Position numbers and translations under genes: made by a program. From NCBI RefSeq assembly GCF_007747215.1, contig NZ_CP036273.1, positions 4,882,322-4,946,321 of the forward strand: a stretch of DNA of 64,000 nt. The letters run 5' to 3'. The notes beneath the pieces were generated by a model that did no database searches, was not told where the DNA came from, and saw only the letters and a list, made by a program, of their open reading frames with translations. Shown here in pieces: positions 1 through 64,000 of the stretch (positions within the stretch are counted from its first letter, which is position 1; each line of letters starts with the position of its first letter). The DNA is from Urbifossiella limnaea. Its GTDB lineage: Bacteria > Planctomycetota > Planctomycetia > Gemmatales > Gemmataceae.

Positions 1-2275
1 AGATAACACTGGGCGGGGGTATCACCGGTGGTACGGGTCCGGTGTCACCGGTGGTACGGGTCGGGTCCGCCCCGAGCTCGGCCAGGAGCCCGCACACCAG
101 CCCCCACATCCGCGCCCCGCGCGCGTCCGTCCAGCGGTCCGGGTGCCGCACGATCTTCGCGTCCGTCCGCAGCGGGAAGCCGGGGAGGACGAGCTCGGAC
201 GCCTCCCGCATGGCGTCCCGCATCCGCTCCGTTTCATCCTCGGCGCGGTCGTCTGGCGCCTCGATCAGGAAGGCGTCGTGAACCGGACAGCACACCGCCA
301 GCCCGCGCTCGGTGGCCAGGCACGCGGCCAGCCGCATCATCTCCGCGCCGTGGGCCTGCATCGGCCAGTTTCGCAGACTCCGGGGGTTCGCCAGCGGGCG
401 GCCGGTTGCCGGGTCGAGCCCCGCCGGAACGCCGGTCGCCCACCCGAACCGGGTTCGCAACCGGCCGGTGAGGAGCGCCCGCTCCTCGACCGAATCCGAC
501 CACTCCCAGAACCGGCGGAACGTCCGGCGGTGGAGGTCGAGCAGCTCGACCCCGCGACCGCGGGGGGCGCCGAGCCGCCGCGCCAGCCCGTCGGCCGATA
601 GCCCGTAGAGGACGCCGAGGCTCACCACCTTGAACGCCTCCCGCTCGGCCGGGTGGGTGTGCTTCGTGGCGTCCGCCGGGATCGCCCCGGCCATCTTGGC
701 GAACGTCGTGTAGAAGTCGCCGCTCGTGTACGCCTCCATCATCTGCGGGTCGGCCGACAGCGCCGCGGCGATGGCGAGTTCCTGTTGGGACCAGTCCACA
801 TACACGACCGCTCGCCCCGGGCCGGGTCGAATCAGGGACCGCAGCCACGCGGCCGGGCCGAAGATGAACGCGGTGTTCGACGGCTGGTTCCGCCCGGTCC
901 GGGACCGGAACGCGGACAGGAGGCACCGGTTCCGCCCGTCGGGGCCGACGGCCAGCTCGTTGAGCCGGAACTCCCCCAGCGAGTGACGGAGGTCGCGGAT
1001 CGGCCCCACCTCGGCGGGGAACCGCTTCGCCATCTCGCGGAACGTGTCGTCCTTCAGGTCGAGCGACCCGGACGGGAGCCGGGGCCAGGGGATGCGCTTC
1101 CGGGCCAGATACCGCGCCCACCGGTCGGCCGAGAACGACAACGGGCCGGGGGGCCGGGTGGCGCCGTCGTCGGGGCCGAGTCGGTCCGCGGCGTCGCGGA
1201 TCAGCCCCGGGTCGTGCCGCGGCCGCGGGGCCGGGTCGGGGTCCGCCAGGACCGCCCACAGCTTCGGGGCGTAGTCGTCGTCTACCCCGTCTGGGTCGTA
1301 CCCGCCGCCGATGCCGAGGTCCGGCAGCTCGCCGGCGAGTTCCCGCGCCGCCACGTCGAGCCCCGGCACGTCGAGGTGGTCGCGCCCGGCGTCGAGGAGC
1401 CGACCGACCCGTGCCGAAGTGAGCCCGGTAGCGGCGCGGGCGGCGCGGACCGCGGCCAGCCGGCCGGCGGTCGCCTCGACCTCCTCCCGGTGGAGGTGGT
1501 CGGCGGCGGCCGCGAGCGCGTCCGGGTCGAGTTCCCACTGGCGGGCCGCATCGATAACAGCGGCACCGAACCGGCTGGCCGGGTCGAGCTGGCGGCCGGT
1601 CGGGGCGAACACCCGGTAGTCGGCATCCACCACGCGGACGAGTCGTTCCTTGATCCCGCTCCAGTGTTCCCGGAGTGCGGCGAGCGCCGCCGCGTCGATC
1701 GGAACCCCGGTCCACTCCATCCGCGCGGCGGCCGTCATGTACCGCCCGCGGAGCAGCGCCCGCGAAAGGTCGAGCCGCGGGGCCATCCGCGGGAGGAGCC
1801 GGGCCAGCGCGTCCACGTCCGCCGCGCAATAGTCGAGCAGCGCGGCCCGCTCGGCGGCGGTGAACGGGCCGCCGCGGATCGCCAGCGCCCGCAGCTCGTC
1901 CTTCTCGCCCGCCGCCAGCCCGTCGAGCCGGAAGTGAGCCAGCGCCCCGAGGAGCCCCGAGCCATGCGGCGTCGGCCCGCCGTTCGTCAGGAGCCGGAAC
2001 TCGGCGTACAGGTCGAGCACCCGGGCCGGGAGCGGCCAGCCCAGCGCGAGGTGACACCCGAGCTCGGCGGAGGCGTAGTACGCCACGAACAGCGCCCCCG
2101 CGTCGGTCGGGTAAGGCGCGACGGCGGGCGGGTCGTCGGTCAGCCAGTGGCGGACCGCCCGCCCCGTCCGCAGCTCCCGGGCGCAAACGCACAGCGGCGT
2201 CGGCCGGTGGCCGCTCGGGGCGTGGAACTCGAAGTCCACGCACCACACCTGCCGGTAGCAGCCGAGCGCGTCCAC
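1..2275 (-). CDS. Family A DNA polymerase with 3'-5' exonuclease motifs (C-terminal end off the window)
   Basis: This reading frame has no stop from a GTG at 2275 to the left edge (758 codons seen). Near the N-terminus VDFEF gives an exonuclease I (DxE) motif, and DYCAADVDAL gives exonuclease III (YxxxD). The polymerase part shows motif A as VYVDWSQQELA (DYSQIELR in Pol I), motif B as REAFKVVSLGVLYG, and motif C as VHDAF (HDE in Pol I). The Glu usually found after the motif C Asp is Ala here. The gene starts 3 bases after the upstream stop, so the two are probably co-transcribed. I infer a replication polymerase of the integrated element rather than chromosomal polA. The GTG start is chosen because the only in-frame codons upstream are CCG and that stop. 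Confidence 0.8.
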   Translation of the reverse strand, partial: MDALGCYRQVWCVDFEFHAPSGHRPTPLCVCARELRTGRAVRHWLTDDPPAVAPYPTDAGALFVAYYASAELGCHLALGWPLPARVLDLYAEFRLLTNGGPTPHGSGLLGALAHFRLDGLAAGEKDELRALAIRGGPFTAAERAALLDYCAADVDALARLLPRMAPRLDLSRALLRGRYMTAAARMEWTGVPIDAAALAALREHWSGIKERLVRVVDADYRVFAPTGRQLDPASRFGAAVIDAARQWELDPDALAAAADHLHREEVEATAGRLAAVRAARAATGLTSARVGRLLDAGRDHLDVPGLDVAARELAGELPDLGIGGGYDPDGVDDDYAPKLWAVLADPDPAPRPRHDPGLIRDAADRLGPDDGATRPPGPLSFSADRWARYLARKRIPWPRLPSGSLDLKDDTFREMAKRFPAEVGPIRDLRHSLGEFRLNELAVGPDGRNRCLLSAFRSRTGRNQPSNTAFIFGPAAWLRSLIRPGPGRAVVYVDWSQQELAIAAALSADPQMMEAYTSGDFYTTFAKMAGAIPADATKHTHPAEREAFKVVSLGVLYGLSADGLARRLGAPRGRGVELLDLHRRTFRRFWEWSDSVEERALLTGRLRTRFGWATGVPAGLDPATGRPLANPRSLRNWPMQAHGAEMMRLAACLATERGLAVCCPVHDAFLIEAPDDRAEDETERMRDAMREASELVLPGFPLRTDAKIVRHPDRWTDARGARMWGLVCGLLAELGADPTRTTGDTGPVPPVIPPPSVI
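22..62. repeat. 18-bp direct repeat, two copies
   Basis: The same 18 bases occur at 22-39 and 45-62, offset by 23 bases. The offset is not a multiple of three, so the copies are read in different frames within the 3' part of the polymerase gene. Its role is unknown; it may be a small local duplication. Confidence 0.6.
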
Positions 2276-2278
2276 CGG

Positions 2279-2905
2279 TCAGACCTCCCCCCGGAGCTTC
2301 CGCAGAACCGGGTGGTCGAGGGTCGTCACGGTGCGGTCCTTGAACGCCAGCCGCAACAGGTCGGGGAACGGGAGGTCGGGCCACGTCGGTTCGTCGGTGA
2401 TGTGCTCGGACACCTTGATCCGGTGCCGCTTCTGGCCCTGGTCCCAGTAGAGTTTCGTCCACCGCTCGGACGCCACCCGCGCCGCCTCCTGCGGGATGCT
2501 CACCCAGTCGGGAATCTTCCCGTCGGGGCCGGGCATCCGCAGCCCCCACACGAACACCAGCCCGCCGCGCGTGACGGCCGTGACCATCAGCCGGCGGGAG
2601 AACGTCGGCTCGTCGGCCAGCGCCGGCCAGAGGGACCGGTCCACCCAGAATGAATCCGCGTCGTCGTCCTTCAGCTCGATCAGCCCGCCGACGCACCGGT
2701 AGACGGGGTCCGGGTGGACCCGGAAGAACTGTTCCTTGCTGGGCTTCCTGAACGGCACGGACACTAGCAGTTCCCGCACGCCGAGGTCGGCGTCGGAGTC
2801 GTCGGGGAGCGCCAGCCGGGCCACGTCGAACGGGTCCGGGGCGTCGGCGGCCGGCGCGTTGGCGCCGAACGGGAAGTCGGTCGGGTCGGTCGTCGTCTTG
2901 TCCAT
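2279..2905 (-). CDS. Conserved hypothetical protein of the integrated element
   Basis: This 208-residue protein starts at the ATG at 2905 (MDKTTTDPTDF). The N-terminal 40 residues are Asp/Ala/Pro-rich and probably disordered. The rest is a compact domain with VPFRKPSKEQFFRVHPD, a VFVWGLRMPGPDGK stretch and a C-terminal DHPVLRKLRGEV. I recall similar proteins of unknown function on other bacterial mobile elements, but I cannot name a function. It sits directly upstream of the polymerase with a 3-base gap, which suggests a shared operon and a role in element replication or maintenance. No catalytic motif, signal peptide or membrane segment is visible. Confidence 0.75.
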   Translation of the reverse strand: MDKTTTDPTDFPFGANAPAADAPDPFDVARLALPDDSDADLGVRELLVSVPFRKPSKEQFFRVHPDPVYRCVGGLIELKDDDADSFWVDRSLWPALADEPTFSRRLMVTAVTRGGLVFVWGLRMPGPDGKIPDWVSIPQEAARVASERWTKLYWDQGQKRHRIKVSEHITDEPTWPDLPFPDLLRLAFKDRTVTTLDHPVLRKLRGEV

Positions 2906-2964
2906 CGGGTCGAGTTCCTCAAGCGTGATGTGGCCGCGGGGCGGTGCCGCGGCGGAGTTGGGCG

Positions 2965-3093
2965 TTACTCGTCCGGGTCGTCCACGAATGCCAGGAACTC
3001 CCGGCCGTCGGGTGAGCTTTGCGGGTGGGGCGCGAGGTGCGCCCATAACAGGTCGTTGGTTCCCGCGTCGGCCGCGGGTAAGATGGGATTCAC
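2965..3093 (-). CDS. Small hypothetical protein (42 aa)
   Basis: The GTG start at 3093 is preceded by a purine-rich GGGGAGAGAG ribosome binding site, and the stop is at 2965. The product is acidic at its C-terminus (FVDDPDE) and has no recognisable motif. It lies between the DUF1580-like gene and the conserved hypothetical, on the same strand. The clear ribosome binding site and same-strand placement favour a real gene. Its length is too short for certainty. Confidence 0.45.
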   Translation of the reverse strand: MNPILPAADAGTNDLLWAHLAPHPQSSPDGREFLAFVDDPDE

Positions 3094-3123
3094 AGGCTCT
3101 CTCCCCAGACTGCCTACCGCCAC

Positions 3124-3146
3124 CGCCCCGGCTAGCACCCGGGGCG
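3124..3146 (-). terminator. GC hairpin downstream of the DUF1580-like gene
   Basis: Eight-base arms at 3124-3131 and 3139-3146 lie about 57 bases past the stop of the upstream minus-strand gene. There is no T-run, so this may be only a structured spacer. Confidence 0.3.
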
Positions 3147-3202
3147 TGGCCATTGGTGGGTGTGGAAACGCGACCGCCCCGGCGACGAGCCAGGGCGGGG
3201 GG

Positions 3203-3535
3203 CTACAGTCCGAGTTCCTTCAACTTGGCCTCGGCGGCCTTGCTGGCGTCGGAGCGCTCGCCGGGGGTGCGGAACCCGGCCGGCGAGTCGGTGGCGATGT
3301 AAGCGTTTGTCAGCGACTCCACGAACTCCGCGAACCAGTCGTCGCGGGTCACCCACTTGGCACCGAGACGCACGGCGCGGAGCCGGAGACGGGCGCCGTC
3401 GGGCAACTTCACCCCGACCGACGCCCACCGGATCAACGTCGAGGGGTGCGGCCGGCTGTTCCGCCGGTGTCCGGGGATCTGATCGAGGTAGGCGGTGAGC
3501 TTGCGGTAGGTGGTGGCGGGAGAAGTCGAAACCAT
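3203..3535 (-). CDS. DUF1580-like small DNA-binding protein (putative excisionase/regulator)
   Basis: The protein has 110 residues from the ATG at 3535. The N-terminal 70 residues (YRKLTAYLDQIPG, then STLIRWASVGV, then LRAVRLGAKWVTRDDW) follow the pattern of DUF1580, a planctomycete family resembling short winged-helix or excisionase-like regulators. The C-terminus is charged and Lys/Glu-rich (AAEAKLKELGL). It lies between the integrase and the element's other genes, where an excisionase or early regulator is often found. The family assignment is from memory of the pattern, and the excisionase role is inference from position. A tandem 10-bp repeat lies about 115 bases upstream. Confidence 0.65.
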   Translation of the reverse strand: MVSTSPATTYRKLTAYLDQIPGHRRNSRPHPSTLIRWASVGVKLPDGARLRLRAVRLGAKWVTRDDWFAEFVESLTNAYIATDSPAGFRTPGERSDASKAAEAKLKELGL

Positions 3536-3648
3536 GCGTGGCGTGCCTCCGTTTGCGAGGGTACACGCCACTATCGATCTAAAACGTCCTGATTGACAGG
3601 GGGCTTCGAACAAGCGGCGATGTCCGACTGATTTTCGCCCGACCGCCA

Positions 3649-3688
3649 GGAACCGCACGGAACCGCACGGAACCGCAAGGAACCGCAC
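3649..3688. repeat. Four tandem 10-bp repeats (iteron-like)
   Basis: GGAACCGCAC is repeated head-to-tail at 3649, 3659, 3669 (last base A) and 3679. The array lies between the DUF1580-like gene and the integrase gene in a 265-base non-coding gap. It could be binding sites for the DUF1580-like protein, integrase arm sites, or replication iterons. An AT-rich stretch with short GGGAAG/CTTCCC arms follows at 3698-3726. Confidence 0.7.
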
Positions 3689-3800
3689 CGACTACGCGGG
3701 AAGTTTTTTTTAGAAAATGGCTTCCCTCTCACCGACGCGGACAAATCCAAGCCGTGGGCCGCGGATGTCTGTGTCCATTCGGCTCGACGAGGGAACGGGG

Positions 3801-5045
3801 TTACCCGATCTCGGCCGCCACCTTCGCGGCCAGTGTGAGGTTCCGCTCGGCGTACAGTTCGGTCACGTCGGCCCGGGCGTGGCCGAGCGCCACCTGGGCG
3901 GCCTCCAGCCCGTACAGCCGCCGGACCTCGGTGCCGTGGGCGTGGCGAATCTGGTTCGGGTGCCAGTGCGCCACCGGGTCGAAGTTCCCCGGCCCGGCGA
4001 GCCGCTCCCGCCGCTCGTTCGCCTTCCGCACCGCCCGGGACACCGCCACGCCGTAGCTGTGCGTCGTGTACCGCCGGCCCGCGGCCCGCTTTGGCGCGGC
4101 CGTCCGCTGCGCGGCGTACCGCGCGGCGTGCGAGCGGTAGAGGGGCGTTCCGCGCACCTTCCGCCGCTCGGCGTGGAGCGCGGCCACCACCCGCCGCGGG
4201 GAGAAGTAGTAGTCCGTGGGATCGGCCGGGGCGAAGCGTTCCAGGATGGCGCGGGCGCGGGGGCCGATCGGCACCGCCCGGGCCTTCCCGCGGTGGGCGT
4301 TCTTGTGCTGCTCGGGGCGGAACACCCACACGTCGCCGGACGTGTCCAGGTCGCACGGCCGGAGTTGCACCAGCTCGCCGGGCCGCATCCCGGTGAGGAG
4401 TTGCACCTCGGCCATCGCCCGCACGGCCGGGCGGACGAACGGCAGCGTCGCCCGGACGTGTTCCTCGGCCACCGGCCCGACCGGCTCCGTCTCGCGGGCG
4501 GTCGTCCGCCCCTTCTGGAGCCCGCTCACGGCGGTGAGGGACTGGTACACCGCGAACGGGACCAGCTCCTCACCCGCCGCCCACTTGAACAGCCGGCGGA
4601 CCCGGCCGACGCGCTGGTTGATGTAGGTCCGGGCCAGCCCGGCATCGAGCCACCGGCCGCGTAGCGCCTTGAGGGCGAGCGGGCCGAACTCCCGGGCCAG
4701 GGTGTGGCCATACAGGGCGCGGAGGTCGCGGATCAGGACGCGGTATTCGGTCACCTCGTTCGTCGGCGTGTCGTCGGCCCGGCGGTAGTGGCGTTCGACG
4801 TGTTCCCAGAACGGGAGGAGGAGCTCGTTCACCGTCCGGCCGGCGACCGGTGCGGCGAGACAGACGCCGGCGGGTGCGGTGGCCAGTTCGGCCACAATCC
4901 GGGCGTATTCCTGTCGGCTTACGGGGGTGTTGTAGGTGCCGAGATACACGTCCCGGCGGCCGCCCTCGGGGGTGCGGACGGTGACGACGGCTTGGCCGCT
5001 CGGCGCGTGCAGGCGGTAGGTGGGAACGGTCGGGGTGCGGGGCAT
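3801..5045 (-). CDS. Tyrosine recombinase/integrase
   Basis: The protein has 414 residues. It has an N-terminal arm-binding region, a core-binding SAM-like region at roughly 75-160, and a catalytic domain at roughly 195-405. The catalytic set is visible as Arg221 (TGMRPGEL), His362/Arg367 (HPNQIRH), His389 (LGHAR) and Tyr398 (TELYAER). It starts at an ATG at 5045 preceded by GGAGGG. It is transcribed away from the tRNA gene, and the 3' end of that gene is the likely attachment site. It would catalyse site-specific integration and excision of the element. Confidence 0.93.
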   Translation of the reverse strand: MPRTPTVPTYRLHAPSGQAVVTVRTPEGGRRDVYLGTYNTPVSRQEYARIVAELATAPAGVCLAAPVAGRTVNELLLPFWEHVERHYRRADDTPTNEVTEYRVLIRDLRALYGHTLAREFGPLALKALRGRWLDAGLARTYINQRVGRVRRLFKWAAGEELVPFAVYQSLTAVSGLQKGRTTARETEPVGPVAEEHVRATLPFVRPAVRAMAEVQLLTGMRPGELVQLRPCDLDTSGDVWVFRPEQHKNAHRGKARAVPIGPRARAILERFAPADPTDYYFSPRRVVAALHAERRKVRGTPLYRSHAARYAAQRTAAPKRAAGRRYTTHSYGVAVSRAVRKANERRERLAGPGNFDPVAHWHPNQIRHAHGTEVRRLYGLEAAQVALGHARADVTELYAERNLTLAAKVAAEIG

Positions 5046-5057
5046 CCGGAATCCCTC

Positions 5058-5076
5058 CTGCGGTAAACTACCGCAG
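5058..5076. promoter_or_regulatory. Inverted repeat overlapping the integrase leader (operator or attachment arm)
   Basis: Perfect 8-base arms CTGCGGTA and TACCGCAG are separated by AAC, immediately upstream of the integrase ribosome binding site. A second 7-base inverted repeat is at 5097-5113. Position suggests an autoregulatory operator or recombinase arm site; there is no direct evidence for either. Confidence 0.4.
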
Positions 5077-5153
5077 TTGCAGGCGTTCCGGCCGCACCTC
5101 CGACCTTCGGAGGGTAAGCACTAAAGGCTTCAGCCGATTTGAGTTACATCCAA

Positions 5154-5226
5154 TAGCGGGGGCCGGAATTGAACCGGCGACACATCGCTTATGAAGCGAT
5201 TGCTCTAACCCCTGAGCTACCCCGCC
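5154..5226 (-). tRNA. tRNA with CAT anticodon (Met, or Ile2 if lysidine-modified)
   Basis: The 73-base cloverleaf reads from 5226 down to 5154. The acceptor stem GGCGGGG pairs with CCCCGCT, ending in a G-U pair. The anticodon stem ATCGC/GCGAT carries the loop TTCATAA. The T arm is GCCGG-TTCAATT-CCGGC. No CCA is encoded. The anticodon CAT fits elongator Met or tRNA-Ile2; sequence alone does not decide. The 3' end faces the integrase and is the inferred integration site. Confidence 0.92.
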
Positions 5227-5416
5227 TCGAAAGCCCCGGGCGACCCCGGTCGCGGCCTCGCCAATACGTTATGACGCCGCCCGCGTCCGACAAGACTGGC
5301 GCGGCAGGCCGGCGGTTCGCGCCCGTTCCCACCTCCTCGCCCGGGCGGAATGGGGTACACTTCCCCAACCCCCCTGCCCTCTTCATCCCTCCGACACGGC
5401 CGGAGCACTCCCCCCA

Positions 5417-8400
5417 ATGCGCCTCCTCCTCTCCCTCGCCGGCCTCGCGGCCGCGGTCGGCGCACTGCTGACCGTGCCCCGCCCCGCCGCCGCCCAGCCG
5501 CCCGTCGTCAACCGAGTCCCGCCGCCGCCCGAGTTCAGTCAGCCGCAGTCGGCCCCGAAACCCGCGCCGTTCGCGGTCAGCATGGTCGATCAGGGCCAGT
5601 TCGACCCGCGGCTCAAGGGCTACTTCCTGCCGGACGGCTTCCGCCTCGAAATCGTTCTGAGCGAGCCGGACGTGGTGAACCCCGTCGGGATGACGTTCGC
5701 CCCGGACGGCAGCCTGTTCGTGATGGAGTGGCGGCCCGACCCGGTCACCCGCGACCGCTGGTTCCCCGTGGTCGAGACGTTCCGCTACCGCGACGGCACG
5801 ACCCGCGAAATCACCACCATGAAGAAGTTCACCACGGACCTGGTGAAGCACTTCACGCCCAACACCAAGACCGGCAAGTTCGACCCGCCGCGCACCATCC
5901 TGTCGGAGGAGTTGCCGAGCAGCATCCTGTGGCACGACGGCTGGCTGTACGTCACCGGCCGCGGCACCGTCCGCCGCTGGCGGCAGGCCACCGCCGGCAA
6001 CATCAGCGGCGTGGACACCAGCCGGGCGCCGAACCCCTCCGACCCGTGGAACATCCGCGAGGTCGTGGCCCAGGGCTTCTGCGGCTTCCACCACCATCAG
6101 GTGTCCGGCCTGACCATCGGCAACGACGGCCTCCTCTACCTCACCAGCGGCGACGACGACAACTACGTCGAAGGCTCCGACGGCAGCCGGGCGACCGTGC
6201 TGCGCACCGGGGCCGTGTTCCGCTGCCGGCCCGACGGCTCGCGGATGGAGACGTTCTCGATCGGCTACCGCAACCCGTACCGCGACCTGGCGTACGACGG
6301 CGCCTTCAACTGGTTCCACGCCGACAACGACAACGAGGACGGCAGCAAGTTCATGGGCTGCCGCATCATGCACGTCGCGGAGGCGGCCGACTTCGGCTGG
6401 CGGCTCCGCTACGGCGCCCGCTGCTGCCGCCCGGACGAGGCCCGCGTCTCCGTCGCCGGCGAGCTGCCGGGCACCCTGCCGCCGATGATCAAGACCGGCC
6501 GCGGGTCCCCTGCCGGGCTCCTCATCTACAACGACACCCGCATCCCGACCCAATACCGCGGCCTGCTCTACTACCCGGACGTGTACCGCCGCGTGGTGCG
6601 GGCGTACCGCACGGTGCCGACCGGCTCGACGTTCCAGATCACCGGCGAGTTCGAGTTCCTCAAGAGCGACGACCCGCTGTTCCGGCCGTGCCAGATGGTC
6701 ACCGGGCCGGACGGGGCCATGTACGTGTGCGACTGGCGGACCGACTCCGGCGGCGCCGGCAAGCTGTCCGGCGACGGCGTCAACGGCCGCGTCTACCGCA
6801 TCCGCTGGGCCGGCAACGCGGCGACGCCGGAGTTGCCGCTGCGCGGCACGGACAGCTGGGCGAAGGTGAAGGCGCTGCCGGACGCGGCGCTGGTGGACGC
6901 CCTCGGCCTGCCCGACCTGACGGACCGCGTCGAGGCCCGCAAGGAACTCGTCCGCCGCGGCGCGAAGGCCCGCGACCTGGTGCTGAGCCGCTTCAAGACC
7001 GACCAGATTCAGGGGGACGCCCGGCTCGTCGGCCTCGGGGTGCTGTCGGCCGGGTGGAACGCGGACGTGGAAGACGTGTTCCGCAAGCTGCTCGTGGACG
7101 AATCGCCGGACGTGCGGCGGCTCGCCGTCGACGGGCTGGCCCTGAACGCCCCGAAGGGCGACGCCCGCACTTTCGAGGTGCTGCTGGTCGCGCTCAGCGA
7201 CAGCGACCAGACGGTGCGCCGCGCCGCGGCGCTGGGGCTCGGTCGAGTCGGCGTTCCCGCCGCCGCGGAGGCACTGCTCGCGGCGTGGCGCACCGACGAG
7301 GCCGCCGACGTGTACCTGCGCGACGCCCACGTCCGCGGCGTCGAGCGGCTCGGCAAGGCCGGCGTCGACGCGCTGCTGACGCTGGCCCAGAGCGGCGACA
7401 ACGAGTTCAAGGCTGCAGTAGAGATCATGCTGACACTCCGGTCGCGCGAGGCGGCGGCGGGGCTGCCGGACCTGCTCGCCACCCCGCACGCCACGCCGGC
7501 CCAGCGCGAGGCGCTGGTGCGGTCGTACACGAACTACCAGCTCGACCCGCCGGTCTCACTCGACCCGCTCGTCGATTACCTCCGCACGCGCCGCGACGAG
7601 GCGCCGGCGGTCGTGGCCGCGGCCGCGGAAGTGTTCGCCGCGTCCGACGGCAACCTGTCACCGAAGGGCCGCGCGTTCGTCGCAGGACTCCTGGACCACC
7701 GGGCACCCACGGTCCGCGCGGCAGGCGTCAGCGCCGTCGAGGCGACGCGGCTCGTCTCGGCCGCGCCGAAGCTGATCGAGGCGCTCGGGCAGGCAGACCG
7801 CGCCCCGGCGGAGCGCGTCGGGCTCGTGAAGGCCCTGCGGGTGCTCGGGGCGAAGGACGCCGTGGCGCCCATGACCTCGATCCTGACCGGGGCCAACCCG
7901 CCGGCTCTGAAGCTTGAAGCGATCCGCACCCTGGCGGCGCTCGACGCCAAGGCCGCCCAGCTCGTCGCCGAGGCGATGCTCGACCAGCCGGACCCGACGC
8001 TCCAAACCGAAGCCGTCGTCATCCTCGGGGCGACGAAGGCGGGGGCGAAGCTGGTGGGCGAGCGGTACGTCGCCAAGAAGCTGCCGCGCGAGCTGTTCCC
8101 GCAGGTGTCCGACGCCCTGCGGCGCTTCACGACCGACGACCCGGCCGTCTCCCAGCTGCTCGCCGAGGTGATGCGGGGCGGGCTGCTCCTGTCGATGGAG
8201 CCGACGCAGGTGGAACGCATCCGCGGGCTCGTCGCCACCCGCGGGAGTGCGGCGCGCGGGCGGGAGTTGTTCCTGAACACGCGACTGCTGAACTGCGCGA
8301 CGTGTCACCGCATGGAGGGCGTCGGCGGCGGCACCGGCCCCGACCTGACGCGGCTGTGGGACACGCACACGCTCGAAAAGATTCTCGAAGCCATCGCCGA

Positions 8401-9121
8401 CCCCAGCAAGGAGATCAAGGAAGGCTTCCAGGCGTACCGCGTCGTCGGCGCCGACGGCCAGGTTCACACCGGGCTCAAGGTGTCGGAAACGGCGACCGAG
8501 CTGGTGATGCGCGACGCCAACGGCCGCGACCTGCGGCTGGCCAAGTCCGACATCGAGAGCGTGACGCCGTCCCGGTTGTCGCTCATGCCCGACAACACGG
8601 TCTCGCCGCTCAGCTTCGACCAGTTCATCGACCTGTTGGCGTTCCTGAAGAACCGACCCGAGCAGGAACTGCTCCGCGGCGTCACGGTCGAAGGCTCGGT
8701 CGTCAGTGGTTTCTCGGCGAACCTGGGCGTGGCCCGCGCCGAGGTCACAGCCGACCCGGCCTCGAAGGCGACGAAGTGGGAGCCGGCCCGCGCCGACACC
8801 AACGGCCTGTTCGACCTGAAGGCTGTCTTCCCGACCACCGACCCGGGTGGCGTCTACGTCCGCACCTTCGTCTACTCGCCGAAGGAGCAGGCAGCGACGG
8901 GGATCGTGCTGGCCGACGACCCGGTGCGAATTTGGGTGGGTGATCGCTCCGCGTTCGACCGGCCGGGGGCGCCGGTGACGGCGGTCGAGGAGACGTTCCC
9001 GGTGGCGCTCAAGGCCGGCTGGAACGCGGTGCTCGTGAAGGTGGGCAACGGCGGCCGCGGGCACCGGCTCGGGCTGCGGTTCAGCGGCGACGGCGTCCGC
9101 ACCGCGGGGCTGCCGCAGTAA
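5417..9121 (+). CDS. PVC-type cytochrome c protein with dehydrogenase-like propeller and HEAT repeats
   Basis: The 1234-residue protein starts with a signal peptide (MRLLLSLAGLAAAVGAL, then AAAQPP). Residues about 50-460 form a glucose/sorbosone dehydrogenase-like beta-propeller region (MTFAPDGSLFVMEWRPD, GNDGLLYLTSGDDDNY). About 470-930 is Ala/Leu-rich helical repeat of HEAT type. A single c-type haem motif, CATCH, lies at 960-964, followed by the PVC-type cytochrome domain (GTGPDLTRLW, IADPSKEIKEGF). A beta-rich C-terminal region follows. This domain order is typical of planctomycete and verrucomicrobial periplasmic proteins; the substrate is unknown. The gene stands alone and ends in a strong palindrome shared with the convergent gene. 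Confidence 0.9.
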   Translation: MRLLLSLAGLAAAVGALLTVPRPAAAQPPVVNRVPPPPEFSQPQSAPKPAPFAVSMVDQGQFDPRLKGYFLPDGFRLEIVLSEPDVVNPVGMTFAPDGSLFVMEWRPDPVTRDRWFPVVETFRYRDGTTREITTMKKFTTDLVKHFTPNTKTGKFDPPRTILSEELPSSILWHDGWLYVTGRGTVRRWRQATAGNISGVDTSRAPNPSDPWNIREVVAQGFCGFHHHQVSGLTIGNDGLLYLTSGDDDNYVEGSDGSRATVLRTGAVFRCRPDGSRMETFSIGYRNPYRDLAYDGAFNWFHADNDNEDGSKFMGCRIMHVAEAADFGWRLRYGARCCRPDEARVSVAGELPGTLPPMIKTGRGSPAGLLIYNDTRIPTQYRGLLYYPDVYRRVVRAYRTVPTGSTFQITGEFEFLKSDDPLFRPCQMVTGPDGAMYVCDWRTDSGGAGKLSGDGVNGRVYRIRWAGNAATPELPLRGTDSWAKVKALPDAALVDALGLPDLTDRVEARKELVRRGAKARDLVLSRFKTDQIQGDARLVGLGVLSAGWNADVEDVFRKLLVDESPDVRRLAVDGLALNAPKGDARTFEVLLVALSDSDQTVRRAAALGLGRVGVPAAAEALLAAWRTDEAADVYLRDAHVRGVERLGKAGVDALLTLAQSGDNEFKAAVEIMLTLRSREAAAGLPDLLATPHATPAQREALVRSYTNYQLDPPVSLDPLVDYLRTRRDEAPAVVAAAAEVFAASDGNLSPKGRAFVAGLLDHRAPTVRAAGVSAVEATRLVSAAPKLIEALGQADRAPAERVGLVKALRVLGAKDAVAPMTSILTGANPPALKLEAIRTLAALDAKAAQLVAEAMLDQPDPTLQTEAVVILGATKAGAKLVGERYVAKKLPRELFPQVSDALRRFTTDDPAVSQLLAEVMRGGLLLSMEPTQVERIRGLVATRGSAARGRELFLNTRLLNCATCHRMEGVGGGTGPDLTRLWDTHTLEKILEAIADPSKEIKEGFQAYRVVGADGQVHTGLKVSETATELVMRDANGRDLRLAKSDIESVTPSRLSLMPDNTVSPLSFDQFIDLLAFLKNRPEQELLRGVTVEGSVVSGFSANLGVARAEVTADPASKATKWEPARADTNGLFDLKAVFPTTDPGGVYVRTFVYSPKEQAATGIVLADDPVRIWVGDRSAFDRPGAPVTAVEETFPVALKAGWNAVLVKVGNGGRGHRLGLRFSGDGVRTAGLPQ

Positions 9122-9125
9122 CGCA

Positions 9126-9159
9126 CGAAGGCCCGGGGACGGCCGTCCCCGGGCCTTCG
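9126..9159. terminator. 34-bp perfect palindrome, bidirectional terminator
   Basis: A 17-base arm meets its exact complement with no loop bases, centred at 9142/9143. It sits between two convergent stops (9121 and 9166). There is no T-run, but GC-rich palindromes like this recur between convergent genes in this window. Confidence 0.7.
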
Positions 9160-9165
9160 GTCACG

Positions 9166-9387
9166 TCAGATGATGCCGCCGTGGATCCGCTCGGGCGTCA
9201 GGTGGCCGGGCTGGTCGTTGAACCAGAACCGCCGCCACTCCGCGCCGATCTGGCGGAGGTCTTCCGAGTTGTACAGCAGCTGCTGCATGCGGACGTTCGG
9301 GTCGCTGCTGTACTGGTTCAGGAGGCAGCCGCTGTTGGCCGTCAGGCCGACCGCCGCGACCGCCCCGAGGATCAACTTGCGCCCCAT
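9166..9387 (-). CDS. Small lipoprotein-like hypothetical
   Basis: The protein has 73 residues from the ATG at 9387, with a good GGAGG ribosome binding site. The N-terminus (MGRKLILGAVAAVGLTANSGC) is a short hydrophobic signal ending in a Cys in a weak lipobox. The mature part has NSEDLRQIGAEWRRFWFNDQ and LTPERIHGGI. I recall very similar small proteins across planctomycetes; no function is known. It would be exported and possibly lipid-anchored. A longer in-frame extension to 9516 exists but lacks a signal sequence and is rejected as the start. Confidence 0.75.
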   Translation of the reverse strand: MGRKLILGAVAAVGLTANSGCLLNQYSSDPNVRMQQLLYNSEDLRQIGAEWRRFWFNDQPGHLTPERIHGGII

Positions 9388-9704
9388 GACCCCGCCTCCG
9401 TTCCCGGACTGATCTCCCCCGCCGGACCGGCTCGATCCCCCAACCGAGCCACCGGCCGACCCCTCACTCCGGGTCACACCTGTATCATCGGCACCGGTCG
9501 GACCGGTCTTGAGCAATCCGCCGATTTTTCAACCCCACCGCGTCGCACGGACAGAAATGATTGTTTCCGGCCGCGGGGGGTAGGGTCGCGGAAACATGTC
9601 ACCGACTCATAAAAAAGTCGGTTCGAACCAGCCGATTGTCGGATATTCCGCCATAACACCAACTCACGTCGCTTGTTACGACAACGCGAAAGCTGCCTGA
9701 CGGC
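9388..9704. other. Intergenic region, no gene seen
   Basis: These 317 bases between two minus-strand genes contain the leader of the small lipoprotein gene. They also contain one small inverted repeat with 7-base arms (9601-9607 and 9616-9622) around an A-rich loop. I see no RNA gene or convincing promoter. Confidence 0.5.
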
Positions 9705-10670
9705 TCAGGACACGACGCGAGCCGGCTTCGGATTCGCCGAGGTGAATGCGTTCACCGTCTGGCGCAGGCCGTCCTCGAAGCTCACGGCCGGGTCGTAGCC
9801 CAGGTCGCTCCGAGTACGGCTGATGTCCGCACGGGAGAACTTCACGTCGCCGGCGCGGGGGGCACCGTAGGTCGGCTCCAAATCCTTGCCCAGTAATCGG
9901 TTCAGCGCCGCTATGAGTTCCCGCACCGACACCGTCCGCCCCGTGCCCACGTTGTAGACGTTGCCGCTGGCCTCCGGCGCCTCTGCGGCCTTCATCAGTG
10001 CCTGCACCGCGTTCGCCACGAAAGTAAAATCCCGCGACTGGTTTCCGTCGCCGTGGACGGTCGGCGCCTCGCCCCGGCTCATGGCCGCAGTGAACAGCGC
10101 GATGACGCCCGAATACGGGCTGTCGGAGCGCTGGCGGGGGCCGAAGATGTTGAAGAACCGCAGCCGGACGGTCTCCAGGCCGTACGTGTGGGCGAACGCC
10201 TGGCAATAGAGCTCGCCGGCCAGCTTCGCCGCGGCGTACGGCGACTTCGCGGCCACGGCCTGATCCTCCCGCTGGCCGCCGTCACCGGTGCTGCCGCCGT
10301 AGGCACTGGAACTGGCGGCGTACACCACGCGTCGGACGCCGGCGCGGCGGGCGGCGTCGAGCAGGTTCAGGGTGCCGGTGGCGCAGGCGGCGTGCGACAC
10401 GGCAGGCGTCTCGACGCTGCGGGCCACGGACGCCAGCGCCCCGAGGTGGTACACGGCCCCCGCCCCCTGTACGGCGCGAGCGACCGCCGCGGGGTCGGTC
10501 AGGCTCCCCTCCACGACCTCGACGCGGCCGGCGTGATGGGCGAGGTTCGAGCGGAGGCCGGTGCTGAAGTCGTCGAAGACTCGGACCGGGCGGCCGGCCT
10601 TCACCAGGGCGTCGACGAGGTGGGAGCCGATGAAGCCGGCGCCGCCGGTGACCAGGGAAAGCTCGTCCAC
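9705..10670 (-). CDS. NAD-dependent epimerase/dehydratase (nucleotide-sugar 4-epimerase-like)
   Basis: This 321-residue SDR-fold protein starts at the GTG at 10670, which places the Rossmann motif TGGAGFIGSHL near residue 8. The active-site SPYAAAKLAGE (YxxxK) and upstream ASSSAYGG are present. RFFNIFGPRQ and GDGNQSRDF match UDP-glucose or UDP-GlcNAc 4-epimerase relatives. It probably makes a nucleotide sugar for surface polysaccharide; the exact substrate cannot be assigned. The longer frame upstream to 10865 overlaps a separate small ORF and is not used. The gene is apparently monocistronic. Confidence 0.88.
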   Translation of the reverse strand: MDELSLVTGGAGFIGSHLVDALVKAGRPVRVFDDFSTGLRSNLAHHAGRVEVVEGSLTDPAAVARAVQGAGAVYHLGALASVARSVETPAVSHAACATGTLNLLDAARRAGVRRVVYAASSSAYGGSTGDGGQREDQAVAAKSPYAAAKLAGELYCQAFAHTYGLETVRLRFFNIFGPRQRSDSPYSGVIALFTAAMSRGEAPTVHGDGNQSRDFTFVANAVQALMKAAEAPEASGNVYNVGTGRTVSVRELIAALNRLLGKDLEPTYGAPRAGDVKFSRADISRTRSDLGYDPAVSFEDGLRQTVNAFTSANPKPARVVS

Positions 10671-10723
10671 GTGGGCCGCCTCCGTGCGGGGATGGGGAAG
10701 GCGGGTAGTGTACGCGGGCCGCT

Positions 10724-10828
10724 TCACCCCCGCAAGCGACGGCGGCGGCCGGCCGCCTCGGGTGACGCCGCCAGCCCGAAGCCCAGGGCGAACGTGAGCA
10801 TTGCCCCGCCGAGTGACGTGACCTTCAC
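10724..10828 (-). CDS. Small hypothetical membrane peptide (34 aa)
   Basis: The GTG at 10828 follows a strong GAGGAGG ribosome binding site. The product has a central hydrophobic stretch (GAMLTFALGFGLAAS) and a very basic tail (AGRRRRLRG). It lies just upstream of the epimerase on the same strand. The ribosome binding site and transmembrane character support it; the length argues for caution. Confidence 0.4.
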   Translation of the reverse strand: MKVTSLGGAMLTFALGFGLAASPEAAGRRRRLRG

Positions 10829-11071
10829 GCGACGACCTCCTCAAGCGAAGGCGAGCAAGGGGCATTGGGCCCCCGTTCGCGGAACAACGCGCCTCAGCGG
10901 TGGGGTGTTAGCGGAAATTCCGGTTGCGCCGGCATCTGAGAAAAATCCGGACAAGGGTTTGACAACACCACGGTTGTTCGTCAGCATGTAGCCACTACGG
11001 AATTCGCCCACGGCGGGGCATCAGGAGGAACGCCCCACTGCCGACCAAGAATGGTTCGGATGCGGTGACCT

Positions 11072-12493
11072 ATGACCCTTTCCGACCTCCCCGCCGGCTT
11101 CACGGCCGACGGCGACTTTCTGCCGCCCGACGAGCTGGCCCCGGCCGCCGCGACCCTCCCCCTCGGCCCGGGCACGTCGACCGCCCCGTCCCTCCCGGCC
11201 CCGCTGCCGGACACGGGCACCCGTTACCACCCGCACGCGGAAATCGCCCGCGGCGCCATGGGGGCCGTGTTCCGCGGCCGCGACACGCTGTTCGGCCGGC
11301 CCGTCGCCATCAAAATGCTCCTCGACGAGCACCTGAACCGCGCCGAGCTCCGCTGGCGGTTCGCCGAGGAAGTTCGCATCACGGCGTCGCTGCAGCACCC
11401 GTCGGTGGTGCCGGTCTACGACACCGGCTGCTGCGCCGGCGGCCGGCCGTTCTACGTCATGCGCCTGGTCGAGGGTGAAACGCTGGAGACGCTGCTGGCG
11501 GCGCGGCCGGACCCGGGGCACGACCGGTCTCGGTTCCTCAAGGTGTTCGAAAAGGTGTGCGAGGGCGTGGCGTTCGCCCACTCCCGCGGCGTCATCCACC
11601 GCGACATCAAGCCGGACAACGTCATGGTCGGGGCGCTGGGCCTCGTCCAACTGATGGACTGGGGTGTGGCGAAGGTGCTGCCGCAGAGCCCGGTCGGCGT
11701 TCCGTGCCCCGAGCCCAGCGCCGACGGCGACACCCAGGACGACACCACGAACCTGCAGACGCGGTTCGGCCGGGTGCTCGGCACGCCAGCGTACATGTCG
11801 CCGGAGCAGGCCCGCGGGAACCTCGACCAGATGGACGAGCGGACCGACGTGTTCGCCCTCGGCGGCCTGCTGTGCAACATCCTCACGGGGGCGCCGCCGT
11901 ACGCCGGCGCGGACGCGCGCTCGGCGTACAAGCAGGCCGCGCGGGCCGACCTGGCCGAAGGCTTCGCCCGGCTCGACGCCGTCGGGGCCGACCCGGAACT
12001 CGTGGCGCTGTGCAAGCGGAGCCTGGCCCCGGAGCCGGTCGACCGGCCGAGGAACGCGGGCGTGCTGGCGGCGGCGCTGGCCGAGTGCCTGTCGCACGAC
12101 CTCCGCCGGGCCGAGCGCGACCTCGTGCGGTTCTTCGAGCTGACGCCGGACCTGTTCTGCATCGCCGGCATGGACGGCCACTTCCGCCGGGTGAACGCCA
12201 ACTTCAGCCGCATCCTCGGCCACCCAACGGCTGCGCTGCTGGCGGAACCGTTCGTGAACTTCGTCCACCCCGACGACCGGGCGGCGACGGAGGCCGTGGT
12301 GGCGGGGTTGAACCGCGGCGAACTCTGCGTGCGGTTCCGCAACCGCTACCGCGACGCCCGCGGCGAGTACCACTGGTTCGAGTGGCAGGCCAAGCCGCTC
12401 GTCGGCGAGGGGATGATCTTCGCCGTGGCCCGCGACGTGACCGACACGATACGGCTCGAAGGGCAGCTGCGCTTCTTCGAGGAGGAAGAATGA
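11072..12493 (+). CDS. Serine/threonine protein kinase with C-terminal PAS domain
   Basis: The 473-residue protein has a 50-residue Pro/Ala-rich leader and then a Hanks-type kinase domain at about 50-345. It shows a glycine loop (GAMGAVFRG), Lys81 (VAIKML), the catalytic loop HRDIKPDN (Asp178), DWG in place of DFG at 196-198, and GTPAYMSPEQ. A PAS domain at about 360-470 (FFELTPDLFCIAGMDG, FVHPDDR) follows directly. No transmembrane segment is seen, so it is probably a soluble sensor kinase, unusual beside the membrane-anchored forms common in planctomycetes. A TTGACA box about 110 bases upstream (10959) has only a weak -10 partner. Confidence 0.93.
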   Translation: MTLSDLPAGFTADGDFLPPDELAPAAATLPLGPGTSTAPSLPAPLPDTGTRYHPHAEIARGAMGAVFRGRDTLFGRPVAIKMLLDEHLNRAELRWRFAEEVRITASLQHPSVVPVYDTGCCAGGRPFYVMRLVEGETLETLLAARPDPGHDRSRFLKVFEKVCEGVAFAHSRGVIHRDIKPDNVMVGALGLVQLMDWGVAKVLPQSPVGVPCPEPSADGDTQDDTTNLQTRFGRVLGTPAYMSPEQARGNLDQMDERTDVFALGGLLCNILTGAPPYAGADARSAYKQAARADLAEGFARLDAVGADPELVALCKRSLAPEPVDRPRNAGVLAAALAECLSHDLRRAERDLVRFFELTPDLFCIAGMDGHFRRVNANFSRILGHPTAALLAEPFVNFVHPDDRAATEAVVAGLNRGELCVRFRNRYRDARGEYHWFEWQAKPLVGEGMIFAVARDVTDTIRLEGQLRFFEEEE

Positions 12494-12497
12494 GCTC

Positions 12498-12543
12498 GCC
12501 GCTCGCGGCGTAGCGGCGTGAACCTCGCTACGCCGCAAGCGGC
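12498..12543. terminator. Long hairpin between convergent kinase and ribH genes
   Basis: Arms of 18 bases (12498-12515 and 12526-12543) with one mismatch enclose a 10-base loop. The hairpin lies between the stops of the two convergent genes, as expected for a bidirectional terminator. Confidence 0.75.
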
Positions 12544-12546
12544 GGA

Positions 12547-13005
12547 TCAGAGTAGCGCCATCAGGTTCACCATCTCGACCGCGGTCACCGCCGCCTCGAA
12601 GCCCTTGTTCCCGGCCTTCGCCCCGGCCCGGTGCACGGCCTGCTCCAGCGTGTCGGTGGTGAGCACGCCGAAGACCACCGGCACCCCCGCGTCCAGGCCG
12701 GCCCGTGCGATGCCGCTGGTGGCAGCCCCGGCGACGTGGTCGTAGTGGTCCGTGTCGCCGCGGATGATGCAGCCCAGGCAGATCACCGCCGCGTACTTGC
12801 CGGACTTGCCGAGCCGCTGGGCGACCACGGGGATCTCGAACGAGCCGGGCACCTTCACCACGTCGACGCGGTCGTCCGGCACGCCGTGCCGCTTGAGGGC
12901 GTCGAGGGCGCCGGCGGTGAGTTGGTCCACGACGACGGCGTTGAACCGGGCCGCGACCAGGGCGAACCGGCCGGGCGGGGAGCGGAAGTCGCCTTCGTAG
13001 AGCAT
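12547..13005 (-). CDS. ribH: 6,7-dimethyl-8-ribityllumazine synthase
   Basis: This 152-residue protein has the normal length for riboflavin synthase beta chain. Family signatures seen are FALVAARFNAVV near the N-terminus, VKVPGSFEIPVVAQ, and CLGCIIRGDTDHYDHV, which contains the catalytic His region. It condenses the ribitylaminopyrimidine with dihydroxybutanone phosphate in riboflavin synthesis in the cytoplasm, usually as an icosahedral shell. The ATG at 13005 is used because the longer frame upstream lacks family similarity. No other rib gene is adjacent, and I see no FMN riboswitch upstream. Confidence 0.95.
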   Translation of the reverse strand: MLYEGDFRSPPGRFALVAARFNAVVVDQLTAGALDALKRHGVPDDRVDVVKVPGSFEIPVVAQRLGKSGKYAAVICLGCIIRGDTDHYDHVAGAATSGIARAGLDAGVPVVFGVLTTDTLEQAVHRAGAKAGNKGFEAAVTAVEMVNLMALL

Positions 13006-13142
13006 CGCGGCGGGCCTCGGGGGATGACTCCAGAATAGCAGGCGCGCGGCGAGCCGGGGGCGCCGGCCGCCGGATTCGCACTGCGCGACGTCCGAGAACC
13101 CGGGAGCCGACGCCCCCGGCTCGCCGAAACGTGGGTCCGCCG

Positions 13143-13595
13143 ATGTCACTCCTCTTGAGTTGCGCCTGCGGGAAGTTCCTCCGCGTGCCCGACACCGCCG
13201 CCGGGCGGCAGGTCCGCTGCCCGGCCTGCGGCGGCGTGTTGACCGCGCCGGCGGCGGAGGAACCCGACTCGGCCGAGCCCGCGAACTACGCCGTCCGCGA
13301 CGCCGACGCGCCGCCGCCTGCGGCGGAACCTGCCCCGCGCCGCGAGCGCCCGGTGCGGTGGAAGTCGCGCCGCGGCGAGGGCCGCAAGCGCGCCCAGAAA
13401 CAGGTCTACCTCGGCTGCGGGTTCCTCTCCATCGTGGCGGGCTTGCTCCTGCTCATCCTGACGCTCGTGCAGGAGGAGTGGAGCGGGAAGGTGCTGGTGG
13501 GGGGCGTCACGCTCGCCGTCATCGGCGTCGTCAGCATCGTCCAGGCGCTGACCAACACCATGCCCGACGACTGGAAGGACCTCGACTCCTTCTGA
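13143..13595 (+). CDS. Membrane protein with N-terminal zinc ribbon
   Basis: The 150-residue protein starts at an ATG at 13143. A CxC...CPAC zinc ribbon (SCACGKFLRV, RCPACGGV) fills the first 30 residues. A disordered Pro/Ala/Arg-rich linker follows. Two transmembrane helices (FLSIVAGLLLLILTLV and VLVGGVTLAVIGVVSIV) precede a short acidic tail. This FHA/zinc-ribbon-like small membrane architecture is common in planctomycetes; function is unknown. It starts divergently from ribH and precedes sbcD by 39 bases, so it may share a transcript with sbcDC. Confidence 0.8.
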   Translation: MSLLLSCACGKFLRVPDTAAGRQVRCPACGGVLTAPAAEEPDSAEPANYAVRDADAPPPAAEPAPRRERPVRWKSRRGEGRKRAQKQVYLGCGFLSIVAGLLLLILTLVQEEWSGKVLVGGVTLAVIGVVSIVQALTNTMPDDWKDLDSF

Positions 13596-13634
13596 CCTTC
13601 CGCCCCCGGCCGCCCGACGGCACAATGGCGGGAG

Positions 13635-14867
13635 ATGAAGCTCCTCCACACCGCCGACTGGCACCTGGGCGACCGCCTCGGCCGCATCGACCGCACCGAC
13701 GACCTCCGCCGGGCGGTCGAGCGCGTCGGCGCGATTTGCGAGCAGGAAGCGGTCGACGTGTTACTCGTCGCCGGCGACCTGTTCAGCGAGCTGGCCCGCC
13801 CCGACGCCCTGCGCGAGACGATCCGCCACTGGCAGGACGTGTTCCGCGAGTTCCTCGAAGGCGGCGGCACCATCCTGACCCTGACCGGCAACCACGACAA
13901 CGAGAACTTCTGCCAGACGCTCGTCCACGCCATGTCGCTCGCGGCCCCGACCGTGGGGAAGCCCGGCGAGCTGATCCCGCCCGGCCGCCTGTACCTCGCC
14001 ACCGACCCCACGTTCGTCAAACTCGCCGACCGGGAGCACGGCACCGAAGTGCAGTTCGTGCTGATGCCGTACCCGACGCCGAACCGCCTCCTGAAGGGCG
14101 ACGCCGGCCAGAAGTACGCCAGCCCCGACGAGAAGAATCGCCTGCTGGTGAAGGCGTGGTCCGACGCGCTGGCGGCCCTCCGCGCCCACCCGAGCTACGA
14201 CCCCGCGGCCCCGAGCGTGTTGTCGGCGCACGTGCACATGTTCGGCAGCACCATCGGCCCGTCGCTGTTCCGGCTCAGCGCCGAGGAAGACGTGGTGGTG
14301 AACGGCGACGACCTGGCCGCGCAGTTCGACTACGTCGCGCTCGGCCACATCCACAAGCCGCAGGCGCTGACGGCGCCGCACGTCCGCTACTCCGGCAGCA
14401 TCGAGCGGATGGACCTGGGCGAGCAGGCCGACCAGAAGGGCGTCGTGCTCGTGGACCTCGGCCCCGGCGGGCTCCGCGGCGAGCCGGCGACGCTGCCGCT
14501 GCCGGCGACGCCGGTCTACGAGATCACCGTGCACGACCCGGGGCTGGATGTCCCGCAGCTGCGGGCCGACTTCCCGGACGCGAAGACCGACCTGGTGAAC
14601 CTGCACATCCACTACACGGCCGGGAAGGACGTGCTGGAAGACGTGCTCGCCGACCTCGACGCCATCTTCCCGCGCTGGTACGCGCGCGACTGGCAAGAAG
14701 CCGGAGCACTCGGCGACTCGATCGCGGGCCCGGAGGTGGGGCCGGCCCGCGGCTTCGGCGAGACGGTCCGTGACTACCTGCAGCAGGAGCTCACGAACCA
14801 CGCCGAGGCCGAGCGCGACGCCATCGTGGCGCTGGCGGACGAGTTGCTGAAAGAGTTCGAAAACTAA
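13635..14867 (+). CDS. sbcD: DNA double-strand break repair nuclease SbcD (Mre11-like)
   Basis: The protein has 410 residues. The calcineurin-like metallophosphoesterase motifs occur in order: HTADWHLGD (metal ligands Asp8, His10), VAGDLF, GNHDNE, SAHVHMFG and GHIHKPQ. The C-terminal part (about 290-410) is the capping domain. With SbcC it forms a nuclease that opens hairpins and cleaves protein-blocked or palindromic ends. The next gene is sbcC, 121 bases downstream, and the gap is filled by a long palindrome. Confidence 0.95.
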   Translation: MKLLHTADWHLGDRLGRIDRTDDLRRAVERVGAICEQEAVDVLLVAGDLFSELARPDALRETIRHWQDVFREFLEGGGTILTLTGNHDNENFCQTLVHAMSLAAPTVGKPGELIPPGRLYLATDPTFVKLADREHGTEVQFVLMPYPTPNRLLKGDAGQKYASPDEKNRLLVKAWSDALAALRAHPSYDPAAPSVLSAHVHMFGSTIGPSLFRLSAEEDVVVNGDDLAAQFDYVALGHIHKPQALTAPHVRYSGSIERMDLGEQADQKGVVLVDLGPGGLRGEPATLPLPATPVYEITVHDPGLDVPQLRADFPDAKTDLVNLHIHYTAGKDVLEDVLADLDAIFPRWYARDWQEAGALGDSIAGPEVGPARGFGETVRDYLQQELTNHAEAERDAIVALADELLKEFEN

Positions 14868-14879
14868 CCCAGGCAGGAT

Positions 14880-14961
14880 GGCCGCAAAAAGGCACAAAAG
14901 ACACAAAAATAGAACTGATTTTTGATTTTATTTTTTGTGTCTTTTGTGCCTTTTTGCGGCC
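14880..14961. repeat. AT-rich palindrome, 30-bp arms, between sbcD and sbcC
   Basis: The 30-base arms at 14880-14909 and 14932-14961 are exact reverse complements around a 22-base AT-rich spacer. The composition (repeated CACAAAA and AAAGGC runs) contrasts sharply with the surroundings. It resembles dispersed palindromic repeats seen in many environmental bacteria. It could act as a terminator or as a mobile repeat; no ORF spans it. Confidence 0.9.
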
Positions 14962-14988
14962 AACTTGCATCCGCTCGGCGACCCGCAC

Positions 14989-17900
14989 ATGATCCCGCAG
15001 CGCGTGAAACTGTCCGGCTTCCTGTCGTACAAGGACGAGCAGGAGGTGCGGTTCGACGGGTCGCCCCTGTGGATGCTCTCGGGCACCAACGGGAGCGGCA
15101 AGTCGAGCATCTTCGACGGCGTCACGTTCGCCCTGTTCGGCCACCACCGCGGCGGCAGCACGGGCGCCACCGAGCTCGTCAACAAGGAGTCGAACACCCT
15201 CGCCGTCGAGTTCGACTTCACCGTCGAGAAGCAGCTGTACCGCATCAAGCGCACCGTCCGCCGCCGCACCAGCGGCGTCGCCGGGACGCAGCAGGTGTAC
15301 CGCGCCGTGCCGCCGACCTCGCTGACGCAGACCGGCGCGACGCGCGAGGTCGAGTGGGAGCCGATCGCCGACACGCAGCTGAAGGCGAAGTTCGACGCCT
15401 GGGTCCGCGACACCATCGGGCTCGACTACGAGACGTTCACGTCGTCGGTGCTGCTCCTGCAGGGGAAGTCGGAGAAGCTGCTGGACTCGACGCCCGCCGG
15501 CCGGGCCAGCGTGCTGGCGCGGATCGTGGATCTGGAGCGGTACCAGAAGCTCCACGGCCGGGCCGACGACAAGCGCCGCGAGCTGAAGGCGCGGCTCGAA
15601 TCGCTCGCCGGCCAGCTCGAACACCTGCGTGCCGTCCCCGACGAGGAGCTCGCGGCCGCCCGCGACCGCATCGCACTGGCGGAGGAGGCCCGCTCCGCGG
15701 CGCAGGAACGGATCGACTCGCTCGTCACGGTCGAGCTTCAGGCCCGCAACTGGGCCGACAAGACCAAGACGCTCGCGGCGGCGCGGGCGAAGCTCGACCA
15801 GTCCGAGGCGCTGCTCGGCAGTGCGGTGAAGGTGGAACGCGAGTTCGCCCGCCTGCGCGAGCTGCGCGACGTACTCCCGGCCGTCGGCGTGATCGTCACC
15901 GAGCGCGGCCGCGTCGGCGAGTCGGAGCGCAAGAGCCAGCGCCTGAGCGCGGAACGCGACGGCGTCGCCGACGAGCGCCGCAAGGCGGAGAACGCCCTCG
16001 ACCAGACGCGGAAGAAGGTCCTGGCGCTGAAGAAGTCGCAGGCCGAGAGCGAGGCGAAGCAGCAGTCACTGAACGGCCGACTTCGCGAGCTCGCCGGCGT
16101 GCTGGAGAAGGTGCGGCAGGCCGAGGACGCCGAGGCGGAGGCGACTCGGCTCGCCGACGAACTGGCCCGCTACCCCGCCGACCCCGACGCGGCCGTGCGG
16201 CTGGCTCAGGAGCGCGTCGACGCGCTCGGCGTCGTCAGTCAGGTGGTGCCGCTGCTGACGCGACTGTTGGCCGAGCGCACCGAGCTGATCCAGGTGGCGC
16301 ACCGCGAGGCCGACGCCCGCGCCGACGAAGTCCGGCTCAAAGCCGAAGGCGTGAAGCTCCGCGCCGAACTGGACGCCACCGCCGCGGAGCTCCAGAAGGT
16401 GCGTGCCGAGCGCGAGCGGCTCGACGGCGCGGCCGCGGAGGCGCGGGCACTCGCGCAGCAGGCGCGGGCGCTGGCCGACGAGTTCAAGGAGCTGACCGGC
16501 GCGAAGACGTGTCGCGCCTGCGGCCAGGACTTGACGCCGGCCCACTTCGAGAGCGAGCGGAAGAAGCGCGACCTGGACGCCGCCGTCGCCGAGCGGAAGG
16601 CCGCGGCGGCGGCGGCCGCGGCGGCGGCGGCACGCGAAAAGGAAACGACCCTCACCACCCGCGAGGCCGAGACGCGGGGCCGCGTCGACGAGCTGCGCGA
16701 CAAGTACAAGACGGCCGCCGGCGACGCGAAGCAGGCGGCCGCGGAAGCGGCCCGGCTGCGCGAGTCGTGCAGCAACACGTACTACCCGCTGCCGCCGGCG
16801 TACAAGCAGAAGATCGGCCCCTCGCAGCCGACCGACTGGGCGGCGACGACGTACCCGGACCGCGTTGCCGTCACGGCGCTGGAGCAGGAGGCGAAGGGCG
16901 CCGACGGCGCGAAGCGGGAGCTGCGGGCGGCCCAGGACAACGCCAACGCCGCGCGCACGGTCCGCGCCAAACTCGACTCCGCGCGCGAGCGGCTGGCGGC
17001 GGTGCGGGCCTCACTCCCCGCCGGCGACCCGGCGGCGCTGCGGGCGGAGCACGCGACGGCCCAGGGCGAGGAGCAGGCCGTCGGCAACCACCTGAAGGGC
17101 GTGAAGGTCAGCATCACCGCCGCGGAGGCCGAGACGGAACGGTTCGCCCGCCAGCTCTCCGCCGCCGAGAACGACCTGACCGCTCTCGCCGGCTCGCTCC
17201 AGACGGAAGAGGTGACGCGGAAGCACAGCCAGGAGGCGATCGAGCGGGCGCTGAAGCACCTGCCGGCCGAGTGGCGCAAGCCCGCCACCGACGCCGGCAT
17301 GGCCGAGCGCGCCCGCTGGACCGACGAGTTGGAGGCGCTCACGGCCGCGGACACCGAAGGCAAGTTCACGAAGCTCCAGGCCGCACGCGGCGGCCTCGAC
17401 TCGCTCCGCGCCGAGATCACCACGCTCGACGCCGAGGCGAACACCTTCCCGCCCGAGGCGCGACGCAACCCCGACGAGGTGAAGGCGGAAGTCGCCGCGG
17501 CCCGCAGCGCCGCCGACGCCGCCGCCCGCGACCTCTTGACGGCCCAGCGCGACCACGCCGGCCTCGAAGACCTTCGCCGCCGCCGCGGCGACCTGGCCGA
17601 CCAGCACAAGGACGCCGACCTCAGTCACGCCCGCTACAAGGCGCTCGCGGAACTCCTCGGCCGCGACCGGCTCCAGCGCCACCTCGTGCGGAAGGCCGAG
17701 CGGCAGATCGTGGACTACGGCAACGCCGTACTCGACCGCCTCAGCGGCGGGCAGTTGTTCTTGAAGCTCGTCGGCACCGAGGACGGCACGGGCGCCGACA
17801 AGGCACTCGACCTGGAGTGCGCCAACCGCGTCACCGGCGGGTCGCCCATAAATGTGGCATTCCTGAGCGGCAGTCAGCGCTTTCGGGTGGCGGTGGCGCT

Positions 17901-18150
17901 GGCGCTGGGCATCGGCCAGTACGCGGGCCGGCAGCACCGGCCGATCGAGAGCGTCATCATCGACGAGGGCTTCGGCTGCCTCGACCGGGCTGGGCGGCAG
18001 GTGATGATCCAGGAGTTGCAAAACCTCCGCGGGCACCTGCATTGCATCCTGTTGGTGAGCCATCAGGAGGAGTTCGCGGACGCGTTCCCGGACGGCTACC
18101 GGTTCGAACTCCAGGACGGCGCGACGCGCGTGACACGGCTGGCGCGCTGA
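14989..18150 (+). CDS. sbcC: DNA repair ATPase SbcC (Rad50-like)
   Basis: The 1053-residue SMC-like ATPase starts at an ATG at 14989; the upstream frame lies in the palindrome and is rejected. Walker A is GTNGSGKSS (about 32-40). Long coiled coils (Ala/Glu/Arg-rich) flank a zinc hook CRAC at 508-511. The signature region FLSGSQRFRVAVALALG and Walker B VIIDEGFGCLD lie near the C-terminus. It partners SbcD: ATP binding and the hook tether DNA ends for nuclease action. Length and layout are normal for the family. Confidence 0.95.
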   Translation: MIPQRVKLSGFLSYKDEQEVRFDGSPLWMLSGTNGSGKSSIFDGVTFALFGHHRGGSTGATELVNKESNTLAVEFDFTVEKQLYRIKRTVRRRTSGVAGTQQVYRAVPPTSLTQTGATREVEWEPIADTQLKAKFDAWVRDTIGLDYETFTSSVLLLQGKSEKLLDSTPAGRASVLARIVDLERYQKLHGRADDKRRELKARLESLAGQLEHLRAVPDEELAAARDRIALAEEARSAAQERIDSLVTVELQARNWADKTKTLAAARAKLDQSEALLGSAVKVEREFARLRELRDVLPAVGVIVTERGRVGESERKSQRLSAERDGVADERRKAENALDQTRKKVLALKKSQAESEAKQQSLNGRLRELAGVLEKVRQAEDAEAEATRLADELARYPADPDAAVRLAQERVDALGVVSQVVPLLTRLLAERTELIQVAHREADARADEVRLKAEGVKLRAELDATAAELQKVRAERERLDGAAAEARALAQQARALADEFKELTGAKTCRACGQDLTPAHFESERKKRDLDAAVAERKAAAAAAAAAAAREKETTLTTREAETRGRVDELRDKYKTAAGDAKQAAAEAARLRESCSNTYYPLPPAYKQKIGPSQPTDWAATTYPDRVAVTALEQEAKGADGAKRELRAAQDNANAARTVRAKLDSARERLAAVRASLPAGDPAALRAEHATAQGEEQAVGNHLKGVKVSITAAEAETERFARQLSAAENDLTALAGSLQTEEVTRKHSQEAIERALKHLPAEWRKPATDAGMAERARWTDELEALTAADTEGKFTKLQAARGGLDSLRAEITTLDAEANTFPPEARRNPDEVKAEVAAARSAADAAARDLLTAQRDHAGLEDLRRRRGDLADQHKDADLSHARYKALAELLGRDRLQRHLVRKAERQIVDYGNAVLDRLSGGQLFLKLVGTEDGTGADKALDLECANRVTGGSPINVAFLSGSQRFRVAVALALGIGQYAGRQHRPIESVIIDEGFGCLDRAGRQVMIQELQNLRGHLHCILLVSHQEEFADAFPDGYRFELQDGATRVTRLAR

Positions 18151-18501
18151 TCGGGTTCGGGCTCGATTCCACCCCGCCAATTGGCCGCTCCGCTGCTTTT
18201 CCGTGCATGAAAAGCCGCGCTCCAACTCATTTTTCACAAAATTTTCGCGCCCCGGGCTCGACCCGTCTTCGGCTTCAACGCGAATGCCTAGAACGAGTTG
18301 CGCCAATCGGTACGTCCGCAAACCCTGTCAGGCACCGGACTTGCCTTGTTGACAACGACTCGAAGAGATGGGTAATCTCGGTTTAGGTTGGGTTGGACGC
18401 TCGAGACTCGACTCGCATCGACCGTCTCGAACTCGCCGCATCCGCCCGACCGAGTTCCCGTCTGTGTTCATCCGGTCCTATCTCGCATCCGGAGTTCGCA
18501 C
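18151..18501. other. Intergenic region upstream of the DUF1559 gene
   Basis: These 351 bases include a more AT-rich stretch at about 18200-18260 and a promoter-like pair at 18349-18378. No ORF with a ribosome binding site is seen. Confidence 0.5.
18349..18378 (+). promoter_or_regulatory. Sigma70-like promoter for the DUF1559 gene
   Basis: TTGACA at 18349-18354 and TAATCT at 18373-18378 are 18 bases apart. This would place the transcript start near 18385 and leave a leader of about 115 bases before the ATG at 18502. Confidence 0.5.
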
Positions 18502-19566
18502 ATGGCTACCCGACGTACGCGATTCGCGTTTACACTGATTGAGTTGCTGGTCGTTATCGCCATCATCGCCATCCTGATCGGGCTCTTGCTACCCGCGGTG
18601 CAGAAGGTCCGCGAGTCCGCCGCGCGGATCAGCTGCACGAACAACCTGAAGCAGATCGGCATCGCCCTCCACTCTCACCACGACACCGTCGGCCGGCTGC
18701 CCTCCGCGCACCAGATCGGCACCACGTGGTACGGCCCGTACAACGGGCCGACCCACATGCAGGACCCTCCGGGCGGCCGCACGAAGGGCAGCTCCTACCC
18801 GGCCGAAGGGCCGTTCTGGTCGTGGATGATGCGGATCGCCCCGCACATCGAGCAGGGCACGGTTCAGAGCAAGGCCAACATGAGCGGGTCGGGGGCCGGG
18901 TGGCCGTGGTGGCAGTACTTCCCCGGCACCACCCAGACCATCGTGGGCGTGTCGGTGAAGGGCTTCAAGTGCCCGTCCGACCCGCGCGCCGACCTGGTGT
19001 GGACGGACCCGGGCAACGCCAACAACAAGGCGGCGCTGACCGACTACCTGGGCGTCGTCGGCCGGCACACGTGGAAGGTCGGCGTTCCCTACCCCTCGAC
19101 GCAGGGCGGGGGCACCCGGCCGGGGCAGAACGGCCTGCTGTACGTCAACTCGGGGGTCACCTTCACCGGCATCATCGACGGCACGAGCAACACGGTGATG
19201 GTCGGCGAGCGGCCGCCGGCCAACAGCCTCGAGTACGGCTGGCAGTGGGCCGGGGCCGGGTACGACGAGAGCGCGTTCGGCGCGGGCGACGTGGTGCTCG
19301 GCGTCCGCGAGGTGTTGTACAACCCGAGCGCGCCGTCGCTCTTCGACTTCTACCGCCCGGGTAACCTGAACGACGACTCGCACTTCAGCCACTTCTGGAG
19401 CCTTCACACGGGCGGCAGCATGTGGCTGTTCGGCGACGGCAGCGTGCGGTTCATCACGTACAGCGCCGGCACGGCGGTCGTCGGCACTTTCAACGGCATC
19501 CCGAGCGTGACGGTGCTGGAGGCGCTGGCCAGCCGCGCCGACGGCGACCTCGCCCCGCTGAACTGA
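18502..19566 (+). CDS. DUF1559 pseudopilin-like protein
   Basis: The protein has 354 residues from the ATG at 18502, with GGAG upstream. The N-terminus is a type IV prepilin/type II secretion signal: [20 protein letters not shown], then [12 protein letters not shown]. The body is the DUF1559 beta-rich domain ([17 protein letters not shown]). The C-terminal H-X9-DG signature is present ([16 protein letters not shown]). These proteins are hugely expanded in planctomycetes. They are assumed to be exported pseudopilins, possibly forming surface fibres, but no function is proven. A small lipoprotein gene follows 21 bases later. Confidence 0.93.
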
Positions 19567-19587
19567 CCCACCCTGGAGGCCGAACCC

Positions 19588-19764
19588 GTGCGACCGACCC
19601 GTCGACAGTTTTGGCTCCTGGCCGGGGGTGTGATCCTCCTCCCGGCCGGGTGCGGCGACAAGCGGAGTGATTCGACGCCGAACCCCGACCTGGGGCCGGC
19701 CCCGCCGGCCGGCCAGGGGCCGCCGAAGCGTAAGGGCGCGGGTGCGCCCGAGGCGAAGAAGTAG
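19588..19764 (+). CDS. Small lipoprotein paired with the DUF1559 gene
   Basis: A GTG at 19588 follows a GGAGG site. The 58-residue product has Arg residues, a hydrophobic stretch (FWLLAGGVILLP) and a lipobox ending at Cys22 (LPAGC). A Pro/Gly/Lys-rich disordered tail follows. Short lipoproteins directly after DUF1559 genes are a recurring planctomycete arrangement, which suggests joint function. It is probably co-transcribed with the pseudopilin and ends before a strong terminator. Confidence 0.7.
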   Translation: MRPTRRQFWLLAGGVILLPAGCGDKRSDSTPNPDLGPAPPAGQGPPKRKGAGAPEAKK

Positions 19765-19783
19765 CCGCGACGGCACGGCGCTT

Positions 19784-19823
19784 GCGTTAATCTCCGGGCG
19801 GAACGTCGCCCGGAGATTAACGC
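19784..19823 (+). terminator. Hairpin terminator after the DUF1559/lipoprotein pair
   Basis: Perfect 17-base arms at 19784-19800 and 19807-19823 enclose a 6-base loop. The next ATG begins at 19824, so the hairpin could also affect translation of that gene if transcription reads through. Confidence 0.75.
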
Positions 19824-20051
19824 ATGTGTAAGAAGCACCACGGCGGCCCTGCACCGGTCCCGCCGGGCAACCAGCGGCAGACGGGGCCGGGGACCGACTC
19901 CGAATTCACCCCGTCGGAAGCGCCGGCCGGGGCCGACTTCAACGAGCAAGACCCGAAGCGCCGACTCGGCGGCTACGCGACCGCCGGCGAGCACTCCCGA
20001 CAGCAACCGGGGGCGCTCAACGACGGCGGCAGCGCGAGCCGGAAGGGCTAA
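19824..20051 (+). CDS. Small hydrophilic hypothetical protein (75 aa)
   Basis: The product has an N-terminal Cys/Lys/His cluster (MCKKHHGGPAPVPPG) and conserved-looking blocks FNEQDPKRRLG and GEHSRQQPGALNDGG. It is predicted to be largely disordered. I recall similar short proteins in planctomycete genomes without known function. The ATG lies immediately after the terminator hairpin and lacks a visible ribosome binding site, so the start is uncertain; no other in-frame ATG exists. It ends just before a terminator shared with the convergent phosphatase gene. Confidence 0.5.
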   Translation: MCKKHHGGPAPVPPGNQRQTGPGTDSEFTPSEAPAGADFNEQDPKRRLGGYATAGEHSRQQPGALNDGGSASRKG

Positions 20052-20062
20052 TTCTCGCCCCG

Positions 20063-21292
20063 TTATGCCCCCCGCTCCGCGGGGGGTTTCTTCTTGCGCT
20101 TCGCCTCGTGGTCCCCGGCGGGGAAGCACACTTCCATCATCGAGAAGTCGTCGTCCAGCGTCTCCCGGCCGCTCAGCGTACGCGAGTGCGCCAGCTGCTC
20201 TTCGATCATCCCCTCGCGGCCGATGAGACCCCCGAGGTAGCCGAGGAAGTCCTCGAACGGCCACATCTGCCGGGTCGCGGCCACCTCGATCTCGAAGACG
20301 CCGTCGCTGAACACGACGAGCCGCGCGTCCGGCGGCACGGGCACCGTGCGGTTGTCGTAGGGCATGCCCGGCATCATCCCGGCCGCGGGGCCGTCGGCGG
20401 CGAGCTGCTCGACCTGCCCCGCGTGGCACAGCAGCGCCGGCGGGTGACCGGCGTTGCAGTACGTGAGCGTGCGGTCGGCCGGCCGGTAGACGCCGTACCA
20501 GATGGTGAAGTACTTCCCGTCCTGCCGGTCCATCGGGAACGAGTCGTTGAGCTTGGACACGACCGCCGCGGGGTCGCGGATGTTGGTGTCCGGCAGCGAC
20601 TTCGCCATGAGCAGGTTGCAAACCGACACCGCCAGCAGCGCCGAGCCGACGCCGTGACCGCTAACGTCCAGCAGGAAGACGGCGAGGTGGTCGGCGTCGA
20701 GCCAGTGGTGGCCGAACATGTCGCCGGCGAGCTGCGTGGACGGCACGAACCGCCAGTCGATCCGCACCGACCCCGTCGTGAGCTTCGGCGGCAGCAGCGA
20801 CTGCACGTACCGCGAGGCCTGCCGCAACTCCGCGGCGAGTTCCTTCTGACTCTCGGCGAGCCGGCGGTACGCCTCGTTGCGCTCCAGTAGCGCGGTGTAG
20901 CCGCGGGAGTGGTACTTCACGCGCGCCACGACTTCGAGCTTGTCGGGGAGCTTGACCATGTAGTCGTTGGCGCCGAGGGCGAAGGCGCGGGCCTTGATGA
21001 CCGGCTCCTCCTTGCTGGAGAGCACGACCAGCGGCACGTCGCGTGTCGCCGGGTTGGCGCGGAAGAACTTGACGAGCAGGAGCCCGTCCACGTCGGGCAT
21101 CACGAGGTCTTGCAGGACGACGGTCGGGCGGAACTCGGCGGCCACGTCGAGGGCGGCGGCGGGGTCCGCGCAGTACTCGAACGCCACGTCCGGCTCGCCG
21201 GCGAGCATCTGGCGGACGGTCTGGCCGACGATCGGCTGGTCGTCCACGAGGAGGACGCGGACGGGGGCCGGCTGGGAGGGAGCGACGGGCAT
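20063..21292 (-). CDS. Response regulator fused to PP2C-type (SpoIIE/RsbU) phosphatase
   Basis: The protein has 409 residues. Residues about 10-130 are a receiver domain (VRVLLVDDQP, phosphoacceptor Asp62 in LQDLVMPDVDG, VVLSSKEE). A helical linker follows (RLAESQKELAAELRQA). The PP2C-like SpoIIE domain is at about 175-395 (GDMFGHHWLD, LLDVSGHGVGSALLAV, VVFSDGVFE, DDDFSMMEV). It would dephosphorylate an anti-sigma-factor antagonist or similar Ser/Thr phosphoprotein in response to a histidine kinase. No partner kinase or antagonist gene is adjacent. Confidence 0.92.
   Translation of the reverse strand: MPVAPSQPAPVRVLLVDDQPIVGQTVRQMLAGEPDVAFEYCADPAAALDVAAEFRPTVVLQDLVMPDVDGLLLVKFFRANPATRDVPLVVLSSKEEPVIKARAFALGANDYMVKLPDKLEVVARVKYHSRGYTALLERNEAYRRLAESQKELAAELRQASRYVQSLLPPKLTTGSVRIDWRFVPSTQLAGDMFGHHWLDADHLAVFLLDVSGHGVGSALLAVSVCNLLMAKSLPDTNIRDPAAVVSKLNDSFPMDRQDGKYFTIWYGVYRPADRTLTYCNAGHPPALLCHAGQVEQLAADGPAAGMMPGMPYDNRTVPVPPDARLVVFSDGVFEIEVAATRQMWPFEDFLGYLGGLIGREGMIEEQLAHSRTLSGRETLDDDFSMMEVCFPAGDHEAKRKKKPPAERGA
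20068..20089 (+). terminator. Rho-independent-type hairpin
   Basis: CCCCCCGC (20068-20075) pairs with GCGGGGGG (20079-20086) and is followed by TTTCTTCTT. It terminates the small plus-strand gene and overlaps the last codons of the convergent phosphatase gene. Confidence 0.65.
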
Positions 21293-21363
21293 GGCGGGCT
21301 CGGGGGCGAGTCGGGTGTATTACACCCCGGTAAGATGGCGAAGGGAAGTGGAGAGGGGCGATC

Positions 21364-22272
21364 GTGACGGCGGGACCGGCGGCGCAACCGATTCGACCGC
21401 GCCAACCGGCCGTGCTGCCGCGCCCGGCGTGGGAGGCCGCCCGCGCCGGCGACCTGGCCCGCCTCCGCCCCCTCGCCGACGAGCGTATCCGTCGCGCGAG
21501 CCGCGGCGAGAAGCACCCGGTCCACGACTTCCTGTTCGAGTACTACAGCTTCCGCCCGGCCCACCTCCTCCGCTGGACCCCCGGCGCGGACGTGCTGTTG
21601 GAAGGTGCGTCACCCGGCGAGCTGGCGTGGAGCGAGTTCGAGCCCGCGGACGGCGGGCTGCTCCTACCCGCGGCCGCGTTCCCGGCGCATCGGGTCGAAT
21701 ACCTCCGCTGGGCGGCGGCGTACCTGGACGCGGTGGCGGCGCGGGAGCCGTCGTTCGCGTGCCTGGGGCTGCACGAGTGGGCGATGGTGTACCGCGACCC
21801 GAACGTGCGCCACCCCTACGTGCCGCTGCGGCTGTCGCGCGCCGACACCGACGCCGTCGTCGAGAGCCAGCCGCTCCGCTGCACGCACTACGACGCCTTC
21901 CGCTTCTTCACCGCGGACGCAGTTCCCCGCAACCGACTGGAACTGACGCGCGCCGCGACCAGCGAGCACGACCAACCGGGCTGCGTCCACGTGACGATGG
22001 ACCTGTACCGGTTCGCGTACAAGGTGGCGCCGTTCTGCCCGTCGGGCGTGACGGCCGACTCATTCGAGCTGGCCGCGGCGGCGCGGGCGATCGACATGCG
22101 GGCCAGCCCCTACGACCTCACCGGGTACGGGTACGAGCCGATCCGCATCGAAACGAAGGACGGCCGCGAGGAGTACGTCGAGCACCAGCGGGTGCTCGCG
22201 GCCCGCGCGGCGCCGGTCCGGGAGGCGCTACGAGCGGTGTACGGGCGGCTGCTGGCGGCGGTTCCGGGTTGA
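21364..22272 (+). CDS. Conserved hypothetical protein
   Basis: This 302-residue soluble protein starts at a GTG at 21364. Characteristic blocks include KHPVHDFLFEYYSFRPAHL, CLGLHEWAMVYR, RCTHYDAFRFF, HVTMDLYRFAYK and ASPYDLTGYGYEPI. I recall homologues in actinobacteria and other groups, sometimes labelled 3-methyladenine DNA glycosylase. I see no helix-hairpin-helix or other glycosylase motif here, so I do not adopt that label. It is divergent from the phosphatase gene and 32 bases upstream of a glycosyltransferase gene. Confidence 0.8.
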   Translation: MTAGPAAQPIRPRQPAVLPRPAWEAARAGDLARLRPLADERIRRASRGEKHPVHDFLFEYYSFRPAHLLRWTPGADVLLEGASPGELAWSEFEPADGGLLLPAAAFPAHRVEYLRWAAAYLDAVAAREPSFACLGLHEWAMVYRDPNVRHPYVPLRLSRADTDAVVESQPLRCTHYDAFRFFTADAVPRNRLELTRAATSEHDQPGCVHVTMDLYRFAYKVAPFCPSGVTADSFELAAAARAIDMRASPYDLTGYGYEPIRIETKDGREEYVEHQRVLAARAAPVREALRAVYGRLLAAVPG

Positions 22273-22304
22273 CGCCGTCCCCCTGGAGTGCGTAGAAGCC
22301 CCGG

Positions 22305-23825
22305 ATGCCGCCCGCCCTGCGAGTCGCCGCGCTGCTGATTCTCGGCTGGGTCGCGCTCAACCTCGCGTACCTCGGCTGGTTCTGCCCGCTGGACCTGTCC
22401 CCGGACGAGGCCCACTACTGGCACTGGTCCCGTCATCTGGACTGGGGCTACTACAGCAAGGGGCCGCTGGTCGCGTGGCTGGTCCGCGGCAGTTGCGACC
22501 TGTTCGGCACGTCCGCGTTCGCCGTCCGCCTGCCCGCCGTGCTGTCGAGCGCGGCCCTCCTCGCCGCCGTGTTCGTACTCGCGCGCAACACCCTCCGCGA
22601 CGACCGGGCGGCGCTCGTCACCGTCGCCGTGGCGATGACGCTGCCGCCGGTGAGCGCCGGCGCGGTGTTGATGACGATCGACCCGCCGTTCCTGGCGTGC
22701 TGGGCGTGGGCGCTCGTCGGCGTGCAGCGCGGGTCGCTCGGGGGGTGGCTGCTGGCGGGCGTCTGCTCCGCGCTCGGTGTGCTGGCGAAGTACCCGATGC
22801 TGCTCCTGCCCGCGGCCGTGTTGGGCTTCCTGCTCACGACGCGCCGCGACGAACTGCGGCGGCCCGGCTTCTGGTTGTTCGTCGCGCTCACGGGCGTCGG
22901 GTGTGTGCCGCTCGTGCTGTGGAACGCGGCCAACGACTGGGTCTCGCTGCGGCACGTGCTCGGGCAGTCGGGCGTCGGCGACGGGGTGAAGCCGCGGAGC
23001 GCCGACGGGCTGAACGCCGTCCGCTTCGTGGGAACGCAGGGCGGGGTGCTACTCGGCACCGGGTTCGCCGCCTTCGCCGCCGCCGGGTGGTCGTTCCACC
23101 GCACCACTGACACTCGGCTGTCACTCCTGTGGTGGGCGTCGGTGCCGGTGTGGGGCGTCTTCCTGGTGGCGAGCCTACGCAACCCCGGGCAGCCGAACTG
23201 GCCGGCGGCGGCCTACGTCGGCGGCCTCGTCCTCGCTGCGGAGTGGGTGAGGCGGCACGGCTTCCGGCACACGGTCATGGGCACCGCGGTCGTGGGGCTG
23301 GTCGTGAGTGTGGTCGTGCGCTACCCGGCGCTACTGCTCCCGCTCGCCGGGGAAGCGACGGAAGCGAACCCGACGCCGGTCCGCCGCTTCGACCCGACCG
23401 CCCGCCTCCGCGGCTGGCGAACGCTCGCCGCCGAGATCGACCGCGTCCGCGGTCGAATCGCGCAGGAAACCGGTACGGAGCCCGTGCTGGCCGGGGTGCG
23501 GTGGCACGTGCCGGGCGAATTGGCGTTCTACTGCCGCGGCCGGCCCGAGGCGTACTCGTTCGGCCCGGCGCTGGAGGACCGGCACAGCCAGTACAACCTG
23601 TGGCGGCCGAACCCGACGGCCGACGCGCAAGCCTTCCGCGGCCGGTCGTTTCTTTACGTCGGGGAAGAAATTCCAGGTGCCGACCGGGTCTTCGAGCAGG
23701 TGGAGCCACCGTTTCAGGTGGTACACACCGAATTCGGGGTGCCGGTGTCGGTCTGGACGGTCTGGGTGGGCCACGGATTCCGGGGATTTCCCGAAGGATA
23801 CCGGCTTACCCGCCCGACTTACTGA
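22305..23825 (+). CDS. ArnT/PMT-family (GT39/GT83-like) membrane glycosyltransferase
   Basis: The 506-residue protein has about ten hydrophobic segments (for example LILGWVALNLAYLGWF and VLGVLAKYPMLLLPAA). The first loop has DLSPDEAHYWHWSRH, the acidic motif that binds divalent metal in GT-C enzymes. It probably moves a sugar from a polyprenyl phosphate to a lipid or protein on the outer face of the membrane. The C-terminal 130 residues (from about FDPTARLRGW) form a soluble domain. Acceptor and donor are not predictable. It follows the conserved hypothetical gene closely. Confidence 0.85.
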   Translation: MPPALRVAALLILGWVALNLAYLGWFCPLDLSPDEAHYWHWSRHLDWGYYSKGPLVAWLVRGSCDLFGTSAFAVRLPAVLSSAALLAAVFVLARNTLRDDRAALVTVAVAMTLPPVSAGAVLMTIDPPFLACWAWALVGVQRGSLGGWLLAGVCSALGVLAKYPMLLLPAAVLGFLLTTRRDELRRPGFWLFVALTGVGCVPLVLWNAANDWVSLRHVLGQSGVGDGVKPRSADGLNAVRFVGTQGGVLLGTGFAAFAAAGWSFHRTTDTRLSLLWWASVPVWGVFLVASLRNPGQPNWPAAAYVGGLVLAAEWVRRHGFRHTVMGTAVVGLVVSVVVRYPALLLPLAGEATEANPTPVRRFDPTARLRGWRTLAAEIDRVRGRIAQETGTEPVLAGVRWHVPGELAFYCRGRPEAYSFGPALEDRHSQYNLWRPNPTADAQAFRGRSFLYVGEEIPGADRVFEQVEPPFQVVHTEFGVPVSVWTVWVGHGFRGFPEGYRLTRPTY

Positions 23826-23831
23826 TTCAGC

Positions 23832-23852
23832 CCGCCCGGCGGAGTCGGGCGG
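23832..23852 (+). terminator. GC hairpin after the glycosyltransferase gene
   Basis: CCGCCCG (23832-23838) pairs with CGGGCGG (23846-23852) 7 bases after the stop. No T-run follows. Confidence 0.4.
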
Positions 23853-23874
23853 TTCACATACCGGGTTCCAGCTC

Positions 23875-24072
23875 GTGAGTCATTACACCGTGGCGTGTGC
23901 GTCGTGCGGTCTCCGCTGGCAGAAGCCGGGGAGTTTGAGCGCGTACGAGGGGCAGTCCGTCGAGAGCCGGCCGTGCCCGTCGTGCGGGGCGTACACGCTG
24001 GGGTGCGCCGAAGTCCGCCCCGCGGCTCGCGGCCGCCGGTCCGCCGAGCGGCCGCGACGGGCCGCGGCGTAG
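23875..24072 (+). CDS. Small zinc-ribbon protein (65 aa)
   Basis: Reading from a GTG at 23875 gives HYTVACASCGLRWQKPG and, 27 residues later, RPCPSCGAYTLGC. The two CxxC pairs would bind zinc. A very Arg/Ala-rich tail follows. It is distinct from the preceding glycosyltransferase frame. No clear ribosome binding site is seen, so the start is uncertain; the paired Cys motifs argue for a real gene. Function unknown. Confidence 0.5.
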   Translation: MSHYTVACASCGLRWQKPGSLSAYEGQSVESRPCPSCGAYTLGCAEVRPAARGRRSAERPRRAAA

Positions 24073-24108
24073 TCGTACCGCTTTTGAGCCGGTCCCGTAA
24101 GGGGTCGG

Positions 24109-25371
24109 CTAGGTCGGCGAACCGCGCCGCAATACCAACATCTCCCGCCGCACCATCTCCAGCTTGTCCGCCCAGCGGAACTCCCGCCCCGCGCGATCCC
24201 GTCCGGCCTCGCCGAGCCGGACGCGCAACCCGGCATCGCACACGAGCCGCCGCAACCGATCCGCCAGCCCGGCCACGTCACCGCATCGCGCCTGCAACCC
24301 GTCGACCTCATCGCGCACGAGTTCCGCCGGCCCGCCCGCGCGGTAGACGAGGTTCGGCTTGCCGTTCGCCCACGCCTCCAGCAGCACCAGCCCGAACGAG
24401 TCCGACCGCGACGGCAGGGCGAAGGCGTCGATTCCGGCGTAGAAGTCGCGCTTCGCCGCCTCCGACAGCACGCCCAGCCGCACGACGCGGTCCCGGTGCG
24501 GGCAGCGATCCCACGCGGCGCGGAAGTTCGGCATCTCCGGCCCGGCCAGGACGAGGCGGAAGTCCTTCCCCGTCGCCCACACCCGGGCCGCGGCGTCGAG
24601 CAGGTCGACCGTACCCTTCTCGACGCTGGCGTTCGCCAGGTGCCCGACCACGGGTTCGCCCGGGCCGACGCGCCACGCCTGCCGGGCCGCAGCGCGGTCG
24701 CCGCCGGTACACTCCGCGGCATCGACGCCGAGCCCTTGCAACACGACACGCTCGGGACGCACGCCGAGTGACACCACGGTGTCACGCTCGACGCGGGTCT
24801 GCACGAACACGCGGTCGGCCTGTCGCAGCAGCCAGCGGAGGTGCGGCGTCGTGTACTGCCGGCGGGTGCGGTCGTGGGGGTCGGTGGGGTCCCCGGTGTG
24901 GAGGAACGGCGTGATGAGGAAGGGCACGCCGCGGCGCCGCGCCAGTCGAAGCGCGCAGGCGATCGGGAACGAGTACGGGAAGGCGGTGGCGTGGACCGCG
25001 TCGAGTGGTTCTGCGTATCGGCCGGCCGCGGCCCACATCGCGGGGCAGACCGGGTTGCACGGGGCCGTCAGCGCCTGCCAGCGGCGCACCGGCACGAGCG
25101 ACGCGGCCTTCAGCACGTAGCGCCGGCCGGGGAGCGCGAGCGGCGGGAAGCGGTGAACGGTCACCGGTCCGTCATCCGGCTCGGCGATTTCGCGCGAACC
25201 TCGCCACATGTCGGTGAGTCCGACGGCGGAGCTGGTGAACACCGTCACCGCGTCCCCGTGCGCCGTCAGGTAGTCCGCCAGCCGGGCGAAGTACGCCTCG
25301 CTCCCGCCGACCGCGGGCGGGTAGCGCTGGACGAAGTGGGCGACGCGCAGGGGCGACGTAGGATGATCCAC
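24109..25371 (-). CDS. GT4-family glycosyltransferase
   Basis: The 420-residue, two-domain GT-B enzyme has an N-terminal acceptor domain beginning RVAHFVQRYPPAVGGSEAYF. The C-terminal donor domain has VGHLANASVEKGTVDLL and the EX7E-like region LPSRSDSFGLVLLEAWANGK. It would use a nucleotide sugar in the cytoplasm for lipopolysaccharide-like, capsular or glycolipid synthesis. A GTG at 25371 is taken as the start. It is divergent from the aminotransferase gene, with only about 40 bases between the starts. Confidence 0.88.
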   Translation of the reverse strand: MDHPTSPLRVAHFVQRYPPAVGGSEAYFARLADYLTAHGDAVTVFTSSAVGLTDMWRGSREIAEPDDGPVTVHRFPPLALPGRRYVLKAASLVPVRRWQALTAPCNPVCPAMWAAAGRYAEPLDAVHATAFPYSFPIACALRLARRRGVPFLITPFLHTGDPTDPHDRTRRQYTTPHLRWLLRQADRVFVQTRVERDTVVSLGVRPERVVLQGLGVDAAECTGGDRAAARQAWRVGPGEPVVGHLANASVEKGTVDLLDAAARVWATGKDFRLVLAGPEMPNFRAAWDRCPHRDRVVRLGVLSEAAKRDFYAGIDAFALPSRSDSFGLVLLEAWANGKPNLVYRAGGPAELVRDEVDGLQARCGDVAGLADRLRRLVCDAGLRVRLGEAGRDRAGREFRWADKLEMVRREMLVLRRGSPT

Positions 25372-25415
25372 TGGCCCGCCGCTCCCTCAACCGACCCTCA
25401 CGGGTGACCCGCGAC

Positions 25416-26609
25416 ATGATCCGCACGTCGAAGCTGGCCGCGTCGATCCAGCCGTCCGCCACCATAGCCGCGGGGGCGAAGGCCCGTCAACTCAAGGCCG
25501 CCGGCGTGAAGGTGTTCGACTTCAGCCTCGGCGAGCCCGACTTCGACACGCCGAAGCACATCTGCGAGGCCGCCGAGAAGGCCGCACTCGGCGGCCAGAC
25601 GCACTACACGCCGACCGCCGGCACCGCCGAGGTGAAGGCCGCCGTGGTCCGCTGGTACAAGCGGGTGTACGGCTACGAGTTCGGCCCGGAGAACGTCATC
25701 GTCTCGAACGGGGCCAAGCACTCGCTCCACAACGCCCTCGCCGCCACCGTCGGCCCGGGCGACGAGGTCGTCATCCTGGCCCCGTACTGGGTGAGCTACT
25801 CCGACCTGGTGTCGATGACGGGCGCGACGCCGGTGCTGGTGAACACGACCGCGGCGAGCGGCTTCAAGGCCAGCCCCGCGCAGGTCGCCGCGGCCCTGAC
25901 GCCGCGGACGCGGATGCTGATGCTCAACTCGCCGTCGAACCCGACCGGCAGCGTCTATACCCGGGCCGAGATCGAGGCCGTGGTGGACGCCCTGCCCCCC
26001 GAGGTGGCCATCCTCAGTGACGAGATTTACGAGCAGCTCACCTACGGCACCGCGAGCCCGACGTGCGTGGCGACGCTGAAGCCGGGCCTCCGCGAGCGGA
26101 CGATCACCGTCAGCGGCGCGAGCAAGAGCTACGCCATGACGGGCTGGCGGATGGGCTGGTGCGTGGCCCCCGCGGCGGTGGTGAAGGCGATGGACACGAT
26201 CCAGAGCCAGGAGACGAGTTGCCCGTCGAGCGTGAGCCAGGCCGCGCTGATCGCGGCGCTCGACGGCCCGCAGGCGTGCGTCGCCGAGATGCGGGCCGAG
26301 TTCGCCGCCCGCCGCGAGCTGACGCTGAAGCTGCTGAACGGCATCCCCGGCCTCGTGGTGCCGAACCCGGAGGGGGCGTTCTACGCCTTCTTCGACGTGT
26401 CACACTTCTTCGGCAAGAGCTTCGGCGGCAAGCCGGTCACGGACTCGCTCTCGTTCTGCGCGGCGCTGCTGGAGCAGGCGCACGTGAACCTCGTGCCCGG
26501 CTCCGCGTTCGGCGCGGAGGGCTTCGCCCGGATGTCGTTCGCCACCGGCCGGCCGACGATCGAGGCGGGGCTCGGCAAGCTCCGCGAGTGGCTCGCCACC
26601 GCGGTGTGA
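25416..26609 (+). CDS. Class I/II pyridoxal-phosphate aminotransferase (aspartate aminotransferase type)
   Basis: The protein has 397 residues from the ATG at 25416. A GTG four codons earlier is possible, but homologues begin near IQPSATIA. Visible features are FSLGEPDFDTPKHI, LNSPSNPTG, ILSDEIYEQLTY and the PLP-lysine motif SGASKSYAMTGWRMGW (Lys237). It belongs to subgroup I-gamma, which transaminates aspartate and, in some members, prephenate. It is followed by an ornithine cyclodeaminase-like gene and cinA with small gaps, so the three probably form an operon of amino-acid and cofactor metabolism. Confidence 0.9.
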   Translation: MIRTSKLAASIQPSATIAAGAKARQLKAAGVKVFDFSLGEPDFDTPKHICEAAEKAALGGQTHYTPTAGTAEVKAAVVRWYKRVYGYEFGPENVIVSNGAKHSLHNALAATVGPGDEVVILAPYWVSYSDLVSMTGATPVLVNTTAASGFKASPAQVAAALTPRTRMLMLNSPSNPTGSVYTRAEIEAVVDALPPEVAILSDEIYEQLTYGTASPTCVATLKPGLRERTITVSGASKSYAMTGWRMGWCVAPAAVVKAMDTIQSQETSCPSSVSQAALIAALDGPQACVAEMRAEFAARRELTLKLLNGIPGLVVPNPEGAFYAFFDVSHFFGKSFGGKPVTDSLSFCAALLEQAHVNLVPGSAFGAEGFARMSFATGRPTIEAGLGKLREWLATAV

Positions 26610-26634
26610 CTGAACCGCCCACCGGGGTGCGACG

Positions 26635-27585
26635 ATGCTGTACCTGACCGAGGCCGAGGTCGGCCGGCTGCTGACGATGGACCTGGCGCTGGACGCGGTC
26701 GCCGCCGCGTTCCGCAAGCTCGGGTGCGACGAGGCCGAGAACGTGCCGCGCCGCCGCTGCCAGACCGACCGGCTGATGCTGCACGTCCTCCCCGCCGCGG
26801 CCAAGACGCTCGGTGCCGTCGGCTTCAAGGCCTACACCACCCCGCGCGACGGTCCAGCCCGCTTCCACGTCACGCTGTTCGACCCGGCTACGGGGGAGAT
26901 GTCGGCACTGATCGAGGCGGACCTGCTCGGCCAGTTCCGCACCGGCGCCGCGTCCGGCGTGGCGACGAAGAAACTGGCCCGCGCCGACGCCGCGACTGCC
27001 GGCTGCATCGGCACCGGCAAGCAAGCCCGCACGCAGGTGCTGGCGGTGTGCAAGGTGCGGGCTCTGAAGCAGGTGAAGGTGTACGGCCGCGACGCCGACC
27101 GCCGCACCGCCTTCGCCGCGCGACTGACCGCCGAGACGGGCGTCGAGGTCGTGCCCGTCGCGTCCGCGGAAGAGGCCGTGCGCGGCCTCGACATCGTCAT
27201 CACCGTCACGAACGCTCGCGAGCCGGTGCTGAACGGCGCGTGGCTCGCGGACGGCTGCCACGTCAACCTCGCGGGCTCGAACTTCCTGTCGCGGGCGGAG
27301 GCGGACGTGGAGGTCTTTCGTCGCGCCGCCGTGGTGACGGTCGACAGCAAGGAGCAGGCCCGGCTGGAGGCCGGCGACCTGGTGGCGCCGATCAACGAGC
27401 ACGTGCTGAGCTGGGCGGACGTGTTCGACTTCGGCCCGCTGCTGGTGGGCAAGTACCCGGGCCGCGAGTCGCCGGCGGACGTGACGGTGTTCAAGTCGCT
27501 CGGCCTGGGCATCGAGGACGTGGCCGTCGCCGCCCGCGTGCTGGAGTTGGCCCGCCAGCAGGGCATCGGCCGCGAACTCTTGTGA
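26635..27585 (+). CDS. Ornithine cyclodeaminase/mu-crystallin family protein
   Basis: The 316-residue protein has the family N-terminus ([18 protein letters not shown]), GFKAYTT with the substrate-contacting Lys, and [14 protein letters not shown]. The NAD-binding Rossmann motif is [15 protein letters not shown]. The family includes ornithine cyclodeaminase, alanine dehydrogenase of the archaeal type, and ketimine reductases. Sequence alone does not choose among them. Its position right after an aminotransferase would fit reduction or deamination of an amino-acid-derived imine. Confidence 0.88.
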
Positions 27586-27598
27586 CCCGGGACACCCC

Positions 27599-28864
27599 AT
27601 GAAGGCCGAGATTCTGTCGATCGGCAGCGAGATCACCAGCGGCCAGAACCTCGACACGAACGGCCAGTGGCTCAGCCGCCGGCTCGCCGAGATCGGCATC
27701 GCCGTCGGGTTCCACACCACCGTCGCCGACGACCTGGCCGACAACGTCGCGGTTTTCCGCGCTGCCACCGAGCGGGCCGACCTGGTTCTTGCCACCGGCG
27801 GGCTCGGGCCGACGCAGGACGACCTGACCCGCGAGGTCATCGCCGCCGTCGCCGGGGTGCCGCTCGTGGAGGACGCCGACTCGCTCGCGCACATCCGCGG
27901 CATGTTCGCCCGCCGCGGCCGCGAGATGCCGGAGCGGAACCGCGTGCAGGCGCTGCTCCCGGTCGGTGCCGAGGTGCTGTTCAACGCCGCCGGCACCGCA
28001 CCCGGGGTGTGGATGCGGATCGGGCGCTCCACGATCGCGGCGATGCCCGGCGTGCCGAGCGAAATGTTCCGGATGTTCGAGGAGCAGGTGAAGCCGCGGC
28101 TGCTGCGGGCCGGCGTCGGCGGCGGCGTGGTCGTGCAGCGGAAGCTGAACACGTTCGGCCTCGGCGAGTCGGCCGTCGAGGACAAGGTCGCCGACCTGAC
28201 CCGCCGCGGGCACGTCCCCGAGGTCGGCATCACCGTGAGCGACGCCGTGGTTTCGCTCCGCATCCTGGCGTCGGCCGGCTCACTGGCCGAGGCACAGGCG
28301 CAGATCGCCCCCGTCGAGCAGGCGGTCCGCGAGCGGCTCGGCGAGTTGGTGTTCGGCGCCGAGGACGAGGAGCTTCAGGACGTGGTCGTCCGCGAGTTGA
28401 AGGAGCGCGGCGTGACGCTGGCGAGCGCCGAGAGCATCACCGGCGGGCTGGTCGCGCACCGCGTGTGCCTCGTGCCGGGGGCGAGCGACGTGTTCCGCGG
28501 CGCGGCGGTGACGTACACGGACGACGTGAAGGCCCGCGAGTTGGGCGTGCCGCGCGAGCTGCTGGCGCGGGTCGGGGCGGTGAGCGAGCCGGTGGCGCGG
28601 GCGATGGCCGAGGGCGTGCGGGCGAAGTTCGGCACCGACCTGGGCGTGGCCACGACCGGCTTCGCCGGGCCGGGAGGCGGCACCGACGCGGACCCGGTGG
28701 GGACGGCGTACGTGGCGTTGGCACACGCCGGCGGCACGGAGGCGGCGCGGTACGGGTGGCTCGGCACGCGGGCCGAGGTGATGAGTCGCACGGCGAAGTT
28801 CGCGCTGAATCTGGTGCGGCTCCATCTGAGCCGCTTGCCGCCGGCCGGGGTCACCGGCGGATGA
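27599..28864 (+). CDS. cinA: CinA-family protein (nicotinamide-nucleotide amidase/pyrophosphatase)
   Basis: The 421-residue protein has two domains. The N-terminal COG1058/MoCF-like domain (about 1-170) has [17 protein letters not shown] and [16 protein letters not shown]. The C-terminal CinA amidase domain (about 260-415) has [16 protein letters not shown] and [16 protein letters not shown]. Full-length CinA proteins recycle pyridine nucleotides by deamidating NMN and hydrolysing ADP-ribose-type substrates. It starts 13 bases after the preceding stop. Its last 14 bases overlap the convergent cytochrome gene. Confidence 0.93.
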
Positions 28865-30791
28865 GTAGCAGGTACCAGTCGGACGCGGCCTGCCGGGCGT
28901 CGGGGCGGGTGTAGAGGGCGAGTGCGGCGTCGACCTCGCGGCGGGCGGCGGCCGCGTCGCCCTGGCGCTGGCGGGCGGCGGCCAGCAGCAACCTCGGCCG
29001 CGGGTGAATCGGGTTCAGCACCAGCGCCGCCCGCGCGTCGGCTTCCGCCCCGGGCCAGTCGCCGCGCAAGCCGCGCGAGGTGCCCCGTGCCAACAGCGGC
29101 TCGACCGCCGAAGGTGTCAGTCGCGCCCACGCCGAAGCCGCTTCCTCCGCCACGTCGTAGCGCCCCGCCGCGGTCGCGGCCGCCGCCAGTTCCGCGAGCG
29201 CCGCTTCCGACTCGGGTGCGCCTCTCGCTGCCGAGCGCGCTTCGGCGAGCCGTTCGGGGTCGCGGCCGGCCACGCCCAGCGCGATCGAACGGGCCACGCG
29301 CGCGTGGGTGTCGTCGGGCCACTTTTCCACTGCCGCCGCCAGCCGGTCCGCTGCGGAGGCCGCGAGCGATGCCTTTCCCGACGACGGCGCGGCGCCAACC
29401 AATTCGGCCAGGGCGATCCCGACGGCACGGTCGGCTTCGAGGCCGGCCACGGCGTGCGGCCCGGTGCGGAAGGTGACGAGCGGGTCGGTCCCCGGCGTGA
29501 AGCCGCGCGGCGGCGTGTCGGCGACCGGGCGGCGCGGCACGCTGTGGTTCGTCACGCTGGCGTGGACGATGTTCGAGCTGTCGCCGCGCGGCATGTGGCA
29601 CGCCACGCAACTGTCGGCGCGCGCGGCCCGCTCGGCCGCCGGGGCGACGCACGGCCGCGACTCGTGGCACGTCTGACAGCGGCCGCGGTAGAACGCCGCC
29701 TTCGCCGCCGGTGCCGGCACCGCGTGCGGGTCGTGGCAGCTGACGCAGCCGAGCGCCCCCCCGCTGCCGGTGAAGCACTTGCTCTTTTCCATCTGCTCGA
29801 CCTGCCCGACCGAGCGCCGAGCCTCGACCAGGTCCGGGTGCCGCACCATCACGGTGACGAACAGTTCGAGCGGTAGACCGGGGCGGTATTCGGCCACGTC
29901 GCGGCCGCGGCGGGCGACGCGGGCCTGCCCCTGGAGGTGGCACTGCTCGCACACCGCGCCGCGGAGGGCGGGCGGCAGGTGCTTCGGGTTCACGACCGAC
30001 GTGTCGCGGCCGGCAGTCGCCGGCCCCGTGGTTCGCTCGGCGACGTGAAGCGACCCCGGCCCGTGGCAGCGCTCGCAGCCGACGGACGGCTCGGGCGCCA
30101 CGACCGGCTCGCGGTAGCGGTTCACCGCCCCGGCCACGGCTTCGACCCGGTCCACGTGGCAGAACAGACAGCCGGCGATGACCGGTCGGCGGCCGCCGTT
30201 GCCGGCCAGGTCGAAGCCCGGCGACAGGTCCCAGCGGCCGCCGTCCGGCGTGAACCAGCTGACCGGAGACTGCCACGCCGCGCCGTGATCGAGCGTGAGG
30301 TACGACCGGCCGCGCGTGCCCGAGCCGATCGCCAGGTCCGCGGGCACGACGTAGTCGCCCACGGCGGTGCGGACGCGGTGGACGACGCGGTCCTTGTCGC
30401 GCTCGACGGCGAGTTCGTGCGGCCCGACCTTGCAGGGGTTGTGCGCCGCGGCGTCGTACCGCTCCACCGGCCCGCCGCCGCCGCCGACCCACGCCGCCGA
30501 CCGGCCCATCGGGTGACTGCGGTAGGCGGCCGTGACCGCGGGGTGACACGCGGCGCAGGCGGCGTCGCCGACGTAGCGGGCGTCGGGGCGGACGTTGCGG
30601 AAGTCGGTGGCGAACGTCACGCGCGGGTCGGGCGGCGGCGGGCCGTGGGCGACTTCGGGTTCGTCCGGCTCGACCGGCGGCGGCTCGGGCGCCGGCGTGC
30701 GGAACAGGAACCACCCGCCGGCGGCCACGGCCGCGACGAACACGCCGAGGAGGACCACGGCCGGCAGCGGCGACGTTCGGGCGGTGGTCAT
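28851..30791 (-). CDS. Seven-haem c-type cytochrome with C-terminal TPR-like repeats
   Basis: The 646-residue protein has an N-terminal membrane anchor ([19 protein letters not shown]) and a Pro-rich linker. Seven CxxCH motifs follow: CAACH (79-83), CLFCH, CERCH, CEQCH, CVSCH, CQTCH and CVACH. Regularly spaced His residues (for example SHPMGRS) could be distal ligands, as in cytochrome c554/doxx-CXXCH families. The last 200 residues are Ala-rich helical repeats of TPR type ([32 protein letters not shown]). It is likely periplasmic and anchored, with an electron-transfer or redox role. A DUF1573 gene lies just upstream on the same strand. Confidence 0.9.
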
Positions 30792-30870
30792 GGCTCCCCG
30801 GCTCCGGCGCGGACACGCGGGGTGATTCTACGACCCACCGGCGCCGGCCGCGCCGCCCGGCGTGCGACCG

Positions 30871-31284
30871 CTACCGGCCGGTCCCCCTCGCGCCGATCTC
30901 GACGGTGCGGATGCCGCCGTCCTCCAGGAACACGGCGATCCGCAGGTCGAACGGGCCGGGCTCGCGGACCTTCAGGTCGCACTCGTACCGGAACGTCTCG
31001 CCGGGGCCGACGGTGACCTGCCCGTGGTGCCGCGACCGGATGCACACCGTGCCGGCGCACCCCTCGTTCAGGCCGACGATCCGCCGCGGCCGGTCGGCGG
31101 GGTTGGTCATCTCGAACGTCAGCACGCGGTCGCCGACGGGCACCTCGCCCACGTCGAGGACTTCCGGCGCCACTACCCACGGCGGCTCGGGTTCGTTCAT
31201 CCGCTGCTCGCGGCGGTACTCGACGACGGCCAGGACGCCGCACACCACCTCCGCGAGTCCGCTCAGGCACGCCGCCGCACGCAA
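30871..31284 (-). CDS. DUF1573 protein, membrane-anchored
   Basis: The Ig-like DUF1573 domain is clear: APEVLDVGEVPVGDRVLTF, NPADRPRRIVGLNEGC, VTVGPGETFRYECDL. The start is uncertain. A TTG at 31284 with a GGAGGG site 5 bases upstream adds a hydrophobic anchor (AACLSGLAEVVCGVLAVV) and gives 137 residues. An ATG at 31200 would give 109 residues without an anchor and has a poor ribosome binding site. I prefer the TTG. These domains are common in planctomycete exported proteins; function unknown. It lies 79 bases upstream of the multihaem cytochrome gene, probably in the same operon. Confidence 0.75.
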   Translation of the reverse strand: MRAAACLSGLAEVVCGVLAVVEYRREQRMNEPEPPWVVAPEVLDVGEVPVGDRVLTFEMTNPADRPRRIVGLNEGCAGTVCIRSRHHGQVTVGPGETFRYECDLKVREPGPFDLRIAVFLEDGGIRTVEIGARGTGR

Positions 31285-31310
31285 AGCACGCCCTCCGGTT
31301 TGCAGCGAAG

Positions 31311-31411
31311 TTGAACCGCCAAGGCGCCACGTCGCCAACTTAACCACGACCCAATTTTTCTCGATTCAGTGGCTTGTCCGGTAATGGCGTCTTGGCGTCT
31401 TGGCGGTTCAA
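31311..31411. repeat. Inverted repeat element with CGCCAAGACGCC-type arms
   Basis: Arms of 19 bases (31311-31329 and 31393-31411) match at 18 positions. The right arm also carries an additional tandem copy of TGGCGTCT. The spacer is AT-richer than its surroundings. It lies between the DUF1573 gene and a DUF1559 remnant and contains that remnant's stop codon. It resembles dispersed palindromic repeats in design and recalls the palindrome between sbcD and sbcC. Confidence 0.75.
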
Positions 31412-31580
31412 CCCCCCGCGTTGACGGCCTCGCTGCCGGCGCGGGACGCCAGCGCCGGCATCACCGCGTCCGCGTCGTACCGCAGGAACCGCACCGAGGC
31501 GTCGGCGAGGGCGAAGTTGGCGCCGCCGGGGTGCGGGCTCCAGAAGTGGAACATGCCGCACAAATCGTGACGCCGTCGGC
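31408..31580 (-). pseudogene. C-terminal remnant of a DUF1559 pseudopilin gene
   Basis: The frame reads GMFHFWSPHPGGANFALADA and then SVRFLRYDADAVMPALASRA before a stop at 31408. This is the H-X9-DG end of a DUF1559 protein, with DAS in place of DGS. No prepilin signal or DUF1559 body lies upstream: the frame instead runs antisense into the DUF1501 gene. I therefore call it a truncated remnant. The upstream limit near 31580 is approximate. Confidence 0.7.
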
Positions 31581-31618
31581 AGGCTGTGGTATCATCCTGC
31601 CACGTCGAGGGCACACCC

Positions 31619-32896
31619 ATGCTGAGCGTATACGGCCGGCCCACACGGCTTTGCGACGGAATCACCCGCCGCGAGGTGCTGCGCGTCGGCGGGCTCGCCT
31701 TCGGCGGGCTGACACTCGCCGACGTGCTCCGCGCCCGTGACGCCGGCGCGCCGCGCACCAAGTCGGTCATCATGGTGTGGCTCCGCGGCGGGGCGAGCCA
31801 CATCGACAGCTACGACCCCAAGCCGGACGCCCCGGCCGAGATCCGCGGCGAGTTCGGCACCATCCCGACCGCGCTGCCCGGCGTCCGCTTCACCGAGCAC
31901 CTGCCGTTGCAGGCGCGACTCGCCGACCGGCTCGCCGTCATCCGCGGCATCCACTCCGTGGACATCGGCGACCACACGCCGCACTACATCCTGACCGGCT
32001 TCCCCGACCGCGGCAGGCGGCCCGTCCTCGGCTCCGTGGTCAGCCACTTGCGCGGCCCGGCCGGCGGGCTGCCGCCGTACGTCAGCCTCATGTACGACCC
32101 GCCGAAGCTCTACGACAACGAGGGGCCGACGTACCTCGGGCCGGCGCACCGGCCGTTCGTGCCGCGGCGCGAAGGGCTGGCGAACCTCAGCCCGGCGCGC
32201 GGCGTTTCGACGGAGTTGCTGAACGACCGCACCGCCCTGCTCCGCCGCTTCGACACCATCAACCGCGAGCTAGACCACACCGGCGGTATGGCCGCGCTGG
32301 ACTCACACGCCCAACGAGCGCTGGAGATGGTGGCGTCGCCGCGGGTGCGCGAGGCGTTCGACCTGTCGAAGGAGCCGCTCGCGGCGCGGGAGCGGTACGG
32401 CAAGTACTGCGAGACGTTCCTGCAAGCCCGCCGGCTGGCCGAGGCCGGCGTCGCGGTGGTGACGCTGAAGGTGGGCGACTGGGACACGCACGAGAAGAAC
32501 TTCATCGACCACAAGGACCAGCTGCCGCAACTGGACCGCGGCGTTCACGCGCTCGTGACCGACCTGTACGACCGCGGGTTGCAGGACGACGTGGCGGTGG
32601 TGGTGTGGGGCGAGTTCGGCCGCGCCCCGCGGGTGAGCCGCGGCGACGGCCGCGACCACTGGCCGGACGCCGGCGCGGCGGTGGTTTTCGGCGGCGGGTT
32701 CCGCGTCGGCCAGGTGATCGGCGACACTGACGGCCACGGCGGCCGGTCGCGCGGGGTGCCGTACACGCCGGCGAACGTCCTGTCGAGCCTGTACCGGCAC
32801 CTCGGCATCGACCCGGCGACGACGCTCCCCGACCACGCCGGCCGGCCGATGCACCTCCTCGACGACCGGGCGCCGGTGCGCGAGCTGAACGGGTGA
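31619..32896 (+). CDS. DUF1501 family secreted protein
   Basis: The protein has 425 residues from the ATG at 31619. It begins with a twin-arginine-like region (TRREVLRVGGLAFGGLTLADV). The DUF1501 (sulfatase-like alkaline phosphatase fold) body has SVIMVWLRGGASHIDSYDPK, VIRGIHSVDIGDHTPHYILT, LKVGDWDTHEKNF and VVVWGEFGRAPR. These metal-binding residue clusters are typical. Planctomycetes have many copies, often next to DUF1549/DUF1553 cytochrome genes; no such partner is here. The function is undetermined. The stop is 14 bases from the end of the convergent hydrolase gene. Confidence 0.88.
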   Translation: MLSVYGRPTRLCDGITRREVLRVGGLAFGGLTLADVLRARDAGAPRTKSVIMVWLRGGASHIDSYDPKPDAPAEIRGEFGTIPTALPGVRFTEHLPLQARLADRLAVIRGIHSVDIGDHTPHYILTGFPDRGRRPVLGSVVSHLRGPAGGLPPYVSLMYDPPKLYDNEGPTYLGPAHRPFVPRREGLANLSPARGVSTELLNDRTALLRRFDTINRELDHTGGMAALDSHAQRALEMVASPRVREAFDLSKEPLAARERYGKYCETFLQARRLAEAGVAVVTLKVGDWDTHEKNFIDHKDQLPQLDRGVHALVTDLYDRGLQDDVAVVVWGEFGRAPRVSRGDGRDHWPDAGAAVVFGGGFRVGQVIGDTDGHGGRSRGVPYTPANVLSSLYRHLGIDPATTLPDHAGRPMHLLDDRAPVRELNG

Positions 32897-32910
32897 CGCA
32901 GCCTGAGGCT

Positions 32911-33840
32911 TCAGCCGAGCGGGTGCTTCGCCAGGAACTCTTTGACCTTCCCGATCGCCTCGTCGCCGGCGTCCTCGAGCAGGTAGTGCCCGCAGTCGGG
33001 CCACGTGTGGGTCTCGGCGTGCGGGAAGTGGCGCTGCCACTCGGCCAGGAAGTGCTTGTCGAACACGAAGTCCTTCATCCCCCACAGCAGCAGCGTCGGC
33101 ACCCCGCGGAACCGCTCCAGTGACAACGCGGTGTCACGCACGATGTCGTAGCCGGGGTCCGATTCCGACAACGGAATGGTCTGCACGAACTTCAGCACGG
33201 CGACGCGGTGTTCGGGCGTGTCGTAGGGTGCGAGGTACATCGAACGCACGTCCCGCGGCAGCGGCCGTCGCGTGACGCACCACCGCGCCGCGGCCCGGCA
33301 GAAGGCGTTCCGCTTGAGGATGAGCCACGCCCCGAGCCGCGAATTGCGGCCGACCCGCAGCGTGACCGGCAGCGGCTTCGACGCCGGCAGCGGGAACGCC
33401 CCCGTGTTCGTGGCGACGATCCGCTTCACGCGCTCCGGGTGGCGGGCGGCGTAGGCCATGCCGATCATGCCGCCCCAGTCCTGCACCACGAGCGTGACGT
33501 TTTCGCGCACCCCGAGGTGCTCCAGCAGCGCCTCCAGGTCGTCGACGCGGGACTTCAGCGCGTAGTCGTAGAGCGACTCGGGCGGCTTGTCGGACAGGCC
33601 ACAGCCGATGTGGTCGGGCACGATGCAGCGGTACTTGTCGCGCAGCGCGAGGACGAGGTTGCGGAAGTAGAACGACCACGTCGGGTTGCCGTGAACCATG
33701 ACGACGGGGTCGCCGGCGCCCTCGTCGAGGTAGCTGAGGTGGAGGCCGCTGCGGTCGAAGGTGTGGGGCGTGAACGGGTACAGGCCGGGGTGGGGGAGAG
33801 CCGCTACTTCATTCCGCATTCCGCGCTCCGCGTTCCACAC
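32911..33840 (-). CDS. oleB: OleB-like alpha/beta hydrolase (beta-lactone decarboxylase candidate)
   Basis: The protein has up to 309 residues from a GTG at 33840; an ATG at 33819 is an alternative. The alpha/beta hydrolase core is of haloalkane-dehalogenase type: VMVHGNPTWSFYFRN (oxyanion region), nucleophile Asp121 in VVQDWGGMIG, and the C-terminal His in PDCGHYLLED. OleB belongs to this class and turns cis-beta-lactones into alkenes. The gene starts 3 bases after the oleA-like stop, which strongly favours OleB over a dehalogenase. The first residues are encoded by a short degenerate GCGGAAT repeat, so the exact start is uncertain. Confidence 0.75.
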   Translation of the reverse strand: MWNAERGMRNEVAALPHPGLYPFTPHTFDRSGLHLSYLDEGAGDPVVMVHGNPTWSFYFRNLVLALRDKYRCIVPDHIGCGLSDKPPESLYDYALKSRVDDLEALLEHLGVRENVTLVVQDWGGMIGMAYAARHPERVKRIVATNTGAFPLPASKPLPVTLRVGRNSRLGAWLILKRNAFCRAAARWCVTRRPLPRDVRSMYLAPYDTPEHRVAVLKFVQTIPLSESDPGYDIVRDTALSLERFRGVPTLLLWGMKDFVFDKHFLAEWQRHFPHAETHTWPDCGHYLLEDAGDEAIGKVKEFLAKHPLG

Positions 33841-33843
33841 GGC

Positions 33844-35010
33844 TTACCACTCGATCCCGAGCATGAGGCAGTTCAGGCCGCTGCCGATGCCGAGCCAGCC
33901 GACGCGGTCGCCGGGGCGGAGGAAGTCGCGCTCCTCGGCCAGGGCGGCGGTCAGCGGCAGCGACACGGTGCCGATGTTCCCCAGGAACGGGAACGTGCTG
34001 AAGTCCTTCTCCAGCGGGATGCCGAGCGACCGCAGCACGGTGTCGCGGTGTTGGGACCCGACCTGGTGACAGATCACCTTGTCCACGTACTCCGGCCGCC
34101 AGCCGAACTTCGCCTGGAACATCTGCCAGGTGCGGCCGCCGAGCTCGACGCCGTGCTTCAGCACCTCGCTGGCGTGCGTCTCCATGAACGGGATGCGGAC
34201 GTGCCGCAGGCCGAGGTCGAGCCCTTGCTTCAAGAGCGCCGTCGCCCCGGTGCCGAGGTCGATCCCCTTCTTGACCAGCGCCGACGCGCCTTGGCCGAGT
34301 ACCTTGTCCACGGCCCCGACCGCGGCCGGCAGCACCGACTGCAAGCCCCACTTGCACAGGTGGTGGTGCTGCGTCGCGTTCTGCACCACGCCGCCGACCA
34401 GCCGCCGCCGCTTCGCCCGGCTCAGTTCCTTCCCGGTCACCAGCACGCCGACCGCGCCCGAGCCGCCGGTGAGCGTCGCCACCGACTCGACGAAAAGCTC
34501 GCGGCTGCGGGTGCGGAGCATGCGGTCGATGGTGTGCTCGTTGATCTCGCGGGCCGTCTCCGCGGACACGACCAGCCCCGCCCGGGCCTGCCCGAGTTCG
34601 ATACGGTTGGCCACGTCCACGACACCGTTGAGGACGCCGAGGCAGGCGTTCGACACGTCGTACACGGCGGCGTTAGCGCTGATGCCGAGGCGGTGGGCGA
34701 CGGCGCACGCGGTCGCCGGCTCGAAGTTCTCTCGGCACACGCCGGCATAGATCAGCACGTCGATCTCGGACGGGTCGATGTCGGCGGCGTCGAGCGCCTT
34801 CTTGCCGGCCGCGGCCGCACCCTCCGACAGCGGGTACTCGGGCTCCCACCAGCGGCGCTCGCTGATGCCGGTGAGCAGCTCGAGGTGCCCCGGCTTCATC
34901 CCCATCGCGTCGTAGACCGTGGACAGCCGCGACTCCAGCTCGGCCGTCGAGACGACGACCGGCGCGAGTTCGTAGCCGATCGACTCGATATGGACGCGGT
35001 TGTACTTCAT
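33844..35010 (-). CDS. oleA: OleA-like thiolase (head-to-head acyl condensation)
   Basis: The 388-residue FabH/thiolase-fold enzyme has Cys123 in YDVSNACLGVLNG, His315 in ICHQVGS and Asn345 in LGNIGTVS. Glu97 in CRENFEPATA matches the glutamate used as base in OleA and absent from FabH. OleA joins two acyl-CoA (or acyl-ACP) chains to a beta-keto acid, the first step of long-chain olefin synthesis. An Ala/Gly/Leu-rich insertion of about 50 residues (223-272), with a repeated GIDLG/GLDLG unit, separates CKWG from METHASEVLKHG. It lies 39 bases downstream of the PUFA synthase genes, suggesting that their product is its substrate. Confidence 0.85.
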   Translation of the reverse strand: MKYNRVHIESIGYELAPVVVSTAELESRLSTVYDAMGMKPGHLELLTGISERRWWEPEYPLSEGAAAAGKKALDAADIDPSEIDVLIYAGVCRENFEPATACAVAHRLGISANAAVYDVSNACLGVLNGVVDVANRIELGQARAGLVVSAETAREINEHTIDRMLRTRSRELFVESVATLTGGSGAVGVLVTGKELSRAKRRRLVGGVVQNATQHHHLCKWGLQSVLPAAVGAVDKVLGQGASALVKKGIDLGTGATALLKQGLDLGLRHVRIPFMETHASEVLKHGVELGGRTWQMFQAKFGWRPEYVDKVICHQVGSQHRDTVLRSLGIPLEKDFSTFPFLGNIGTVSLPLTAALAEERDFLRPGDRVGWLGIGSGLNCLMLGIEW

Positions 35011-35049
35011 GGTGGTCCGGCGTCCCTAGCCCGGAGAGGCGGGGCCCGG

Positions 35050-38000
35050 TCATTCTAGGTTGAAGTCGGTCATCTGGTAGATGACACGGCCGTCCACGGT
35101 GAGGAAGCCGTTCGCGGTCAGGCGGCGGGTCGCGTCGTCGGCGGCCGTCACCTCCAGGAGCACCGTCACCTCGCGGTCGGTCGGCAGCACCTGGCCGCGG
35201 TACGTCCACGAGTGCGCGCGGCCGAGCGACAGCTGCCAGCCGCCGGCGGGCGGGTCGCCCCAGCGGCGCCACGCGGCATACTTCAGCAGTTGCAGGAACG
35301 ATTCCAGCCCCAGCGAACCGGGCCACACCGGGTCCTGGTAGAAGTGCGCCTGGAAGAACCAGAAGCCGGGATCGACCGCGATCCGGCCGACGACGAGGCC
35401 GAGCCCCTTCGCCCCGCCGGCCGGCAGGTAAGATTCGATGCGGTCGACCATCCGCATCTGCGGGGCGGGGAACGGCGGGTCGTGCGGCAGCGTGTCGCGT
35501 CCGTAGCGGTCGACGCCCGACGGCCACGGGACGACCGCCTCGCGGATGCCGACCTGGTTCGCCAGCTGCGCGTGCGAGAAGAAGCCGAAGTACGTGGTGC
35601 CCGTGTACACCGGCCCGTGCCGGTCGCTCACTGCCATGTCGTAGTGCTGGATGATCATGCCCGCGGACTTGGACACGTTCGTCATCTTCGCCCGCATCGT
35701 GAGCGTGCCGGTGTCCGGCGTCACGGGCCGGTGCTGCGTCGCCTTGCCGCCGAGGTTGCGGAACTTCAAGTCTTCGGGGCTCGTGAGCGCCGAGCCGCAG
35801 TAGGCCGCGAGCCAGCCGCACGGCTGGAGTGCGATTTCGAGCAACACGCTGAACGGCATGTGGCCCGAGCGCTCGGCGTCGAAGTACCACTCGCCCGGCG
35901 GCACGTCGTACTCGGCGACGCAGGCCGCGCCGGCCTTCAGCACGAACGGCTCGCCCACGACCTCGGTCACCCGATCGACGAAGGCGAACGGCGGCCGCGG
36001 CAGGCGGGCGATCTTGCGGTCGTGGTCGAACACGCGGTACGGCTCGCCGAACGCGTCGGAGGGATTCCCTTCGGCGAAGGCGAGGATGCTCGCGCGGTCG
36101 TAGCGCGGACGGGCCGGTGCCGCAGGCGGGCTCTCCGCCCAGACCGCTTCCAGCCGCTCGCGGGACAGCCCCGACATCCGCAGCGACATGTTCGTGATCT
36201 CGACGATCGGTTTGCCGTCGGCGTACATCAGGGCGTCGGCCAGGCAGTACGGCTCGGGGCGGAAGCCGAGTTCCTTCACCGTCACCTCGTAGGTGACGGT
36301 TTTCGTCGTCTCCAGCACCTGCCCGCGGCACTTCAGCCGGCTGTTCACGCCCGGCACCGGCTCCGTCGCGGCTTCGCCCGCCTCGCACACCCAACCCATG
36401 CGCATCAGCAACACGCGCAACGTGTGGAGGCAGCACTCGTACATCAGCGTGCCGGGCATGACGCGGTCGTCGACGAAGTGGCACGTCAGGAACCAGTCGT
36501 CGGGGTGGATGTCGAACTCGCCGCGGACGAAGCCGATGCCGAAGCGGCCGCCGGCGGGGTCGATCAGCGGCACGCGGTCCACGAGCCGCAACTTGCCGCC
36601 GGGGAGCGGCAGTGGGCGGTGCAGCTTCGCCGCAACGAACGCCGGGCCGAACGCGCCGACGAGGTCGCCCGCCCGCAGCGCGTCCACCTGTGCGGCGTCC
36701 AGGGCGCCCACCGCCTGCGGCACCAGGTCGGCCCAGTCGGCGGGCTTCACACCGGGGAGGCGCTGGCGGTCGAGCGCCGTCTGCACGATCCCCTTCCCGG
36801 CCGCGAGCGCCGCGGCGGTGAAGAACCCGGCCACACCGTTCCGCATCGTGATGAACGGCTCGCCGTTCACGGTGCCGTCGAAGCGGAAGCGGAACAGCCA
36901 GGCGTCGCCCTGCTTCTCGAAGCCGTCGATGCGGATGTCGTAGACGACGGTTTCACCCACGGCCGGCAGCCCGCGGTGGAAGCTGACGACGGCGTCGAGC
37001 AGGCGGTAGACGGCGAGGCCGCGCGTCTCGAAGTCGATACCGAGGAAGCCGGACAGGAACAGGTCGGCCTGGCCCGCTTCGACCGAGATGGCGGTCGGGA
37101 TGCGGCCACTTTCCAGGTACCAGCGGTCGGCGCGGACGGTGTGCGTGGTGACGACGCGGCCGCTCGTCATGGAGCGCGGTTCGCCCTCGATGAGGGTGAT
37201 GGCGTCCACCAACTGGAGTTCCTTGTCGGGGAGGCGGACCCGTGTCGGGAAGGCGTCCGCGCCGGCGAACAGCGGTCCGAGCGCGTCGCCGACCTTACCC
37301 GCAGCGAAGGTGCAGCACTGCTCGAAACTGAGGGCTCGGGGCACGCTCGCCTCCGGGCGAGCGGCCGGAGTCAGCCGGCTGTTGTCGGGCGCCACGGGAG
37401 GCGCGCCGCCCGCCATCTGGAGCAACTGCGTCTGGAAGCGCACGACGCCGGCGGCAGTGTCGAGCAGGCGCTGGTTCAGCCGAAGGAACGTCTCCTGGGC
37501 GCGCATCATCTCGGCGCGGGCGTCGCACGTCGCGGCAATGGCCGGCGACAAATCGAACGCCGGTGACACCACGGTGTCAGTAACTCGCTCAAGCCTCGGC
37601 TCCGTGTGCGTGTCCACCACCTCCATCGCCGGAAGGTCGAGCCACGTCTGGGTGTGGGTCACCGTCTCCGGCGGCTCGGGGATCGTCGGCGCGGACACGT
37701 GCCACACGTCGCCGGCCGGTTCCGGTTTCGGCTCGGGCGGCGCCGGCGGACGGTTCCCCACGGGCACCACGACCACCGCGCCGCTCTCGGCCGCGGCAAC
37801 CCGGTGGCCGACGCAGTGCGACTCGCCGCCGTACAGCGCCGCGAGGTCGACCGGAACCCGTTCGGCGGCGAGCGCCGCGATCAACCGCAACACCTGAGAG
37901 ACGGCGTCGGCCTTGCCGGCGTGTGCGGCCCGCGCCAGGTGCGGCTTGTCGGCGAGGATCGTCCCGATCATCCGCGTACACGACGCCCCCGGCCCGACCT

Positions 38001-41000
38001 CGACGAACACCCGCACCCCGTCGCGGTACGCCGCCCGCACCACCGCCGGCACGTCGATCGGCCCCACCAGCCCGGCCGTGATGGAGTCCGCGGCGGCGCG
38101 CTCGGTCACCGGATAACTCTTGCCCCACGCGCCGCTGTACACGGTGACGCCCGGCGGCGGAGTCACCGGCAGCGTGTGGAGTTCGCGGTACGCCACCTCG
38201 ACCGGCCGGCCGGCGTCGCAGTGGGCGAGCGTCACGCCGGACAGCGGGAAGAACGGCCCGCCGAGCGCCGCGGCCAGCTTCGCCACGTCGGCCCGATCGC
38301 CGCCGATGACGCACTCCGTCGGCGTGTTCACGATCAGTAGGTACGCCCGCAGCCCCGGCCGCAGCGCCGCCACCACGTCGTCCGCGGACGCGGCCACCAC
38401 GCCGGCCGCCCAATCGACTTCCTTCTCCCTCGGCACGCCCCAGTGGGCACGAGCCGCGTCGTAGGGCGGGGCCAGGTCCGACACGAACAGCGACGACTCG
38501 CGCATCCGCCGGTACATCTCGTCGCGGCCGGGCCACGCGCGGACGCCGAACAGGCCCGCCGACTCGCCGAGGCTCAGGCCGATCATGGCGTCGCACGGGA
38601 CGCCGAACGAACGGACCACGTCGGACACGAGCGACCCGACGGTCACCTGTCCGAACATCAGGTCGCGGTGCGGGGCGGCGTCGGCGGGAGCGTCCCAGAA
38701 CAGCTCGGGGGCGAACTGGCTGCGGAGCAACTCGTTCTCCGCGTGCTGCCGGCGCAGCACCGCGGGCCACTGCGCGGACAGGTCGCGGCCCATGCCGTCG
38801 AACTGGTTGCCGGAGCCGGGGTAGACGAACGCCACCTTCGCCTTCGGGCCGAGTGGGGCGGGCGAATAGAACACGCGGTCGCGGAGCGCCGGCCGCGGGT
38901 CGGGCGGCAGCGGCAGCGTCGGGTCCGAGCGCAGGTGCGCCCGCAGGTACTCGGCCTGCTCGACCAACTCGCCCGCCGACCGGGCGACGAACGCGGCAGC
39001 GACCTTCGCCCGCTGGTCGGGTGGGTTTGCGGCAAACCAGCGGCGGGCCAGCGCCTCGACGCCGCCATCCCGGTGAGCGGCCGCGAACGTCAGGTCAGCG
39101 GTCGCCGGTACGAGCGCATCGGCAGTCGCGGCTTCGACCACAAATACGGCCTCGTCGCGCGCCCCGAGCGGCTGCCGGCGGTCGGTGGCGTCAGCAGCCC
39201 CGCGGTACTCCTCGAGCGCGAACACGAGGCACGAGCCGTCCGCGCCGCGAGCCGGCACCACGGCGCGGCGCGGGCCTTCGGTCCGATCGTGGAGCCAGTA
39301 CCGCGGTGAACCCGGCACCGGCTGCACCCCCTGGTACAGCGCCAGGCACGCCTTCGCCAGCGACGCCGCGGCCGACGCCGCGCCAACGGCACCCACGTCC
39401 GGCCCCGCGTCGAACGGCACGGCGCCGTCGGTCGCGGCCTCGTCGCGCGCCCGGTTCAGCGCGAGCGTCAGCACGTCGGCGGTGGGGCTGTCGCCGGCCG
39501 GATCGCCGCCGCCGGCCACGCCGACCCCGCGGACCAGCGCGTACACCCGGTCGCCGTCGCGCTCGGCGTCGGCGAGCCGCTTCAGCACGAACGCCGCGGC
39601 CCCGTCGCCGGGCGTCGCCAGGTTCCCCCCCAGGACGGTCCGCGGGTCGCCGACGAGTTCCACGCCGCCGGCCACGGCCCGGTCGATCTCGCCGGCCTGG
39701 AGGGCGCGCACGGCCAGTTCGACGGCGCGGGCAGCGCTCGCTTCTTCGCTGCAAACGGTGTGGCTCGGCCCGCCGAAGTGGAAGGTGCGGGCGATGCGGC
39801 TCGCGGCGATGCTGCCGAGGGCGCCCATCACGCGGTTAGCGGTGAGCGGCGGCGAGGCCGCGTCCGCGTCGCCGCCGCGGGCCAGTTCGGCCCAGCGGAG
39901 GTGGTAGTTCGTCGTGTTCGGGTCGAGCCCGAGGCCGACGAACACGGCCGTGCCCGGGTCACCGTCCGCCGGCGGCTCGAACCGCCCTCGCACGGCGTCG
40001 TCGAGCGCCGCGGCCGCGACGTTGAGCATGAGCAACTGCTGCGGCAGTGCGTCCTCCAGTTCCTTCGGCGGGACGCGGAACCGGTCGATCGGCACCGCCA
40101 GCTCGTCGATCAGGAAGCCCGGCGGGCACGGCCCGGCGGCGCGGCCCCAGCCGTTGACCTTCGGCACGGGCGAGGCTGGCGCGGCGTTGAGGACGTGTTC
40201 CTGGAAGGTTCGCAGGTCCGCCCACGGGCCGAAGTGCGCGGCCATCCCCACGACGGCGACGGGCACCGCCGGCGGCTGCGGGCGAACGACCGCGGCGGGG
40301 GCGGGCTCGACCTTCGCCTGACGGGCCGTGACGAGTTTGAGCGGCGCCCCCACCGGCTTCGCGGGAACCGGCGGCTCCTGCCCCGTCCACTCCTCCAGCA
40401 GCAGGTGGGCGTTCACGCCGCCGAAGCCGAAGCCGCTCACGGCCGCGCGGCGCGGCTCGTTCCCGCGGCGCTCCCACGGCTCGACCGCTTCCAACACGCG
40501 GAACGGTCCGTCGGCGTACTTCAACCCGGGCGCCGGCGCGCGGAAGTTGGCCTGCGGCGGCAGCGTGCCGGCGGCGAACGCGCCGAGTACCTTCGCCACC
40601 GCCGCGGCTCCGGCCCCGGTCAGCAGGTGGCCGACGCTCGACTTCACGCTGCCAATGACGCACCGACCGCCGGCGTCGCCCCGGAGCTCGCGGAGGCTGT
40701 CGAACTCGACCGCGTCGCCGACGGGCGTGCCGGTGGCGTGGCACTCGACCAACCCCACGTCGCCGGGCGACCACCCGGCCGCGGCGTAGGCGCGACGCAT
40801 GGCCCGCAACTGGCCCTCCTTCGCGGGGGCCAACAGGTTGCCGTGCATGTCGTTCGACAGGCCGCAGCCGGCGATCACGGCCAGGATCGTGTCGCCGTGC
40901 GCGAGCGCGTCGGAGAGCCGCTTCAGCACGAACACCGCGGCCCCTTCGCCGACCATGAGCCCGTCGGCGGCCGCGTCGAACGGGGCACACCGGCCGGTCG

Positions 41001-41682
41001 CCGAGAGCGCCCGAAGCTGCGCGAAGCCGAGCTGCGTGTACTGCGGGTCGGCGCCGTTGGCCCCGCCGGCGAGCATGGCGTCGGCCCGGCCGGCGAGGAG
41101 TTCGTCGGCCGCGAGCTTGAGCGCGTACAGCGACGAGGCACACGCCGCGTCGAGTGTGAAGCTGCCGCCGCCGAGCCCGAGCGCCTTGGCAAGCACGCCC
41201 GCCGGCAGCCCCGCGACGTAGCGGTTGAGCGGGTGCGTACGCCGCTCCTCGCCGCCGAGGTATTCGCGGCACAGGGCGTTGGCCCCCATCGTCGGCAGGC
41301 AGATGTTCCCGAGTACGACGCCGACGCGAGAGCGGTCTACGGCGGCGGTCCTCGCGGACCGCCAGGCGCGGTTGCCGGCGTCGAGGACGGTGTGGAACAG
41401 CGTGTCGAGCTGGGCGACGAGCGCGGCCTCGATGCCGAGGCCAGTCAGGTCAGGGGTGAAGGGGTCGAGGTAATAGCCGCGGGAGTGCGGGGCGGAATCG
41501 GGGTGCGGGACGCGCGGGTCGAGACACTTCTCGGGCGGCAGGTGCCAGCGGCCGGCGGGCACGTCGCGAGCCAGATCGCGGGCGGCGGCCACGTCGGCCC
41601 AGAAGGCGGCGATGTCGGCCCCGGCCCCGGGCAGCCGCACTCCGACTCCGACGATCGCTACCCGCTCCGGCACAGCTGTCAT
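35050..41682 (-). CDS. PUFA synthase subunit, PfaB/PfaC-like: KS-CLF-AT-DH-DH
   Basis: The 2210-residue protein starts at an ATG at 41682 with AAGGA upstream. An active ketosynthase (1-435) has Cys181 (DAACASS), His315 (CHATGT) and His352 (GHLLTG). A second KS-like unit (475-830) keeps Cys644 but lacks both His motifs, as in chain-length factors. An acyltransferase (about 945-1290) has Ser1037 in GLSLGES, the PfaB variant of GHSxG. Four hotdog units follow, forming two FabA-like dehydratase pairs. The second of each pair carries the catalytic-type CHFVDDRVMPGTL or AHFYQDPVWPGSL (His2113). No AGPAT domain is present at the C-terminus. Confidence 0.9.
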   Translation of the reverse strand: MTAVPERVAIVGVGVRLPGAGADIAAFWADVAAARDLARDVPAGRWHLPPEKCLDPRVPHPDSAPHSRGYYLDPFTPDLTGLGIEAALVAQLDTLFHTVLDAGNRAWRSARTAAVDRSRVGVVLGNICLPTMGANALCREYLGGEERRTHPLNRYVAGLPAGVLAKALGLGGGSFTLDAACASSLYALKLAADELLAGRADAMLAGGANGADPQYTQLGFAQLRALSATGRCAPFDAAADGLMVGEGAAVFVLKRLSDALAHGDTILAVIAGCGLSNDMHGNLLAPAKEGQLRAMRRAYAAAGWSPGDVGLVECHATGTPVGDAVEFDSLRELRGDAGGRCVIGSVKSSVGHLLTGAGAAAVAKVLGAFAAGTLPPQANFRAPAPGLKYADGPFRVLEAVEPWERRGNEPRRAAVSGFGFGGVNAHLLLEEWTGQEPPVPAKPVGAPLKLVTARQAKVEPAPAAVVRPQPPAVPVAVVGMAAHFGPWADLRTFQEHVLNAAPASPVPKVNGWGRAAGPCPPGFLIDELAVPIDRFRVPPKELEDALPQQLLMLNVAAAALDDAVRGRFEPPADGDPGTAVFVGLGLDPNTTNYHLRWAELARGGDADAASPPLTANRVMGALGSIAASRIARTFHFGGPSHTVCSEEASAARAVELAVRALQAGEIDRAVAGGVELVGDPRTVLGGNLATPGDGAAAFVLKRLADAERDGDRVYALVRGVGVAGGGDPAGDSPTADVLTLALNRARDEAATDGAVPFDAGPDVGAVGAASAAASLAKACLALYQGVQPVPGSPRYWLHDRTEGPRRAVVPARGADGSCLVFALEEYRGAADATDRRQPLGARDEAVFVVEAATADALVPATADLTFAAAHRDGGVEALARRWFAANPPDQRAKVAAAFVARSAGELVEQAEYLRAHLRSDPTLPLPPDPRPALRDRVFYSPAPLGPKAKVAFVYPGSGNQFDGMGRDLSAQWPAVLRRQHAENELLRSQFAPELFWDAPADAAPHRDLMFGQVTVGSLVSDVVRSFGVPCDAMIGLSLGESAGLFGVRAWPGRDEMYRRMRESSLFVSDLAPPYDAARAHWGVPREKEVDWAAGVVAASADDVVAALRPGLRAYLLIVNTPTECVIGGDRADVAKLAAALGGPFFPLSGVTLAHCDAGRPVEVAYRELHTLPVTPPPGVTVYSGAWGKSYPVTERAAADSITAGLVGPIDVPAVVRAAYRDGVRVFVEVGPGASCTRMIGTILADKPHLARAAHAGKADAVSQVLRLIAALAAERVPVDLAALYGGESHCVGHRVAAAESGAVVVVPVGNRPPAPPEPKPEPAGDVWHVSAPTIPEPPETVTHTQTWLDLPAMEVVDTHTEPRLERVTDTVVSPAFDLSPAIAATCDARAEMMRAQETFLRLNQRLLDTAAGVVRFQTQLLQMAGGAPPVAPDNSRLTPAARPEASVPRALSFEQCCTFAAGKVGDALGPLFAGADAFPTRVRLPDKELQLVDAITLIEGEPRSMTSGRVVTTHTVRADRWYLESGRIPTAISVEAGQADLFLSGFLGIDFETRGLAVYRLLDAVVSFHRGLPAVGETVVYDIRIDGFEKQGDAWLFRFRFDGTVNGEPFITMRNGVAGFFTAAALAAGKGIVQTALDRQRLPGVKPADWADLVPQAVGALDAAQVDALRAGDLVGAFGPAFVAAKLHRPLPLPGGKLRLVDRVPLIDPAGGRFGIGFVRGEFDIHPDDWFLTCHFVDDRVMPGTLMYECCLHTLRVLLMRMGWVCEAGEAATEPVPGVNSRLKCRGQVLETTKTVTYEVTVKELGFRPEPYCLADALMYADGKPIVEITNMSLRMSGLSRERLEAVWAESPPAAPARPRYDRASILAFAEGNPSDAFGEPYRVFDHDRKIARLPRPPFAFVDRVTEVVGEPFVLKAGAACVAEYDVPPGEWYFDAERSGHMPFSVLLEIALQPCGWLAAYCGSALTSPEDLKFRNLGGKATQHRPVTPDTGTLTMRAKMTNVSKSAGMIIQHYDMAVSDRHGPVYTGTTYFGFFSHAQLANQVGIREAVVPWPSGVDRYGRDTLPHDPPFPAPQMRMVDRIESYLPAGGAKGLGLVVGRIAVDPGFWFFQAHFYQDPVWPGSLGLESFLQLLKYAAWRRWGDPPAGGWQLSLGRAHSWTYRGQVLPTDREVTVLLEVTAADDATRRLTANGFLTVDGRVIYQMTDFNLE

Positions 41683-41778
41683 CCGCGGTCCTTTCCCGTG
41701 TATCCACCCCTGCCGGACGCGCCGCGGCCCGCCCCTCGTCGGGACGGGCCGCTGTCCCGCAACCGACGCCCGCACCGT

Positions 41779-44700
41779 CTACGCCTTCACCGCCCCGAGT
41801 TTGTTGCGGGTGAATGCCGCGTTAAGCGTGTCCGTCATCATGCACTCGTAGTCCTGGAGCTGCGCCACCACCTGGCCGTCGGCGTCGAGGTAGTCGATGT
41901 CCGCCCGCGCGAACGTGCCGTTGTCGCGCGTCACCCGGGCCACCACCGTCACCGGGCCGTCGGGGAAGTGGCGGCGGAACTGGCGGTACCGGCCGGCGAA
42001 GTTCGGCAGGCTCGCCGCCCCGTGCTGGTGCCGGCTCCACAGGATCATCAGCTGGAAGCTCGCGTCGAGCACCAGCGGGTCGGCCACCCACTGGCTCCGC
42101 AGCGGGTACGTCAGCCAGTCGGCGGGCGGCGGGGCCGTCGTCGCGGCACCCGTGATCGCCAGCTCGGCCACGCCGTCCACGCGCTCGATGCCGTGCAGGT
42201 CGGGGCCGTGGAACAGCAGGTCGCGGTACACGTCGGCCATCGGGTGCGGGTACGGCGCCACCGCCGGCGGGCGGTCGGCGGCCGGCGGCTTCGGAAGCGC
42301 CGACACCAGGATCACCTCGGCCCGCGACTTGATGACCTCGCGGCCGTCCTTCTTCTTCCCGCGCAGCTCGACCGGCACCAGGAATAGCTTGTCCTGCCGT
42401 GCCGCCTTGCCGGCGTAGGCACGGACGGCGAGCGAGTCCCCGGGGTCGAGCTTCACCCCGGCGGTAATGCGCAAGTCGTTGAACCCGTGAAACACGAGCC
42501 CGGGGTGGCCGTGCAGTGCGGCGTGGGCCAGGAACTCCAGGTGCAGCGCCATCGGCAGCACGGCCCGGCCGTCGAGCACGTGCGACCGCAGCACCGGGTG
42601 TGTGTCCACGTCGAGGGCCCGCTCGAACGCCAGCGCCAGGTCGGGGTTCGGCACGGCAGAGTGGGTGCCGGAGCCGGGCGGCGCCGGGGTGGCCGTGCCG
42701 AACCCCGCCGGCACCGGAACTGTGCCCGACCCGCCGGCGCGAGCCTTCCCCATCGCCAGCACTTCCACGGCACGCCCGGCCGCGGACAACTCGTTCACCA
42801 GGAACGTCGCCCCGTCGGCGAGGGGAATCAGCCCGACGCCCTCGGCCTCGAACTGCCTCCGCAGGCCGGGCGTCACCATGCCGCCCTCCCACGGCCCCCA
42901 GTTCACGCACACCACGCGGCACCCCGGCCGGCGGCGGGCCTCCACCTGCGCCGTCTTGTTCAGCACCTCGTTCGCGCAGGCGTAGGCCAACTGCCCGGTA
43001 CGGCCGAACCGCCCGGTCATCGAGCCGAACAGCACCAGCGCCTTCAAGTCTTCGTGGGCCAGCAGGTCGAGCAGGTTCCGCAGGCCGTCCACCTTCGTGC
43101 GGTAGACGCGGTCGAAGTCGTCGCCGGTCAGGTCTTCGATGCGGCGGTCGGCGAGGACGCCGGCGCCGTGGACGACGGCCGAGACCGGGCGGTACTTCGA
43201 CCGCACCTTCAGGAGCAGGTCGGCGACGGCGCGCTCGTCCCCGGCGTCGACGGCGAAGTACTCCGCCTTCGCGCCGGCCGTTTCGATCCGGGCCAGCGTG
43301 CGGCGGATCTCGCGCTGGGCGGTCACCTTGCCGTACTGCTCGCCGATCTGCTTCGGGCCGGCGTCGGGGCCGAGCCTTGCGGCCAGCGCCTTCTTGATGT
43401 CGGCCTCGGCAGTCAGCCCGACGAGCCAGTCCGGCTCGGCACTCGGCGGCGGCGTGCGGCCGGTGAGGATCAGCGTCGAACCGAACGTCTCGGCGAGGGC
43501 AACGGCGGCCTCGGCGGTCACGCCGCGGCCGCCGCCGGTGACGAGGATCACGTCCTTCGGCCCGAGACCGACCGGCTGTCCGCCGGCGCGGCGGACGGTG
43601 CGGGCGAGTTCAACGGTCCCGCGGTGTGTCGCGGTGACGCCGACTTCGAGCGGGCCGGCGGCGAGGATTTCCTCCGCCAGTGCCGCGGCTGCGGACGGGC
43701 CGTCGAACGCCGGGTCCAGGTCGATGGCCTTGCAGTTCACCTCGGGCCACTCGTGCCGGGCCGTTTTGACCAGCCCGGCGAAGCCCCCGGCCGCGGGGTC
43801 GGTGTCCGGGGACAGGTGGTTGAGGCCGAACGCGCCGTCGAGCCGGGCGACCGTTACGAAGACGGCCCCGCCGCTCTGCCGGCCCGTCTGCCGGAGCCGC
43901 CCGCCGACGGCGTGGAGCCAGTCGAACGCCCGGCGGTTGAGCGTGTTGTCCGGCCACGGCGTCGGCGGGGCGAGGAGCACGAGCCCGGCCAGCGGCGCGG
44001 CCGGCTTGTTGGTGCCGGGGCCGGACCAGCCCATGACCCGCGCCGCGAACCCGGCCGCCGCCAGCCGTTCGGCCACGCCGTCGGTCAGGGCGTCCGGCTC
44101 GCCGACGACCCACACCTCGGCCCCGGCCGGGACCGGCACGCGCGACCGCGGCGTGGCCGTGTCCAGGTCCACGAGTTGCAGGATGCTGCGGTCCACCTTC
44201 TCGGTCGAACCGGCGGACTGACGCGGCGAGTCGGTGCGGCCGTTGGCGGGGGCGGCGGCCGGGTGGATGTGCGTCACCTGCTCCGTCAGCGGTGCAGAGA
44301 GTTCGGTCGGCGGCGCCGCTAGCACCGGCGTGCGGAACGTGGACGGCCCGCCGTCCGTCGCCGGCACGATCGGCATCCGCGCCGTAACGGGGGCTTCGGG
44401 CACGGGGAACGACTTGCGACCGCCGAGGAAGTTGGCCAGGTCTTGCAGCGTGTGCAGCGTGCCGAGGTGCTCGGGCTTCACGGCCGGGGCGTCGGGCAGC
44501 TTCTCCTGCAGGGCCGACAGGATTTCCACACGCTTGATCGAATCCACACCCAGGTCGGTGTCGAGGCTCTGCGTGAGGTCGAGACTCACGACGGGGTACC
44601 CGGTCTTCTCCGCGACCACCTCCAGCAGCACGCGCGTGACGTCGGCGGCGGGGTCGGCCGGCTTCTCAGGTTCGGCCTGAACGATCAACGGCAACTTCTC

Positions 44701-47700
44701 GGGGCCGACCGGGACGGTGCGGGTCAAGTCGTCATCGCCGACGGGCGCGACGGCGGTGCCACCGCCGAGGAAGTCGGCCACGTCCTTGAGCGTGTGCAGC
44801 GTGCCGAGGTGCTCGGGCTTCACGGCCGGGGCGTCGGGCAGCTTCTCCTGCAGGGCCGACAGGATTTCCACACGCTTGATCGAATCCACGCCCAGGTCGG
44901 TGTCGAGCCCCTGCGACAGGTCGAGGCTGCCGACGGGGTAGCCGGTCTTCTCCGCGACCACCTCGAGAAGCGTTCGCTCGATTCGGTCCCGGTTGCCGGT
45001 CGGCTTCGGCGCCGCCGGCACGACCGGGTTCGGGACCGGCGCGGGCCGGGGAACGGGCGCGGCGACCGGAGCCGGCGGCGCGTACGCGACCAGCGGCGGG
45101 AGCGGCGGCAGCACAACCGGCGGCGGGAGCGGCGGCAGCGCCACGCCCGCACCGATGCTCCCCATCAGCAACGCCTGCTGCTGCTCCACCAGCGCCTGGA
45201 GCGTACGCTGTGCCGCCTCTTGCGACTCGAGAAACTGCCGGTGCAGCGACGCGGCCTGCTCCTGCATCCGCTGGAGTGCGGCGAGGCTCTGCTGCGTCGC
45301 GGACAGCGCCTGAGCGAGGGCGGTGGGGTCGGTCATCGCGGAGCCCCGGGCGGGGGTGGGAGACGGTTTCGGCTTGCCGTTCACGTGTGGCGTCGGCCGC
45401 GGCGGCAGGGCGGGGCGCGGGTTTATGTGGTTCGCCCCGGTCAGCGGGACGATCAGGCCGGGCTTCGAGTCCGGGGCCGGCGGCCGGCAGCGGCTGCCGG
45501 CTTCCCACTCGGTCAGCCGCACGGCCACGCCGCGCGCCGCGAGGCGGGCGAGCGTATTCCCGAAGTCTAGCACGCCGGGCCGCTTCCCCCCAGTAGCATC
45601 GACCGCGAACACGTCCGCGTCGCCCACGCCGGCGTCGGCCAGCGTCGCCTCGACGAGCCGCGTCAGCACCGCCCCGGGGCCGACCTCGACGAACGTCCGC
45701 ACCCCGGCCGCGGCCAGTGCCTTTACTTCGTCCACGAACGCGACGGGATTCGCCAGTTGGTTCGCCAGCAAGTCCTTCGCGGCGGCCGCGTCGGCGGGGT
45801 ACGGCGCGGCCGTCGTGTTGGCGAACACCGGGGCCGCGCCCGCGGCGAGCTCCACGGCGTTCAGTGCCTCCCTCAGCGGACCGGCGGCGTCGGCGACGAA
45901 CGCGCTGTGGAACGCCGCGGCGACCGGCAGCCGGGCGCACTTCACGCGCGCGGCCGCGAACGCCCCCGCGGCCCGCTCGATCTCGGCGGTGCCGCCCGAG
46001 AGTACCGTTTGTGCCGGGGCGTTGCGGTTGGCGACGACGACGTTCAGGCTCTCGCGGCGGATCACGGCGTCGATGTCGGCCGCGGGGGCGAACACGGCGA
46101 GCATGGCGCCGGCGTCGCCGTCGCGGCCCTTGGCCATGAGTTCGCCGCGCAGGCGGGACAGCGTGAACAGGTCGGCGGCGCTCAGACGGCCGGCGGCGGC
46201 CAGGGCAACGAGTTCGCCGTAGCTGTGCCCGGCGAACGCGGCCGGCTTCAGGCCGAACCGCTCGCTCAACACGCGCCACGCCCCCCAGCTCACGGCACCG
46301 ATCGCGGGCTGCGCCGAGCGTGTGTCGCGGAGGGAATCGTCGTCCGCCTTCGCGGCGGTGGCGTCGAAGCGGCTCGGCGGGTAGACGCGGTCCGTGAGGC
46401 GGACGCCCGCTGTGGCAGGCACGGCGTCGTTCGCCGCGGCCAGCGATTCCAGCACTTCCGGGAACAAGCACGCCAGGTCGCGGAGCATCCCGACCTGCTG
46501 CGAGCCCTGCCCGGGGAACAGCACCGCGACCGCCCCCGGAGCCGCGCCGCGGCCGTAGTGGACGCCGTCCGGCGTGTGCCAGCTCGCCGCGTTCGGTTCG
46601 CCCCGAAGCTTCGCCGCAACCGCGCCGAGCACCTTCGACAGTTCGGTGCGGGTGCGGTGCGCCGCGAACGCCAGCCGGCAGTCCGCGGACGTGTCGAACG
46701 CGGCCCGGCTCGCCTCCGCGGCGCGGGCGAAGTCGTCCCATTCGGTCGGCAGCGATTCGACCTTTGCGGCCAACTCGGCCGGCGTCGCGGCTCCGAGAGC
46801 GACGACTTCGACGCCGCCGTCCCAGTCGGGGGCGGCCTTCGCGGGGCGGTATTCTTCGAGCACCGCGTGGAAGTTGCTGCCGCCGAACCCGAACGCCGAC
46901 AGCCCCGCCCGCCGCGGGTGCTCGGCCCGCGGCAGCCACGGGCGGGCCACGGTGTTGACGTAGAACGGTGAGTCGGCCGCGCGGAACGGCTCGACCGGCT
47001 GCTTCACCTTGAGCGTCGGCGGCAGCACCTTGTGGTACAGGGCCAGCGCCGCCTTCACCAGCGACGCCGCGCCGGCCGCCGCCTTCGTGTGGCCGATCTG
47101 CGACTTCACCGAACCCACGGCGCACCACGGCCGCGGCTTCGACGTGTCGCCGCCGAACACCTCGACCAGCGCCGTGGCTTCCACGGTGTCGCCGACCTTC
47201 GTGCCGGTGCCGTGCGCCTCCACCAGTTCGACCGTGCCGGGGTCCACGCCGGCGATTGAATACGCCGTGCGGAGGCAGCGCCGCTGCCCCTCGGCGCTCG
47301 GGGCGTAGATCGCGTTCCCCTTGCCGTCGCTGCTGGAGCCGATCCCTTTCAGGACGGCGTAGATCGTGTCGCCGTCGCGCTCGGCGTCGGCCAGCCGCTT
47401 CAGCACGACGACGCCAAGGCCTTCGCCGAGGATGGTGCCGTCGCCGTCGGCGTCGAACGGCTTCGCGTCCCCGGTCGGCGACAGCGCCGGGGTCTTCGAG
47501 AAGCACATGTACATGAAGATGTCGTTGAACGTGTCGATGCCGCCGGTCACGACCACGTCCGACCGCCCGGCCTGTAATTCGAGCGCGGCGAGATGCACAG
47601 CCGACAGCGAGCTGGCGCACGCCGCGTCCACGACGCAGTTGGTGCCGCCGAGGTCGAGCTTGTTGGCGATGCGGCCGGCGACGACGTTCCCGAGCAGGCC

Positions 47701-48240
47701 GGGGAAGCTGTTCTCCTGCCACGGCACGTAGCTGGCCGCGATGCGGGCGGCGGCGTCGGCGGCGGCGTCGTCCGGGACGCCGGCGTCCTTCATCGCCCGC
47801 TTCCACTTCGGGTGCCCGAGCCTGGCGCCGAGCGGGATCACCAGCTCCAGCGTGCCGGTGACACCGAGGATGACGGACACCCGTTCGAGCCGCTTCGAGG
47901 CGTTCCCGAGGCCCGCGTCGGTGAGCGCCTGGCGGGCAGCGACGAGCCCGAGGAGTTGGCTCGTGTCCGTGGCTTCCACGTCGCGCGGCGGGATGCCGAA
48001 GTCCATCGGCCGGAACGGCACTGCGTCCAGGAACCCGCCGCGGCGGGCGTAGGTCATGTCCGGCGTTTTCGGGTCGGGGTCGAAGTAGTCGTCCGGGTTC
48101 CAGTGCGACGCCGGGATCTCGGTGATGCCGTCGACGCCGTTCTTGACGTTCGCCCAGAACGCGCCCGGCCCCGCCGCCTTCGGGAACAGGCAGCCGATGC
48201 CGACGATCGCCAGCGGGGTGTTGCCGGTCGCGGTGTTCAA
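41779..48240 (-). CDS. pfaA: PUFA synthase subunit, PfaA-like: KS-AT-ACP-ACP-KR-DH
   Basis: The 2153-residue multidomain synthase has a ketosynthase at 8-468 with Cys208 (DAACASS), His343 (HGTGT) and His384 (GHTKAAAG). The malonyl acyltransferase at about 570-880 has Ser673 (GHSYGE) and His778 (AFHS). A Gln/Ala coiled linker and a Pro-rich stretch follow. Two acyl carrier proteins have phosphopantetheine sites Ser1120 and Ser1234 (LGVDSIKR). The ketoreductase is at about 1360-1830 (VTGGGRGVTAE). A PKS-type dehydratase, with hotdog start DTHPVLRSHVLDG, ends the protein. Two ACPs is a low number for PfaA. Each round of chain extension and reduction would run on these ACPs. Confidence 0.93.
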   Translation of the reverse strand: MNTATGNTPLAIVGIGCLFPKAAGPGAFWANVKNGVDGITEIPASHWNPDDYFDPDPKTPDMTYARRGGFLDAVPFRPMDFGIPPRDVEATDTSQLLGLVAARQALTDAGLGNASKRLERVSVILGVTGTLELVIPLGARLGHPKWKRAMKDAGVPDDAAADAAARIAASYVPWQENSFPGLLGNVVAGRIANKLDLGGTNCVVDAACASSLSAVHLAALELQAGRSDVVVTGGIDTFNDIFMYMCFSKTPALSPTGDAKPFDADGDGTILGEGLGVVVLKRLADAERDGDTIYAVLKGIGSSSDGKGNAIYAPSAEGQRRCLRTAYSIAGVDPGTVELVEAHGTGTKVGDTVEATALVEVFGGDTSKPRPWCAVGSVKSQIGHTKAAAGAASLVKAALALYHKVLPPTLKVKQPVEPFRAADSPFYVNTVARPWLPRAEHPRRAGLSAFGFGGSNFHAVLEEYRPAKAAPDWDGGVEVVALGAATPAELAAKVESLPTEWDDFARAAEASRAAFDTSADCRLAFAAHRTRTELSKVLGAVAAKLRGEPNAASWHTPDGVHYGRGAAPGAVAVLFPGQGSQQVGMLRDLACLFPEVLESLAAANDAVPATAGVRLTDRVYPPSRFDATAAKADDDSLRDTRSAQPAIGAVSWGAWRVLSERFGLKPAAFAGHSYGELVALAAAGRLSAADLFTLSRLRGELMAKGRDGDAGAMLAVFAPAADIDAVIRRESLNVVVANRNAPAQTVLSGGTAEIERAAGAFAAARVKCARLPVAAAFHSAFVADAAGPLREALNAVELAAGAAPVFANTTAAPYPADAAAAKDLLANQLANPVAFVDEVKALAAAGVRTFVEVGPGAVLTRLVEATLADAGVGDADVFAVDATGGKRPGVLDFGNTLARLAARGVAVRLTEWEAGSRCRPPAPDSKPGLIVPLTGANHINPRPALPPRPTPHVNGKPKPSPTPARGSAMTDPTALAQALSATQQSLAALQRMQEQAASLHRQFLESQEAAQRTLQALVEQQQALLMGSIGAGVALPPLPPPVVLPPLPPLVAYAPPAPVAAPVPRPAPVPNPVVPAAPKPTGNRDRIERTLLEVVAEKTGYPVGSLDLSQGLDTDLGVDSIKRVEILSALQEKLPDAPAVKPEHLGTLHTLKDVADFLGGGTAVAPVGDDDLTRTVPVGPEKLPLIVQAEPEKPADPAADVTRVLLEVVAEKTGYPVVSLDLTQSLDTDLGVDSIKRVEILSALQEKLPDAPAVKPEHLGTLHTLQDLANFLGGRKSFPVPEAPVTARMPIVPATDGGPSTFRTPVLAAPPTELSAPLTEQVTHIHPAAAPANGRTDSPRQSAGSTEKVDRSILQLVDLDTATPRSRVPVPAGAEVWVVGEPDALTDGVAERLAAAGFAARVMGWSGPGTNKPAAPLAGLVLLAPPTPWPDNTLNRRAFDWLHAVGGRLRQTGRQSGGAVFVTVARLDGAFGLNHLSPDTDPAAGGFAGLVKTARHEWPEVNCKAIDLDPAFDGPSAAAALAEEILAAGPLEVGVTATHRGTVELARTVRRAGGQPVGLGPKDVILVTGGGRGVTAEAAVALAETFGSTLILTGRTPPPSAEPDWLVGLTAEADIKKALAARLGPDAGPKQIGEQYGKVTAQREIRRTLARIETAGAKAEYFAVDAGDERAVADLLLKVRSKYRPVSAVVHGAGVLADRRIEDLTGDDFDRVYRTKVDGLRNLLDLLAHEDLKALVLFGSMTGRFGRTGQLAYACANEVLNKTAQVEARRRPGCRVVCVNWGPWEGGMVTPGLRRQFEAEGVGLIPLADGATFLVNELSAAGRAVEVLAMGKARAGGSGTVPVPAGFGTATPAPPGSGTHSAVPNPDLALAFERALDVDTHPVLRSHVLDGRAVLPMALHLEFLAHAALHGHPGLVFHGFNDLRITAGVKLDPGDSLAVRAYAGKAARQDKLFLVPVELRGKKKDGREVIKSRAEVILVSALPKPPAADRPPAVAPYPHPMADVYRDLLFHGPDLHGIERVDGVAELAITGAATTAPPPADWLTYPLRSQWVADPLVLDASFQLMILWSRHQHGAASLPNFAGRYRQFRRHFPDGPVTVVARVTRDNGTFARADIDYLDADGQVVAQLQDYECMMTDTLNAAFTRNKLGAVKA
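44447..44907. repeat. Near-identical tandem ACP coding repeats
   Basis: Bases 44447-44565 and 44789-44907 are identical at all but one of 119 positions, offset by 342 bases. They encode the core of ACP2 and ACP1 of the PfaA-like protein. The identity is far higher than needed for protein conservation, so duplication was recent or gene conversion keeps the copies alike. Confidence 0.85.
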
Positions 48241-48279
48241 CGCAGGGGTTCCTCGAAGCGCGGGGGCGACACGGCCGCT

Positions 48280-49920
48280 CTAGCTCAGACGCTGTTCGAT
48301 CTCGGCGCGATCGACGGGTGCGAGGGCGAAGCACTCGTCGGGGAAGTTCACGCCCTGCTGCCGCAGCGCCTGGCGCCGCAGCACGACGCACGCCCCGGCC
48401 AACAGGTTCAGCGCGACGCCCACCACGGTGCGGTTCGCGGGGCTCTCCAGCGGCGAGCCCTTCGCCCACTCGTTGAACGCCCCCATCGCGGGGCCGCACC
48501 ACACCTGGTAGTCGAGCTGCCGCGTCGGCTCGCCCGCGTTCGCCCACCGGCTCGACAGCCCCAGGTACCAGCGGAACACGAGCGCCATCAGGTGCCGCGG
48601 GTCGGCGTCCGCCTTCGCCACCTGACCCGGCTCGCGGCCCTGCCAGAAGGCGCGCGTCTCGTCCCACCGCTGCTCGAAGGACGCCTTCAGGTGCGTCTTC
48701 TCAACCTGGACGCGCTCCGCGGCCGGGATCGCTTCCCAACTCGGATAGGCGCGGTACAGGTCGTACAGCTTCTGCGCACGCATCGGGAACATGGTGCCGC
48801 GCTTGAGCACCTGCAGCTTCACGCCCATCTCGAACATGTCGGCCGCGGGGGCCATCGTCACGTCGGCCTGACCCGCCTCGGCGAGCATCTTCCGCACGGC
48901 GTCCGAGCTGCCGGACTCGACGCACGCCTGGTTCACGCTGCCGGTCACGACGTAGGCCGCACCCATGGCGAAGGCCGCGGCCACGGAGGACGGCGTGGCG
49001 ATGCCGCCGGCCAACCCGACGCGCGGCGGCGTGGCGTACTTGAACTGCGCCTGCAACCTGTCGCGCAGGGCCAGGATCGTCGGCAGGAGCGTGATCGCCG
49101 GGCGGTTGTCGGTGTGGCCGCCGCTGTCGGCCTCGACCGTCACGTCGTCGGCGACCGGGAAGCGAGCCGCGAGTTGGGCCTGCGTCGCAGTGACGTGCCC
49201 GGCGGCGACCAGTTCCTTGAGGATGCGCTCGGGCGGCGGCGAAAGGAACTTCGTCGCCACCTCGACGCGGCTCACCTTCCCGATGACGTGGTTCAGCGGG
49301 TACGCCATGCCGCCGACGCCGCCCTTGAACCCAGCCACCCGGTAGCGCACGATCGCCGGCGTGAGGTCGAGGTAGGCGCTGGCCTCCACCAGCGGCACGC
49401 CCCGCTGCAACAGGAGTTCGGCCGTCGCCATCTCGTGCGCTGGCTCGCCGGGGCTGTGGATCAAGTTGACGCAGTACGTCGCGCCGCCGACCGCGGCCTG
49501 AATCTCGTCGATGGCCTGCGCGATCCGCGGCAGCGACTGGCCGGCGGCGCCGTAGCTGCCGAGCATCCCCGCCTTCGCCATCTCGATCACCACCTCGGCC
49601 GACGCGATGCCGTTCGCCATCGCCCCGGTCTTGTACGCGAAGCGGAGGGCGTGATCGGCGCGGAACGTCGGGTCGCCGAGTTGCTCCGGCCGCAGCGGCG
49701 GCAGATACGCCAGCACCGGCACGCCGTCCGCGGCGCCCAGTTGAACGCGCCCACCAGCCGCGATAGCGGGGCCGTGTTTGGTTTCGACGACGACGACGGG
49801 CGAACCCAGATCGCTAACCGCGGCGCGGAGAGCGGCCGGGTCGTCGGTCGGGGCGGAGTCGCCGGGCACCCACGAACCGAGGGGGGCGAACGGGCGGCTG
49901 GTCCCGGCCGGGTGCGACAT
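48280..49920 (-). CDS. pfaD: PfaD-like trans-acting enoyl reductase
   Basis: The 546-residue FMN-dependent TIM-barrel enzyme is of the nitronate-monooxygenase/PfaD type. Family blocks are AEVVIEMAKAGMLGSYGAAG, TYCVNLIHSPGEPAHEMATA, FPVADDVTVEADSGGHTDNR and GLAGGIATPSSVAAAFAMGA. The C-terminal helical part has KTHLKASFEQRWDETRAFW, as in PfaD. It reduces enoyl intermediates in trans during PUFA assembly. It is the first gene of the operon, 39 bases upstream of the PfaA-like gene. This ER-first order is like that of myxobacterial pfa1-pfa2-pfa3. The 136-base gap to the divergent nifU-like gene must hold both promoters; no clear consensus is seen. Confidence 0.92.
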   Translation of the reverse strand: MSHPAGTSRPFAPLGSWVPGDSAPTDDPAALRAAVSDLGSPVVVVETKHGPAIAAGGRVQLGAADGVPVLAYLPPLRPEQLGDPTFRADHALRFAYKTGAMANGIASAEVVIEMAKAGMLGSYGAAGQSLPRIAQAIDEIQAAVGGATYCVNLIHSPGEPAHEMATAELLLQRGVPLVEASAYLDLTPAIVRYRVAGFKGGVGGMAYPLNHVIGKVSRVEVATKFLSPPPERILKELVAAGHVTATQAQLAARFPVADDVTVEADSGGHTDNRPAITLLPTILALRDRLQAQFKYATPPRVGLAGGIATPSSVAAAFAMGAAYVVTGSVNQACVESGSSDAVRKMLAEAGQADVTMAPAADMFEMGVKLQVLKRGTMFPMRAQKLYDLYRAYPSWEAIPAAERVQVEKTHLKASFEQRWDETRAFWQGREPGQVAKADADPRHLMALVFRWYLGLSSRWANAGEPTRQLDYQVWCGPAMGAFNEWAKGSPLESPANRTVVGVALNLLAGACVVLRRQALRQQGVNFPDECFALAPVDRAEIEQRLS

Positions 49921-50056
49921 CGCGGGGGGTGGCTCGTGGGGCGGATCGTGCGGTCACAGTAAGACTTAGGGAAACCCCTCTGCCCCGTACAGGGTTCGCG
50001 GCTGGGCCGACTTTCGTAGGATAGGTGTGGCTCGAATTCGCCCGGAGAATCGACCG

Positions 50057-50287
50057 ATGGACCTACGTTCCCGCGTCGAACAAGCCCTCCGCGACGAGGT
50101 GGCCCCCGCCCTCTCCCTGGACGGATCGCGCATCGAGGTCGTCGAGGTGACCGACGGCATCGCCTCGGTCCGGCTCGCCGGCGTCTGCGGCGGCTGCCCC
50201 GCGACGGTGTGGACGCTCCTCGGGTCGATCGAGGCCGAGTTGCGGGCGCGGGTGCCGGAGATCGAACTGGTGGAAGCGGTAGGCTGA
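50057..50287 (+). CDS. NifU-like C-terminal domain Fe-S scaffold protein
   Basis: The 76-residue protein starts at an ATG at 50057. It consists of a single NifU C-terminal domain with the CxxC cluster-binding pair in LAGVCGGCPAT. Stand-alone versions (Nfu type) carry and transfer Fe-S clusters in the cytoplasm. It is divergent from the PUFA operon. It is followed after 2 bases by a TIM-barrel gene, so the two are translationally close. Confidence 0.9.
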   Translation: MDLRSRVEQALRDEVAPALSLDGSRIEVVEVTDGIASVRLAGVCGGCPATVWTLLGSIEAELRARVPEIELVEAVG

Positions 50288-50289
50288 CC

Positions 50290-51120
50290 ATGTTCGCCGG
50301 GTACAACACCAACGGCTTCGCCCACCACCACCTCGCCGACGCCGTCGCCATCCTTGCAGAGCTCAACTACGGCGGCATCGCCCTCACGCTCGATGTTCAC
50401 CACCTCGACCCGTTCGCACCGGACCGCGACCGCCAACTCCCTGACTGCCGTGAACAACTCGCCCGGTTCGACTTGCGCTGCGTGATCGAAACCGGCGCCC
50501 GGTTCATCCTCGATCCACGTCGCAAGCACCAGCCGACGCTTCTGAGCCCGACAGCGGCCGAGCAGCAGGTACGACTCGACTTCCTTCACGGATGTGTGAA
50601 CGCCGCCGCGACCATTGGCGCCGATTGCGTCAGCTACTGGTCGGGCGCCCCCGTCTGTGCGGCGCCACCATCCGAGCTCATGAGCCGGCTAGTCGAAATG
50701 TGCAAGCGCCTCGCCGACGCCGCAGCCGCCGCCGGCGTCCGCCTCGCGTTCGAGCCCGAGCCGGGCATGTTCATCGACACGATGGACAAGTTCGCCGAGC
50801 TGCACGCGAAGGTGAACCACCCCGCGTTCGGCCTCACCATCGACATCGGCCACCTCGTCTGCAACGGCGAGTTGCCCGTCAGCCGGTTCCTCACCGACTG
50901 GAAGCACGTCCTCTGGAACGTCCACATCGAGGACATGCGGCGCGGCGTCCACGACCACGTCATGTTCGGCGAGGGCGAGGTCGACTTCGCGGACGTGTTC
51001 GCCGGACTGCGCGTCGCGGGGTACGCCGGCGGGGTGTACGTCGAGCTGAGCCGGCACAGCCACGACGCGGTGAACACGGCCCGGAAGGCGAAGGCGTTCC
51101 TCAGCGCGTACGGGATTTGA
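50290..51120 (+). CDS. Sugar phosphate isomerase/epimerase (xylose isomerase-like TIM barrel)
   Basis: The 276-residue protein has AP endonuclease family 2 signatures: FAGYNTNGFAHHHLADAV, RLAFEPEPGMFIDTMDKF with a metal-binding Glu, TIDIGHLVCNG, and WNVHIEDMRRGVHDH with paired His/Asp ligands. These proteins isomerise or epimerise sugars or hydroxy acids with a divalent metal. The substrate is unknown. A Gfo/Idh/MocA oxidoreductase gene follows 40 bases later, a common pairing in inositol and sugar catabolism. Confidence 0.85.
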   Translation: MFAGYNTNGFAHHHLADAVAILAELNYGGIALTLDVHHLDPFAPDRDRQLPDCREQLARFDLRCVIETGARFILDPRRKHQPTLLSPTAAEQQVRLDFLHGCVNAAATIGADCVSYWSGAPVCAAPPSELMSRLVEMCKRLADAAAAAGVRLAFEPEPGMFIDTMDKFAELHAKVNHPAFGLTIDIGHLVCNGELPVSRFLTDWKHVLWNVHIEDMRRGVHDHVMFGEGEVDFADVFAGLRVAGYAGGVYVELSRHSHDAVNTARKAKAFLSAYGI

Positions 51121-51160
51121 CGCGCCGCTATAACGTCTTCTCCCTCCCGGAGCCCCGCGC

Positions 51161-52135
51161 ATGCCCATCGACTCCCCCGGCGTCGCCTTCATCGGCGCCG
51201 GCGACATCGCCGTCCTCCACGCCGCCGCCGTCAAGAAGGTGCCCGGCGCCCGCCTCGTCGGCCTGTGGAACCGCTCCCAGGACCGCGCCAAGCAACGCGC
51301 CGCCGAGTTCGGGTGCAAGGTGTACGCCACCCCTGCCGAGGCCTGCGCCGACCCGGCCGTCGATGCCGTATTCATCCTCACGAACCTGGAAACGCACTTC
51401 GAGTACACGAAGCTGGCGCTCGAGAACGGCAAGCACGTCCTGGTCGAGAAGCCGGTCGGCGTGTCGGTCGCCGAGATCGAGGAGATGGACCGACTGGCGA
51501 AAACCAAGGGGCTCGTGGTGGTGCCGGGGCACAACTACATCTACGAGCAGTCGATGCAGCGGACGCGCGACCTGGTACGGAACGGCGACCTGGGCAAGAT
51601 CGTGTCGGCCTACGTGATGTACAACATCCACCACCCCGAGGAGGTGGCCAAGCGCTACCCTGGGGTCGTGCGCCAGATCCTCACCCACCACTCGTACATC
51701 CTGCTGTACCTCGTTGGGAAGCCGGTCGAGCTGTGCGCCATGAAGGCGACGCTCCACTACCAGGAGTACCCGGAGGAGGACATCGCCATGGTGCAGATGC
51801 GGCTGGAGAACGGCGCGCTGGCCCACTTCTGCGCCAGCTTCGCCGCCGACGACCACGCCGCCGACCCGTGGACGGTGATGGTGAAGGTGATCGGCACCGC
51901 CGGCAGCACGCGCTACAGTTACCGCGACCACGTCGAGATCAAGCCGGGGCTAGTTCACAGTCAGACGTACACGGCATACCAAGGCTCGGTGATGAACGAG
52001 GTGCGGCACTTCCTGGTGGACTGCCTGCGGCTCGGGGCGGAGCCGCTGAGCACGCTCGCCGACGCGGCGACGGCGCAGCGGATGATCGAGGCCGCGGAGG
52101 CGTCGATCCGCGACAAGAGCGTGGTCAAGCTGTAA
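51161..52135 (+). CDS. Gfo/Idh/MocA family oxidoreductase
   Basis: The 324-residue protein has an N-terminal Rossmann fold (VAFIGAGDIAVLHAAAVKK) and the family motif HVLVEKPVGVSVAEIEEM with the EKP lysine. The C-terminal alpha/beta dimerisation domain contains HHPEEVAKRYPG. It would oxidise or reduce a sugar or cyclitol with NAD(P). It probably works with the preceding isomerase. An ATG at 51161 with GGAG upstream is the start. Confidence 0.9.
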   Translation: MPIDSPGVAFIGAGDIAVLHAAAVKKVPGARLVGLWNRSQDRAKQRAAEFGCKVYATPAEACADPAVDAVFILTNLETHFEYTKLALENGKHVLVEKPVGVSVAEIEEMDRLAKTKGLVVVPGHNYIYEQSMQRTRDLVRNGDLGKIVSAYVMYNIHHPEEVAKRYPGVVRQILTHHSYILLYLVGKPVELCAMKATLHYQEYPEEDIAMVQMRLENGALAHFCASFAADDHAADPWTVMVKVIGTAGSTRYSYRDHVEIKPGLVHSQTYTAYQGSVMNEVRHFLVDCLRLGAEPLSTLADAATAQRMIEAAEASIRDKSVVKL

Positions 52136-52175
52136 CGACTCAAGTTGCCTCACCCGCGCGACCGATACCATCGGC

Positions 52176-53225
52176 ATGCGCGCCGCACTTGTCCGCCCGC
52201 TCGCCGGCTGGCGCCGGCCGCGCCCCGCGCTCGCGCGGCCGGCGCTACGAGCGACCCGCGCCCGCCGGGCGCGCTTCGCGGTGCTCCTCACCCCGCTTGC
52301 CACCGCTCTGATCCTGTCTGCCGCATGGGTGGGGGTGGAGACGGTCCGCCCTGAGGTCGTCGATCCCGACTACTTCCAGCGCCGCGACACCCTCCGCGCC
52401 CGCGTCGCCGAGAACCCCGGCAAGCCGCTCGCGGTCGTCATCGGCAGTTCGCGGATGGTGCAGGGGTTCTCCCCCGACACGCTCCCGGACCCGGCCGGCG
52501 GCCCGGTGCTGTGGTTCAACGCCTCGCACTTCGGCGCCGGGCCAGTGCTCAACAGCGTCGTCCTGTCGCGCCTCCTCGCCGACGGCGTGCGGCCCGACGT
52601 GGTCGTGTTCGAGGTGATGCCGGCATTCTGCGTGAGCGAGAACGCCCCGTTCCTGGCTCACCACCTCACGCACCGCGACCTGGCCGGCATTCACCGCTAC
52701 ACGCCGCCGGGCGAACTCGACCTGAGCTACCTCCGCTTCCGACTGACGCGGCCGGCCCGACTCACCCGTGTCGCCGAGCCGTTCGCCGGCATCATCCCGC
52801 CGCTCCCTTATGGAGGCAACCCGACGCCGATCATCGACGTGACCGAGGAGGATCGAGCGGCGAGGCTGGTCGTTCAGACGCGGGCCCTTGGCGCGGCCCT
52901 GAAGCGCGTGACCGTTCGCCCGGAGGCCGACCGCGCCCTGCGGGCGTCGCTGAAGCTGTGCCGCGAGCGCGGCATCACGCCTGTTTTGGTGTTCTCGCCG
53001 GAGGGGCCGACCTTCCGCGCCTTCTACAACGCCGCGGCGCTGGCCCGGTTCGAGGGGTACGTGGCGGACGTGGCGCGGGAGAACGGCGTGCGTCTGATCG
53101 ACGCCCGCGACTGGCTCGCCGAGTCGGACTTCATGGACTCGCACCACCCACTGCACCGCGGGTCGGTGGCCTTCACGGCCCGGCTGGTTGCAGACCTGGG
53201 GCCGGTTTCCGACCGGCCGCGCTGA
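52176..53225 (+). CDS. SGNH-hydrolase-like protein with N-terminal membrane anchor
   Basis: The 349-residue protein has an Arg-rich N-terminus, then one membrane helix (FAVLLTPLATALILSAAWVG). The soluble domain has VVIGSSRMVQGF, resembling the nucleophile Ser block of SGNH/GDSL enzymes. It also has DSHHPLHRGSVAFT near the C-terminus, resembling the DxxH block. Planctomycetes have similar proteins near polysaccharide genes, where acetyl transfer or removal is suspected. The function is not proven. A strong palindrome lies within the first 25 codons, so a downstream GTG at 52281 is a possible alternative start. Confidence 0.65.
   Translation: MRAALVRPLAGWRRPRPALARPALRATRARRARFAVLLTPLATALILSAAWVGVETVRPEVVDPDYFQRRDTLRARVAENPGKPLAVVIGSSRMVQGFSPDTLPDPAGGPVLWFNASHFGAGPVLNSVVLSRLLADGVRPDVVVFEVMPAFCVSENAPFLAHHLTHRDLAGIHRYTPPGELDLSYLRFRLTRPARLTRVAEPFAGIIPPLPYGGNPTPIIDVTEEDRAARLVVQTRALGAALKRVTVRPEADRALRASLKLCRERGITPVLVFSPEGPTFRAFYNAAALARFEGYVADVARENGVRLIDARDWLAESDFMDSHHPLHRGSVAFTARLVADLGPVSDRPR
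52211..52245. repeat. GC palindrome inside the 5' end of the SGNH-like gene
   Basis: Perfect 12-base arms (52211-52222 and 52234-52245) enclose an 11-base loop. It may be a repetitive palindromic unit or a structure limiting translation. Confidence 0.6.
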
Positions 53226-53254
53226 CCACGGCCGGTTGGAAACCGGGCACACGG

Positions 53255-54442
53255 TTAGGCCCGGCTCTTGGGGTGGCGGAACGGCACCCAGCCGCCGTCG
53301 GCCTTGCTGCTCTCCACGCACTTCGTGATGAACAGCATTCCCTCCACGCCGTCGTACACGTTCGGGTACACCGTGTTCGTCGTCTCGAAGCTCTGGCCCG
53401 CGGCGCGCTTCACCATCGCGTCGTAGGCCGTGGTGTACACGTTGGCGAACGCCTCGAAGAACGCCTCCGGGTGGCCGCTCGGCAGCCGCGACGCCGCCCC
53501 CGCCGCCGCCCCCAGGTACGGGCCGCCGTTGCGGGTGTAGATCTTGTGCGGCTCGCCGTTCTTCCGCACGATCAGCTTGTTCGGCTCCTCCTGGTGCCAC
53601 TCCAGCGCCGCCTTCGTCCCGTCCACCTCGATGAACAGGTCGTTCTCCCGCCCGTGGCTGATCTGGCTCGCCGTCACCGTGCCGAGCGCCCCGTTCTCGA
53701 ACCGCACCGCGGCGACGCCGTAGTCGTCCAGCGCCCGGCCCTCGACGAACACCTTCAGCAGGCAGCTGATCTGCTTCGGCTGGAGCCCGGTGATGTAGCG
53801 GCCGAGGTTGTAGGCGTGGGTGCCGATGTCGCCGAAGCAGCCGGCGATGCCGCTCTTCGACGGGTCGGTCCGCCACGCCGCCTGCTTCTGGTTGTCGCTC
53901 TCCAGCCGGGTGCGGAGCCAGCCCTGGATGTAGTTGCTGCGGACGGCGTTGATCTCGCCGAGCTCGCCGTTCAGCACCATCTCGCGGGCCTGCCGCACGA
54001 GCGGGTAGCCGGTGTAATTGTGCGTCACGGCGAAGACGACGCCGGACTTCTCGACCACCTTCAGCAGCTCCTCGGCCTGCGCGAGGTCGAACGTCAGCGG
54101 CTTGTCGCAAATGACGTTGAACCCGGCCTCGGCGAACGTCTTGGCGATCTCGAAGTGCGTGTGATTCGGTGTGGCGACGGACACGAAATCGACCGGGTCC
54201 GGCCGCTTCTTCTCGGCCGCGGCCATCTCCTTGAAGGAGGTGTAGGCGCGCTCCTCGGCGATGTCGTAGTCGGCGGCGGAAGCCTTCGCGCGGGCGGCGT
54301 CGGAGGAGAGCGCCCCGGCGACGAGGGCGGCGCGGTTGTCGAGGACGGCGGCGGTGGCGTGGACGCGGCCGATGAACGACCCCTGGCCGCCGCCGATCAG
54401 GCCCATGCGGAGCTTGCGGTTCAGTGGCGCGTTGGTGGGCAC
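53255..54442 (-). CDS. Gfo/Idh/MocA family oxidoreductase
   Basis: The protein has 395 residues from a GTG at 54442 with GGAG upstream. The Rossmann motif is [39 protein letters not shown] holds the family DKP/EKP lysine. [18 protein letters not shown] carries a family GxH-type catalytic region. The C-terminal domain is longer than in the paralogue at 51161. It is a probable NAD(P)-dependent sugar or cyclitol dehydrogenase; substrate unknown. It stands alone, convergent to the SGNH-like gene and divergent from the glycosylase gene. Confidence 0.9.
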
Positions 54443-54516
54443 GGGCGGGTCTCCGGGGAGGGGGAAGCGTGCCGAGATTGTAAGCACCCGCCCGCCCCGC
54501 GTGCTACAATGGCCGC

Positions 54517-55158
54517 ATGTCCACTACCAACCCGCACGCCAAGGCCGTCCGCCACCTCACGCGCAAGTGCCCGGTCATGAAGCGACTCGTGGCACAGGTC
54601 GGCCCTTGCACCTGGGCGCCGGCGAGCGACGACCCGTTCACCATGCTCGTCCGCTGCGTCGTCTACCAACAGATTTCGACGAAGGCGGCGAAGTCGATCT
54701 TCGACAGGCTCCTCGCCGCGCTGGGCGGGGCGCCGCTCGGCCGCGAGCGGGTGCTGGCGCTGACCGAGGCCGAGTTCCGCGCCTGCGGCGTGTCCGGGCC
54801 GAAGCAGCGCGCCATCCGGGCCGTCGCCGAACACGTCGGCAGCAACCCCGAGTTGCTGCCCGGAATCGAGGAGCGCGACGAGCTGACGCTGCGGAAGCAG
54901 TTGGTGGCGATCAAGGGGATCGGCAACTGGTCCGTGGACATGTTCCTGATGTTCGGCCTGGCCCGGCCCGACGTGCTGCCGGTCGGCGATTACGGGTTGC
55001 GCGCCGGCGTGATGAAAGCGTTCGAGCTGGCAGCACTACCGACACCCGCGGAAGTCGCGGAGTTGTGCGGCCACTGGAAGCCGTACAGCAGCGTCGGCAC
55101 CTGGTACATCTGGCGGAGCCTCGGCGGCCCCGTGCCGCAGTCCGGCGACGGCGGCTGA
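54517..55158 (+). CDS. AlkA-like DNA-3-methyladenine glycosylase (HhH-GPD)
   Basis: The 213-residue protein has RCVVYQQISTKAAKSIFDRL near residue 47 and the helix-hairpin-helix with Gly/Pro-type loop LVAIKGIGNWSVDMFLMFGL. VLPVGDYGLRAG follows, with the likely catalytic Asp. It ends with WYIWR as in AlkA-type enzymes. It would excise alkylated purines in base excision repair. It is shorter than E. coli AlkA because the N-terminal beta domain is absent, as in many bacterial homologues. Confidence 0.88.
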   Translation: MSTTNPHAKAVRHLTRKCPVMKRLVAQVGPCTWAPASDDPFTMLVRCVVYQQISTKAAKSIFDRLLAALGGAPLGRERVLALTEAEFRACGVSGPKQRAIRAVAEHVGSNPELLPGIEERDELTLRKQLVAIKGIGNWSVDMFLMFGLARPDVLPVGDYGLRAGVMKAFELAALPTPAEVAELCGHWKPYSSVGTWYIWRSLGGPVPQSGDGG

Positions 55159-55243
55159 TCGCTTGACAGCCTTTCTCGCGGCGGCGACACTACCACTCCT
55201 CCCCGTCACAACGTGCGCTTCGTCCCGACCCGGGGGGCCGGTC

Positions 55244-57007
55244 ATGCCGCGGTGGTTCGCGTTGTTGGGTGCTTGCCTCGTCCTACCCGCCCTCGCCCCG
55301 GCCCAGGACACGCCCGCAAAGGCGTTCACGTCGGCCGACTTCGAGGCGTTCCTCAAGACGACCCTGAAGCTCGAGTACGAGAAGGGCGACGGCGCGAACG
55401 GCTTCACCTACGACCTCGTCGGCACGCCGTACTTCGCGTCGTTCAACGACAAGGCGAAGTACGTCAACTTCCACGTCACGCACCCGAAGGGCCGGCTGAC
55501 CGCGGAGGCGACGCTCGACCGCATCAACGACTGGAACCGCAAGGCCATCTACTCGCGCGCCTTCCTGGCGACCGGCGGCAACGGCGTGAAGTACGAGGCC
55601 GTCATGAGCCTCGCCGACGGCGCGACCCCGGCGCAGCTGAAGGCCTTCTACGACCGCTTCAACAGGGAGCACGCCGACTTCAGCAAGCACTTCGGCGGGG
55701 TGAAGCCACCGCCGCCCGAGACGACCGGCCCGCCGGAGGTCGTGAAGATGGGCTTCCCCGCGGCCCGGTTCGACCCCGACGACCCCGCCAAGAGCGACAC
55801 CGGCTGGGAGGTCACCTGGGACATCCCAAATCTCACGCGCCGCGGCGGCATGAGCGACAGCCGGGTGCTGCGGATCGTGAGCGCCAGGTTCTCGTGGAAG
55901 GACGCGAAGAAGCAGCCGCGGTCGCTGGTGGTGGCGCGGAACCTGATGCTGGCGGAGGCGTTCAGCCAGTACGACAACAAGGAGACGTGCTTCCTGGACG
56001 TGGCCAAGATCGGCACCCCGATGCTAAAGGCCAACAAGGATTTCCTCGGCCCACTGTGCGTCGGCCCAGGGAAGATTCTGGCGTCGACCAACGCCGACCA
56101 CGACGGCAAGGTGTACCAGGAGCTCCACTACGACGGCCTGCGCTGGATGGGCGTGTACGACAAGGTTCACGCCCGCGGCGGCGAGAAGCTGGTACTGTGG
56201 GCCGCGATGCGGTCGGGGAACTACGCCTTCCTGATGGAGTACAACTTCACCGACGACGGCCGCATCGTCAGCCGGCTGGGGTTCACCGCGCACAACCTGT
56301 TCGACCGGGCCGTGCTCCCGAAGGAGAAGGGCGTACCGCACCGGGCCATGCGCACGAAGGACGGCGACGTCCACGCCCACTTCGGCTGCTGGCGGATGGA
56401 GTTCGACCTGCACGACCCCGACCGCAACCTCGGCGGCGGCGATCAGAACGCGATCCAGCTGGTGAGCCGCAAGTTCGCCGACGGCAAGTTCGGGCTGAAG
56501 CCGCTGCCCTTCCCCGGCGTGGACGCAGCGGGCAAGGCGGTGACGGAGCCGCGGGAGGGGAAGGCGAAGTGGGTGGCGACGGAGTTCACGACGCTGCGGG
56601 CGGAGAGCAAGGCGGTGAAGAACACGCGCGGCCAGCCGATCGCCTACGACCTGATGTCGAGCCGGACGGGGGCGGCGTCGGAGTTCCTGCCGCTGGGGAA
56701 CACGAAATACGTGGACATGGACTTCATCAACTACGACTACTGGGTGACGCGGACGCCGGACGTGTTCCGGCACTACTACAAGGTGCCGTTGCTGGCGGCG
56801 GGCGGGCGGCCGCTGGCGGGCGAGCGGGCGACGGTGTGGCACTCGGTGGGCGGCCTGCACGCCCCGCGCGACGAGGACTTCGGCCCCGGCGGCGTGGACG
56901 CGGCCCGCGGGGCGGCGCTGACGGAGTGGGTGGGCTTCACGCTGAAGCCGCGCAACCTGTTCGACGGCACGCCGCTGTTCACGCGCCCGATCGAGGAGGC
57001 GAAGTAA
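55244..57007 (+). CDS. Secreted YbjN-like/divergent copper amine oxidase fusion
   Basis: The 587-residue protein starts at an ATG at 55244 with a signal peptide (MPRWFALLGACLVLPALAPA). Residues about 28-150 resemble the YbjN fold (FEAFLKTTLKLEYE, RINDWNRKAIYSRAFLA). Residues about 165-587 resemble a copper amine oxidase. Tyr327 lies in GNYAF where GNYDY carries the TPQ cofactor. Copper ligands would be His377/His379 (VHAHFG) and His539 (GLHAPRDED). Asp252 (CFLDVAKIG) fits the catalytic base. Spacings (50/52 residues from Tyr to HxH, 160 to the third His) match the E. coli enzyme closely. The Asp after the TPQ Tyr is Ala, so activity is uncertain. Confidence 0.75.
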   Translation: MPRWFALLGACLVLPALAPAQDTPAKAFTSADFEAFLKTTLKLEYEKGDGANGFTYDLVGTPYFASFNDKAKYVNFHVTHPKGRLTAEATLDRINDWNRKAIYSRAFLATGGNGVKYEAVMSLADGATPAQLKAFYDRFNREHADFSKHFGGVKPPPPETTGPPEVVKMGFPAARFDPDDPAKSDTGWEVTWDIPNLTRRGGMSDSRVLRIVSARFSWKDAKKQPRSLVVARNLMLAEAFSQYDNKETCFLDVAKIGTPMLKANKDFLGPLCVGPGKILASTNADHDGKVYQELHYDGLRWMGVYDKVHARGGEKLVLWAAMRSGNYAFLMEYNFTDDGRIVSRLGFTAHNLFDRAVLPKEKGVPHRAMRTKDGDVHAHFGCWRMEFDLHDPDRNLGGGDQNAIQLVSRKFADGKFGLKPLPFPGVDAAGKAVTEPREGKAKWVATEFTTLRAESKAVKNTRGQPIAYDLMSSRTGAASEFLPLGNTKYVDMDFINYDYWVTRTPDVFRHYYKVPLLAAGGRPLAGERATVWHSVGGLHAPRDEDFGPGGVDAARGAALTEWVGFTLKPRNLFDGTPLFTRPIEEAK

Positions 57008-57226
57008 TAGTAGCTGCGTTTAGACCAGATAGCCCAGCTGCGAATATCCTTTGGGCAGCCTGTTGAATCTGCGTCTTAACACACTCTTCCACGAATATCT
57101 GTATCGAATCTTTCTCAATGATTCGTTCAATCACGACCTCCGTCAACCACGCCAGGTAACTCTTCTCCCCAATCTTGATGTCTTGGATCTCACTTTCAAC
57201 GTTTTCATGAACTCGCTCGGCGACTA

Positions 57227-57249
57227 AGCAGGTCCGCAGAAGTTCTTTC
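57227..57249. repeat. IS630 left terminal inverted repeat
   Basis: This 23-base end begins AGCAGGTCCGCAG directly after the TA target. Confidence 0.92.
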
Positions 57250-57289
57250 GCAAGCGGCCCTATCGTGGTAGCCTCCCGGGTAGGGGAGG

Positions 57290-58346
57290 ATGGCCGTGGA
57301 CGCCTTGACACTGACGTACTGGCAGCGACGGCACCTGGAACAGCAACTCCGCTCCACCCGCGATGCCCGCGTGTACCGCCGCACCCTCGCGGTCCTGGGG
57401 GTCGCCGATGGGGAACCGGTCGCCTCCGTCGCCGGCCGGCTCCGGGTCACACTCCGGGCGGTCTACCACTGGGTCGCGACCTACGGCCGTGACCACGCCC
57501 CGGCGGCCCTCGCCGACCGCGACCGGTCCGGGCGGCCCCGCCTGCTGACCCCGTCGGACCGGGAGCTGCTCCGCGAACTCCTGGGCCGCTCTCCCCAGGA
57601 GGTGGGCTACTTCGCCGCCCAGTGGACCGTCCCGTTGCTCCGCGAGCACCTGACCCGCCGCACCGGCCGGCCGTTCTCCGACGACACCCTCCGGCGCGAG
57701 TTGCAGCGGATGAGGTACAGCTGGAAGCGGTCCCGCTACACCCTCGACCCGGACCCCGAGTTCGGGGGGAAAAAAGAGGCGCATCCGGCGGCACATCCGG
57801 CGACTGCCGGCACGTAGCGTCGTCCTGGCGGAGGACGAGACCGACCTGCTGCTGTTCCCGCCGCTGCGGTCCGCCTGGTCGCCCCGGGGCCAGCCCAAGG
57901 AGGTTCTCCTCTGCGGGCGGAACGGCCGGCGGGTGGTCTTCGGGGCGATGAACCTGCGGACCGGCCACCGGCTGTTGGTGCCCCGGGAGCACCAGCGGGC
58001 GGCCGACTTCCAGGCGTTCCTGCGGGTGGTGCGCAGCTCCTACCGGGGCTGGCACGTGGCGATGCTGCTGGACGAGGACCCGAGCCATACGGCCAAGGGG
58101 TCGGTCCGGCTGGCCGACGAGTTCGGGTTCGAGTTGCTGTGGCTGCCCAAGCGGGCACCCCAGCTCAACCCGATGGACACGTTGTGGGGCCAGGCCAAGG
58201 ACGTGGTGAGTGCCGACAAGCAGTACGCCACCCTGGAGGAGCAGGTCGAGCGGTTCATCGCTTACCTCGAGAGCCAGTCACCCGCGTGGGCCTTGAAGAC
58301 CGCCGGCGTCTTCTCTGACGACTTCTGGTTGGGGAACGTCTTGTGA
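57290..58346 (+). CDS. IS630-family transposase, two overlapping frames joined by frameshift
   Basis: The first frame (57290-57817) has an N-terminal helix-turn-helix region (VAGRLRVTLRAVYHWVATYG), a winged-helix part and RYSWKRSRYTLDPDPE. The second frame continues KKRRIRRHIRRL and carries the catalytic domain: VVLAEDETDLLLF (first Asp), MLLDEDPSHTAKG (second Asp) and LNPMDTLWGQAKD (third acidic position, Asp rather than Glu). The switch is to the +1 frame at a G6-A6 run (57764-57775). Loss of one base there by transcriptional slippage, or a +1 ribosomal shift, gives 351 residues, a normal family length. A simple inactivating mutation cannot be excluded. Confidence 0.85.
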
Positions 58347-58367
58347 AAGAACTTCTGCGGACCTGCT
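58345..58367. repeat. IS630 right terminal inverted repeat
   Basis: This is the exact reverse complement of the left end. It overlaps the last codon of the transposase frame and is followed by the TA target copy. Confidence 0.92.
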
Positions 58368-58772
58368 TAGATCACTAATGCTGTTGTCGATCTCCTGCTC
58401 CAAATCAATCCGTTTGTCGAGTACGCGGTGAATAAGGCTACAAATGAAGTCGCTGTTATACTCCTCTTTAACGAAGTCATTGACGTACTTGTCCACCGCA
58501 TTCTGCACAACATCGTCGACCAGATCGGTGATTGCCCCCTCGGCTTGTTGCCGAATCGCTCGATAAATGAGCGCCTCAAACTGCTCGCCTATCTCTTTCA
58601 CTGAATAGGTCTCGCTCAAGGATGATGTCCAATTTCAGAGAGTATCACCCAGCTTCGATCGGATTGCAAGAGGCAAGTGTTTTCCGCGTGTGCCCGAGAC
58701 TGCTCACGCTGCATGAGACTTTCCCTGGTGGCGTCCTCATTGATGCTGAGGGCGGATTGTACCCCACTGGCG

Positions 58773-59321
58773 TCATTTCATGTTCCCGTCGGCGGCGACG
58801 GTACTCTTCATCAACTCCTTCACGTTCGCGGCGCAGAAGCCGTATCCCTTTCGCTCGATGAACTCGAAGATCACGCCGGTCAGCCGGTGCGGGGTGGTGA
58901 AGATCTGGGTCAGGTCGTCGCACTTGAAGGCGTGGTCGGAGGTGAAGTCGCCCCAGCCGTTGGCCACCCACTCCTGCCGCTTCGCCTCCACGTCCGGCAC
59001 CTCGTACGCCAGGTGGTGGATGCCGCCGACGCCGCCGCGGGCCGCGACCCAGTTGCCGACGATGCTCCCCGGCGTCCCCTCGCTCACGAACACCTCGGGG
59101 GCCAGGTGGTACACCACGCCGTCGGGCCCGGGCAGCGAGAACGCCGCGTGCTTCCCCGGCTTCTCCGGCGGCTCCAGCGCCACGCACCGGGCGGCGTCCG
59201 TCTTCTCGTCGTTGAAGAAGATGTCGAACTCGGCCTGGAACGTGTAGCCGAACGCGTCCGACAGGAACTTCACCGTCGCGTCGCGGTCGGCGACCCGGTA
59301 GGCGATGTGATCGAGCCTCAT
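58773..59321 (-). CDS. VOC-superfamily (glyoxalase/HPPD-like) protein
   Basis: The 182-residue protein has two betaalphabetabetabeta modules. Candidate metal ligands are the His in RLDHIAYRV, the His pair in GGIHHLAYEV and the Glu in IFEFIERKGYGF. The latter resembles the C-terminal motif of 4-hydroxyphenylpyruvate dioxygenase and methylmalonyl-CoA epimerase relatives. The reaction cannot be assigned. It is the last gene of a three-gene minus-strand operon after the enolase-superfamily gene (44-base gap). Confidence 0.85.
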   Translation of the reverse strand: MRLDHIAYRVADRDATVKFLSDAFGYTFQAEFDIFFNDEKTDAARCVALEPPEKPGKHAAFSLPGPDGVVYHLAPEVFVSEGTPGSIVGNWVAARGGVGGIHHLAYEVPDVEAKRQEWVANGWGDFTSDHAFKCDDLTQIFTTPHRLTGVIFEFIERKGYGFCAANVKELMKSTVAADGNMK

Positions 59322-59365
59322 GGCTTGCCCTCGTGTGCGGTCGTGCCACTGGAATTCTACGGCCG

Positions 59366-60478
59366 TTATTTCACGCGGTACTTCGCCACCGTCGCCTCGT
59401 TGATGGTCACGCCGAGGCCCGGCGCGTCGCTCACCGTCACCCAGCCGCCCGGCGCCTCGAACACCTCGCGCGTCAGGTCGTGCCGCAGCGGCGAGTCGGC
59501 CATGCAGAACTCGAACACGTCCACGCCCGGCAGCGCGGCCATCACGTGGAGGCTCGCGGCGATCGTGATGCCGCTCTTGAAGCTGTGGTTGCACACCCGC
59601 TTGAACCGCTCCCGCGCCGCCCGCCCGACCGCCAGCATCGTGCTGATCCCGCACCGCCCCGGGTCCGGCTGCACCCAGTCCAGCCCGCCCTCGTCCAGCA
59701 TCCGCACGAACTCGCTCAGCCGGCACTCCGTCTCGCCCGCGGCAATGGGCGTCGGGCTCGCCGCGGACAGCTGCCTGTACCCGGCCAGGTCGGCGGGGTG
59801 GAGCATCTCTTCGAGCCAGTACGGGCGGAACTCGGCGAACTGGTGGCTGCGGCGGATCGCGGTGCGGGCGTCGAAGCACTCGCCGGCGTCCACCAGCAGG
59901 TCGATCCCGTCGCCGAGCCCGCGCCGGGCCTCGCGGACGAGCGCCACGTCGCCGGCTTCGGACTGCCCCATCGGCCCCCAGCCGAACTTAACGGCCGTGA
60001 ACCCGCGGTCGGCCCAGCGGCGGGCGGCTTCGTAGGTCGCGGCAGGGGTGTCGCCGAACAGCACGCTGCTGTACGCCCGGAACCGCGTCTGGAACGGCCC
60101 GCCGAGCAACCGGTATACCGGCTGCCCGAGCGCCTTGCCGGCGATGTCCCACAGGGCCATGTCGATGCCGGCCATCGCGTGAACGGCGACGCCGCCGCCG
60201 GCGAAGTACACGGCGGCGCGGCGCATCCGCTCGTTACACACCTCGACGGCCAGCGGGTCGAGCCCGACCACCACGCGCCCAAGGCCCGAGGCCTGGGTAT
60301 GGCTCATCGGCGCGTCGATGGCGGCCTTCACCACCTCGGGGCTCGAATCGACCTCGCCCCAACCGGAGATGCCGGCATCGGTGTCGACGCGGACGAGACA
60401 GGTGTCCTGGGTGCCGTCCGCGGCGGCGACGACGTTCGGCAGGCGGAGGACGATCGCTTCGACGGCGGTGATCTTCAT
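59366..60478 (-). CDS. Enolase-superfamily enzyme (mandelate racemase/muconate-lactonising type)
   Basis: The protein has 370 residues from the ATG at 60478. An N-terminal capping domain (KITAVEAIVLRLPNVV, ISGWGEVDSSPEVV) is followed by a modified TIM barrel. The likely general base is in AVKFGWGPMG. Metal ligands are in LLVDAGECFD, WLEEMLHP and IAAGETEC. The C-terminal His is in CNHSFKSG. The pattern fits mandelate-racemase or sugar-acid dehydratase subgroups; substrate unknown. The upstream amidinotransferase-like gene ends 28 bases before the start, so they share an operon. Confidence 0.9.
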   Translation of the reverse strand: MKITAVEAIVLRLPNVVAAADGTQDTCLVRVDTDAGISGWGEVDSSPEVVKAAIDAPMSHTQASGLGRVVVGLDPLAVEVCNERMRRAAVYFAGGGVAVHAMAGIDMALWDIAGKALGQPVYRLLGGPFQTRFRAYSSVLFGDTPAATYEAARRWADRGFTAVKFGWGPMGQSEAGDVALVREARRGLGDGIDLLVDAGECFDARTAIRRSHQFAEFRPYWLEEMLHPADLAGYRQLSAASPTPIAAGETECRLSEFVRMLDEGGLDWVQPDPGRCGISTMLAVGRAARERFKRVCNHSFKSGITIAASLHVMAALPGVDVFEFCMADSPLRHDLTREVFEAPGGWVTVSDAPGLGVTINEATVAKYRVK

Positions 60479-60506
60479 GGACGGGGTTCCTCGGGTTGCG
60501 GTCAAC

Positions 60507-61343
60507 CTACGAACCCGCCGCCCGCTGCTTCCACCCCGCGGCCTCCTCCCCGTCGAGGCGCAACGTCAGGCACTTGGCACTGCCGCCGGCCTTCAGGAAC
60601 TCGTCGAGCTCGACTTCGACCGGCTCGTACCCCGCGGCCCGCAGTGCGGCCCCGAGTTCCGGGCACCGGCTGTTGTGAACCACCGTCCGTCCCACGACCA
60701 CGGCGTTGCAGCCGAACCGCACCGCGTCCGCCTCACCAACGGGGATGAGCTTCGGCACGTGTGCCGCCAGCACCTTCCGGCCGTAGTCGTCGAACGCCCC
60801 AGGGAAGTAGAGCGCTTCGCTTGGCGCGAGCGGGCAGAAGCAGGTGTCGAGGTGGTAGAAGCGTGGGTCCACGAGTTCGACCGGCAGCACGCGTACGCCG
60901 AGTGCCTGGCCGACCCACTGGTGCGCGGCCGCGGCCGAGCGGGTGCGGTAGCCGGCGAACAGGGTGTCGCCGCAGAACAGGGCGTCGCCGGCCCCCTCGT
61001 GATACATCCCCTCGGGTAGGTGTTCGACCGTGAACCCGTGCGCCGCGAACCACTCGTCGAACACCGGCGACTCGCGGGCGCGAACCTCGTGCCGGAACCG
61101 GCTGCTGAGGAACCTCTTCCCGAACACGAGCCCGGCGTTCGCGGTGAACACGAGGTCCGGCAGGCCCGGCCGCGGGGTCAGCTCCTCGACCGCGGCGCCG
61201 AGTGACAGCAGCGTGTCACGCAGGGCGCGCCACTGGGTGAAGGCGTGCTCGCGGCCGGCCCCGAGGGAGCGGTTCATCCACGGGTTGATCTCGTACTCGA
61301 TGCCGTAGTGGTCGGGCGGGCACATGAGGACGCGGGCGGCCAC
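60507..61343 (-). CDS. Amidinotransferase/dimethylargininase-like hydrolase
   Basis: This 278-residue protein of the guanidino-modifying superfamily has PDLVFTANAGLVFGKRF (substrate-binding Asp/Asn region), active-site His164 in FYHLDTCFCPL and nucleophile Cys258 near the C-terminus in GGSAKCLTLRL. The family covers dimethylarginine dimethylaminohydrolase, arginine dihydrolase domains and related enzymes. The set of catalytic residues is complete, but the substrate is not clear. It is the first gene of the operon that also holds the enolase-superfamily and VOC proteins, and it is divergent from the sigma-factor gene. Confidence 0.85.
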   Translation of the reverse strand: MAARVLMCPPDHYGIEYEINPWMNRSLGAGREHAFTQWRALRDTLLSLGAAVEELTPRPGLPDLVFTANAGLVFGKRFLSSRFRHEVRARESPVFDEWFAAHGFTVEHLPEGMYHEGAGDALFCGDTLFAGYRTRSAAAAHQWVGQALGVRVLPVELVDPRFYHLDTCFCPLAPSEALYFPGAFDDYGRKVLAAHVPKLIPVGEADAVRFGCNAVVVGRTVVHNSRCPELGAALRAAGYEPVEVELDEFLKAGGSAKCLTLRLDGEEAAGWKQRAAGS

Positions 61344-61486
61344 GGGTCACCTCCGGGGCGGGCACGCCATTCTACGCGGCCGCCGTGGTACACTTCTCGA
61401 AGCCCCGTGACGTGTTGAGGCGGAATCCTGAGCGGCCGGCCCGGCGGGCGGGCAGTACCCGGGTAGTCGCTTCCCCGAGGCCGACC

Positions 61487-64000
61487 ATGATCCGCCCCGC
61501 GTACCGCCCCGACACCACTGAGCCCGACCGCGTCCTCCTCCGCCGCTACGCCGCCGGCGACCCGGCCGCGTTCGCGCAACTGCTCGACCGGCACGGGCCG
61601 CTCGTGCTCGGCGCCTGCCGCCGCGCCGTCGGCGGGCACGCCCACGCCGCCGAGGACGCGTTCCAGGCCACGTTCCTCGTCCTCGCCCGCAAGGCCGCGG
61701 GGCTCCGCGATCCGGACTCGCTCCCCGGCTGGCTGTTCGGCGTGGCCCGGCGGGTGGCGGCGGCTGCGCGCCGCCGCGACACCCGGCACGAGCGCGCGAG
61801 CCGGGCCGGGGCGAAGCCGGAAGCCGTGCCGGCCGGCAAGTGGGACGACCTGCTCGCCGTCGTCGACGAGGAGATCGCGGCGCTCCCGGACGACCTGCGG
61901 GCGGCGGTGCTGCCGTGCCTGTACCACGGGAAGACCCAGGACGAGGCCGCGGCCGAACTCGGCTGGACCCTCAGCACGCTCCGCCGCCGGCTCGACCGCG
62001 GCCGCGAACTCCTCCGCTCTCGCCTCACCACCCGCGGCGTCGCCCCGGCCGTGGCCCTCGTCGCCGGGGCGGTCGCGCCGTCGGCGGTGAGCGCACTCCC
62101 TCCGCAGGTGCGGGCCGCGACGCTCGACCTGGCCGCCGGCGGCACCGCCCCCGCGGGCGTGACGGAGTTGGCGCGCGGCGGTGCGCCGGCCGGCCTCAGC
62201 CCCGCGTGGGTCGTCGCCGGCGTCACCGCAGTCGGCGTGGCCGTGGGGGCGGCTGCGTGGTTCGGATCCAACCACCAGCCGCCGTCGCCCGCCCCGGCAA
62301 CGGCGTCGATGCCCGAGCCGCCGAAGCCCGAGGTGCTGCCGGCCCTTCCCGCGGCACCCTTGCCCCCGCGGGCCATCGTCCGGCTCGGCACCACCCGCTT
62401 CCGCCACGGCACCGACGGCGCCTTCGGCCTGGTCGATCCGCTCGGCGTCACCCGCCTCGGCTTCCTTCCCGACGGCACGCTCACCTCCGTCGGCGGCGGG
62501 CGCGTCCGCTTCTGGGACGCCGCGACTGGCGTCGAGCGTGACGGACCCGGTGTCGCGGTCGGGTCACGGTGGGTACTGCGGGCCGTTCCGTTCGACGCCG
62601 GCCGCCGCCTCCTCGTCCCCGAGCAGGACGCGGCCGGCAACCTCCTCCCGGCGGCGCGGGTGTGGACCCTCGTGGATCGCAGGGCCGGACCGGTGCTGGC
62701 GTTCGCCCGCCACACTGGCCGCAAGGGCGACGTGATCGGCCCGACCGCCGTGAGTGCCGACGGCACCCGGTTCGCTCAGACCGACGGCAACGGCGACGGC
62801 TGGCTGTGGCACGCCGACTGCTCGACCGGGGCGAAGCTCGCGGGGAAGGTGCGCGAGCACGGCCCGGCAGCGTTCCTGCCCGGCGGCGGAGAACTCGTGA
62901 CCGCGTGCCCCGACGGCTCGTTCCGCGTGTGGGACGCCGCCGACGGGAAGGAACTGCGGGCGTTCGGCGACCCGGCCCCCCACATCGCCGCGGCGGCGTC
63001 GGCGGACGGCACCCGGGTGGCCGTCGTGGGCGAAGACCCCGACCCGGCCGGCAACACGGGCCCGAGGCAGGTGGTCGTTTGGGACACGGCCCGCGGCACG
63101 GTGGTGCGGCGGTTCCCGCTCCCCGGGCTCATCGGCTTCGTGGCCGGCGGTGGGGCGGTCGCGTTCACCCCCGACGGCCGGCACGTCGCCGCCGTGGGCC
63201 ACGTCCGCAACCGCACGCTGGAGGTCCGCTGGTGGGCGCTGGACGGCAACGGGTCCGGCCACTGGACGGCAATGAGTGAGGGGACGCCGCCGCAGCCGCT
63301 GGCCGTGGCGAACGACCTGCGCACCCTGGCCGTGGGCAGCGGCTCCGGCTCCGCTCGCGGGGTCATCCGTGTGTTCGACGGCGTGACTGGCGTGGAGCGC
63401 GTGCCGCCGGACGGGATGCCGGGGCCAGTGCAGGGGGTCGCGTTCGCGGCCGGCGGGTCCGGGGTGGTGACGACCGACCACTTCGGGCGACTGGCGACGT
63501 GGGACGTGACCACGGGCAAGCAGCAACACCTGACCGTGACCGATCGGCAGTCGCCGCCGGAAACCGACGTGGGGTTCGACGTGCCGGCCGCGCTGGGGTT
63601 GGCAGGGCCGCTCGGGCCGCAGCAGCCGGGGGTGCCGCCGGCGGTGGTGAAGTCGGTAGCGGTGTCGGCGGACGGGTCGCGGGTGGCCGTCGGCGTGGCG
63701 ACGTTCCCGCCGGGACAGGGGTGGGGCCGGGTATACGTCCTCAACCGGGCGACACGGGCGGTGCTGTGGTCGGCCCCGGTGGCGGACGCGGCGGTGACGA
63801 GCCTGGCGTTCAGCCCCGACGGCTCGCGGCTCGCGGTCGGCACGACGGTGGTGCGGGTGTTCGCGGCCGCGACCGGGGCCGGGGGTCTGACGCTGGACGG
63901 GCACCGCGGCGCGGTGACGGCGCTGGGCTTCTCTGCGGACGGGAAGCGGCTGGCGTCCGGAGCGACGGACGCGACCGCGGTGTTGTGGAACGTGGAGTAA
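61487..64000 (+). CDS. ECF sigma factor fused to membrane segment and WD40 repeats
   Basis: The protein has 837 residues from an ATG at 61487 with GAGG upstream; the TAA is the last codon of the window. Residues about 15-175 are an ECF sigma factor. Region 2 has AAGDPAAFAQLLDRHGPLVL and HAAEDAFQATFLVLARKA. Region 4 has DDLRAAVLPCLYHGKTQDEA and TLSTLRRRLDRGRELL. A hydrophobic segment at about 245-262 (WVVAGVTAVGVAVGAAAWFG) and a Pro/Ala linker follow. The rest is a beta-propeller of WD40 type (RVRFWDAATG, SFRVWDAADGKEL, ATWDVTTGK, ATAVLWNVE). The propeller probably senses a signal while the sigma part controls transcription. No anti-sigma gene is adjacent. Confidence 0.9.
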   Translation: MIRPAYRPDTTEPDRVLLRRYAAGDPAAFAQLLDRHGPLVLGACRRAVGGHAHAAEDAFQATFLVLARKAAGLRDPDSLPGWLFGVARRVAAAARRRDTRHERASRAGAKPEAVPAGKWDDLLAVVDEEIAALPDDLRAAVLPCLYHGKTQDEAAAELGWTLSTLRRRLDRGRELLRSRLTTRGVAPAVALVAGAVAPSAVSALPPQVRAATLDLAAGGTAPAGVTELARGGAPAGLSPAWVVAGVTAVGVAVGAAAWFGSNHQPPSPAPATASMPEPPKPEVLPALPAAPLPPRAIVRLGTTRFRHGTDGAFGLVDPLGVTRLGFLPDGTLTSVGGGRVRFWDAATGVERDGPGVAVGSRWVLRAVPFDAGRRLLVPEQDAAGNLLPAARVWTLVDRRAGPVLAFARHTGRKGDVIGPTAVSADGTRFAQTDGNGDGWLWHADCSTGAKLAGKVREHGPAAFLPGGGELVTACPDGSFRVWDAADGKELRAFGDPAPHIAAAASADGTRVAVVGEDPDPAGNTGPRQVVVWDTARGTVVRRFPLPGLIGFVAGGGAVAFTPDGRHVAAVGHVRNRTLEVRWWALDGNGSGHWTAMSEGTPPQPLAVANDLRTLAVGSGSGSARGVIRVFDGVTGVERVPPDGMPGPVQGVAFAAGGSGVVTTDHFGRLATWDVTTGKQQHLTVTDRQSPPETDVGFDVPAALGLAGPLGPQQPGVPPAVVKSVAVSADGSRVAVGVATFPPGQGWGRVYVLNRATRAVLWSAPVADAAVTSLAFSPDGSRLAVGTTVVRVFAAATGAGGLTLDGHRGAVTALGFSADGKRLASGATDATAVLWNVE

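Follow-up and report, generated by a model that had tools for sequence, protein, structure and literature searches.

Unlike the locus described here, the pfa and ole genes of Shewanella lie at separate loci, and PfaB is a separate protein. EPA and hentriacontanonaene (C31:9) are both obtained from one synthase in Shewanella, and OleA alone leads to a ketone through spontaneous decarboxylation (PMC6463001). In recombinant E. coli, the OleA of S. pealeana draws on acyl chains of the Pfa synthase, giving a 31:8 ketone (PMC6463001). Photobacterium profundum possesses oleABCD and pfa genes, yet no hydrocarbon was detected in it (PMC6463001); therefore, genes alone do not prove the product. Geobacter bemidjiensis carries the tandem pfaD,A,B,C,oleA,B,C,D,pfaE and makes hentriacontanonaene (PMC4882568). 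The Type I cluster of Shulse and Allen (2011), in which Gemmata obscuriglobus is included, is defined by a PfaBC fusion; ole genes are often linked to clusters of this type, and the supply of olefin precursors was already proposed for them (PMC3098273). In marine systems, the PfaB-type acyltransferase is a terminal acyltransferase (PMC12895367). A 2025 paper describes the products of PUFA synthases of the Gemmata type, and of related ones, as still unconfirmed (PMC11837533), and a literature search found no reported product of any Gemmataceae Pfa synthase.

The window, a stretch of 64,000 nucleotides from the genome of Urbifossiella limnaea, contains a joined pfa-ole cluster (Table 1). Such joined clusters are already known, the present one is another, ordinary member, and the idea of the linkage is not new. 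The earlier note had started from separate pfa and ole loci, which holds for Shewanella but not in general, as seen from the G. bemidjiensis tandem (PMC4882568) and the Type I linkage (PMC3098273). The window cluster agrees with that of G. bemidjiensis in its gene families and, over the part running from pfaD through oleB, in their order; it differs in that oleC, oleD, and the PPTase gene are unlinked and in that its OleA carries a loop of about 45 residues. With Type I of Shulse and Allen (2011) it shares the PfaBC fusion and, through G. obscuriglobus, the phylum, and no essential difference was found. With the Shewanella hentriacontanonaene pathway it shares the enzymes and, presumably, the hand-over of acyl chains from Pfa synthase to OleA (PMC6463001). 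Taken as a whole, the cluster is probably a Type I (PfaBC-fusion) secondary-lipid synthase joined to the olefin pathway, with a polyene hydrocarbon as its product.

Table 1. Genes of the pfa-ole cluster, with positions in the window.
Gene	Position	Strand	Product or domains	Supporting matches
pfaD	48280..49920	-	Enoyl reductase, PfaD family; operon gene no. 1	
pfaA	41779..48240	-	KS-MAT-ACP-ACP-KR-DH	TIGR02813, Pfam domains, active-site motifs
pfaC with fused PfaB-type acyltransferase	35050..41682 (ATG start); alternative 35050-41775 (GTG start)	-	KS-CLF-AT-DH-DH	Pfam and NCBIfam domains
oleA	33844..35010	-	Head-to-head acyl condensing thiolase, 388 aa	NF006720, structure matches 3ROW/3S21
oleB	32911..33840	-	Alpha/beta hydrolase, candidate beta-lactone decarboxylase	Abhydrolase, haloalkane-dehalogenase-like

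The earlier description of five minus-strand genes agrees with the coordinates obtained here. All five ORFs are co-directional and separated, from pfaD to oleB, by gaps of 39, 96, 39, and 3 bases when pfaC is read from its ATG; with the GTG start, the pfaA-pfaC gap shrinks from 96 to 3 bases. Catalytic residues were found in every domain by motif inspection. Genes on the opposite strand border the five-gene unit at both ends, and the upstream neighbours are divergent. From the sequence, we infer that the unit may be co-transcribed. A promoter scan returned none and a terminator scan gave no excess over shuffled sequence, both scans being uninformative in this GC-rich DNA. At the downstream border, the gene for a DUF1501 protein (31586-32896) converges on oleB and ends 14 bases from its stop codon. 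A 207-aa minus-strand ORF at 49966-50589 was ruled out as a sixth operon gene, since it lies opposite better-scoring coding frames on the plus strand.

Family scans and active-site motifs agree with the identities first given to the five genes (PfaD, KS-AT-ACP2-KR-DH, KS-CLF-AT-DH-DH, OleA, and OleB). PfaD, present in a single copy in the genome, matches TIGR02814 with 633 bits (cut-off 449), and PfaA matches TIGR02813 with 1383 bits (cut-off 1010). The tandem ACPs of PfaA are marked by two GVDSIK motifs with the ACP serines, and the motifs of the KS (Cys), MAT (Ser), KR, and PS-DH (His) are likewise intact in the Pfa proteins. The pfaC ORF encodes 2241 aa from the GTG start, comprising KS, CLF, PfaB-family AT, and FabA-type DH domains. 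Residues 970-1314 form the PfaB-family stretch, which matches TIGR02816 with an E-value of 6e-19, under the model's own cut-off. Two active FabA-type DH motifs are present in PfaC, each paired with a degenerate partner. Overall, three traits of Type I are present: a PfaA with the order KS-MAT-tandem ACP-KR-DH, a PfaB-PfaC fusion, and a stand-alone PfaD.

OleA is the only protein in the genome over the cut-off of NF006720/PRK09258 (466 bits, cut-off 285), and a search of the genome revealed no second oleA or pfa locus. Its best structure match is X. campestris OleA (3ROW/3S21), and the catalytic residues Cys123, His315, Asn345, and Glu97 are conserved relative to 3ROW. Compared with X. campestris OleA, it carries about 45 additional aa in a loop at about residues 226-272. 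The insertion is lineage-specific, ranging in length from 0 to about 65 residues across Gemmataceae, and the OleAs of Geobacteraceae lack it as judged by their length. In the AlphaFold model of OleA (pLDDT 85.6), the loop at 228-269 is almost wholly below a pLDDT of 50. OleB has numerous haloalkane dehalogenases among its best matches and an HGNPTWS motif; its active site is intact, with the nucleophile Asp in QDWGG and the His in CGHY.

The genes oleC and oleD, which the earlier note overlooked, were found elsewhere in the same genome, a single contig of 7.8 Mb. They lie at 5956670-5959368, about 1.04 Mb from oleB, overlap by 4 bases, and are both intact. OleC is the only protein in the genome over the NF006754 cut-off (683.8 bits, cut-off 478), OleD scores 450.8 bits with its model, under the cut-off of 580, and both fall under the strict equivalog cut-offs for Xanthomonas and Shewanella. 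In four of five congeners oleC directly follows oleB, and the remaining congener has the same split as the window genome. A frame of 247 aa for an Sfp-type PPTase, a candidate PfaE, is located at 4.159 Mb, unlinked to the pfa operon. It is proposed that oleCD moved away from the cluster in a recent ancestor. The split weakens the single-operon argument in this genome. It also offers a naturally occurring example with which to ask if the OleBCD complex depends on its genes being linked in one operon.

The probable pathway can be described as follows. PfaD, PfaA, and PfaC would assemble a polyunsaturated acyl chain in repeated cycles, carried by PfaA's tandem ACPs. These ACPs would be activated by the Sfp-type PPTase, whose gene lies in another part of the genome. 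OleA would take two such chains, most likely straight from the ACPs, and join them by head-to-head condensation, yielding a 2-alkyl-3-keto acid. This acid would be reduced by OleD, after which OleC would close a beta-lactone, these two enzymes acting in trans from their distant locus. Decarboxylation of the beta-lactone by OleB would then give a long polyene hydrocarbon, probably hentriacontanonaene or a close relative. We infer the enzyme activities and the length of the acyl chain, as well as the hand-over from the ACPs and the product, from the genes. Because genes for all the Ole enzymes and for a PPTase are present, the product is more likely to be a polyene hydrocarbon, for instance C31:9, than a ketone or a membrane PUFA. 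Lipid data on Gemmataceae hydrocarbons, those of the source organism included, were not found in the openly accessible literature.

If the distant OleC and OleD were not co-expressed with OleA, the end product could instead be a polyunsaturated ketone or a beta-lactone. The distance of oleCD from the cluster and the ketone formed by OleA on its own (PMC6463001) are in line with such an outcome, which is nevertheless quite improbable: OleB, OleC, and OleD are all intact, and the age of the split is such that a congener whose OleC is 82% identical to that of the window genome has it too. Therefore, the distant oleCD genes have been kept. Limnoglobus roseus, a cultured member of Gemmataceae with a split at another site, also retains oleC. 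It was initially suggested that the product is a polyene hydrocarbon or ketone and not a membrane PUFA. An Ole-type polyene, rather than a membrane PUFA only, is still favoured, while the ketone has become less likely because oleCD is intact and retained.

The comparison across genomes bears on whether pfa and ole belong together at all. In Gemmataceae, the usual order is pfaD-pfaA-pfaC-oleA-oleB-oleC-oleD, found in most of the loci with enough flanking sequence; thus, the search for the same gene order in this family, suggested at the outset, was positive. Among 80 related named loci, from Planctomycetota, Geobacterales, Desulfobacterota, Acidobacteriota, Elusimicrobiota, Verrucomicrobiota, and others, pfaC adjoins oleA on its upstream side in 68; six of the other 12 have less than 4 kb of upstream sequence. 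OleA and PfaD occur together in 71 of 95 Gemmataceae genomes and are both absent from 16, with OleA only in two and PfaD only in six (Fisher p 2e-11, a value that overstates the association since shared ancestry is ignored). In all 29 Gemmataceae genomes having both on one contig, the two are no more than 17 kb apart. A chance juxtaposition of pfa and ole neighbours with no shared pathway is scarcely credible; nothing in its favour was found, and it is already contradicted because the gene order is conserved, in several phyla, and the families are present or absent together. The results support the view that pfa and ole belong to a single conserved gene unit. The assumption that they serve one pathway, made from the window alone, is supported by the conserved order, the co-occurrence, the intact residues, and the S. 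pealeana data on OleA and Pfa (PMC6463001).

In the OleA tree, the window OleA groups with those of Geobacteraceae and other pfa-linked OleAs in one clade, and the OleAs from other planctomycete families sit apart. The Geobacteraceae proteins are 54-58% identical to the window OleA over the best segment, and those of the other planctomycete families 33-39% (tblastn); the latter have no pfa or oleB neighbours in the stretches read. One MAG record is titled Candidatus Kuenenia stuttgartiensis; its title may be a misassignment, because two Planctomycetaceae MAGs have an OleA and a pfa-ole cluster similar to its own in identity and layout.

It is also conceivable that the Pfa synthase has a mixed output, with membrane-lipid PUFA as the main product besides the Ole precursor. 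Shewanella, where a single synthase gives rise to both EPA and C31:9 (PMC6463001), offers a precedent, and the PfaB-type acyltransferase, terminal in marine systems (PMC12895367), is fused into PfaC here. We regard such a division as unlikely, since PfaD without OleA is rare in Gemmataceae (six of 77 PfaD-bearing genomes, all six multi-contig drafts) and no further acyl-release gene lies in the operon. The rarity of PfaD without OleA suggests that supplying the Ole branch is what the synthase is for, and there is a strong hint that pfa genes of planctomycetes serve the making of hydrocarbons. Returning to the polyene hydrocarbon as the favoured product, it may tentatively be extended to a stricter form, in which the Gemmataceae Pfa synthase would serve the Ole pathway alone. 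Planctomycete pfa genes would then be hydrocarbon rather than PUFA genes, possibly with a product other than C31:9 and with the OleA insertion docking the ACPs of the Pfa synthase; this is a possibility less probable than not. Planctomycete PfaA sequences counted as PUFA producers in environmental surveys may belong to hydrocarbon makers.

Elsewhere in the window, the gene for a long coiled-coil SbcC-like ATPase (14935-18150) falls where the AT skew is high, at 14-18 kb.
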